From IMG/VR virus record IMGVR_UViG_3300037882_001761, positions 1 to 30,809 of that record: a stretch of DNA of 30,809 nucleotides. One strand, 5' to 3'. The position numbers and the translations under genes were made by a program. This stretch comes from a virus. The notes beneath the pieces are model-generated. The model was not told where the DNA came from. It ran no database searches and saw only the letters and a list, made by a program, of their open reading frames with translations. Positions 1-30,809 of the stretch are shown one piece after another (within the stretch, counting starts at the first letter, position 1; every line of letters starts with the position of its first letter).

Positions 1-360
1 CCAGTCATTCCGACGCCGGAACCACCGCAAACGAACGCATTCGCTGATCTGCGACATGCGGCCAACGGTCTGCGATTGCCGCAGCGGCGACGATTATGCG
101 AGTTTTATTCCGTGTTGGCGAGTACGCTGGAACGCTCACCAATTATTGCAACAGCTCGCATTCGAGACGCACACAAAGAGGCGCTCACCCTGATGGTGGG
201 TGCCGATGATACTTTCGCGAACGCGCCCAAAGTCGGCGACAAGATCGACGCGGCAATTGCCGAAGCGGTGACGCTGGAAGATCGTGATTTGCCGCCCACC
301 GACAAGGCCAAGCTGATCGAGCGTCTGCGAGCTATTTCAGCCGTCATGGGGGGCAAGTAA
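1..360 (+). CDS. C-terminal part of an unknown protein (5' end outside window)
   Basis: The frame is open from the first base of the window and ends with TAA at 358-360, so the start lies upstream. A TTG at 76 is only an internal candidate. The visible 119 residues begin with a proline/threonine-rich stretch (PVIPTPEPPQT) and continue as a predicted all-helical, charged domain ending in an AISAVMGGK-like tail. No catalytic motif is recognisable. The stop overlaps the start of the next gene (TAATG), so it is probably co-translated with the papain-like protease. I do not recognise the family; function unknown. Confidence 0.7.
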   Translation, partial: PVIPTPEPPQTNAFADLRHAANGLRLPQRRRLCEFYSVLASTLERSPIIATARIRDAHKEALTLMVGADDTFANAPKVGDKIDAAIAEAVTLEDRDLPPTDKAKLIERLRAISAVMGGK

Positions 361-1268
361 TGGCCTATGAATTTGGTTACATTCCCAACCCCGAAGCCAC
401 CGCCGTCTTCGCGGACTCGATGCCACGCCGGTATGGTGCGGAATTGGAGCTACTCAAAGCGGCGGATGACAATTCGGATGCCTTGAATTACCGCGCGTTG
501 GCGAAGTGTATCGGGATGGAAGGCCAGCAGATACCATCACGTAATCAAGGCTCGGTCGGTTCGTGCGTTGGTTTCGGCACCGCCACGCCAGCCGATGTGG
601 TGGCAGCGATTGATATTCTGGTTCGTGGTGACAACGAAGAATTTCGCTACCAGACATCGGCGGACGGTCTTTACGCTCTGTCGCGCGATATTTCAAATAA
701 CCTTGGGCGAGGTGACGGCAGTTATGGCGCGGCAGCGGCCAAGGGAATTCGCGAATGTGGAGTGATCCACCAGACGAAATATGGGGAAATCGATCTAACG
801 ACCTACTCGGCTTCACGTGCTCGCGAATGGGCAACTAAAGGCGTCCCGCAAGTGGTAAAAGACGCGGCGAAGAAAACGCCGATGCGAGCCACTACGTTGC
901 TTAAGTCAATCGAGCAAGCCTGGGCTGCGATTGGCAACGGTTACGCCTTTAATATGTGTAGTGACGTTGGGTGGGACTCGCAACGCGATTCTGACGGTGC
1001 TTGCCGACGCTCCGGAAAGTGGAATCACTCGATGGGCGTCTCGTCGCGCCGAACTGTCCGTTTAAGGCGTTTGTTATTAGTCCACCAATCTTGGGGTAAT
1101 GACTGGACCGGTGGCCCCTACTGGCAAGATCAACCGCTTGGCTCTTTCTGGGCCGATTGGGACGATATCGAACGAGCAATCTTGCAAAAAGACTGCTTTG
1201 TGTATGGCGGCTATGACGGCTTTCCACGGCGTTTGCTGCCCGACTGGGGTGCTGGGGGGGTGTTATGA
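360..1268 (+). CDS. papain-like (C1A) cysteine protease, probably with a local frame disruption
   Basis: This 302-residue protein has the layout of papain-family peptidases. The oxyanion-hole Gln and nucleophile Cys lie in RNQGSVGSCVGFGTA (Q63, C69), the catalytic His in KWNHSMG (H223), and the tryptophan-containing third block in HQSWGNDW (243-249). The usual Asn before SWG is Gln here. Between His and the third block (about residues 227-240) the translation turns into an Arg/Leu-rich string that does not look like real protein. Reading the -1 frame over 1037-1081 gives a more natural RLVAPNCPFKAFVIS joining both blocks, which suggests two compensating indels (missing base near 1036, extra C near 1082). 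No clear signal peptide is seen. It is followed by a thioredoxin-like gene with ATGA overlap. It could act in lysis, virion maturation or host interaction; the substrate is unknown. Confidence 0.75.
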   Translation: MAYEFGYIPNPEATAVFADSMPRRYGAELELLKAADDNSDALNYRALAKCIGMEGQQIPSRNQGSVGSCVGFGTATPADVVAAIDILVRGDNEEFRYQTSADGLYALSRDISNNLGRGDGSYGAAAAKGIRECGVIHQTKYGEIDLTTYSASRAREWATKGVPQVVKDAAKKTPMRATTLLKSIEQAWAAIGNGYAFNMCSDVGWDSQRDSDGACRRSGKWNHSMGVSSRRTVRLRRLLLVHQSWGNDWTGGPYWQDQPLGSFWADWDDIERAILQKDCFVYGGYDGFPRRLLPDWGAGGVL

Positions 1269-1711
1269 AATCGTTAATCATGGCCCTCGCAATCTTGCCT
1301 TGGAATCGGGAGTCGACAATCGACTTGACCGTAATTTGCTCTGTGGCCGTCGCTGTTGCCAACGCGAATGGCGGCGATGTAAAGCCGAATCCAGAAGCCG
1401 CCATAATCGAACCGGTGCCACGAGTTCAAATCGTGATCTATTCCGATTCGCCGCGCTGTCAACCATGCCGGGACTTAATCGGTCGCATGAAGCCGCGATT
1501 GATCGAAAAGGGTTGGACTTTTGGCGTTGAAAAGCACAACCGATTCCGGGTAGTTGAATATGAAACGAACGAAGCGGAGTTCACAAAACGAAATATCACC
1601 ACTGTGCCCACCGTGGTGATCGTGACTGACGGCGATGAAATGCCAACGAGCAAGCGAGACGCTGCCGAACTGGCAAGCGAGTACCTCGAAAGACTGACGG
1701 CTTTGCCATGA
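1265..1711 (+). CDS. thioredoxin-like protein with CQPC motif
   Basis: This 148-residue protein carries a thioredoxin-fold signature: a beta strand IVIYS followed by SPRCQPC (C65, C68) at the start of a helix, and the cis-proline segment ITTVPTVVIV (P115). The central helix and final helix (AAELASEYLERL) fit the fold. The N-terminal ~35 residues contain hydrophobic stretches (LTVICSVAVAVANA) that could be a membrane anchor or export signal. The start ATG at 1265 overlaps the stop of the protease gene (ATGA), so the two are translationally coupled. A redox partner for the cysteine protease or for disulfide-rich virion proteins is conceivable, but that is inference. The fold assignment is good; the biological role is open. 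Confidence 0.75.
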   Translation: MKSLIMALAILPWNRESTIDLTVICSVAVAVANANGGDVKPNPEAAIIEPVPRVQIVIYSDSPRCQPCRDLIGRMKPRLIEKGWTFGVEKHNRFRVVEYETNEAEFTKRNITTVPTVVIVTDGDEMPTSKRDAAELASEYLERLTALP

Positions 1712-1815
1712 AGATACTGAACTTCATCGCGGAGCTATTTTGGGGCATGTTGGCATTGTTATTCTTACTGGCGGTTTCGATAATTCAGTGGTGTATCGGA
1801 AAATCAAGAAAATGA
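1708..1815 (+). CDS. 35-residue single-pass membrane peptide
   Basis: The ATG at 1708 overlaps the stop of the thioredoxin-like gene (ATGA) and the stop at 1813-1815 overlaps the next ATG in the same way. The peptide MKILNFIAELFWGM... has one hydrophobic segment of about 20 residues (WGMLALLFLLAVSIIQWCI) and ends in a basic GKSRK tail, giving a typical single-pass small membrane protein. Tight coupling on both sides supports real translation. A holin or holin-accessory role is possible from location; nothing more specific can be said. Confidence 0.6.
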   Translation: MKILNFIAELFWGMLALLFLLAVSIIQWCIGKSRK

Positions 1816-2006
1816 CAATCATTGAAAAGCTGTTGAGTAGCACGCGAATTCAAGCCATCATCGGAGCCATTCTCTTGGCGTTTATCCAAAAGAACTTCCC
1901 GCAATTTTCGCCCGATGAAGCGACTGTTCAATACTTGATCGGATCTATCGTAGCGTTGATTCTGGGGGATTCGTTCCGGCCAGTGGACGCGACCAAAAAG
2001 AAGTAA
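1812..2006 (+). CDS. small membrane protein, holin-like candidate
   Basis: I start this 64-residue protein at ATG 1812, which overlaps the preceding stop, rather than at a TTG further upstream inside the previous gene. It has two hydrophobic stretches (AIIGAILLAFIQ and VQYLIGSIVALILG) separated by a short polar loop, and a lysine-rich C-terminus (DATKKK). Size, two membrane segments and a charged tail fit a class II-like holin or a similar phage membrane protein, next to a protease and other small membrane proteins. No family-specific motif is recognised, so holin is a suggestion only. Confidence 0.6.
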   Translation: MTIIEKLLSSTRIQAIIGAILLAFIQKNFPQFSPDEATVQYLIGSIVALILGDSFRPVDATKKK

Positions 2007-2078
2007 AAGATCCTTCCTCCTCCGCTGGCTGAACGGATTCGGCTGGCGGGGTTTTTGAATAATCTCGAAAGGGCAGGC

Positions 2079-2438
2079 GTGAACGAAAGCACAACGATTA
2101 TGATCTCCACGGTCGTCGCCGCTCTATTTGGTGGTGGTGCGTTGGGGACGCTTGCCACGGTTTTGACTCGCTATTTCTCGGACAAAAACAAACAGCAAGA
2201 CAAACAAGGGCTGGCTGTCACCGGTCAATCGGTTGAGCATTACGACCAGTTGGTGACGCGACTGGAAACGCGAATATCAAAGCTGGAAGGCGATCACCAA
2301 CGGTGCATGGAGGAGCACATAACGGCGAGCCGTCAATTGGGAATCTTAGAGGGACGAATCACAGAGTTGCGCGAATACGTGGGAGGAAATGCGGCGGCAA
2401 TTGTGAGGAACACGGCGGCAATTCAGGCGGGGGGCTAG
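2079..2438 (+). CDS. membrane-anchored coiled-coil protein
   Basis: The GTG at 2079 is preferred because a purine-rich GAAAGGG lies 5-6 bases upstream; an in-frame TTG at 2055 is the alternative. The 119-residue product has an N-terminal hydrophobic segment (TVVAALFGGGALGTLATVL) followed by a polar Lys/Gln-rich linker and a heptad-like region (about residues 45-110, YDQLVTRLETRISKLEGDH and later EGRITELREYV). This is a single transmembrane anchor plus coiled coil, as in phage spanins, holin-like and DUF-type lysis accessory proteins. No lipobox or cysteine near the N-terminus is seen. A role in lysis is inferred from its neighbours. Confidence 0.65.
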   Translation: MNESTTIMISTVVAALFGGGALGTLATVLTRYFSDKNKQQDKQGLAVTGQSVEHYDQLVTRLETRISKLEGDHQRCMEEHITASRQLGILEGRITELREYVGGNAAAIVRNTAAIQAGG

Positions 2439-2440
2439 TG

Positions 2441-2629
2441 ATGGGTGACATTACATCGCGAAAAGAAAAATGCTCGATCTGCGGAACAAAAAGCATCTGC
2501 CCGGTGGTATTGATTCACCAAAGCGCGATGCCTGTAAACATGCTGGAATCGATTCCTTCTTCGATTCGACTTTGCGCGCGGTGCCTTGAAGATGACTACG
2601 AACTAGAGTTGGCGAAAGAAAAAAAATGA
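2441..2629 (+). CDS. small four-cysteine zinc-finger protein
   Basis: ATG 2441 (GTG 2438 also possible, overlapping the previous stop) gives 62 residues. Two CxxC pairs, CSIC near the N-terminus and CARC near residue 46, are spaced like a treble-clef or zinc-ribbon knuckle; another Cys lies in SICPVV. The C-terminus is highly charged (EDDYELELAKEKK). Most likely a zinc-binding small phage protein, perhaps nucleic-acid or protein binding. The longer reading that starts at 2303 is out of frame through the upstream gene and is not used. Confidence 0.6.
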   Translation: MGDITSRKEKCSICGTKSICPVVLIHQSAMPVNMLESIPSSIRLCARCLEDDYELELAKEKK

Positions 2630-2709
2630 GTGATATGTTTTGGCCCTCACTGGCTTTAATGGCGGTTGTGGGTGTGGCACTGATTGTGTGGGGGTTATTC
2701 GGCAAGTGA
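2626..2709 (+). CDS. 27-residue membrane peptide
   Basis: The ATG at 2626 overlaps the stop of the zinc-finger gene (ATGA). The product MSDMFWPSLALMAVVGVALI... is essentially one transmembrane helix ending in GLFGK. Translational coupling and the clean hydrophobic profile argue for expression, but a peptide this short cannot be assigned a family. It is the last gene of the left-hand cassette; about 50 bases separate it from the next gene. Confidence 0.5.
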   Translation: MSDMFWPSLALMAVVGVALIVWGLFGK

Positions 2710-2760
2710 GGCGGGGATTAGTTCAGAGAAACCAAAAACAACTAGATTGAAAGGAAAGAC

Positions 2761-3147
2761 ATGACGCCAGCAAAATTCAAGATTACAATTCCAGCCGAAC
2801 CAGCAGACGGTCAATGGAGCTTTGGTAACGTCACGCTCGGTCAAATGGTGGGGCTAAATGACATTCGCATGGCCGCGAATGCTCATTATGCGGGGACTGT
2901 GCATATCGAGCCAGACCCGGCGAATACCGCCGAGAACAACGCTTACACGCTCGAATTCCCAACCGCATTTCAGCCCGATCCAACTGGCATGGGACCGGCA
3001 GGCTTCGATCCCGACGGCACGCCGATCTTGCCAATTGGACCAGGACTCATGGGTGGTCCGGTGCTGGAAGTCGCGGTCGAATGCTTGCAGCGCAATGTGT
3101 GGCAAGAACCGACGCCGGAACCTGAGGCCGAAAACAATGGCGAATGA
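2761..3147 (+). CDS. unknown phage protein, probably structural
   Basis: An A/G-rich ribosome site (AAGGAAAG) precedes ATG 2761. The 128-residue product begins with beta-type sequence (AKFKITIPAEPADGQWSFGN) and includes a Pro/Gly/Asp-rich middle (FDPDGTPILPIGPG) and an acidic tail rich in Glu/Pro. No enzyme motif is seen. It overlaps the next gene by 11 bases and precedes two likely virion surface proteins, so a structural or assembly role is plausible. I do not recognise the family. Confidence 0.65.
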   Translation: MTPAKFKITIPAEPADGQWSFGNVTLGQMVGLNDIRMAANAHYAGTVHIEPDPANTAENNAYTLEFPTAFQPDPTGMGPAGFDPDGTPILPIGPGLMGGPVLEVAVECLQRNVWQEPTPEPEAENNGE

Positions 3148-4411
3148 AATACAAGAAATTTTTGCTGGTTCGCAGTCCGTGCCGATTGCGTGGTCCGATC
3201 TTATTTCGGGGGAATACGATCTAACGTTCGGCGGTGATGCTGCTAGTAACATGCAGCATTCCGATTCCGCTGCTGCCGTGCAATCGCTCCTTGAAGGGTT
3301 GGCGTCTATCGGCTCTGGCAATATCTTGGTGACTGCTACGGCAACTGGATTCACATACGAATTTCAGGGGGCACTAGCCAACACGGACGTTTCCGTAATT
3401 GTGCTCGCGTATGAAGGTTTTGCAGTTGCCGTCGACATCGATGCAACAGTAGATCAGTCCGGCGTGGCAGATACGCCATGCGTGCCGTCGATCAACACAA
3501 CCACAAGTTCTGTAGCGGCGGCAAATGAAGTCCAACAAGTTGACTTAGGTGGCGCAACATTGCCTTTTACACTGAATGGCAACTCTACTTTTGCAGAGGT
3601 CTCGACGCTAGACACTGCTGGAATTCAGACGGCTTGCGATGCGATTTGGGGGTTCGGTGAAACGGTAGTAGCTGATATTGGGGGAGGACTGTTTTCGATC
3701 ACATTCAGCGGCTCAAACGTTGACGCCGTTGACATTCCCGAAATGACGATTGCAGATGCAGGAGATGGCAGCCCGCTTGTCACCACCACTACCTCAGGCG
3801 CTTCGCCAGTATCACAAATTGATACCATCACGTTCGACAGTACGGCGGTAGGGGGGGCGATGGTTCTCAATGGTTTTGATTGTGACTACAATCAAAACGC
3901 GAGTGAGGCGGGCGGCATAGACCCGACTGTAGCCGGAGCCACTACGTCAGCCACAACCCCATCAAGTGGCAGCGTTACAATTACGTGGGACGACGATCAA
4001 GCACATTCGCCGGTAAGCGTGAGTGTTGGCACGCTAATATCAGCCACCGATGGCGATCACGACATTACTACGATTTCAACCAGCGACACAACGAATGGGG
4101 GATCTTTCACGCTGACTCAAGGCGGTAATTCTACAGCCTCCATTGATCACAACGCATCAACAGCTACGGTTGAATCCGCAATTGAGAGCATGACGGGCGG
4201 TTTTGCTTGTACCGTCACCGGATCGCCTGGCGATTGGACAATTGAGTCGGACGACAATCGCGGGCCAGTCGGCTGGACCGTGGATGTCGTATCCACCGTT
4301 TTCAAATCAGTCACTGCTGAGATCGTTACCACGCAAGAAGGGGCTGGGGCGGGGGGGGGTGGGGCTGACTCAGTGTTCAATTGGTTTTTTCAATGCGGGA
4401 TCTTTCAATAG
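3137..4411 (+). CDS. repeat-containing beta-rich virion protein (fibre/surface candidate)
   Basis: Start ATG 3137 sits in the 3' end of the previous gene; the longer frame back to 2858 is only a shadow of that gene. The 424-residue product is Thr/Ser/Gly/Ala/Asp-rich and almost Lys-free. It contains three diverged copies of one module: a strand pair ending in an FTLTQGGNSTA-like segment, a VQSLLEGL- or VESAIESM-like helix, and a later beta segment (about residues 1-95, 128-205 and 320-400). Such modules occur in phage adhesins and surface proteins. The C-terminus follows a run of nine G (4351-4359) and reads GAGAGGGGADSVFNWFFQ, so the true end may differ if that run is miscounted. Probable tail-fibre or capsid-surface protein; receptor unknown. 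Confidence 0.65.
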   Translation: MANEIQEIFAGSQSVPIAWSDLISGEYDLTFGGDAASNMQHSDSAAAVQSLLEGLASIGSGNILVTATATGFTYEFQGALANTDVSVIVLAYEGFAVAVDIDATVDQSGVADTPCVPSINTTTSSVAAANEVQQVDLGGATLPFTLNGNSTFAEVSTLDTAGIQTACDAIWGFGETVVADIGGGLFSITFSGSNVDAVDIPEMTIADAGDGSPLVTTTTSGASPVSQIDTITFDSTAVGGAMVLNGFDCDYNQNASEAGGIDPTVAGATTSATTPSSGSVTITWDDDQAHSPVSVSVGTLISATDGDHDITTISTSDTTNGGSFTLTQGGNSTASIDHNASTATVESAIESMTGGFACTVTGSPGDWTIESDDNRGPVGWTVDVVSTVFKSVTAEIVTTQEGAGAGGGGADSVFNWFFQCGIFQ

Positions 4412-4421
4412 GAAATAAATT

Positions 4422-4820
4422 ATGGCGGGAACTGTAACGGTGGATTATTCGGACATTAGAAACAGCGGCAAGCCCGTGAGGCGGGTTTCGATCGATTGGA
4501 TTTCCGATGCGAGCGGTGACGCGACTGCGACGACCGGGATCGTCAGCGGGACAATTTTAGGCGTGACGTTCAACCCTGGCAGTCCAGCGCCCACAGCCAA
4601 CTACGACGTCACGCTGTTGGATCAAGCAGGCCGCGACGTACTGGCTGGGCTAGGGGCTAACCTGAGCGCGACTGATACTTTGGGCGTTTGTCCAGGACAA
4701 GCATTCACCGATGGCACCACAACGAGCGTTGCACCGATCAGCGTAAACGACGTACTGACGCTGGCTGTCAGTAATGCTGGTGATTCCAAAGCCGGTTCGA
4801 TTGTGCTTCACCTGAGATAA
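4422..4820 (+). CDS. small beta-rich structural protein
   Basis: A GGAAAT site precedes ATG 4422. The 132-residue protein starts MAGTVTVDYSDIRNSGKPVR and is dominated by beta-forming Thr/Val/Ala/Gly sequence, with no membrane segment and no catalytic motif. Composition and position, just before terminase and after another surface-type protein, suggest a virion component such as a fibre accessory or decoration protein. I do not recognise a named family. Its stop is two bases before the terminase small subunit start. Confidence 0.6.
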   Translation: MAGTVTVDYSDIRNSGKPVRRVSIDWISDASGDATATTGIVSGTILGVTFNPGSPAPTANYDVTLLDQAGRDVLAGLGANLSATDTLGVCPGQAFTDGTTTSVAPISVNDVLTLAVSNAGDSKAGSIVLHLR

Positions 4821-4821
4821 C

Positions 4822-5481
4822 ATGCCGAAAAAAAAGATTCCAACGACCGTGCGCGAGACGATGGACAAGCGCCGCACCGTTAGTTCGTTGGTAAGAAAAT
4901 ACGATCGAAAGAAACCGCCGCCGAAGGTCAACCTTAATCAGCGGAAGTTTTTGGCGGCCTATCGCGGCTGCTTGTCGATCGGCAAAGCTGGCAAGATCGC
5001 GGGCGTTGGACCGTACACCCATTACTACTGGATCATTCACGACCCGGACTATGAAAAGTCTTTCTATTCGATTCACGAAGAGGTTGCGCAGCAACTCGAA
5101 TCGGAAGCCTTCCGCCGGGCGTTTGATGGCCAACGAAAGCTGGTCACGCACAACGGCAAGCCGGTGTTTGTGTTCGTGAATGCGGATGGCGAAGTTGTTG
5201 ACGAGGAAATGGAAAACATCAAAGGAGTCCGGAAGGTTCCGCTGTACGAGGAATCCCGTTCGGATGCCATTTTTCTCCAGCTATTAAAGGCCAAATTCCC
5301 AGAAGTGTATCGCGATAAAACGGAATCAACAGTAAACGCCAACATCGAGCATTCGTCTAAAGTCGTAGCCTACTTGCCAGAAAAAGAAAATGATAATGAC
5401 GTCGCCGGAAACATTACCACCGCCACCGGAAACGATCATCCGGCCGCACCGGGGACCGCAAGAGAAGTTCCTGGCGAGTAA
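4822..5481 (+). CDS. terminase small subunit (candidate)
   Basis: The 219-residue protein is very basic at the N-terminus (MPKKKIPTTVRETMDKRR), then has a helix-turn-helix-like region (NQRKFLAAYRGCLSIGKAGK ... VGPYTHYYWI, about residues 35-75). This is the pattern of phage terminase small subunits of the type that recognise packaging sites: 'FL..Y....s...A...agV....yyW...D..' followed by helices. A central oligomerisation-like region and a C-terminal segment 'AIFLQLLKAKFPEVYRDK' are also typical. It is directly upstream of, and overlaps, the large subunit gene by 92 bases. Role: recognise phage DNA and regulate the packaging motor. The assignment rests on pattern and position. Confidence 0.75.
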   Translation: MPKKKIPTTVRETMDKRRTVSSLVRKYDRKKPPPKVNLNQRKFLAAYRGCLSIGKAGKIAGVGPYTHYYWIIHDPDYEKSFYSIHEEVAQQLESEAFRRAFDGQRKLVTHNGKPVFVFVNADGEVVDEEMENIKGVRKVPLYEESRSDAIFLQLLKAKFPEVYRDKTESTVNANIEHSSKVVAYLPEKENDNDVAGNITTATGNDHPAAPGTAREVPGE

Positions 5482-6883
5482 CGCGGATATAGCCATCTAT
5501 GGCGGGAGTGCCGGGAGCGGAAAAACGGTCGCAATGTTGATGGAGCCGTTGCGACACGTTCACGTTGCCAATTTCAACGCCGTGATTTTTCGACGCACCT
5601 CAGAGCAGGTTCGCATGGCGGGAGGGTTGTGGGATGAGTCGTGCAAAATGTATTCGTTGTTCGGTGCCAAGCCGCGTGAGCACACTTTGGAGTGGCGTTT
5701 TGCATCGGGGGCGAATGTTCGATTTGAGCAGCTTCAGTACGAAAATACGAAGCTCGATTATCAAGGCTCGCAGATTGCCTTGTTAGCTTTTGATGAGTTG
5801 ACCCATTTTAGCGACACGCAATTTTTCTACATGCTTTCCAGAAACCGCTCAACTTGTGGCGTGAAGCCTTACGTCCGCGCGACGTGCAACCCCGATTCGC
5901 GTTCGTGGGTGGCGAGGTTTATTTCGTGGTGGATCAATCCTGATTCTGGCTTGCCGATTCCAGAGCGGTCGGGAGTGAAGCGGTTTTTCGTGCGAGTGAA
6001 TGAAGACTTGATTTGGTCCGATAGTCGCAGCGAATTGGAAGCCAAGTATCCGGGGCAAATCGCCAAGTCGGTGACGTTCGTTCCGGCGAAGTTGGCCGAC
6101 AATAATACGTTGATGGAAAAAGACCCCAGCTATCTCGCCAACTTACTGGCGCAGCCACGGGTGGAACGTGAACGGCTGTTGCACGGCAATTGGAAAACAA
6201 GCGAGAATTCGATTGTCGATTTGTCGTGGTTGCGGTACTTCGACCAGCGGGGGGATGTGCTGTCGGTGTTGATCGGTGGGCAACTGAAAACGATTGACGC
6301 TCGCCAGTGCTCGCGGTTCGCGACGATCGACACGGCTGGATCGAGCCGGGATCGACTGGACGAATCGAAGGGCAAGCCATGTTCGTGGTCGGTGGTGGCG
6401 GTTTGGGATTATTGGACGGCCGCGAATCTGCTGTTCTTGCGGCATATCTGGCGGGACCGTGTGGGGTGGAATCAGTTGAAGGACCGAGTGCCATCCGTGC
6501 TGAAAACGTGGGGAGTGCATAAAGTTTACATCGAAAACGCGCACGTCGGGCCAGCGTTGCGCGACGAGTTGGAAGGGTTCAATCGGGAGATGGTCGGACC
6601 GATGATTCACGGCATGACCGATTCCGGGCGCGGAGCCAAATTAGAGCGGGCGATTGCTTCCGGCGTGTTGGGCAGAATTGAAGACGGGTTGTATTTTTTG
6701 CCGAGTGTGGCAACGCCGTGGAAGGCCGATTACATCAATGAGTTGACGGCGTGGGGCGGGTTGCCGGATGAAACGGCGGATCAGATCGACGTAAGCAGCT
6801 ACGCGGCTTACGTGTGCAAGAAGCAGAATTCTAAGTGGGGGGGCGTGGTGAACGTCCCCATAAGTAACGGGATGCGTTTCTAA
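5390..6883 (+). CDS. terminase large subunit (packaging ATPase/nuclease)
   Basis: This 497-residue protein has the two-domain layout of TerL. The ATPase domain has a Walker A GGSAGSGKT (residues 38-46) and a Walker B LLAFDE (131-136, D135/E136). The C-terminal RNase H-like nuclease has three acidic positions: FATIDTAGS (D314), VYIENA (E382) and DQIDVSS (D467). It powers DNA translocation into the prohead through the portal and cuts the concatemer. Start ATG 5390 gives the conserved N-terminal adenine-binding-like region (RPHRGPQEKFL) and lies inside the small-subunit gene. The full usual length is present with no visible damage. Confidence 0.95.
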   Translation: MIMTSPETLPPPPETIIRPHRGPQEKFLASNADIAIYGGSAGSGKTVAMLMEPLRHVHVANFNAVIFRRTSEQVRMAGGLWDESCKMYSLFGAKPREHTLEWRFASGANVRFEQLQYENTKLDYQGSQIALLAFDELTHFSDTQFFYMLSRNRSTCGVKPYVRATCNPDSRSWVARFISWWINPDSGLPIPERSGVKRFFVRVNEDLIWSDSRSELEAKYPGQIAKSVTFVPAKLADNNTLMEKDPSYLANLLAQPRVERERLLHGNWKTSENSIVDLSWLRYFDQRGDVLSVLIGGQLKTIDARQCSRFATIDTAGSSRDRLDESKGKPCSWSVVAVWDYWTAANLLFLRHIWRDRVGWNQLKDRVPSVLKTWGVHKVYIENAHVGPALRDELEGFNREMVGPMIHGMTDSGRGAKLERAIASGVLGRIEDGLYFLPSVATPWKADYINELTAWGGLPDETADQIDVSSYAAYVCKKQNSKWGGVVNVPISNGMRF

Positions 6884-6903
6884 CCTTGAACGGAGTTTGT
6901 GAC

Positions 6904-7170
6904 GTGGCAAAATATCAGCAGCAGTATGCCAAGCCAGTTTTGAACGTGACGGAACGACAAACGAAAGTTGAGCCGATTAGCAGCGAGGTTGATCCGCTGT
7001 TGTCTCAGTCGGACGTCGCGCGCATGCTGGGAAAAAGTCCGCAGACAATCGGCCGCTGGATCGCAGACGGCCTGCTTTCATTCCATCGTCAGCCGAACGG
7101 GCTACCCATGATTCGCAAGAGCGTGGTGGATAAGTTTCTGGGGACGACGTGCTTGAAGGTGCAATCGTGA
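6904..7170 (+). CDS. small MerR-like helix-turn-helix protein
   Basis: GTG 6904 is chosen because CGGAG (6891-6895) lies 8 bases upstream; the in-frame TTG 6886 has no such site. The 88-residue product has an unstructured N-terminal half and then a winged-HTH of the excisionase/MerR type (LSQSDVARMLGKSPQTIGRW followed by IADGLLSFHRQPNGLPMIRK). That pattern is 'sts-dvA.mLg.s..ti.rwi..G.l...r...g...i'. It would bind DNA, either as a regulator of late genes or as a packaging accessory protein. It stands between terminase and protease genes, an unusual place for a classical excisionase. Its stop overlaps the next start (GTGA). Confidence 0.75.
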   Translation: MAKYQQQYAKPVLNVTERQTKVEPISSEVDPLLSQSDVARMLGKSPQTIGRWIADGLLSFHRQPNGLPMIRKSVVDKFLGTTCLKVQS

Positions 7171-7460
7171 AATTGCTACGAAGAATTGCCGACTGGCTAC
7201 GTCTGAAGTTCTGCCGAGAACTCGCTCCCGGCATCCCGAACGACGGAAAGACAAAAGCCGTTTACTTTGATAATCCAACAACTAGACAGTCTTGCGGTTT
7301 TGATTCGTGTGGTAAGTCCGCAACCTCATTTATCCGATGGGGGGTGGATGGTCGCCAGTGCTCTAACGTCTGCAACGAGCATTGCCACGAGGTTTGGGAA
7401 AAGTGCCAGTCGCAAATTACAGCAGGCGTTTGTGTTTGGATTCAATCGGAACCGCAGTAA
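7167..7460 (+). CDS. small cysteine-rich, possibly zinc-binding protein
   Basis: GTG 7167 overlaps the stop of the HTH gene (GTGA). The 97-residue protein has a basic amphipathic N-terminus (KLLRRIADWLRLKFCREL) followed by a cysteine/histidine-rich part: SCGFDSCG, then QCSNVCNEHCHEVWEKC and a late Cys. The spacing suggests a zinc-stabilised small domain. No family is recognised. The protease frame overlaps its 3' half in another phase, but that upstream extension of the protease looks non-coding, so this gene is preferred for 7167-7460. Confidence 0.6.
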   Translation: MKLLRRIADWLRLKFCRELAPGIPNDGKTKAVYFDNPTTRQSCGFDSCGKSATSFIRWGVDGRQCSNVCNEHCHEVWEKCQSQITAGVCVWIQSEPQ

Positions 7461-7551
7461 CCAGGATTATTTTTGTGCCGATCCTTCCGTTGTTTCTAGA
7501 CCTTCCGTGAACCGTTTGCGTGTTTTGCGGAGTGTAGCAATCTTGTATGGC

Positions 7552-8901
7552 ATGCCCGCAACAGTTCTCAAAAAAGCAGTTCTCAAAGACGGTGACTATC
7601 ACTCTCCAGATGGGGTGGTGAACGTCACTCCGGAGCGTCGCCGCCATTGGGCCAACAGCTTCCAAAAAATGCGTGAAGCTGGTGCTCATATTCCCGTCGC
7701 ATGGGATCACGGCACGAACGAGGAAGAATTGTCACCAACTGAGGGTGACCGCTCGGCAGCCAACACGATTGGCGAACTGGTCGATATTGTCGTGACCGAT
7801 GACGGCATCGAGTTCAGCGTTCAAGTCTCAGACCCGCACGCGATTGGCCGAGCCGAACGGAACGAAGTCTACGTCTCGCCAGTGATTTTTCCGAACTGGA
7901 AAAACTCTCACGGTCACGAGTTCAGCGATTGCATCACGCACGTTGATCTCGTCAATCATCCAGTGGACCACTCTCAGGGGCCATTCGTAACGGTGACGCA
8001 AGAACCGGGGATCGTGGCTTGTTGCTTACGGATGGGTTTATCAACCAACGTTTATACGAAGGCGATTCGCATGGCCAAATCTGAAGACGATCATTATTAC
8101 GGCAACAAAGCCGACATCGAAAACCACGATGGCAGCGGCAAAGGCCCGAAGAAAGCTCGCGGCAAGAAAGCTCGCGGCGGACGCAAAGGCAAGCGAAAAA
8201 TGTCTCTCGTTCGCATGGGTGGCGATAACACGGACGACGAAGAAAAGAAAGACACTCCGGAAGGCGACGATTCGCCAGCCGATGAAAAATCCGACGATTC
8301 GCCCGCTGAAACGATGGCCGACGAAGCAAACGGCGAAAGCGATGGTTACGACAGCATCGATGAGATTCTCGACATGCTCGAAGAATTCAAGATTGCGTTG
8401 CCAGATGACACTGACGATTCCAATTTGCTGGATCGGCTGCGAACCGCTTTACACGTTGCCATCGCTCACAAGGGCGGCGGCGATGACGAGGCACCAGTGC
8501 CGGGGGCCGACGATCAAATGCAAGTCGCCTCGCCGATGATGCAGACGATGAGCCTGCAATCGAAAACGGCGTTTCTGTTCGCCGAAAAGATTCACCGGGA
8601 CAACATCCAACGCGACCTGAAGCAGCTTTTGGCCGACGGCAAATGCACGCCGGTTGAAATCAAGGAACGCGAATCCTCGCTCAAGGCCATCAAGTTGAGT
8701 CTGGACGACCAAGGCAACACCAAGCCAAGCGACGTGGAAAAATGGATCGCTTCACGGCAACCCGTTCCCAAGGGCACGTTCTGGGATGCGTCTCAACGGT
8801 TGTCGTTGCAAGTCATCGACCAGCCTGCCGATTTGAACGGCGGACTGACCCCCGAACAAGCTCAAGCGACCGCAGATTGGGCGCTTGGCAAAAAGAAATA
8901 G
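7552..8901 (+). CDS. prohead protease with scaffold-like C-terminus (Mu I-like candidate)
   Basis: The open frame extends back to 7267, but that part overlaps the preceding gene. Protein-like sequence begins near ATG 7552 (TTG 7543, with GGAG 10 bases upstream, is an alternative). Of 449 residues, the first ~145 form the protease-like domain: VPVAWDHG-type segment near residues 47-53, a beta-rich core (IGELVDIVVTDDGIEFSVQV) and HVDLVNHPVDHSQGPF at about 129-144. This is followed by a very basic stretch (about 197-220), a strongly acidic Asp/Glu-rich linker (about 224-280) and helical sequence to the end. The layout matches Mu gpI-type proteins in which protease and scaffold share one polypeptide. 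It lies directly upstream of decoration and capsid genes, where such genes belong. The catalytic residues cannot be fixed by eye. Confidence 0.7.
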   Translation: MPATVLKKAVLKDGDYHSPDGVVNVTPERRRHWANSFQKMREAGAHIPVAWDHGTNEEELSPTEGDRSAANTIGELVDIVVTDDGIEFSVQVSDPHAIGRAERNEVYVSPVIFPNWKNSHGHEFSDCITHVDLVNHPVDHSQGPFVTVTQEPGIVACCLRMGLSTNVYTKAIRMAKSEDDHYYGNKADIENHDGSGKGPKKARGKKARGGRKGKRKMSLVRMGGDNTDDEEKKDTPEGDDSPADEKSDDSPAETMADEANGESDGYDSIDEILDMLEEFKIALPDDTDDSNLLDRLRTALHVAIAHKGGGDDEAPVPGADDQMQVASPMMQTMSLQSKTAFLFAEKIHRDNIQRDLKQLLADGKCTPVEIKERESSLKAIKLSLDDQGNTKPSDVEKWIASRQPVPKGTFWDASQRLSLQVIDQPADLNGGLTPEQAQATADWALGKKK

Positions 8902-8924
8902 TTTCGATTTTATTTCCGTTTGTC

Positions 8925-8948
8925 AGAGGTAAGTCATACCCTCTTTTT
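8925..8948 (+). terminator. weak intrinsic terminator after protease gene
   Basis: AGAGG (8925-8929) can pair with CCTCT (8940-8944), extendable by GT/AC with a bulge, and is followed by five T. The stem is short, so at most a partial terminator or a processing site. Confidence 0.35.
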
Positions 8949-8962
8949 GAAGGATACTGAAA

Positions 8963-9808
8963 ATGAGTCAAGGTGGCTGGGGAATTCCGGGCGTCGGTGC
9001 CGATCGCACCGTTACCGAATCTGAAATTCTGTGGGGTTCGGATCAAGTCCGAAGCTCGATTCTGTGGAAGTCTGGCGTTATCAGCGGTACGACTCGCGAC
9101 GCTGGCAACACGCCCACGACGATCCTGCGACCGGGTTTGATTCTCGGAAAACTGGATTCGAGCGAAAATCTGTACGAAGAATGGAACGCGGACGTGGCCA
9201 CCGGCACGCAAAATTTTGCGGGAGTGCTCGACACCGAACTGCGGGCGCAAGACTTTGATGCGACGAACGCCGATCGAGTGTTCCGTGTTTTGGTTGGCCG
9301 CGCTGCCGTCAAGGCTCGCCGCCTGCTGATCGAAGGGGCCGCGTTCTTGGGTCACGCCAACGAATACTTGGCACGCCGCCAAATGGTGGCCGCTGGGTTC
9401 GTGTTCGACGATGACCCGCAAGGTTACTTGGGTGGACTCGGCAATCGTTTCGCGACCGTCACCGGCACGTCCGACACACTGACGGCTTTGGAAACTGGAA
9501 CCACGCTGTTCTACAGCAGTGCATCAGCCGTGGCTGTCACGCTGCCAACTTTGCAGGCCGGTTTGGTCTATGAAATTGTCCGCACGGGTGACGAGGAAAT
9601 CGTTGTCAGTTCTGCGGCTGGAAATGACATGCTGGTTGGCAACGATGCCTCGGCAAGCAGCATCACATTTACGACTGCTGGGCAGCACATTGGGGCAACA
9701 ATTCGGGTGGAAGGCGTTTACGTCGGCACCACTCTGAAGTGGAAAACCACACTGCCGCCCGCACCGTTCGGCACGGGCACCGCGACGCTCGCCTACGGAA
9801 TTACCTAG
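8963..9808 (+). CDS. head decoration protein (lambda gpD-type) with C-terminal beta domain
   Basis: GAAGGA precedes ATG 8963. The first ~155 residues have the pattern of the lambda head-decoration family: RPGLILGK near residue 55, NLYEEWN, GVLDTELRAQDFDATNADR, then FRVLVGRAAVKARRLLIEG and HANEYLARRQMVAAGFVFDD. A second, beta-rich Thr/Ala-rich segment follows (about 165-265), making it 281 residues, far longer than lambda gpD (110). The extra part may protrude from the capsid surface. It would stabilise the expanded head after DNA packaging. The neighbours, protease upstream and major capsid gene downstream, agree. Confidence 0.8.
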   Translation: MSQGGWGIPGVGADRTVTESEILWGSDQVRSSILWKSGVISGTTRDAGNTPTTILRPGLILGKLDSSENLYEEWNADVATGTQNFAGVLDTELRAQDFDATNADRVFRVLVGRAAVKARRLLIEGAAFLGHANEYLARRQMVAAGFVFDDDPQGYLGGLGNRFATVTGTSDTLTALETGTTLFYSSASAVAVTLPTLQAGLVYEIVRTGDEEIVVSSAAGNDMLVGNDASASSITFTTAGQHIGATIRVEGVYVGTTLKWKTTLPPAPFGTGTATLAYGIT

Positions 9809-9827
9809 TCCGATTGAAAAACAAGAC

Positions 9828-9853
9828 GCGGGCGGTAAGTGCCGCCCGCTTTT
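9828..9853 (+). terminator. intrinsic terminator between decoration and capsid genes
   Basis: A perfect 8-bp GC stem GCGGGCGG (9828-9835) / CCGCCCGC (9842-9849) with a 6-base loop is followed by TTTT (9850-9853). It probably reduces read-through or stabilises the upstream message; the capsid gene 35 bases downstream then needs read-through or its own promoter. Confidence 0.75.
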
Positions 9854-9888
9854 CGACAGTTTGAAAATCACGCAAGAGGAAAAATCTC

Positions 9889-11061
9889 ATGGCCGGTTAT
9901 CTCGACATCCTTCGTCCGCAGGTTCTCACCCAGGTGGTGAAGCAGGTCGTTTCATCGGCTGACCCGATTCTCAACTTCATGGGTTTCGAGCCGGGCGGAT
10001 CGAACGAACGCTTTTTCGGCCACGGTCGGGAAGGTTTGTTTCACGTCTACGATGACGTGCGCAAGCCAGCCAAGGGCCGTGCTCCCGGCACTCCGGCCGC
10101 ACGCTCCAGCAAGCAACCCATGAAAGCTGTGCCATTCGTCTATCCTCGGATGCACGATTCTGTCTCGCTGTTGGCGGAATTTTTCCACAACCTCGGACAG
10201 ATCGGCAACCCTGCCCAACGTGACGAGGCGGGCAAGGCGATGATTATGCGTCAAACGCAATCGCTCATGCAAAAAGCCGCCAACTGGCGCATCGCTTTGA
10301 CGGTGGGCATGTTGCGGGATCAACTGTACTTCCACGAAGACGGCGACGATTGGCACGTCAGCTACGCTTCGGCCAGTTCGATTTTCCAGGTGAATTGCCG
10401 AACGCCTTCTGGCAACAAGTCGCAACTAAACATGGCGAACCGCGCGGGCACGTCAATCTTTGGTGCGTCGATCATCGACGTACCTTGGACATCGTCCGGT
10501 GCGAACATTCCGTTGCACATCGCCAAGATCAATCAGGCTCGCGCCGTGCAAGGCGTGGGGCCAGTCACCGACATTCACCTGAATTCGGTACTCTGGCAGT
10601 CGATCATCAATAATGATTACCTCGCCGTTCAGGCTGGTATCGCTCAATCCCCGTTTACCACGTTCCAGCGTGAAACCGGCAAACGCCCGGACGGCACGCC
10701 GGTCCATGAATACGTTGGGTCGTTCAACGCTCTGCCGGGCATCAAGTGGCACATTTCGGATGAAGGCGTCGAACTGTGGGACGAAAGTTCCAACGACTTC
10801 TTGTGGACGAAACATTGGGCCGACACGATGGCCGTGTTGATGAGCGATCCGAAGTCGCGGGCCGATGGCTTCACGCTCTATCAGGGTTCGGAACCGATTG
10901 CCGAATACGATGGCGGGCCGAAAACCGTGCGGGTGGGCTTGTCCGCTTGGTCGAAAGACACGGCGAATCCCACGGCCACGGAATGCTACATTCTCGACAA
11001 CTGCTTGCCAGTCAATCACGATCCGTTTGCCATCGACGTGGCGACCGTTTCAGGCTTCTAG
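9889..11061 (+). CDS. major capsid protein (lambda gpE-type, HK97 fold)
   Basis: GAGGAAAAATCTC precedes ATG 9889. The 390-residue protein follows the lambda gpE family pattern: an N-terminal helix (ILRPQVLTQVVKQV), a region about 60-110 with KAVPFVYPRMHDSVSLLAEF, then long helices (MIMRQTQSLMQKAANWRIAL) and a beta-rich core with DIHLNSVLWQSIINND and a C-terminal beta segment (TVRVGLSAWSKDTANPTATE). It is somewhat longer than lambda gpE (341). It forms the icosahedral shell, and its position after protease and decoration genes is canonical. No truncation is seen. Confidence 0.88.
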   Translation: MAGYLDILRPQVLTQVVKQVVSSADPILNFMGFEPGGSNERFFGHGREGLFHVYDDVRKPAKGRAPGTPAARSSKQPMKAVPFVYPRMHDSVSLLAEFFHNLGQIGNPAQRDEAGKAMIMRQTQSLMQKAANWRIALTVGMLRDQLYFHEDGDDWHVSYASASSIFQVNCRTPSGNKSQLNMANRAGTSIFGASIIDVPWTSSGANIPLHIAKINQARAVQGVGPVTDIHLNSVLWQSIINNDYLAVQAGIAQSPFTTFQRETGKRPDGTPVHEYVGSFNALPGIKWHISDEGVELWDESSNDFLWTKHWADTMAVLMSDPKSRADGFTLYQGSEPIAEYDGGPKTVRVGLSAWSKDTANPTATECYILDNCLPVNHDPFAIDVATVSGF

Positions 11062-11097
11062 TTCACAAGTTTGACGCTCACATAAACGAGGTTTGAA

Positions 11098-11553
11098 ATG
11101 CTCCCATTCCTACGAAAAGGCTCGCTGATTTTGGAGCGACCTACGGCGGCACTTCCTCAGACGACCACTGGCAGCTTGTTCCGCATTACTGGCGGCAAAG
11201 TTCGCATCAAGTCGATTGTGGGTGAAGTCACGACCGTGATTCAAACGCAAGCGAACGACACTAAGCTCTTGTTCAATCCGGCTGGGACTGGATCAAACAT
11301 TGATATGTGCGCCGTGCTCGACATCACAGCCGATGCGGTGGGCACGCTCTACTCGATTACTGGGACTCTGGCCACTGCGATGAAATCAACATCGGTTTGG
11401 CTTGTGGCTCCCGCAGACGACATTGCCGCACCGGGCATGGTGCTCGCTCCCGGCGACATTGTTTTGAGTTGTGCGGCTTCAAACACCGGCAACGTGAAAT
11501 GGACGATCAACTACGAGCCGGTCGATGAAGGCTCGAATATCGCGATTCTGTAA
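11098..11553 (+). CDS. small beta-rich structural protein after capsid gene
   Basis: GAGG lies 8 bases before ATG 11098. The 151-residue protein is rich in Thr/Ala/Ile/Val, with beta-type sequence such as GSLFRITGGKVRIKSIVGEV and a late YEPVDEGSNIAIL end. No catalytic or membrane motif is seen. Its place between the major capsid gene and a terminator suggests a head or head-tail structural protein produced with the capsid. The family is not recognised. Confidence 0.65.
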   Translation: MLPFLRKGSLILERPTAALPQTTTGSLFRITGGKVRIKSIVGEVTTVIQTQANDTKLLFNPAGTGSNIDMCAVLDITADAVGTLYSITGTLATAMKSTSVWLVAPADDIAAPGMVLAPGDIVLSCAASNTGNVKWTINYEPVDEGSNIAIL

Positions 11554-11575
11554 GGTTCGCTCGTTACGCTCCGAG

Positions 11576-11608
11576 GCCGGTCGGCGTTACAACCGGCTGG
11601 CCTTTTTT
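11576..11608 (+). terminator. intrinsic terminator closing the capsid cluster
   Basis: GCCGGT (11576-11581) pairs with ACCGGC (11592-11597) around a 10-base loop; TGGCC and TTTTTT (11603-11608) follow. A neighbouring GGCC (11575-11578) can also pair with GGCC (11599-11602). Reasonable Rho-independent terminator before the connector/tail genes. Confidence 0.65.
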
Positions 11609-11619
11609 ATTGGTGTCTG

Positions 11620-12135
11620 ATGATTAGCCTGACCCCCTATTGCACGCAAGGCGAAATGGAGCGGTTTTTCTCCGCTCAGGGGGTGACGGCGTTTTCAGAC
11701 CACGACGAAAGCGGTGCGAACGACACCGGCGTGGTGGACGACTGCATCGAGCGGGCGACCACTGAAATCACGGACCTCGCTCACAATTGGTACGACCAAA
11801 CCGGTTTACTACTCTCGCCCACGGTCAAACGCTGGGCGGTGGTTGTGGCGACGTTTTATCTGTGCGAGTTGCGCGGCAATCCCGTGCCGGAATCCATCGC
11901 TAACGATTATATGCGAATCATGGGACCGGGTGGATTCTTGGAGCGATTGGCGGAAGGCAAATACAAATTGGCGGGCGTGCCGATGCGAGCTGCTCTTGTG
12001 CCGACGTTCAGCAATCTCACCGTGGATCGACGCTATCAACGAAGCAACGTGCGAGTAACAAACAACAGCAGCACGGAAACGAGTACGCGACAGCAAGACA
12101 CGTCGCGCGACGTGCCTGGTTCTTACGGATTCTAA
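11620..12135 (+). CDS. head-tail connector, Mu gp36-like (DUF1320 type)
   Basis: The 171-residue protein begins MISLTPYCTQGEMERFFSA, the typical opening of Mu gp36/DUF1320-like proteins ('Y.t..dle..f'). It continues with a helical domain: DDCIERATTEITDLAHNWYD, then VKRWAVVVATFYLCELRGNP with the family's 'A...a.y.Lc.rrg...p' pattern. The C-terminus is Ser/Thr/Arg-rich and probably disordered. It likely forms the ring under the portal that links head to tail. The start at ATG 11620 follows the terminator, and the stop overlaps the next start (TAATG). Confidence 0.7.
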   Translation: MISLTPYCTQGEMERFFSAQGVTAFSDHDESGANDTGVVDDCIERATTEITDLAHNWYDQTGLLLSPTVKRWAVVVATFYLCELRGNPVPESIANDYMRIMGPGGFLERLAEGKYKLAGVPMRAALVPTFSNLTVDRRYQRSNVRVTNNSSTETSTRQQDTSRDVPGSYGF

Positions 12136-12983
12136 TGAGCAGTTCAACCATTTACTTCCGAGGTACGAAGAGCGAAGCCAAGGCGGCTGTCCGCGCGGCG
12201 GTGGCGCAGGCTTCCGGACGCGAACCGGACACGCTCAACATCAAGCACGGCATGGCACTGGCGGTGGGTGCGGCGGTGTTGGCCGACGTGAAAGACGACT
12301 TCGTTCGCAAGGCGGATGGCGGCACTGGCGAAGATGGCAACAAGTGGCCGCCGTTGGCACCGGCGACGATTGCCAACCGGCGTAAAGGTCCGGGTGATGC
12401 GGAATTATTGAAAGCAGCCGGGTTGAAAAAGAGCCATCGGTTCAAGCGGATGTTGAACAAAAACACACTGACGAAAGAGCAGCAAAAAGAGTGGGAGCGT
12501 GTTTACCGTTTCAACGTGCTGCGATTTGCTTTATCGACCACGCTGCCGACTGCGAACCAACGGGCACGGGCACTGGCTTGGGAACACGTCCGCAAGCTGG
12601 GGGCCGATCCGAAGATGAATCCCACGCGGGTGAATGTATTTGGCGGGAGACAAGTCAAGATTCTGCGTGACACGGGCCGTTTAATGAACTCACTTTCGCC
12701 GGGTGTGTTGTCGGGAGTTGGTCCGGACTCGTCCTATACGAAGCCTACGGCTGAAGGCGGCGAAGAACAGATTTTAGAGATTCTCGAAAGCGGAATGATG
12801 GTTGGGACGAACGTGAAATACGCGGCGACTCACCAATACGGTGACGCGGAAAGAAACATCCCGGCAAGGCCGTTCTTGCCGGACAATGGCACGGTGCCAG
12901 ATATTTGGCTGGCACGATGGGCGAAGAAAGCGAATGAAGCGTTGGCCGCTGGAATTCGATATGCGTTGCGGGTGCAAAGATGA
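12135..12983 (+). CDS. tail completion / virion morphogenesis protein (Mu gpG-like)
   Basis: This 282-residue protein has the hallmarks of the phage virion morphogenesis (gpG/gpS) family: DGNKWPPLAPATIANRRKG (the 'G..W.pla..T...r' box, about residues 66-85), ILRDTGRLMNSLS (about 174-187), and GTNVKYAATHQYG ... NIPARPFLPD near residues 220-252. About 90 residues of extra helical sequence between the boxes make it longer than the family's usual ~150-180 residues. It is required to finish the tail end before joining to the head. The context, after a gp36-like gene, fits. Confidence 0.8.
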   Translation: MSSSTIYFRGTKSEAKAAVRAAVAQASGREPDTLNIKHGMALAVGAAVLADVKDDFVRKADGGTGEDGNKWPPLAPATIANRRKGPGDAELLKAAGLKKSHRFKRMLNKNTLTKEQQKEWERVYRFNVLRFALSTTLPTANQRARALAWEHVRKLGADPKMNPTRVNVFGGRQVKILRDTGRLMNSLSPGVLSGVGPDSSYTKPTAEGGEEQILEILESGMMVGTNVKYAATHQYGDAERNIPARPFLPDNGTVPDIWLARWAKKANEALAAGIRYALRVQR

Positions 12984-13519
12984 TCGGCGCGGAGCGGGCG
13001 TTATTGCTCGCAGTTCGCGACACGTTGCGAGACTCGCCGTATTCGTTTGCCGAAACGGAATGCGAAATTGAATTTGACGAGATGACCCCTGCCACGGTTG
13101 GGCAACATTATCTGGCAGTGATGCCGGGTGGTTGGCGACCTGGGCCACGGCACGATAGCTGCGGGGGGGTGAATGATTTGGTTTACGGCGTGGACGTGCT
13201 GGTTATCAAACGCATCACGAACGTACCGAGAGACAGACGAAGAAACGTGTTCATCGACCAACTGGGATCGTTGGATGCGTTGATAGATAAGGTTTATCAA
13301 GCCGTTGATTTTAAGTATGGTTTGCTCGACACGGCCAACGGGACGATTGCGGTTGAAACCGGATCGCTGGAAGGTTTTGTTGAACCGCTCAAATTTAGTT
13401 ACGTTGACAAGCGACCAAGACTCGCACCTGCGGAACTGTTCTCAGGTGCCAAAGATAACGCGGCGGGAATGATGCGACTGGTTTCGTTCACGGGTGCGAG
13501 AAGGTTAACCCACAAATAA
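12980..13519 (+). CDS. unknown protein, tail-terminator candidate
   Basis: ATG 12980 overlaps the preceding stop (ATGA). The 179-residue protein has an N-terminal helix (GAERALLLAVRDTLRDSPY), a beta segment around 'HYLAVMPGGWRPGP', and a later 'DLVYGVDVLVIKRITNVPRD' strand followed by a helix that counts a dimer-like 'LDALIDKVYQAVD'. This helix-strand-strand-helix order recalls tail terminator (gpU-like) proteins, which sit at this position in siphophage operons. No sequence signature is decisive, so the role is inferred from position. Confidence 0.6.
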   Translation: MIGAERALLLAVRDTLRDSPYSFAETECEIEFDEMTPATVGQHYLAVMPGGWRPGPRHDSCGGVNDLVYGVDVLVIKRITNVPRDRRRNVFIDQLGSLDALIDKVYQAVDFKYGLLDTANGTIAVETGSLEGFVEPLKFSYVDKRPRLAPAELFSGAKDNAAGMMRLVSFTGARRLTHK

Positions 13520-13531
13520 GGATTTGATTTC

Positions 13532-13909
13532 ATGGCTTTCACTCATACGGTGAACGATACGCTGGTTGTCGAATCGTCATCGTTCACGGCTTCGCGAAAC
13601 TACACGGGCACGAATCGCGTTTCCATCGCCGAGACGGTGGCTGTCGGCACGAACACACTCATCAACGTGGCCATTGACGTTTCGGCGGTCAAGTCGTTTC
13701 GGATGCAATCCGACGTGGCAATGACTGTCAAAACCAACAGCAGTGGCTCGCCCGATGACACGATTACGCTGGTGGCTGGTATTCCCTACGTTTGGACTAC
13801 CGACAGCTACGACGCTTTCCTGCTCGGCACAGACGTAACGAAAGTTTACGTCACCAATGTGGCTGAGGCGGCGTTCAAGATCGAAGTGATTCAAGACTCG
13901 ACACCATAA
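13532..13909 (+). CDS. small beta-rich structural protein
   Basis: AAGGA precedes ATG 13532. The 125-residue protein is Thr/Val/Ser/Ala-rich throughout (for example VNDTLVVESSSFTASRNYTG) with alternating hydrophobics and an end of VAEAAFKIEVIQDSTP. No helices, cysteines or enzyme motifs stand out. It lies among tail genes and is probably a virion component; the family is not recognised. Confidence 0.6.
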   Translation: MAFTHTVNDTLVVESSSFTASRNYTGTNRVSIAETVAVGTNTLINVAIDVSAVKSFRMQSDVAMTVKTNSSGSPDDTITLVAGIPYVWTTDSYDAFLLGTDVTKVYVTNVAEAAFKIEVIQDSTP

Positions 13910-13914
13910 CAACT

Positions 13915-14313
13915 ATGGCTGGAATTCTCATACCACGGGATCGGACGACAAAGCAGCGGCCGCGCGGCTATTGCTACAATCCAGAGTGCTTGGAGAGTTC
14001 CGAACACGATCGGTTTGAGTTCAATTTGGAACACGATCGGTTAGCCTGTCCGAAGTGCGGAGCGAACGAATCGCCGATGGTGGGGTTGCTGGCATTGATT
14101 CACCTGATTGTGAAACATCCGCAGGGACGAATCAAAGGCGTGGGTGGGATTCGCTATGGCATCGCTTGCGATCCGGAACGGGCCTACATCGCGACGAACA
14201 CTAACAACGAATGCGGAACGGGCGACCCGGCAGCGGTGAATTGTTCGGGCTGTAAAGCTGAAATCGAGAAACAAAAAATGGCTGCCGTCATTGGCGAGCC
14301 GGTGAATATTTAA
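13915..14313 (+). CDS. zinc-ribbon protein in the tail gene cluster
   Basis: ATG 13915 follows the preceding stop by 5 bases. The 132-residue protein has several Cys pairs: YCYNPEC (CxxxxC), LACPKCG (CxxC), and later ACDPE, ECGTGDP, NCSGC. The first two form a zinc-ribbon-like pair near residues 20-45; the late CSGC may make a second site. The middle is 'LLALIHLIVKHPQGRIKGVG'. Zinc-ribbon proteins occur in phage virions and as host-factor binders, but I see no decisive clue for either. Confidence 0.65.
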   Translation: MAGILIPRDRTTKQRPRGYCYNPECLESSEHDRFEFNLEHDRLACPKCGANESPMVGLLALIHLIVKHPQGRIKGVGGIRYGIACDPERAYIATNTNNECGTGDPAAVNCSGCKAEIEKQKMAAVIGEPVNI

Positions 14314-14325
14314 AAGGATTACAAC

Positions 14326-14817
14326 ATGTTCATTGCTGGCCGGTACACGGCAACATACAACGCTCTTTCGCTGGGACAAACGGCGGAAGGGATCAAGCTC
14401 GCCTTTCGGTTTTTCAAACGCAAGATCATGGGCGATGCTGGTGGCGAGACTCGGCAAGATTCGGTTTATCGCGGGGCGGAAGTCACTGCCGACATGCGGT
14501 TGATCGAGTACAACGCGGCGGGTGCTCAAGCAGCTTTCTGGCCATACTCTGCGACGTTTCTTGACTTGGGCGAGATTGGCCGCTTAGACGTGGCCAGCAA
14601 CGTGGCCAAGCAGTTGATTATGACGGCGGTTGTTGGCACCACGGCAGCAGCCACACCGGCGAGCATTACGATGCCGCTGGTTTGTTTAGCGGAAGGCTTC
14701 CCGGTCGAATTGCTGTTTGCTCCCGACCTGCGCGAAGTGCCGTTGAAGTTCGACGTTTATCCCGGCGCGGTGGTTTCCGCTGGCAACAGTTTGGGCGTGT
14801 TTGGAACCCAAACCTAA
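14326..14817 (+). CDS. tail tube protein candidate
   Basis: AAGGA is 9 bases before ATG 14326. The 163-residue protein begins MFIAGRYTATYNALSLGQTA and shows the strand-turn pattern of phage tube proteins: an early 'G.y.at.n...lG.t..g', a central beta segment with MRLIEYN, and a late FDVYPG end. Length and position, before a tape-measure candidate, match a major tail tube subunit. There is no unambiguous family signature, so this is inference from size, composition and gene order. Confidence 0.55.
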   Translation: MFIAGRYTATYNALSLGQTAEGIKLAFRFFKRKIMGDAGGETRQDSVYRGAEVTADMRLIEYNAAGAQAAFWPYSATFLDLGEIGRLDVASNVAKQLIMTAVVGTTAAATPASITMPLVCLAEGFPVELLFAPDLREVPLKFDVYPGAVVSAGNSLGVFGTQT

Positions 14818-14833
14818 CTAGGTGGGGTTCGTT

Positions 14834-16186
14834 GTGAGTGACGCCAAAATCGAAATCGTGTTCGTCGATAGCGGGGATTCTATACCTCCCCCGCCCGACA
14901 CGTCGCCACGTCCCAAGTCTAAGCCGAGTGACACGACCGCCTATTCTGCCAGCGACACCGACGCCAATGGTATCGACCCGCCTGCCCCGGCTGGACCTCG
15001 CAAGACTCGCACCGACGCGCCGGTCAAGGAAGATGCCGACAAAGGCATGGAAGAATTCTTCGGCGTGCTGAAAGAATCAGGGGCGAAGATTGCCGACGTG
15101 TTCGGCGTCGGATTGATCTACCGCAAGATTGCCGAATTGATCGGCGGGATCACGGACGTGGTTTCGTTGTTCAAAAAGCTAAAGCCAGGCGAAACGACAA
15201 TCGAGACTCTCCGTTCGGAATCAGAAAAATCCGCCACGCATCCGGTGGCAGGAACGGCGGCGGGTGCTACCTCATCTTTTTTTAAGCAAGCGGCGGCGAC
15301 AGCGGCGGGAACGGCGGCGGCACATCAATTTTCTCCCGGAGGTGGCCCAACTAAAACAGGTGCAACGCCGGGGCCAACATTAAGCGGACTGTCAAATACG
15401 CTGATCGCAACAAAAAAAGTTGGGGGGTACATAGCTCAATACGGCAACTCATCAAACACAGGCGGTACGGCATTAACCACCGCTGGACAAACAGTGAACG
15501 CGATGCCGGTGGCAGCCCCCGCCGCTGGACCTGTTGCTGGTGCCCTGGCCTCCCTTGGCCCGTTCGCCATCGCAGTTGCCGGGGCCACTGCGGCCATTGT
15601 GGCCGGTGCCGTGATAATGAAGCTCGCCTTCGATGCCATTCATCGGCAGGTTTCCGAGATTGAAGGCTATTCGCCGGACGTGGGGTTCGCGGCTGCGAAA
15701 AGCGAAGTGCGTAGCGAGTTGGCCACGATGCGGAGGGCGGAACGAATTGGCCCAGACGTGGCTGGTTTTGAAAACACCCGTGGCCGAATGGAAACCAAGC
15801 TCTACGACCTGCAAACGGAAATGCTTAAAGCCCTGCTAAATATGTACCAAGTGATTGAACCGCTGGTGGAAGTGCTGGGGGTGGGCGTGGACTTGGCGGC
15901 AAAATCATTGGCCGTCCACAACGCCATTAGCGGTGAAGTTTACAAGATTGCGGCCACCGATTTACTGGGGCCGCTGAAACCGTTGATCGACGCCTATCAG
16001 TTACTGCCGTCCATCGTGAAGGATTCGGCCACCGACATCATCAATACCATCACGGACAATGACACCGAAGTCAACGATCCGTGGATGGAACAATGGATGG
16101 CGATTGCTGGGGGCGGAATGCCGCGCGTGCCCGGCGCTGGTTTCGCGCCGGGACAACTCCCTAAAAAACTGGGGGCCGGTAAATGA
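14834..16186 (+). CDS. tape-measure-like protein
   Basis: GTG 14834 is preferred over GTG 14822 because AGGTGGGG (14820-14827) sits 6 bases upstream. The 450 residues start with a Pro/Ser/Asp-rich disordered segment (about 1-75), followed by amphipathic helices (EEFFGVLKESGAKIADVF), an Ala/Thr/Gly-rich low-complexity stretch, a hydrophobic segment (about 226-262, ASLGPFAIAVAGATAAIVAG) and a long helical region (KSEVRSELATMRRAERIG...). Hydrophobic patches within helical repeats are typical of tape-measure proteins, although this one is short. It is placed after the tube candidate. It could instead be an ejected internal protein. Confidence 0.55.
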   Translation: MSDAKIEIVFVDSGDSIPPPPDTSPRPKSKPSDTTAYSASDTDANGIDPPAPAGPRKTRTDAPVKEDADKGMEEFFGVLKESGAKIADVFGVGLIYRKIAELIGGITDVVSLFKKLKPGETTIETLRSESEKSATHPVAGTAAGATSSFFKQAAATAAGTAAAHQFSPGGGPTKTGATPGPTLSGLSNTLIATKKVGGYIAQYGNSSNTGGTALTTAGQTVNAMPVAAPAAGPVAGALASLGPFAIAVAGATAAIVAGAVIMKLAFDAIHRQVSEIEGYSPDVGFAAAKSEVRSELATMRRAERIGPDVAGFENTRGRMETKLYDLQTEMLKALLNMYQVIEPLVEVLGVGVDLAAKSLAVHNAISGEVYKIAATDLLGPLKPLIDAYQLLPSIVKDSATDIINTITDNDTEVNDPWMEQWMAIAGGGMPRVPGAGFAPGQLPKKLGAGK

Positions 16187-17949
16187 TTGGATTACTAGCC
16201 GCAGGAACGCTCAAATACAACGGCTTCACGTTCGATGGCACCTCGCAAGTGAAGGTCAACATTGAGTATGTCGAAGACGAAGCCGAGCGCACAGTCATCC
16301 TTCAAAAACACACGCTCACCGTCCGGGCGATCGTGGCCACGGTTGCCAACTCAACTGCCGACTCTCAACTAGCAAACATTCGCTTGCGACTGTCACAGCA
16401 AGGACAAGAGTTGATTTTCATCAATCGCGGATTCGGCGTTGATTTGATCGTTAATCCGGTCGCTCCCGGCGGATGGGACACCTATCGGAACGATGTTCGT
16501 TGGGGGCCGAAACCAAAGATACTTCACTGGGAAGCGGTTGGCAGCAACAACGCGGTAGAAATCGAATGGCAGGTGGAAACGTGTATTTCACTCTGCGACG
16601 GCTCGACCCCCCCCTTGCTTGCTTTGAATTATCTGGCGAGCTACTCGATAGACGCCAGGGGACTGACCACACGTACAATCAGCGGATATTACGAAGTGGC
16701 TCAAACTCGCAGCGGGCGAACGATCCCGATTTCTTCCGATGCTTATCGCTCGATTATTGCTGTCAATTTGCCGATTCTCGCACCGATCCCGTCTAGCAAC
16801 TGGACGTGGGAAGGGGTTGGATTCCAGCGGTCAACGAACTGGACAACATCACTAAACAAAAGCCGCGAAGATTTTGTGATCGTTGACAAGCAGATTCCAT
16901 CTAATCATGCCTTCCCCGACTATGCGGTTAATGCTCGCGGGCGACATCGGGCACAGTTCAAGCGTCCCCGCAAGAACAGCGGCGGACTGTGGAATCGCCA
17001 TACAATTTCGATGGAGTTGGAATTAGCGGAAGGGATCAATCCAGCCGTTTCCGTCTTGATCTTCTCCAACATCGTCAACACCCGATTGTTGGCCGCGAAC
17101 AAAGACAAAAACGGCGCGGCGTTGCAGCGGACGATGTTTGAGGAATTTACCATCGAGGAAGATGTTTTTGGTCGCGTTTCCGCATTTCATATTGAATACC
17201 GCGTGTTGGGTGGGCCGGATGCGTTGCGGACGTTCGTTGACACGTCGGGCATGTGGAAGCCTCTGGGCACGCTCTGGTCATCGTGGGCCACGTCGATGGC
17301 ATCTACGTTTGCACCTTATGGAAGCACCGGAATAAAGACACTGGCGGCAAACGACAGCATTACGGACCTCTGCGGACTGGGCACGACTTCGCCGCTGGCG
17401 AATGAAGCCGTCAACACGGTAGCCCAACCGACGTTCCCAAACGTTGCTCAACTGGATGCGATCTACCCAAGAAACATTGCCCCCCGCTCGGATGTTAGCT
17501 TCAAGGACTATCAAAACGCGATCTACCCGTACTCTAATTCTCCTACCGTTCGTCAGTCTATTCTGCAAGCTCCCACGGCGGACGTGACAGCAAACGCTAC
17601 GGGCGGAGCCCCGTCTGCCATTACTCAATTTGCAATGGCGGCGGTCAACACGACAGCGGATATTTTGCAAATGGGCGGAGCACGCCGCATGGGTGCGTTG
17701 ATCGTGGGTTATGCGGAGCGATATGCTTATCCTGTGCAGCGTCCGTCGTTTTCTAAGATTGGAACGATGGATGGAGCGAAAGAAGTTGATGCTACGTTTT
17801 CAAACCGCATCGTCGGCAACGCTTTAGGTATTCCGCTCTATCGTGGCGAATGGGCGATTCGATATGATTTACCAAACTCACCGACGACAACCATGCCCCC
17901 TAAGAATTACGAACAAGGCGTAGAATCCAATGGCACCATTACCCCCTAA
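16183..17949 (+). CDS. large tail protein (distal tail/baseplate candidate)
   Basis: ATG 16183 overlaps the preceding stop (ATGA). The 588-residue protein is beta-rich, with an N-terminal domain opening LKYNGFTFDGTSQVKVNIEY that resembles distal-tail proteins which carry a strand-rich circular-ring domain. Two cysteines near residue 130 (ETCISLCDG) may pair. The middle has VNIVNTRLLAAN-like structure and the C-terminal ~150 residues are Ser/Thr/Ala-rich with ANATGG and repeating Asn. No lysozyme or peptidase motif is seen. The gene ends within the start of the chaperone gene (overlap 17930-17949). A tail-tip role is inferred from size and order. Confidence 0.6.
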   Translation: MIGLLAAGTLKYNGFTFDGTSQVKVNIEYVEDEAERTVILQKHTLTVRAIVATVANSTADSQLANIRLRLSQQGQELIFINRGFGVDLIVNPVAPGGWDTYRNDVRWGPKPKILHWEAVGSNNAVEIEWQVETCISLCDGSTPPLLALNYLASYSIDARGLTTRTISGYYEVAQTRSGRTIPISSDAYRSIIAVNLPILAPIPSSNWTWEGVGFQRSTNWTTSLNKSREDFVIVDKQIPSNHAFPDYAVNARGRHRAQFKRPRKNSGGLWNRHTISMELELAEGINPAVSVLIFSNIVNTRLLAANKDKNGAALQRTMFEEFTIEEDVFGRVSAFHIEYRVLGGPDALRTFVDTSGMWKPLGTLWSSWATSMASTFAPYGSTGIKTLAANDSITDLCGLGTTSPLANEAVNTVAQPTFPNVAQLDAIYPRNIAPRSDVSFKDYQNAIYPYSNSPTVRQSILQAPTADVTANATGGAPSAITQFAMAAVNTTADILQMGGARRMGALIVGYAERYAYPVQRPSFSKIGTMDGAKEVDATFSNRIVGNALGIPLYRGEWAIRYDLPNSPTTTMPPKNYEQGVESNGTITP

Positions 17950-18256
17950 CCAACAAACGTTTATTGACGGACAATTGCAATTCAAGGTCCAGAAACAAGA
18001 TGGATCGGTTGTTGACCAGTCTATCGACGTGATGATTTTGAAAACGCTTTGCGATGAATTGCAGGATCGACACTTCCCCGAAACGGCTGCGGGCGAAGCC
18101 TATCGACCGACGCCGAAGTTCTTGAACGACTTGGCAGCGGAATTGGCTGGCTACGGCGTGGCTGATTGTTCGCCGTCCGTGGCTTATCAGTTGTGGTTTG
18201 CCGGGGCGCAAGGTTTGGAGTTCTTAAAAAAAAACACCAGCGAGCAGCCGAGTTAG
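17930..18256 (+). CDS. tail assembly chaperone, short form (G-like)
   Basis: The 108-residue product opens MAPLPPNQQTFIDGQLQFK and has mixed alpha/beta composition with a helical middle (MILKTLCDELQDR, LNDLAAELAGYG). It ends LEFLKKNTSEQPS just after an A9 run. Reading this gene with the overlapping -1 frame from 18232 yields a longer, well-formed protein. Small gene, A-run at the end and extended frame match lambda G/GT-type chaperones that wrap tape-measure proteins. Its place after the tape-measure and distal-tail genes is unusual, since it normally precedes them. Confidence 0.6.
   Translation: MAPLPPNQQTFIDGQLQFKVQKQDGSVVDQSIDVMILKTLCDELQDRHFPETAAGEAYRPTPKFLNDLAAELAGYGVADCSPSVAYQLWFAGAQGLEFLKKNTSEQPS
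18226..18235 (+). promoter_or_regulatory. -1 slippery run for chaperone frameshift
   Basis: A9 followed by C. In the zero frame the codons are TTA AAA AAA AAC, so A AAA AAA or A AAA AAC allows a -1 slip into the frame that stays open to 18489. A weak hairpin TCACG/CGTGA (18267-18284) lies more than 30 bases downstream. Confidence 0.55.
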
Positions 18257-18489
18257 CATTTTGGTTTCACGTCCCGCCGCGTGAGCTGGACCGCGAAACC
18301 GAATACGGATTGATGGCCAATTTGGGGCGAGTGAAATCGCAAGACAGAATCCATCGGGGCGACTATAACCCCTCCGATTACAAAGGCGTTTATTCGCTGT
18401 ACATGAGTGCCACGGGCGACGAACGCCTAGCCAGAAAAATGCAATCGCTCGCAATGGAGTCGCTCGTCAATGAGAAAACTGCAAAGTAG
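18232..18489 (+). CDS. -1 frame extension of tail assembly chaperone (GT-like)
   Basis: Entered by a -1 shift at the A9 run, this frame adds 85 residues to the first 101 of the short form (about 186 in total). The added sequence is protein-like: AAELAFWFHVPPRELDRETE, then YGLMANLGRVKSQDRIHRGD, SDYKGVYSLYMSATGDERLA and an ending NEKTAK. Upstream of the run the same frame is only antiphase shadow with no usable start, and the first ATG inside (18313) would cut a conserved-looking block, so frameshifting is the simplest explanation. The gene ends 20 bases into the portal gene. The helical, charged tail fits the T domain that recruits tube subunits. Confidence 0.6.
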   Translation, partial: KHQRAAELAFWFHVPPRELDRETEYGLMANLGRVKSQDRIHRGDYNPSDYKGVYSLYMSATGDERLARKMQSLAMESLVNEKTAK

Positions 18490-20698
18490 AACAGCCCCCC
18501 CAGCCAAGAAACAGAACGCGGCCACGAAGCTCGTTGGCGCGCCCAAGACGGCGGGCTATCAATCTGACCTGTACAGCCAGAGTTTCTACACGCCGCGTGA
18601 CTTGCCACCATTCACGTTCTTGACGATTCAGGCGATGTTGATGGAGCCGACGATTCGACTTGGCTTGTCGATTCGCTCGGCAGTTTTGCAGGGTGCCGAG
18701 TTCGCGTTCAAGAAGCCGGGCAGCGACGAATGGCAATCGGGCGTTCAGGCTCAAAATCCCGTCGTCGCCGCGTTCGTGCTGCGACAACTGAACAAGATTT
18801 GGCAGCATCACTTGGACGCTTTGCTCACCGCTCAAATCTGGGGCTGGGCGGCGGCGGAAGTCACGTACAAACTGACGCCTTACGGGCTAGTCGAGATTGA
18901 TCGCCTCATGCCGTCGCACGCTCGCGACGTGCTGGCGCTGACGAGCCAAGGCAACGACATTGCGGGCGTTCGCTTTCTGCGAATCAAAGACAGCGGTAAC
19001 GTGAACGGTTCGGTTGACCTCGCCAAGCCGCGTTGTATCTGGCACGCCTTCAATCCGGAATCGCGGCGACCTTACGGCGATTCGATCCTGCGCGGGCCGT
19101 ATTCACCGTGGGCCGACAAGTGGCTGAACGGCGGTGCGTTGGACGTGCGGCGGCTGTTTATGAAAAAGAATGCCTACGGGGGGGACGACATTACTTACCC
19201 GATGGAATCCTACACGATGCCGAATGGCAGCGTAGTTGAGGGCCGGGACTTGGCTCGGCAGATTGTCGAGCAGTTGCAAGCGGGTGGGGTGACAACGCGA
19301 CCAGCGAGCTACGATGACAAGGGCAACGAGCTCTGGAAGCTGACGCGGGCTACCGTGCCAGCAAATCCCCAGCACATTTTGCAATACCCGAAAGACCTGG
19401 ACGTTGAGATGCTGCGCGGGATGGAAATCCCCGACGACATTCTGACGGCGGAAGCCTCGGGCGCGTGGGCTGGCAAGCAAGTCCCGATGATGGCCTTCTA
19501 CCAGGGATTGGAACGCTGGCTACGGGCGTTGCTGGGCGATTGCGTGGAAATTATTCAAGAGTTGGTTGACCTGAATTTCGGCAAGAATACGTGGTTTGAA
19601 GTCACAACGAAGCCGCTGGTCAAGCAAGCTCAAGAACAAAACAAAGAGAGCGAACAACAACCGGGCGGGGATCAGCAGCCATTGGGGGGTGGAAATCAAC
19701 CAGGCGGGCCATCGCCGCAACAGGGGCAACAGCCACAACCACAACAGCAGCAGCGGATGAGCCTGGACGTGACAGAAGCGATTGGACGGGGCGTGCTGGA
19801 CGCGGCGGAACTGGTCAAGGCGGCGCGGGAGGTGATGGCGATTCGGCTATCGACCGATGCGAGCGGGCACGAGCACAAAGGGAAGGGCGAGGGGGGCGGG
19901 CAGTTTGTGGCCCAAGGTAAAGGCGGCAACGGCAGTCAACCGGCTAAAAAAAACGCGCAACCAATGGCTAAGCCAACTGCCCCCAAGGGCTATCGCAAGC
20001 CCCCCCCTTCAAAGAAACTAAGTGAGAAGGCCCAACGAGCCAAAGACAATCACAAGCTCGTTGATAAGGCCATTCAGCGCTATGCGGAAGAACACAACGA
20101 GCCACGCTTTGCCACGGCGATCGGTGGGGTATCGTTCCCGAATTCGGAGCCGGTAGACGTGGCAATTCCATCCACGGACGCGATGCGAAAATCGTGGTTT
20201 GCGGAAGCTGGACGATACCGCCAAGAAAAGCTGGCGGGCGGGAAGCCAACGCCGATGAAGGTGGCGGGGCCAGCCCGGCACGGTGTTGAACTAAAAACGA
20301 TGGTGGACAACTCGAATCAAAAGCTGACGATGGATGCTTACGCTCAGGTTCGCAAGATCGAATGGGAACGCGAACACAAAGGCTCGACCTATCACACGGT
20401 TGTGAGCGATGATTCAGCGGTGTTTGACACCAGCGGAGCGGGGAAACACGATCACTCCAAGCGGGTCTATTACTATCGGCGGGGAGTCGCTGGCTCGGCT
20501 CGCGTGGATGGTATGCACCGTTGCACGGAAGCCGAGTTGAAAAAGCTCATGGCGATGCCGAACGAAAAACTTCCGCCGAACGCACAACGCAAGGAACAAC
20601 CGTGGTTGACGGTCGGCCGCTGGAAGCCCTTCACCGACGATCACGGCAAAGGTTATCGAAACAGTAAGTCAGGTCAAATCGTGAGGCCAAAGAAGTGA
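18470..20698 (+). CDS. portal protein (Mu gp29/DUF935 type) fused to a PD-(D/E)XK nuclease-like domain
   Basis: At 742 residues this exceeds the ~500 of ordinary gp29 portals. Residues 1 to about 390 are portal: LTIQAMLMEPTIRLGLSIRS, NPESRRPYGDSILRG and the family's GMEIPDDILTAEASGAWAGK block. Then a Gln/Pro/Gly-rich linker (about 390-430), a helix (about 435-460), and a GHEHKGKGEGGGQFV loop. A second domain follows (about 530-700): helix with RYAEEHNEPRF, EPVDVAI (D563), RHGVELKT (E607-x-K609) and YHTVVSDD. That is the order of acidic, Asp and ExK residues of PD-(D/E)XK nucleases. The end is GYRNSKSGQIVRPKK. The portal function is solid and the nuclease assignment is by motif. An A8 run (19946-19953) lies in the linker. 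The next gene encodes a very acidic small protein with GTGA overlap. Confidence 0.82.
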   Translation: MRKLQSRTAPPAKKQNAATKLVGAPKTAGYQSDLYSQSFYTPRDLPPFTFLTIQAMLMEPTIRLGLSIRSAVLQGAEFAFKKPGSDEWQSGVQAQNPVVAAFVLRQLNKIWQHHLDALLTAQIWGWAAAEVTYKLTPYGLVEIDRLMPSHARDVLALTSQGNDIAGVRFLRIKDSGNVNGSVDLAKPRCIWHAFNPESRRPYGDSILRGPYSPWADKWLNGGALDVRRLFMKKNAYGGDDITYPMESYTMPNGSVVEGRDLARQIVEQLQAGGVTTRPASYDDKGNELWKLTRATVPANPQHILQYPKDLDVEMLRGMEIPDDILTAEASGAWAGKQVPMMAFYQGLERWLRALLGDCVEIIQELVDLNFGKNTWFEVTTKPLVKQAQEQNKESEQQPGGDQQPLGGGNQPGGPSPQQGQQPQPQQQQRMSLDVTEAIGRGVLDAAELVKAAREVMAIRLSTDASGHEHKGKGEGGGQFVAQGKGGNGSQPAKKNAQPMAKPTAPKGYRKPPPSKKLSEKAQRAKDNHKLVDKAIQRYAEEHNEPRFATAIGGVSFPNSEPVDVAIPSTDAMRKSWFAEAGRYRQEKLAGGKPTPMKVAGPARHGVELKTMVDNSNQKLTMDAYAQVRKIEWEREHKGSTYHTVVSDDSAVFDTSGAGKHDHSKRVYYYRRGVAGSARVDGMHRCTEAELKKLMAMPNEKLPPNAQRKEQPWLTVGRWKPFTDDHGKGYRNSKSGQIVRPKK

Positions 20699-20997
20699 GC
20701 ATTTACGCATCATTCGACGAACACGGCGGCGAACAAATCGCCAGCAATCAAGGTTGGTCCGACTTCGGCAACTGGGTGGAAACGCTCGACGCCAACGAAT
20801 TCGATCAACTCATCGTACTATGGGAACACGGCTGGACGCCGGAAGTCGAAACACTAGCCAAGGAGTTGGGTGAGGCGTTGCAGAAATACCCCCCTGACGA
20901 AAAAATTACTGCGACCGGGCAAGCGTTGCTATCCGCTCTGCAAGGCAGCACAAATGCGGAAGCGGTTTACGTCAATAACGGCATGACAAAGGTCTAA
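20695..20997 (+). CDS. small acidic protein, immunity candidate for the portal-fused nuclease
   Basis: GTG 20695 overlaps the stop of the portal-nuclease gene (GTGA), so it is translated with it. The 100-residue product has 16 Asp/Glu against 4 Lys/Arg (net about -12) and is mostly helical after an N-terminal YASFDEHGGEQIASNQGWSD. Central helices are EFDQLIVLWEHGW and EVETLAKELGEALQKY. Small size, strong acidity and position directly behind a nuclease domain are the usual marks of nuclease immunity proteins. I know no named family match, so the role is inference. It might instead be a structural accessory to the portal. Confidence 0.6.
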   Translation: MSIYASFDEHGGEQIASNQGWSDFGNWVETLDANEFDQLIVLWEHGWTPEVETLAKELGEALQKYPPDEKITATGQALLSALQGSTNAEAVYVNNGMTKV

Positions 20998-21000
20998 ACA

Positions 21001-22305
21001 ATGGCAACCAGAAACTACATTTCCAACGGCAGGCCAGTCAACCGCGTGGTCACAATCACGGTCGCCGGAACGTGGGTGGCCGCTGAAACGATCACGCTGA
21101 CAATTGCGAGCGTGGAATTCGTCATCACGATCGGCTCGTTGGTCACGACCACGCAAGTGGCGACCACGATCAAAGAAGCGGTGAACGGAACGACGTTGAC
21201 CGACACGACCGCGACATGCTTGCCGACGATTGCCCAGGGCGGCGCGCAGGTGATTCCGATGTTCTCGGAGCTGACTGCCACGTCGTCGGGCGCGGTGGTG
21301 ACCATCACGTCGTCAAAGGAATTCACGCTTGCTTCAACCGAAACATCTACCAGCGGCACCGTGACCGATGCGAGCGTCTCATCCGCAGATGGACTGTACC
21401 ATTTTGGGAACCAGGACAATTGGAGCGGCAACACCGTCCCGGTTGACACGGATACGATTGTATTCGACGCCGGAAGCCGGGGGCCGCTGTACGGGCTGCT
21501 GCCAGCGATCCAGCCCGCCGCTGTCGAGATCCCGAACTCGTTTCTCGGCAAGATCGGTTTGGCAGAAATCAACATCGACAATCCAGCGAAAACTTATTCC
21601 GAGACGCGCACGAAGTACCTGACGTTTGACGACAATTCCGCCACGACGACCTACACCATCGGGCACGGCGTGGGCACGGGCAGTGGTCGCTTGCGACTGA
21701 GCGCCGGAGCCGGTCAAGCCGTGTGGAACGTGCGAGGATCGGGAACGCGAGAACTGACCTCGACACCATGCGTATTGTTGATTGGCACCCATGCGAGCAA
21801 CGAGCTGAACAACTTCGACGGTGACGTTGGCGTGGCCTTCTACGGTGGCGAAACATCCACGCTGGCGACATTGCGAAACGGCAGCGGGGCAAGGTCAGTC
21901 GCCAAGACGTGGTGTGGTTCGGGAGTGACGTTGTCGAGCTGCACGGTCACGATGAACGGCGGGACACTCACGACCAATTCGGCCATCTCGGCCGCGAACG
22001 TCTACGAAGGCACTTGGACGCACCGCGCGGGGAACGTCGCCACAGTCAACGTCGATGGCGGGACAGTGAACTGGGAAGCAGGATCGGCGACGATTACCAC
22101 GCTGCGGATCGGCAGTGCCACGTTCGATAAGTCGCGCGACCCACGGCCACTGACCGTGACGAACGCGGTTCTGCTTTACGCGGGGGCCACGCTGAACGAT
22201 CCCAACGGCACGATTACATTCAGCGGCGGCATCACGCTGGTGCGTTGCACGCTGGACGATGTGACGCTCAACCTTGGTCCAAATCGCACCTACACGATTT
22301 CATAA
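21001..22305 (+). CDS. beta-rich tail-fibre-like or surface protein
   Basis: ATG 21001 follows the previous stop by 3 bases. The 434 residues are dominated by Thr/Val/Ser/Gly/Ala, with an N-terminal segment (RPVNRVVTITVAGTWVAAET) of about 120 residues resembling the repeat modules of the 424-residue protein at 3137. After this come 'GLYHFGNQDNWSGNTVPVDT' and a long beta region with regularly spaced Gly-Gly-Thr-Leu/Thr-Val-Asn turns (for example VTMNGGTLTTNSAI), suggestive of a beta-helix. It contains no cysteine-rich part and no enzyme motif. A tail-fibre or capsid-fibre role is plausible; the receptor is unknown. TAATG overlap with the MuF gene. Confidence 0.62.
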   Translation: MATRNYISNGRPVNRVVTITVAGTWVAAETITLTIASVEFVITIGSLVTTTQVATTIKEAVNGTTLTDTTATCLPTIAQGGAQVIPMFSELTATSSGAVVTITSSKEFTLASTETSTSGTVTDASVSSADGLYHFGNQDNWSGNTVPVDTDTIVFDAGSRGPLYGLLPAIQPAAVEIPNSFLGKIGLAEINIDNPAKTYSETRTKYLTFDDNSATTTYTIGHGVGTGSGRLRLSAGAGQAVWNVRGSGTRELTSTPCVLLIGTHASNELNNFDGDVGVAFYGGETSTLATLRNGSGARSVAKTWCGSGVTLSSCTVTMNGGTLTTNSAISAANVYEGTWTHRAGNVATVNVDGGTVNWEAGSATITTLRIGSATFDKSRDPRPLTVTNAVLLYAGATLNDPNGTITFSGGITLVRCTLDDVTLNLGPNRTYTIS

Positions 22306-23345
22306 TGGCCGACTCCCCACAACTACCATCCGGCAACGATCCCCACCCGACCGATTCGATCATCGGCCACGGGTTGCTATTCACCGAAACGCTACTACAA
22401 GAGTTGCGCGAACGCTTGGCCAACCGCTTAGCTCGAATGCGGGGACGCACGGAAACGGAAATTCTGCAAGCCGCTCGCGAAGTGCTGGCAGAGTTTGAAC
22501 CGCTGGTTGCCCAAGCGTTACTCGAAACGGACCTGGCCGCGTTTGTGGCCGGTGTCAACGTTGTGGCGGGCGGCTTGCCGCTCTACACGCAAAACAAATT
22601 CCAGAAAGACTTGCCATTCGGCGGGGACTGGCAACCGCCGTCGCTCTACGATAAGTCGATCGGCGATTCGGGCGAGCCGCTCATCCGTTTTCCGATCATC
22701 GACCGGGCCAAAGACAACTTGCTCGAGCGCAAGATTCTCGATTGGAACACGTACCATGAAGTCTCTGCCGACGTTCGCAACCGTTCCTTCACCGTTGCGG
22801 GGGATATGACCGAACAGACGATGGAAAAGATTCGGACGGTGCTGGCGGAAAACGTCGAAAGTGGGGCCAGCTTCCAAGAGTTCAAGGCGGCGATGGCGGA
22901 AGGATTGGACAAGAGTTTTCTGGGACCCTCCCACGCTGAGGTGGTGTGGAGAACGAACATAATGTCTGCCTACGCCGATGGCCATGAAACAATGGCGAGC
23001 CATCCGATTGTGGAAGAGTTGTTTCCGTATCAAGAGATTCTGCCGATCTTGGATTCGCGTTGCAGGCCAGAGCACGCAGCGTTAGCAAAAATGGGACTCT
23101 CCGGAACGGGGGTATACAATCGTTCGGACCCCTTTTGGGACTTCTTCACCCCGCCTTGGGGTTATTCGTGTCGCTGCGGAGTTTTGCTCTGCGACGTAGA
23201 ACGCGCCGCCCGCAAAGGCGTCGTCGAAGCCCAGACGTGGCTCCGCACTGGCCAACCACCCGCCAACCCCGAACATCGCCTCCAATTCATTCCGTTTCGT
23301 CCGAAGGATAATTTTGGCGGAGCACGCCGGAAAGCTCGCGTCTAA
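22305..23345 (+). CDS. MuF-type head morphogenesis protein (SPP1 gp7/Mu gp30 family)
   Basis: ATG 22305 overlaps the preceding stop (TAATG); the upstream extension to 22245 is antiphase. The 346-residue protein carries the MuF core at residues about 200-295: EVVWRTNIMSAYADGHETMA, ILPILDSRCRPEHAAL (D250, C253, H257) and TPPWGYSCRCGV (C289, C291). These are the conserved Cys/His positions of the family. The first ~190 residues are helical (ETLLQELRERLANRL). No extra C-terminal toxin domain is fused, unlike many MuF proteins. It attaches to the portal, enters the prohead and may be ejected with DNA. Confidence 0.88.
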   Translation: MADSPQLPSGNDPHPTDSIIGHGLLFTETLLQELRERLANRLARMRGRTETEILQAAREVLAEFEPLVAQALLETDLAAFVAGVNVVAGGLPLYTQNKFQKDLPFGGDWQPPSLYDKSIGDSGEPLIRFPIIDRAKDNLLERKILDWNTYHEVSADVRNRSFTVAGDMTEQTMEKIRTVLAENVESGASFQEFKAAMAEGLDKSFLGPSHAEVVWRTNIMSAYADGHETMASHPIVEELFPYQEILPILDSRCRPEHAALAKMGLSGTGVYNRSDPFWDFFTPPWGYSCRCGVLLCDVERAARKGVVEAQTWLRTGQPPANPEHRLQFIPFRPKDNFGGARRKARV

Positions 23346-25759
23346 TGGCCTGGAACTTTCCAAGAGTTAGCGGCGCTGGTGTTCTCGATCCGAGGCCGCT
23401 GATTGAAGCCGCCCAGCGGTTGAACTCGCAAACTGATTTTATCGGGTTGGCCAATTCAATTACGTGCCCGGTTGGCATCCATCCCGGTTCGGCTTATTTC
23501 TTGGTGCCGCGCACTGTAGTCGATGGGGGTGGGACCAACGGCAGCGTGAACCGCAATAACGTAGTGAACATTACATGGACGCACCAGCAATCCGATGACT
23601 TCGATCCGAACAACGCCAGCGTGACGACCTGGAAAAATTACGTCGTAATTGAAGCCCATTGCGTGGGTTTGGATGGTGACAGCCAAGCGGCTTACATGCT
23701 GGAGCTGCGAGACAAGCGGCATCTCATGTTCGCTGGCACGGCCAACAAACTTTACAACGTCTCGGATGGCGTTAATGACGACGGCGAAAAAACGTATCTG
23801 AAAGAGACACTAAAACCGGGTGGCTTTCCGCTTTATCCTTGGACGTGGCAAGAGATTCTCGAAAACCTCTGGAGTGAGTTACCGTTCAACGCGGGAGCGT
23901 GCCCGACGCTGCCGTGGTCGCCGTCGATGACGCCGGACACGATTCGATTCGTAGGGGTGTCAGCTTGGGAAGCGATTGGCGACTTGCTGGCGGTTTTGCA
24001 ATCAGTGATCGTGCTGAATCCTCTGACCGACGTGTTCACGATCGCTCGACTCGGCCAAGTTCAGGGCGACCCATTTTTCGGCATTGATCCGCTGTTTGAC
24101 GCTATTGCCGATCGCTTGATGATCGACGACAAGCCTAAAGATGATTGCAAGCGAGCGAACGTTCCGGACGCGATCAATTTCACATTCCCGCGCCGCACCA
24201 AAGACTGCGAACAGCAAGAGGATGCGGCCTATGTTGATTCACGCAACGTCGGCAACGGTAACTCCGCTATTTCGACGGAGCTAACTTTTTGGCTACCGCT
24301 GATTAGCGAATGGGATGAAAAAGACGCGACGGAACCGCTCAACGAATCGTGGCTCGATTTAGCCGCTGGCGAGTTCATCGTCAAGCTAAAAGAACGCATC
24401 GAAGCCGGAATTGTCGCGATCGGCAAAACCTATTCCGGCCTCATCGACACCATCCCCAACGGGAGCGAAGTCCATTGGATCCGCTGGCGCGACGTGGGCG
24501 ACCAATTGGGGTTGGTGACGGAGTTTCGTTCTTTGGAAATTCCGCTTAGGGGAATGGAAGTCGATCCGCTCAGAAAACGCGAAGGGCTGATTTGGCTTCT
24601 CCCCTTCGAGCTAATGCAAGACCGCACCGCAGGTGCCTACGAAGAACGCTTGCCCGTGATCTTGATCGGCTCATACGGTGCTGGCTGCGACCTGCCGGAG
24701 TCAAATCCCGACGCGGAAGCGTTGATCGATGACTGGTCAACGCTGAAAGCCACCTACCCCAATTTGAACGCTCAACTGGCTTGGTATCACGACACGCAAT
24801 ACCCACACGCTATGGGGCCGATGGAAGCGGGGGATGGCGGTGACGACGAAGCAAGAGGGGCTATCGGATTGCTGGCTTTCCATCCCGATATTTCGCTGGC
24901 CGACGATGACGAACAAGCAGAGTCAGAATTTAGCTTTTGCAAAAAACGGTTCGAGGTGATTACTTCCGACCAACGCGCCATGTTCTTCGAGACGCAAGCT
25001 AAGTTTCCTTTTCCTTACGCCGACGATATTGGCACTACTGGCAGCAATCTTGACGGCGATCTTCCCGGCGACAACGGCACGTTTGGAGACGATTATTACA
25101 TTCTCGGACTTCCAGTACCTTTGAGTGGCTGGCCATTTTCGCAGCGTGAACACACTTCGTATTGGCATGCGACCGACAGCGAATCCGAGCCAGGTAGTTT
25201 GTCAGTCGTAAAAAATCCGCTGAGATACTGCGGCGCGACCGGCGACACGGGAATTATCACCTACAGACCAGCCACCGAGACGTGGGAGCTTGTTTCGACC
25301 CAAGTTCGCAACATCACTGCAATCGGTGCTTTGCGGTTCTCGGACTGTGCCATCGAGTCTAGTAAAAAACGTTTTCGTGCATATTCCCGTGTTGACGGCG
25401 GCGAATTCGCCGCGAACTGGGAAACGGAAATCCAGCTTTATTCCAGAACTAAATTCAACGATCTAAGCTACGCTATTCGAGCCTCCAACGGCGTTGACAC
25501 ACCAGTGGGCGACGAAACCGACGTGTGCGTATTGGTGGCAGATTACGAAATCGACTGCAACGCCTTCACGGAATCGCCAGCCGCGAGCGGACAATACAAC
25601 ACGGCGGCTGTACAATACTACGTCAAGGGGGTTAAGGAAGTCGTCAATGGATCGACTGACATCACGTTCACTTGCCATTACGTGTTCAGTCCGTGCTATG
25701 AGTTGGTTGATACCGACTGCGACGTAGTAATCGAAGGCGACGATACATGCCCAGCATAA
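23345..25759 (+). CDS. large phage protein, tail/baseplate candidate
   Basis: Start ATG 23345 overlaps the MuF stop (TAATG). The 804 residues include an N-terminal part (about 1-90) with beta segments, a region with DGDSQAAYMLELRDKRHLMF, a central helix/strand region (WLDLAAGEFIVKLKERIEAG, SEVHWIRWRDVGD), and a Thr/Asp-rich C-terminal ~150 residues with scattered Cys ending in CDVVIEGDDTCPA. No membrane, peptidase or glycosidase motif is recognised. Size and position after MuF suggest a tail-tip, baseplate or adhesion component. It is followed by a markedly Cys-rich gene, and the two may assemble together. Confidence 0.6.
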   Translation: MAWNFPRVSGAGVLDPRPLIEAAQRLNSQTDFIGLANSITCPVGIHPGSAYFLVPRTVVDGGGTNGSVNRNNVVNITWTHQQSDDFDPNNASVTTWKNYVVIEAHCVGLDGDSQAAYMLELRDKRHLMFAGTANKLYNVSDGVNDDGEKTYLKETLKPGGFPLYPWTWQEILENLWSELPFNAGACPTLPWSPSMTPDTIRFVGVSAWEAIGDLLAVLQSVIVLNPLTDVFTIARLGQVQGDPFFGIDPLFDAIADRLMIDDKPKDDCKRANVPDAINFTFPRRTKDCEQQEDAAYVDSRNVGNGNSAISTELTFWLPLISEWDEKDATEPLNESWLDLAAGEFIVKLKERIEAGIVAIGKTYSGLIDTIPNGSEVHWIRWRDVGDQLGLVTEFRSLEIPLRGMEVDPLRKREGLIWLLPFELMQDRTAGAYEERLPVILIGSYGAGCDLPESNPDAEALIDDWSTLKATYPNLNAQLAWYHDTQYPHAMGPMEAGDGGDDEARGAIGLLAFHPDISLADDDEQAESEFSFCKKRFEVITSDQRAMFFETQAKFPFPYADDIGTTGSNLDGDLPGDNGTFGDDYYILGLPVPLSGWPFSQREHTSYWHATDSESEPGSLSVVKNPLRYCGATGDTGIITYRPATETWELVSTQVRNITAIGALRFSDCAIESSKKRFRAYSRVDGGEFAANWETEIQLYSRTKFNDLSYAIRASNGVDTPVGDETDVCVLVADYEIDCNAFTESPAASGQYNTAAVQYYVKGVKEVVNGSTDITFTCHYVFSPCYELVDTDCDVVIEGDDTCPA

Positions 25760-25771
25760 AGAGCTAGAGAG

Positions 25772-26710
25772 ATGCGAATAGTAAAACGTGCTGGCAAGGT
25801 CTTGAAGAATGCGGGCAAGCTCGTCACCAACAACGAGTGTTGCTGCGATAATTGCCTGGAGGATTGCGTTGATTCCACCATCTCGGCTGATATTCCGACC
25901 CTCGGAACGTTCGTGCTTTCTAGTTACACTCCAGGCAGTCCCGTAGAAGGGTGCTGTTACTGGCGCAATCTGGCCCCCGATCCAGACGGAGACGGCGATT
26001 GCACAATCACAGCGATCCATGCTTCGCTGTGTATCGTCGACGAAACCGTGACCCTCACAATTACGGTGGACGACGAAACGCCCGCCACCTTGAAAAGCTG
26101 GTCGAAAGAATACGCTAAGTGCGATTTCTGCGCATTGATGCCGGGCTTCGCTGAACTAGACCCCGCAGCGGGGGACTGCTACGACGACGTGGCAACGCTG
26201 ACCTTTGCTAGTTCTTGTTGCCACCCGCCGGACTGTAATTGCGATTGCTACGTCGGCGATTGTTTGTTTTTTGATTGGCTCACCGAGCCGCCGGATTATG
26301 ACGAGGATGATTGCACGTTTAATTTATGCCGAGACAACTTCGTAGACTTCCCGGCACCGCCTTATCAGCTTGACTTCGTGACGGGCAACGAAACATCTTC
26401 GTATTACTCTTTCGAGTACTCCCCAGAAGGTGGAGGAACGTTTTCAATAGGTTTTACGTGTGACAAATCGCCTGATAACGGCGAGCTTTGCGATTGTGAT
26501 GTGGAACATTGGGACAATTGCGAATACACCCTACTAATTGAGTGCTCGAATGGATGCTCCCTGCTTGAAAAAAAGTGCGTAAAAACACTACCCACGGCGG
26601 GATTCCCGCTAACGTTTTCTAACGCTGGCGATTGTGCGGACCACAGCGGGCCTTGCGGAGAAATCTGCAATCCTTGGGAGGCGGAAATCAGCACAGGATC
26701 TTGCGCATGA
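25772..26710 (+). CDS. cysteine-rich secreted-type or virion surface protein
   Basis: The 312-residue protein has 31 Cys (about 10 percent), with clusters such as NECCCDNCLEDC near residue 22 and CCHPPDCNCDCYVGDC near 150, plus very acidic loops (PPDYDEDDCTF). The N-terminus MRIVKRAGKVLKNAGKLV is basic and amphipathic without a clear signal peptide. It is poor in Lys/Arg after that. Repeated Asp/Cys knots suggest disulfide- or metal-bound folding, perhaps as a surface spike. The stop overlaps the next ATG (ATGA). No family is recognised. The thioredoxin-like protein at the window's left could help its folding, which is speculation. Confidence 0.65.
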   Translation: MRIVKRAGKVLKNAGKLVTNNECCCDNCLEDCVDSTISADIPTLGTFVLSSYTPGSPVEGCCYWRNLAPDPDGDGDCTITAIHASLCIVDETVTLTITVDDETPATLKSWSKEYAKCDFCALMPGFAELDPAAGDCYDDVATLTFASSCCHPPDCNCDCYVGDCLFFDWLTEPPDYDEDDCTFNLCRDNFVDFPAPPYQLDFVTGNETSSYYSFEYSPEGGGTFSIGFTCDKSPDNGELCDCDVEHWDNCEYTLLIECSNGCSLLEKKCVKTLPTAGFPLTFSNAGDCADHSGPCGEICNPWEAEISTGSCA

Positions 26711-27246
26711 CAGACCGCTTCACCAAAAACTACGGCATGACTCTCGACCAGTTTCGAGCACTATCAAAAGCCAACCGCGAGCGAGTCATCAAGCGCGAGC
26801 CGATCGACCCCGCAGACGTGCCCAAGACGTGCCCCGTTCATTCGCCAGCGGCCAAGGCTAAGCGAATGGACGAATACCGGGAGAAGGTCGCCAAGCGTGC
26901 CACGGCTAAGGCTGGGGGCGTTGGCTGGCACCTAAAATCAATGATCGGCGAACTGACTTCGCAAAAGCTCGGCTGTGGCTGCGAATCCACGGCAAACGAA
27001 ATGGACCGCGACGGGCCGGAGAAAGTACGGGAGCGGCTGGATTATTACGTCGAAAAGATCAACCTAAATAGGCAAAAATGGACCTGGATAGAACAGGCTG
27101 AAATTGCACTGAAAGCGGCGACCCATGCTTTTGATTGGCACTTAGACCCGCTGAATCCAATTCGGTCGCTGGTTCTGGAATCAATTCGACGAGCCGAGCA
27201 CGGCAATCAGCACGAAGGCCAGCGGGATGGCCAAGAAGAAAAGTAG
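26707..27246 (+). CDS. unknown protein with a CGC motif
   Basis: ATG 26707 overlaps the preceding stop (ATGA); the longer frame from 26632 is antiphase in the Cys-rich gene. The 179 residues start with a helical segment (LDQFRALSKANRERVIKREP), include one TCPVH motif, a basic helix (AKRMDEYREKVAKRATAKAG) and, in the centre, KLGCGCESTANEMDRDGPEK, where the CxC may bind metal. The rest is helical with KWTWIEQAEIALKAATHAFD. It looks like a soluble phage accessory protein; I cannot name the family. It is the last gene of the long + strand series, and its 3' end is overlapped in antisense by a small gene (27181-27312). Confidence 0.6.
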   Translation: MTDRFTKNYGMTLDQFRALSKANRERVIKREPIDPADVPKTCPVHSPAAKAKRMDEYREKVAKRATAKAGGVGWHLKSMIGELTSQKLGCGCESTANEMDRDGPEKVRERLDYYVEKINLNRQKWTWIEQAEIALKAATHAFDWHLDPLNPIRSLVLESIRRAEHGNQHEGQRDGQEEK

Positions 27247-27312
27247 ACACCCGCAGCCCATCATGCCGAGTGAGCCTTCTGCGATCTTGCGTTCAAAGGA
27301 TTTCTTTGCCAT
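27181..27312 (-). CDS. 43-residue single-pass membrane peptide
   Basis: On the minus strand ATG (27312-27310) leads to a 43-codon frame ending TGA at 27183-27181. An AGGGGG site precedes the start by 9 bases. The product begins MAKKSFERKIAEGSLGM, then has a Cys/Gly patch (MMGCGCL) and one transmembrane helix (LFFLAIPLAFVLIAVLG). It overlaps the 3' end of the + strand gene by 66 bases in antisense. It is the last gene of a minus-strand trio. Expression is supported by the ribosome site and clean membrane profile, but not by homology. Confidence 0.5.
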   Translation of the reverse strand: MAKKSFERKIAEGSLGMMGCGCLLFFLAIPLAFVLIAVLGSSN

Positions 27313-27345
27313 CGATTCAACCCCCTACAAAGTTGCTATTCAGTC

Positions 27346-27588
27346 TTAGAGCACGCAATCCGGCACTTCCCCCACAAGATTGCCAAACGCATCGACCTTC
27401 AAATCCTCGTCGGGCTTGGAGTCGAGCGGATAATTCGTCTTGCCGCAGTTGCAAGTCTCGCTGCTTTGTGAGTGCCTATCACGGGTGGCAATCCAGCGAA
27501 CGTCCTGACAGTCGAAGCAGACGAAAAGACGCCAACCGTGGCGGGGTTCGTTGTCTTGTTCGCAGGTCGGGCCGAAAAGGTCAAACAT
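27346..27588 (-). CDS. small zinc-ribbon-like protein
   Basis: The start is ATG 27588 on the minus strand, with GAGGAAC about 9 bases ahead; an upstream TTG (27606) would overlap the previous gene further. The 80 residues contain GPTCEQDNEPRHGWRLFVCF, DCQD and TCNCGKTN: FVCFDC (CxxC) and CNCG (CxC) could clamp one zinc. The C-terminus is acidic (KPDEDLKVDAFGNLVGEVPD). Small zinc-ribbon proteins of this type are common among phages as accessory factors. The gene overlaps its upstream neighbour by 8 bases, so they are coupled. Confidence 0.65.
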   Translation of the reverse strand: MFDLFGPTCEQDNEPRHGWRLFVCFDCQDVRWIATRDRHSQSSETCNCGKTNYPLDSKPDEDLKVDAFGNLVGEVPDCVL

Positions 27589-27826
27589 GATTTGGTTCCT
27601 CAACAAACCGATAGTCTGCCGACGGAGGTTGATACTCGCCGTTAGGGTCAGGAAAAGGGCCTATACACTCGTAGCTGTTGAATGAGAAGTGCTTTTCCAA
27701 TCCGCTACTGGAAACTAGAAAGCGAAACGGCTCCCTCGGTTTAGGGACGTTCACGAACGACATGAACCTGTCTAAGAGAACTTCTTGACCGGCGTTTGGG
27801 CCGTCGATGAATTTGGCAATGAACAT
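27581..27826 (-). CDS. small unknown protein, first gene of the minus-strand trio
   Basis: ATG 27826 (minus) is preceded by AAAGGA (27839-27834). The 81-residue protein begins MFIAKFIDGPNAGQEVLLDR, a beta-strand-like opening often seen in small phage proteins ('mf.akf.dGp..G...l'), followed by VPKPREPFRFLVSSSG and a tail with YECIGPFPDPNGEYQPP. No catalytic motif is seen. The coupling to the zinc-ribbon gene and the regulated region upstream (27827-28646) suggest an early or accessory operon. Function unknown. Confidence 0.65.
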   Translation of the reverse strand: MFIAKFIDGPNAGQEVLLDRFMSFVNVPKPREPFRFLVSSSGLEKHFSFNSYECIGPFPDPNGEYQPPSADYRFVEEPNHV

Positions 27827-27917
27827 GGGGAATTCCTTTCGATCCTATCGACTAGATGTTTTTCTTACTAACACACTCGGTTGACCAGCTATCGCTTTTG
27901 TTCGGTCTGAGCGGAGT

Positions 27918-27969
27918 GTGTCCCTTGAGAATTGAAAAACAAAAAAAGTTTTCAAAAACTCAAGGACAC
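27918..27969. repeat. long imperfect inverted repeat
   Basis: GTGTCCCTTGAG (27918-27929) pairs with CTCAAGGACAC (27959-27969) with one extra C; inside, TTGAAAAAC and GTTTTCAA pair around an A-rich loop. The overall stem is over 18 bp with small bulges. It is placed about 90 bases upstream of the minus-strand trio, so it may be an operator, a transcript-stabilising hairpin or an attachment-like site. Confidence 0.6.
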
Positions 27970-28180
27970 CAGCAATAGGAAAAGTGCTTTCGCTCCCGTC
28001 CCGGCCTTCGCTTGCTGTAGTGGCTTATTCTTCCGTCGCCACACTATCCCAACGTCACAGCTATCTTGGCCACGTCCCGGACACCTGAGCACGAACGCGG
28101 CTTACGGCTGTTATTCCTCACCTCTGACGGCTGACTGACCCCGCAGGTCGTCCGATCACATTCCGTCGTGATGTGTCGAT

Positions 28181-28222
28181 AAAAAAAGCCCGCTCGCCGA
28201 GAGGTAGGAAGGCGAACGGGCT
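28181..28222 (-). terminator. minus-strand intrinsic terminator, possibly attenuated
   Basis: AGCCCG(C)TCGCC (28187-28198) and GGCGA(A)CGGGCT (28211-28222) form an 11-bp stem with one mismatch and a 12-base loop. On the minus strand the stem is followed by seven T (complement of AAAAAAA at 28181-28187). Upstream segments on that strand can pair with its first arm, see 28204-28303. Confidence 0.65.
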
Positions 28223-28303
28223 AAAAGTCGTGCATGCGGCAGCGACGTAATTCAAAAAGATAACCTCACCAACGCATGCAAACTAGCCCGCCGAACTTCC
28301 TAC
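28204..28303 (-). promoter_or_regulatory. candidate antiterminator hairpin (attenuator element)
   Basis: Three nested arms pair across 100 bases: GTAGGAAG (28204-28211) with CTTCCTAC (28296-28303), CGGGCT (28217-28222) with AGCCCG (28285-28290), and TGCATGC (28231-28237) with GCATGCA (28274-28280). On a leftward transcript this long hairpin is made first and uses bases 28211-28222 that the terminator needs, so the two are mutually exclusive. Confidence 0.5.
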
Positions 28304-28395
28304 GGTTCAGCGAACGGGATCAATTTAGCCGAGCCGGGCTGTTGGTGTCAACAACAAATCCAGCCATGTGATCATCAAAAAAACCCCCAATTGTG

Positions 28396-28420
28396 ACCGT
28401 TGATTCACCGTTGATTCACC
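28396..28420. repeat. tandem ACCGTTGATTC repeat
   Basis: Two head-to-tail copies of the 11-bp unit ACCGTTGATTC (28396-28406, 28407-28417) plus ACC. Such spacing of one helical turn fits a protein-binding operator or iteron; nothing else identifies it. Confidence 0.55.
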
Positions 28421-28620
28421 GCCAACACCCCCACAAAGATAACCGCCAAACTCATCAAAAACCATCAATTCCGAGAAATTCCGTAAATTATTTTCAGCAG
28501 AAAAGCCCTTGTTTTGTAGCGGATTTGTGGCACTGCCCCTAGTTGTGGTTACGGGAAAATGATTTTGCGTATAGACACGGAAAGAGATTTAGTCGATAAC
28601 TAGAAAAGTAAGGAATGGGA

Positions 28621-28646
28621 AACAACTTCACTAAGGGGATTTGAAA
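28621..28646 (+). promoter_or_regulatory. conserved leader, copy 1
   Basis: Contains AACTTCACTAAGGGGAT then TTGAAA before the ATG at 28647; carries the AAGGGG ribosome site. It shares the core of three further copies upstream of genes at 29072, 29326 and 30037. Confidence 0.6.
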
Positions 28647-28997
28647 ATGGCTTTCATGAATCAAGAACGAAAGAACGAACTGGCTCCCGCAATCAAGAAT
28701 GTCTGCAAAAAGTACGGGGTCAAGGCAACGATTTCAGTTCGGCATCATTCGACGCTGGTTGTCACGATTCAAGAATCGAAGTTTGATGTTAACGGTCACG
28801 ACCAAGTTAACTACTACCACATCGACGACCATTATGAAGGTGAAAAGGCCGCGTTCTTGAACGAACTAAAAGACGCGATGATGGTAGGAAATCATGACGA
28901 TAGCGACTCAATGACCGACTACTTTAACGTTGGCTGGTACATCAGCATTAACTTCGGCCAGTGGAACAAGCCACACCGTAAACTGCAAGCTGCCTAA
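28647..28997 (+). CDS. conserved small phage protein (LPD29-like)
   Basis: The ATG at 28647 lies 8 bases after AAGGGG. The 116-residue protein has an N-terminal helix (ERKNELAPAIKNVCKKYG), a beta segment KATISVRHHSTLVVTIQES, a helix (FLNELKDAMMVGNHDDSDSM) and the final beta segment 'DYFNVGWYISINFGQWNKP'. I recall the 'VRHHSTL...' plus 'DYFdvGwY..i..G.W..P' combination from small proteins of phages and mobile elements, resembling the LPD29-type domain. Function is unknown. It is the first of the accessory genes that share the conserved leader. Confidence 0.7.
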   Translation: MAFMNQERKNELAPAIKNVCKKYGVKATISVRHHSTLVVTIQESKFDVNGHDQVNYYHIDDHYEGEKAAFLNELKDAMMVGNHDDSDSMTDYFNVGWYISINFGQWNKPHRKLQAA

Positions 28998-29024
28998 CCC
29001 ACTGACGAGGCCGGAAGGCCGAAA

Positions 29025-29071
29025 CCGCGAAAGCGGTCTGGGTTTAACACTTCACTAAGGGGAAACGAATC
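29025..29071 (+). promoter_or_regulatory. conserved leader, copy 2, with CCGC-GAAA-GCGG hairpin
   Basis: CCGC (29025-29028), GAAA loop and GCGG (29033-29036) form a small GNRA-capped stem, followed by TCTGGGTTTAACACTTCACTAAGGGG and the ATG at 29072. A second tetraloop-like stem GGCC/GGCC (29009-29020) lies just before it. Confidence 0.6.
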
Positions 29072-29275
29072 ATGAAAACGAAAGAAAAAATCGAAACGAT
29101 CTGCGGCAAAGTTATCTATCGCGACGCGAGCGGAGTCGGTCACGCTTGGAGGCCGGTTGCCGTGTCCGATCTGCCGGCCAACATTGCCGACGAGATTGCC
29201 GCGGAAATTATCGACGGCCGAAATGACAGCAGTCGCGACTTCGCCGCCTCCAACGGCCTGCACTACCGCTGGTAG
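29072..29275 (+). CDS. small unknown accessory protein
   Basis: ATG 29072 lies behind the AAGGGG of the conserved leader. The 67-residue protein begins MKTKEKIETICGKVIYRDAS and continues SGVGHAWRPVAVSDLPANIA and ADEIAAEIIDGRNDSS, compact and mixed alpha/beta with one Cys. No family is recognised. It is preceded and followed by leader copies, so each small gene appears to have its own translation unit. Confidence 0.6.
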   Translation: MKTKEKIETICGKVIYRDASGVGHAWRPVAVSDLPANIADEIAAEIIDGRNDSSRDFAASNGLHYRW

Positions 29276-29325
29276 GCGAAAGCGGTCTGGTTGGGCAAAA
29301 CAACTTCACTCAAGGGGATTTGAAA
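29276..29325 (+). promoter_or_regulatory. conserved leader, copy 3
   Basis: GCGAAAGCGGTCTGG, a short AAAAC spacer, then CAACTTCACTCAAGGGGAT and TTGAAA before ATG 29326. It starts directly after the stop of the preceding gene (29273-29275). Confidence 0.6.
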
Positions 29326-29595
29326 ATGAAAACGAAATTATCCGCAGCAAAAAAAGCAATCAAAATTCTACGGAGTGCGTCTTTCGGACCGATCTCGCAT
29401 CAGGGGCGGAGTGACGCATCGGCGAGCCGCTTGGAGTTCATCGAAGTCGACCTGCGTGCGTGCTCCGGCTGGCGAGTTGTGTTTTGCGACCAGTGTACTA
29501 CAGTCGGTCGCCGACTCTGCGAAGTGACCAGAAGCAAAAAGTTATTGGCGGCAGAAGCGGTGCTCGATTCGCTGGCGGTTGGGCCTACATCGTGA
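29326..29595 (+). CDS. small basic accessory protein
   Basis: The ATG at 29326 is preferred to the TTG at 29320 because of the ribosome site spacing. The 89-residue protein has a Lys/Arg-rich N-terminus (MKTKLSAAKKAIKILRSA), then IEVDLRACSGWRVVFCDQC, where C...CDQC may bind metal, and a helical end (RSKKLLAAEAVLDSLAVG). The family is not recognised; small phage accessory protein. Confidence 0.55.
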   Translation: MKTKLSAAKKAIKILRSASFGPISHQGRSDASASRLEFIEVDLRACSGWRVVFCDQCTTVGRRLCEVTRSKKLLAAEAVLDSLAVGPTS

Positions 29596-29669
29596 TCGAA
29601 GCTCACGGGCTGAACTGCGCGGCCGTGCGGCAGATAACCACATTTCTGACGCCACGCTCGAAATCGTAA
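29592..29669 (+). CDS. possible 25-residue peptide
   Basis: GTG 29592 overlaps the previous stop (GTGA) and gives MIEAHGLNCAAVRQITTFLT plus PRSKS. The overlap is the only support; no ribosome site is distinguishable. Could be noise. Confidence 0.25.
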   Translation: MIEAHGLNCAAVRQITTFLTPRSKS

Positions 29670-29718
29670 ATTCAATTCTTCGTTCGCAAGTCGAAATCAA
29701 AACGCAAAGGGCAAAACA

Positions 29719-29988
29719 ATGTTGACCGTGAAAATTTGGGATTGTGGTTGTGGCTGCGAGTTGGTGGTTAATTCGGAGGGCTTCATCGATGTCAAGGATT
29801 CTGGCGGCAATGATGTTGAGCGGGCATTGGGAAAAAGTGTGATGTACTATGGCGCTGGGGAAGAACAAGAACTGGCCGAAGAGGTCATCCAGGATTGGTG
29901 CAAGACCTACGAGGGAGACCCGTCTGCAAACGGTCTGACTGTTCGAGTTCTGCGAGACGGCGTTGAAAAAGCATCGGCGTCGTCATGA
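29719..29988 (+). CDS. small acidic accessory protein with CGCGC motif
   Basis: AAAGGG lies 8 bases before ATG 29719; no conserved leader precedes it. The 89-residue protein starts MLTVKIWDCGCGCELVVNSE with three closely spaced Cys (CGCGC), continues with an acidic helix (EEQELAEEVIQDWCKTYEGD) and ends VLRDGVEKASASS. Beta strand plus helix, perhaps metal-stabilised. Function unknown. Confidence 0.6.
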   Translation: MLTVKIWDCGCGCELVVNSEGFIDVKDSGGNDVERALGKSVMYYGAGEEQELAEEVIQDWCKTYEGDPSANGLTVRVLRDGVEKASASS

Positions 29989-29991
29989 GTG

Positions 29992-30036
29992 GCGCAAGTC
30001 GTCTGGGTTTAGAACTTTACTCAAGGGAAAAGAATC
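29992..30036 (+). promoter_or_regulatory. conserved leader, copy 4 (diverged)
   Basis: GCGCAAGTCGTCTGGGTTT, then AGAACTTTACTCAAGGGAAA and GAATC before ATG 30037. Same order of blocks as copies 2 and 3, with several substitutions. Confidence 0.55.
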
Positions 30037-30324
30037 ATGAATTACGAAATTCACGCAGAACGATCTGACCGAGCAGTCTACTACGCTTTCGAGTACGGCG
30101 TTCGCCGTGCTGTCGAAATTCTAAAATCTGAGCCGCTAACTGGCGCGAATAAGGTCCGAACGCTTGGCGGCACAGCGAAGCGAACCCACGGACTGTACCT
30201 GCGAAAAAAACACGCGGCAAAAGACCTGGCTCGCGTTCGCGAAGCGATCGCAGCGATGAACGCAAGACGGACTGGGCACGTCTGCACCGGCGGCTCGGTA
30301 GAGATCGTAGCCGTCGCAAAATAA
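30037..30324 (+). CDS. small basic unknown protein
   Basis: ATG 30037 follows AAGGG of the leader. The 95-residue product MNYEIHAERSDRAVYYAFEY... is helical and Arg/Lys-rich (VRTLGGTAKRTHGLYLRKKH, AKDLARVREAIAAMNARRTG). The basic, helical character suggests nucleic-acid binding, but no recognisable HTH is present. A strong terminator follows immediately, so this ends the accessory unit. Confidence 0.55.
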   Translation: MNYEIHAERSDRAVYYAFEYGVRRAVEILKSEPLTGANKVRTLGGTAKRTHGLYLRKKHAAKDLARVREAIAAMNARRTGHVCTGGSVEIVAVAK

Positions 30325-30340
30325 GCATAACAACCCCCCG

Positions 30341-30394
30341 GCCCCCTCGCCGAGCCGAGTGAAGTCGGCGACCAAGTCGGCGAGGGGGCTTTTT
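30341..30394 (+). terminator. strong intrinsic terminator
   Basis: A perfect 13-bp stem GCCCCCTCGCCGA (30341-30353) / TCGGCGAGGGGGC (30377-30389), very GC-rich, with a 23-base loop that holds a second GCCGA...TCGGC pairing option, followed by TTTTT (30390-30394). Confidence 0.85.
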
Positions 30395-30403
30395 GGAACA
30401 CAA

Positions 30404-30625
30404 TTGAAAAAACAAAAACTCGGACGGCCGAAAAGACCAAAGCGTGGCCGTCCGCCGAAAGCGCCGGGAACGAAATACATGACGAAGATTCGCTTCGTGG
30501 GGCGAGTTACGGACCAAGATTGGGAAATAGTTTTGGAGAACTACGCACGAAGCGGGGAGAAGACTTTTACGGCTTTTGCGCGTGAGAGGCTGATGAAGCG
30601 AGCACGAACAAAAAAACAAGGATAA
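30404..30625 (+). CDS. small AT-hook-like protein
   Basis: Start at TTG 30404 (GGA 6 bases upstream) is chosen because an earlier start at 30359 would lie inside the terminator; ATG 30479 is the alternative and would lose the basic part. The 73 residues start with LGRPKRPKRGRPPKAPGTKY, carrying two GRP-type AT-hook-like cores, then VGRVTDQDWEIVLENYARSG and TFTAFARERLMKRA, which look like a short ribbon-helix-helix-like helical end. Possibly a DNA-binding regulator. Confidence 0.55.
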   Translation: MKKQKLGRPKRPKRGRPPKAPGTKYMTKIRFVGRVTDQDWEIVLENYARSGEKTFTAFARERLMKRARTKKQG

Positions 30626-30629
30626 AAAC

Positions 30630-30809
30630 ATGCAAACAGTAACTATCAAAAACCGCTGGACCGGCGAAGTCATGCACACGGTCGAAGACGCTGATGCGGT
30701 GCGAGAGGCCGTGATTCGGCTGGTAAAGAGTGGCGCGGGCCTCAGTGGCGCGGACCTCAGTGGCGCGGACCTCAGTGGCGCGGGCCTCCGTGGCGCGGAC
30801 CTCCGTGGC
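30630..30809 (+). CDS. pentapeptide-repeat protein (3' end outside window)
   Basis: AAGGAT precedes ATG 30630. The first 33 residues form a small beta/helix start (MQTVTIKNRWTGEVMHTVED), then from about residue 34 a regular five-residue repeat follows: SGAGLSGADLSGADLSGAGL and on, A(D/G)L(S/R)G, with the Leu/Ala pattern of pentapeptide-repeat proteins that form a right-handed quadrilateral beta-helix. The reading frame is open at the window end. Its role (DNA mimic, surface or unknown) cannot be told from this part. Confidence 0.8.
   Translation, partial: MQTVTIKNRWTGEVMHTVEDADAVREAVIRLVKSGAGLSGADLSGADLSGAGLRGADLRG
30729..30809 (+). repeat. 15-bp tandem repeats encoding pentapeptides
   Basis: Units like AGTGGCGCGGACCTC repeat about five times with few substitutions up to the window end. 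The near-identity at DNA level implies recent duplication and possible copy-number variation. Confidence 0.8.

Follow-up and report, generated by a model that had tools for sequence, protein, structure and literature searches.

A putative mobile cassette of a PD-(D/E)XK nuclease-like domain and a small acidic partner on phage portal and MuF proteins

The portal-nuclease fusion and its predicted fold

What a nuclease-like domain is doing at the end of a phage portal protein, and what the small acidic gene directly behind it is for, are the questions raised by a locus from an uncultivated phage. The DNA studied was IMG/VR virus record IMGVR_UViG_3300037882_001761, positions 1–30,809 (30,809 nucleotides, hereafter the window); related contigs are numbered with the prefix L. 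The portal-nuclease fusion gene is a single open frame of 742 amino acids (18470..20698, + strand). An earlier note had read it as a complete portal up to about residue 390, a low-complexity linker, and a PD-(D/E)XK nuclease-like domain. The extent of the Mu-type portal part (residues 1 to ~390; 18470..19639, +) was borne out, as Pfam Portal_Mu (PF06074) matched residues 56–217 (E 1e-6), and residues ~30–390 matched phage records by tblastn, one of which is annotated as a portal. The linker (residues ~391–514; 19640..20011, +) is rich in Q, G, P, and K and is followed in the same frame by the nuclease-like domain (residues ~515–710; 20012..20599, +), an arrangement typical of portal-fused effectors in the style of polyvalent proteins. 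The alignment delimits a C-terminal extension (residues 711–742; 20600..20695, +) that is shared with L002, L003, L010, L011, L039, and L041. The fusion protein matched the C-terminal domain profile at E 2e-73, a value to be read in light of the window sequence itself being a member of that profile.

The linker contains a GGQF motif (residues 476–479; 19895–19906). Related G(G)[QEKR]F motifs were seen in the linkers of nine other carriers (L003, L004, L007, L010, L014, L020, L029, L033, and L041), lying 30–75 residues ahead of the nuclease, frequently preceded by H/DPR or HEHK and followed by a stretch rich in GG. The motif also occurs behind the small protein in L003, L010, and L041, and it may serve in joining, targeting, or cleavage.

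The residues singled out in the earlier note (E540, E541, H542, D563, E607, and K609) were all found at the positions given there. On the + strand, the codons of the principal ones lie at 20087–20089 (E540), 20156–20158 (D563), 20288–20290 (E607), and 20294–20296 (K609), with H642 at 20393–20395. Across 21 complete sequences, Q536, D563, E607, K609, T610, H642, and T643 did not vary, and D563, E607, and K609 were invariant in every relative in which the region is complete. The domain thus has the conserved D and (D/E)xK of the PD-(D/E)XK superfamily, together with an alpha/beta REase core fold that is predicted rather than solved. An AlphaFold2 model built from the alignment (pLDDT 89.7, pTM 0.83) reproduced the helix-strand order of the PD-(D/E)XK core. 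Foldseek alone gave weak matches against the PDB (best E 7e-3), and the PD-(D/E)XK picture came from a second look with VIA, in which the model matched Hjc (Z 9.2), SPARDA nuclease domains (8.8), RecU (7.4), DpnI (6.4), and PvuII (~5). We looked in the model for an unrelated fold or the lack of an REase-like core, either of which would speak against a nuclease assignment, and saw neither. The predicted structure therefore confirmed the reading of residues ~515–710 as a PD-(D/E)XK domain with an REase/resolvase core. In BFVD, one uncultured-phage protein was a clear relative of the domain (E 3e-11, 32% identity). A match to "Dda-like helicase" (phrog_325; E 0.0044, or 5e-4 for the domain alone) was weak and was not taken as helicase kinship.

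The small acidic partner gene

The gene behind the fusion (20695..20997, +) encodes 100 amino acids and is a putative inhibitor or immunity protein. It starts with the GTG of a GTGA whose end is the stop codon of the 742-aa frame, and its product has a net charge of −12, both in agreement with the earlier description, and a pI of 4.1. Among the 27 window genes tabulated, one other (25772–26710) is as acidic per residue. The small protein was modeled by AlphaFold2 with a pLDDT of 94.1.

A small downstream gene linked to the toxin domain is a general feature of toxin–immunity systems, and here 24 of the 27 contigs gave a match to the partner profile next to the domain. Of the other three, two stop early, L021 inside the domain and L016 ~400 nt past it; L034 has a free-standing domain with no partner within ~6 kb downstream. 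Searches seeded with the partner returned eight loci, all with the domain next door. Most partners are free proteins of 96–112 aa coupled to the nuclease, and the 4-nt overlap of domain gene and partner was present at 12 of the 22 junctions measured. In L018, other sequence lies between the two, and the partner is 255 nt downstream of the carrier gene. The partners were acidic in 20 of 21 cases (pI 4.1–5.1), with L018 as the exception. Their mean pairwise identity was 30% vs. 49% for the nuclease, indicating faster divergence, and domain and partner distances were correlated (Mantel r 0.46, p 4.5e-4). The partner is a real, fast-diverging conserved family adjoining the domain.

The one notable structural match of the partner was E. 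coli YfbM (1ryl; 93 of 100 residues, Z 7.7, rmsd 3.4; next match Z 4.8). With 14% identity, no Pfam match, and a Z below 8, this similarity may reflect just a common arrangement and is silent on function. Matches to designed helical proteins, TetR C-termini, and ThsB were dismissed as matches of helix composition.

In some contigs, the small protein forms the N-terminal part of a longer protein (L002:6555-7421, L003:6573-7826, L006:6478-8199, L010:6564-8003, L014:6480-9737, and L041:6001-9711). The region behind it resembles a C39-like peptidase in L002 (0.1 bit under the Pfam cut-off) and ART-PolyVal in L006, and the other regions had no match. In L009 (5900–6781), frameshifts break both domain and partner, which could represent a decayed copy or sequencing errors.

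Occurrence and movement among head proteins

Relatives of the domain were found only in IMG/VR contigs, 27 including the window, of which L029 and L030 are near-identical. This is a small sample, and all are metagenomic fragments. No credible family for the domain or the partner was present in Pfam, NCBIfam, or PADLOC. Several of the domains and two of the small proteins had no match in 50,697 phage records or in a plasmid collection at the sensitivity of tblastn or pattern searches, and none in species genomes in two pattern-based scans, which can miss divergent copies. The family libraries and open-access literature searched held no description of the nuclease family, the partner, or the hopping between carriers.

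The carrier is a portal in most relatives. Besides the Mu-type portal of the window, the domain is borne by lambda-type (L004, L008), HK97-type (L007, L011, L014, L015), and Portal_3-type (L039) portals, and by portals recognized by PHROGs only (L006, L016, L029, L033, L041). In at least three relatives (L008, L016, and L041), the nuclease has an ORF of its own immediately after the portal gene. MuF proteins carry the domain in L002, L003, L010, L017, L018, and L021. On the domain tree, the portal, MuF, and other labels require 8 changes, no fewer than the mean of 8.1 for shuffled labels. The clade containing the window (support 100/98) comprises two Mu-like portals, an HK97-type portal, a Portal_3 portal, and three MuF carriers, and a single origin of the MuF-borne domains was rejected (AU p 8e-11). 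A survey for switching of the domain, suggested in the earlier note, thus found it on different portals, and also on MuF, each with a matching downstream gene. Exchange of a domain between delivery proteins, as is general for polymorphic toxin–immunity systems, here spans four Pfam portal families plus MuF.

The same note had placed the toxin-type domain on the portal and described MuF as free of one. This is right for the window, where the MuF minor head protein (22305..23345, +; PF04233, E 4.5e-8; phrog_220, E 3.5e-28) was confirmed and gave no further confident domain match, but in relatives MuF carries the same domain. The N-terminal MuF domain that defines MuF polymorphic toxins is correspondingly present in the six MuF relatives and lacking in the portal-borne protein of the window.

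Some carriers have further features. In L020 (972–3185), the cassette is immediately followed by a MuF-type gene (phrog_2468, E 1.4e-28), and its carrier protein, which has no family match, might be a split-off MuF N-terminus. Two MuF carriers contain HExxH-type motifs, HEQGH in L017 (4126–6492) and HEIVH in L018 (4648–7848), which possibly mark a second, peptidase-like domain. The gene order of the window is unusual in that ~11.5 kb containing head, neck, and tail-like genes separate the large terminase gene (5390–6883; phrog_979, E 1.5e-105) from the portal (5390–18470). Close to the start of the window is a thioredoxin-like gene (1265–1711; phrog_22, E 5e-7). Behind MuF come two genes for highly acidic proteins without a Pfam match, 23345–25759 (net −61) and 25772–26710 (net −39).

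One portal lineage provided a series of alleles with and without the cassette. Close relatives of the window portal were not found in the scan, and a scan with the L015 portal found only L015, so the presence/absence comparison was made in the lineage of L007. L007 and L043 are one contig, which carries the fusion and its partner. The portals of L044 and L045 are 91% and 87% identical to that of L007 and have the same flanks, and neither the domain profile nor the partner profile found a match in these two contigs. DNA matches to L043 end at 2246 and restart at 3232, so that linker, nuclease, and partner form one indel of ~985 nt. It sits between the portal and the next gene, a prohead protease-like gene judging by sequence, and takes the place of the portal's final residues and the beginning of this next gene. 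Because both are absent as one indel, domain and partner travel together, and the lineage exists without them. The earlier note's case would have been refuted by a C-terminal domain conserved in all relatives next to an unlinked gene; we saw instead near-identical portals with and without the whole unit. Polymorphic toxin–immunity systems may also bear different toxin domains on a single carrier lineage; in the L007 lineage, presence vs. absence of the cassette was what was seen.

Candidate functions and known systems

With carriers scattered over the domain tree and a joint indel in one portal lineage, the sequence comparisons indicate that domain and partner move as a two-gene cassette directed to the phage head. 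They suggest a toxin paired with its antidote, exchanged between phages and incorporated into their particles, and we consider it somewhat probable that the unit consists of a DNase effector associated with the virion and a cognate inhibitor. The invariant D, E, and K and the confidently predicted REase/resolvase-like model support this reading. The pairing of a basic domain (pI 9.8) with acidic partners, the faster divergence of the partners, and the co-varying distances would fit an inhibitor. Several observations count against an effector with an inhibitor: the free-standing domain of L034 has no partner, the partner is built into longer proteins in contigs such as L002 and L006, which is unusual for a plain immunity protein, Holliday junction resolvases are the best structural matches, and the L018 partner is not acidic.

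For such an effector, we infer toxicity, inhibition, and release from the portal as follows. Fusion to the portal-vertex protein would address the PD-(D/E)XK domain, presumably a metal-dependent DNase, to the head; by analogy, the domain is probably located inside it, since the portal wing and crown and MuF lie inside the capsid. The small acidic protein, made by translational coupling, would bind and silence the nuclease in the producing cell and would also protect phage DNA in packaging. Packaged DNA passes the portal, so the nuclease would have to be kept silent by its partner while particles assemble. The portal is not injected, and delivery would therefore require cleavage of the linker or another route; cleavage within the low-complexity linker would be the likeliest way of release from the portal retained in the virion. 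The target could be the DNA of the infected cell, of a resident prophage, or of a co-infecting phage without the partner gene. That portals in general are polymorphic-toxin carriers, with a self-contained DNase and inhibitor cassette moving among unrelated portals and MuF proteins, and the nuclease being built into the head, released at the linker, and entering the next cell along with the genome to destroy the DNA of rivals lacking the inhibitor, is a tentative extension that we rather doubt.

The earlier note had also allowed that the nuclease trims packaged DNA. A portal-tethered, packaging-linked resolvase or trimming nuclease that debranches or trims the DNA being packaged, with the acidic protein as its regulator, would have a genuine parallel in T4, where the Holliday junction resolvase endonuclease VII is associated with the portal protein gp20 (PMC10893049), and the closest folds of the domain are indeed those of Hjc (Z 9.2) and RecU (Z 7.4). 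The Hjc/RecU-type core is common to other PD-(D/E)XK nucleases, however, and similarity to Hjc shows no activity. The near-identical portal/protease neighborhood without the cassette means that this lineage packages without it, and MuF carries the domain just as portals do. The stem, wing, and crown of the T4 portal are inside the capsid (PMC9958956); wing and crown would, in these portals as well, face the capsid interior, past the point where branches block entry. Trimming or resolving of packaged DNA is thus weakened and, in our judgment, unlikely.

Quite improbable, too, is an injected early effector in the style of polyvalent proteins that degrades host or restriction/defense-related DNA, with the small protein as an adaptor or co-injected partner. 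Effectors on portal and MuF are known, and the small protein runs into longer proteins in six relatives (L002, L003, L006, L010, L014, and L041), yet most partners are free, nuclease-coupled proteins, and their rapid divergence and the pairing of acidic partner with basic domain are what one would expect of an inhibitor. A selfish nuclease of the homing type, which would cleave alleles lacking the cassette and spread through repair, could account for the clean presence/absence alleles in one lineage and the wide carrier range, but unrelated target genes, in-frame fusion after a linker, and an always-accompanying protein partner are unexpected for homing endonucleases, and we give this reading very little credence. 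A domain that has lost catalysis, or that binds DNA in a structural role only, could be basic, as this one is, but D, E, and K are invariant at 49% mean identity, which makes it just as implausible.

The effector with its inhibitor can be set against known systems. Head-borne toxins with immunity genes have been studied mainly on prophage MuF proteins. MuF toxins of temperate phages are followed by small ORFs (PMC5576092); Apk2 has a binding-type immunity protein, IapK, that is itself poorly conserved (PMC12226406), and Bxa has two immunity proteins (PMC11699363). As in these MuF polymorphic toxins, a head protein of the window ends in a toxin-like domain, the gene that follows is small, and the partner it encodes is poorly conserved; several relatives of the window domain sit on MuF itself. 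The window differs in that its domain and those of most relatives are portal-borne, the putative toxin is a PD-(D/E)XK nuclease, and the cassette was absent from the species genomes and isolate phages searched. Effectors fused to portal or MuF include PBECR RNase, 2H, Nudix, and ART domains and are presumed to be packaged and injected (PMC5512222, PMC9503650). Like the window protein, they join an enzyme domain to a head protein, whereas their domains are RNases, phosphoesterases, hydrolases, and transferases vs. a DNase-like domain here. The polyvalent-protein survey names ParB-like domains as the DNases of these proteins, with no other DNases alongside, and the passages on portal-fused effectors (PMC5512222, PMC9503650) do not describe a strictly linked small partner. 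RdnE is a PD-(D/E)XK interbacterial toxin neutralized by the product of a small neighbor gene, RdnI (PMC12483513). The pair is comparable to ours in its description, as a PD-(D/E)XK nuclease adjoining a small gene, and is not carried on a phage head. The Holliday junction resolvases Hjc and RecU have the closest solved folds to the predicted domain at 8–16% identity, with the window domain being fused to a head protein.

Effector fusions to portal and MuF, and MuF toxins with immunity genes, were thus already known. Here, a nuclease-like domain and a strictly linked partner occur on portals from several families that are unrelated to each other, in phages that only metagenomes have revealed. 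In one natural series of alleles, the two are gained or lost together as a single unit. This provides a compact, testable system for asking whether phage particles deliver DNases and how a portal-bound enzyme spares the DNA passing it, and it also bears on how effector cassettes jump between head proteins.

Follow-up and report, generated by a model that had tools for sequence, protein, structure and literature searches.

Between two divergent groups of phage genes, the minus strand is predicted to fold, as RNA, into one long, unbranched rod, which ends at an intrinsic terminator and has a promoter-like site at its base. The structure is real and, relative to shuffled sequences, not due to chance, and the promoter-like site and the terminator fall where the ends of the rod would require them. 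Together, these elements fit a stand-alone small-RNA gene of the phage of ~135 nt, a reading to which we give about an even chance; the region is probably a small RNA gene rather than an on/off switch for its neighbours.

The window, i.e., the whole stretch of DNA that was analysed, is a 30,809-base virus record. Family matches among its proteins include the large and small terminase subunits, a Mu-type portal, a Mu F-like head protein, and head-tail and neck proteins, which together indicate a tailed phage whose head module is Mu-like. The large terminase subunit (5390–6883, plus strand) displays 61% identity over half its length to the terminase of Methanoculleus (archaeal) viruses, and 56% identity over 60% of its length to Rhizobium phages. 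The rod and terminator are located in an 814-base stretch (27827–28640) between a leftward trio of small ORFs, the first start codon of which is at 27826, and rightward genes that begin near 28641. ORFs in the region of the rod are short and overlap on both strands, and it therefore holds no likely gene; no tRNA was found in the window, and no RNA family of Rfam 15 matches it at gathering score. The ORF at 28641–28997 (plus strand, 118 aa) matches phrog_10415, which is of unknown function (E 2e-30), and has relatives in 63 phage records (tblastn). The matches listed for it are large phages (135–490 kb), those of Klebsiella, Sinorhizobium, and Methylophilales included, which sets this ORF apart from the Mu-like head genes of the window. 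Further terminator-like hairpins with T runs occur at 2052, 11603, and 30390 on the plus strand and at 30412 on the minus strand, and two tandem copies of CGTTGATTCAC are found at 28399–28422, upstream of the promoter-like site. The features of the region are:

27181–27826, minus strand: trio of small ORFs (81, 86, and 43 aa) with no family match; possible read-through target
27846–27864, minus strand: 19-bp motif, GAAAAACATCTAGTCGATA, ahead of the trio
28181–28187, minus strand: U7 tract, as sequence; its base 28187 doubles as the final pairing position of the short terminator
28187–28222, minus strand: intrinsic terminator hairpin (12 bp, loop 28199–28210), alternative to the outer rod
28189–28318, minus strand: unbranched RNA rod with a closing helix (28189–28200/28307–28318, 12 bp), a middle helix (28204–28211/28296–28303, 8 bp), and inner helices up to 28252–28260
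28286–28315, minus strand: upstream hairpin (−16.2 kcal/mol), the inverted counterpart of the terminator hairpin
28322–28351, minus strand: sigma-70-type promoter-like site (TTGACA, 18 nt, TAAATT; 10/12 matches)
28580–28598, plus strand: second copy of the 19-bp motif, ahead of the rightward genes

The original prediction described a terminator and a long hairpin of three arms that compete for the same bases, and this structural part holds. The terminator stem consists of 12 uninterrupted pairs, one of them G-U, with a loop of 12 and an energy of −23.3 kcal/mol, and is followed at once by the seven U at 28187–28181. It thus has the GC-rich stem and U tract of an intrinsic (Rho-independent) terminator, and as a sequence signal it would mark the 3′ end of a small RNA. 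The long hairpin (28204–28303) folds into the three expected helical segments (28204–28211/28296–28303, 28213–28222/28285–28293, and 28226–28238/28273–28284; −49.5 kcal/mol alone) and has 28204–28222 in common with the terminator, so that the two folds are mutually exclusive. What had been missed is that the long hairpin extends outward by another 12 bp, the closing helix of the rod. The minimum-energy fold of 28181–28318 on the minus strand is indeed a single rod of −73.4 kcal/mol that consumes both terminator arms, compared to −64.6 for the same transcript with the short terminator forced. Since the 3′ strand of the rod also contains the terminator hairpin, the end of the putative gene is part of the structure.

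The minus-strand fold is better than any of 200 dinucleotide shuffles (z −7.1), whereas the plus-strand fold is weaker (z −4.1; one of 200 shuffles as good). When 3,067 segments of 140 bases were scored on both strands, the rod had the lowest composition-corrected score of all 6,134. A scan of 1,091 U tracts covered 34 sources, namely the window itself plus 33 loci, some overlapping, from related phages. Only here is an unbranched rod closed against the U tract by a helix of 12 bp, the next unbranched ones having at most 8 bp. The second candidate of that scan (L099, +16248) was rejected, as it falls within a possible ORF and does not outperform its shuffles (z −0.83). Differences between the rod arms favour a minus-strand RNA, being mostly G-U pairs on that strand (seven, versus one A-C that corresponds to G-U on the plus strand; about 0.07 two-sided), but the numbers are small and the arm alignment scored every mismatch alike. 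The loops of the terminator hairpin and of the 28286–28315 hairpin have seven consecutive complementary bases, a run that 56 of 20,000 loop shuffles equalled. Any rod should have such complementary loops in its arms, but they would also permit the two hairpins to form a kissing pair.

The best promoter-like site of the window is in the right place to serve, by sequence match, as the own 5′ promoter of a small RNA. It is the sole site with at least 10/12 matches on either strand (61.6 kb of strand, in which 12 sites reach at least 9), with the −10 hexamer TAAATT matching at only 4/6 positions. Assuming the usual spacing of about seven bases, transcription is predicted to start at ~28315 (range 28317–28313), at most three bases from the outer end of the rod. 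From the 12 sites over 61.6 kb, the chance of finding a site of at least 9/12 with its start within three bases of a given place is near 0.0014. Two promoter-like sites were found in the region 26900–29300 versus 1.7 expected, and the presence of such a site as such therefore means little. The one upstream of the rod is the only minus-strand site of at least 9/12 in that region. As none of at least 9/12 is found between the terminator and the trio, the trio is left without an obvious promoter of its own.

How the transcript would fold as it emerges was addressed by nascent-chain folding, an equilibrium calculation that leaves folding rates, polymerase pausing, and proteins outside the model. 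For starts at 28316, 28400, and 28500, the middle helix of the rod has a probability of 0.88–0.99 once 28204 is exposed, i.e., before the 3′ arm of the terminator emerges. The closing helix follows the middle helix, and the probability of the short terminator is 0.00. The long fold is therefore made first on a leftward transcript, as had been anticipated. The middle helix has a probability of at least 0.97 for all tested starts from 28315 upward. Folding of the leftward transcript from about 28400, a check proposed with the original prediction, gives the rod with bases 28189–28192 paired at a probability of at least 0.97, as do starts at 28318, 28319, and 28320; for a start at 28470, 28190–28192 are paired at that level and 28189 at 0.39. 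In the rod too, a stem is thus placed right beside the U tract for starts at or upstream of 28318. For such starts, the idea that the long hairpin acts as an antiterminator is not supported: the 3′ arm is not released but paired with 28307–28318, the rod stops one base ahead of the U tract, and both folds accordingly look like terminators, with no clear antiterminator between them.

The outcome shifts within a few bases of the start. Starts at 28317 or 28316 leave one or two 3′-arm bases unpaired, and a start at G28315 leaves three, with the rod at −65.7 and the terminator fold at −64.4; for a start at 28312, the two folds are equal in energy. The U tract lacks an adjacent stem in the rod fold for starts at 28315 or later, but not for those at 28318 or upstream. 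Because the number of free 3′-arm bases varies with the start, passage of the polymerase past the rod would depend on the start site, and the start predicted from the promoter-like site (28315) is the point where the two folds become nearly equal.

The proposal that the trio comprises the controlled genes stands in part. The only promoter-like site of at least 9/12 available to it is located upstream of the rod, but the trio lies apart, with 355 nt between the U tract and its first start codon, and has a separate leader and a motif of its own. The leader directly before it (27826–27990, minus strand) is structured (z −4.2; none of 200 shuffles as good). Within it, 27841–27980 contains two neighbouring hairpins, one U-rich and the other formed by ACACACTC/GAGTGTGT, with a closing helix that takes in part of the 19-bp motif. 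This motif is present ahead of both divergent gene groups as the inverted pattern GAAARASATYTAGTCGATA, with two copies in the window (at most three mismatches) versus 0.02 expected; the pattern was itself derived from the two copies, and a motif alignment that failed to bring them into register over their 19 bases was left unused. The motif may be an operator or part of a phage promoter, and its placement suggests that the trio and the rightward genes share a control site for which the rod would not be needed. The lack of a promoter-like site of at least 9/12 between terminator and trio speaks against this.

Near relatives of the phage were found only as metagenome-derived records. The terminase alignment yielded 80 loci; 23 of these records, together with that of one close relative found in the capsid search (L002, 74% identity), were searched further, and the rod sequence matched none of the 24 related records. 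The record of the close relative is a 4,491-base fragment without the rod region. An alignment of the MuF protein gave 28 loci with head and tail genes in common (38–45% for the better MuF matches). None of these contains the trio, the 28641–28997 ORF, or the rod element, many ending before the corresponding place, and their DNA matches to the intergenic stretch are 14–19 bases only. The largest record with a related capsid (G004) is syntenic through the MuF protein and then has no comparable rod. Nothing for the element came from the tail protein or the first trio protein as queries in viral_contigs, from the terminase as a single protein in viral_contigs and genome_contigs, or from the capsid alignment in genome_contigs. 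The 19-base pattern, with 17 fixed bases, had no match in viral_contigs, and the whole intergenic stretch gave nothing in phages; a single 35-base match (E 0.8) in the search of phages and plasmids was taken as chance. The sole locus obtained with the 28641–28997 ORF (L003) was dropped, since its 18 matched residues lie inside an unrelated long ORF.

The rod can be compared with known RNA classes. Leader attenuators of the terminator/antiterminator kind have two mutually exclusive hairpins, of which the upstream one forms first. The rod is like them in both respects, but it shows no sensor, its long fold, too, has a closing stem near the U tract, and the targets are far downstream. 6S RNA (RF00013) is a rod-shaped RNA, and the present rod resembles it in shape but has no large central bubble; there is no match to the 6S model among the Rfam models even at E 10. 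Indeed, no Rfam family found near the rod at E values up to 10 approaches its gathering score. The match to Atu_C7 reaches 19.9 bits versus a gathering score of 45 and was rejected, as it falls mainly on the terminator half. An attC site and a retron RNA appear unlikely; no terminal core motif was seen by eye, and no reverse transcriptase was named among the ORFs scanned against PHROGs.

Known phage RNAs offer further parallels. Lambda OOP, P22 sar, and P1/P7 c4 are antisense to a phage gene, OOP having its own promoter (PMC12197685). Like OOP and other phage antisense RNAs, the rod would be a short phage RNA in a regulatory region, but it has no complement beyond chance in the window, where the longest exact complement is 11 bases, as in shuffles. 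The nearest published case considered is IsrK of the Salmonella prophage Gifsy-1, where a single promoter gives rise to a small phage RNA and, by read-through of a share of transcripts, to an mRNA on which the short RNA acts in trans; two alternative folds are predicted at −85.66 and −84.21 kcal/mol (PMC4825925). Like IsrK, the putative RNA would be phage-borne and end at an intrinsic terminator of its own, with small ORFs following on its strand and two near-equal folds. For IsrK, transcript and read-through are described, whereas for the rod both would be predictions from sequence. The resemblance is one of layout and not of membership.

Three other explanations have to be weighed against a small RNA gene. 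Transcription attenuation of the trio, in which the rod would let the polymerase pass, the short terminator would stop it, and some factor would shift the balance, seems unlikely to us. It draws on the exclusive folds, one of them a terminator and the rod made first, on the position of the sole promoter-like site for the trio upstream of both, and on the 1.3 kcal/mol that separate the folds for a start at G28315, where the rod stops 4 bases ahead of the U tract and is thus possibly a poor terminator. Against this stand the closure of the rod beside the U tract for starts at 28318 or upstream, the 355-nt gap to a trio with its own motif and structured leader, and the lack of a visible trigger: no leader peptide is evident, no aptamer was seen, and no Rfam family reaches gathering score. 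A sturdy terminator that merely halts leftward transcription before the trio, its RNA being without function, would account for the strong stem with U7 and for the position between divergent gene groups. Such an insulator needs 36 nt, however, and leaves unexplained the extra 95 nt of the rod, the complementary loops, and the orientation of a promoter-like site toward the base of the rod, which makes it quite doubtful.

Finally, the structure could be a DNA-level inverted repeat, i.e., a cruciform or a replication or recombination site, that folds as RNA by accident and perhaps arose by inverted duplication of the terminator hairpin. The two hairpins are inverted copies, loops included, and direct repeats lie nearby at 28399–28422. 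This reading is nonetheless decidedly improbable, given that the minus-strand RNA folds much better, that the arm differences are mostly minus-strand G-U, and that the U tract and the promoter-like site are on that same strand. Very improbable, in our estimate, is a dual-purpose, IsrK-like RNA tuned by its start: G28315 would give a nearly isoenergetic, switchable leader and a start a few bases earlier a locked, terminated rod, and the released short RNA would act in trans on nascent leaders via the complementary loops, thereby setting read-through into the trio.

We thus return to the small RNA gene, for which the arrangement suggests a simple model. RNA polymerase would start at the promoter-like site (28351–28322), proceed leftward for about 131–138 nt, and stop at the U7 tract, and the product would fold into one long, nearly perfect, and stable rod. 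Transcription of the region, efficient termination, and a regulatory role of the RNA, through base-pairing or protein binding, are what we infer from this arrangement of signals. Several results count against the model: the searches gave no homologue of the element, the −10 hexamer matches at only 4/6 positions, the window contains no antisense target beyond chance, no Rfam family reaches gathering score, and the trio would be left without an obvious promoter. The terminator would incidentally shield the trio from the promoter-like site at 28351–28322. If transcribed, the rod would be a phage small RNA not yet on file, to which no Rfam 15 family is related at gathering score, and its overlap with the terminator would make it a clean system in which to ask if a long hairpin that zippers up is able to terminate transcription by itself.
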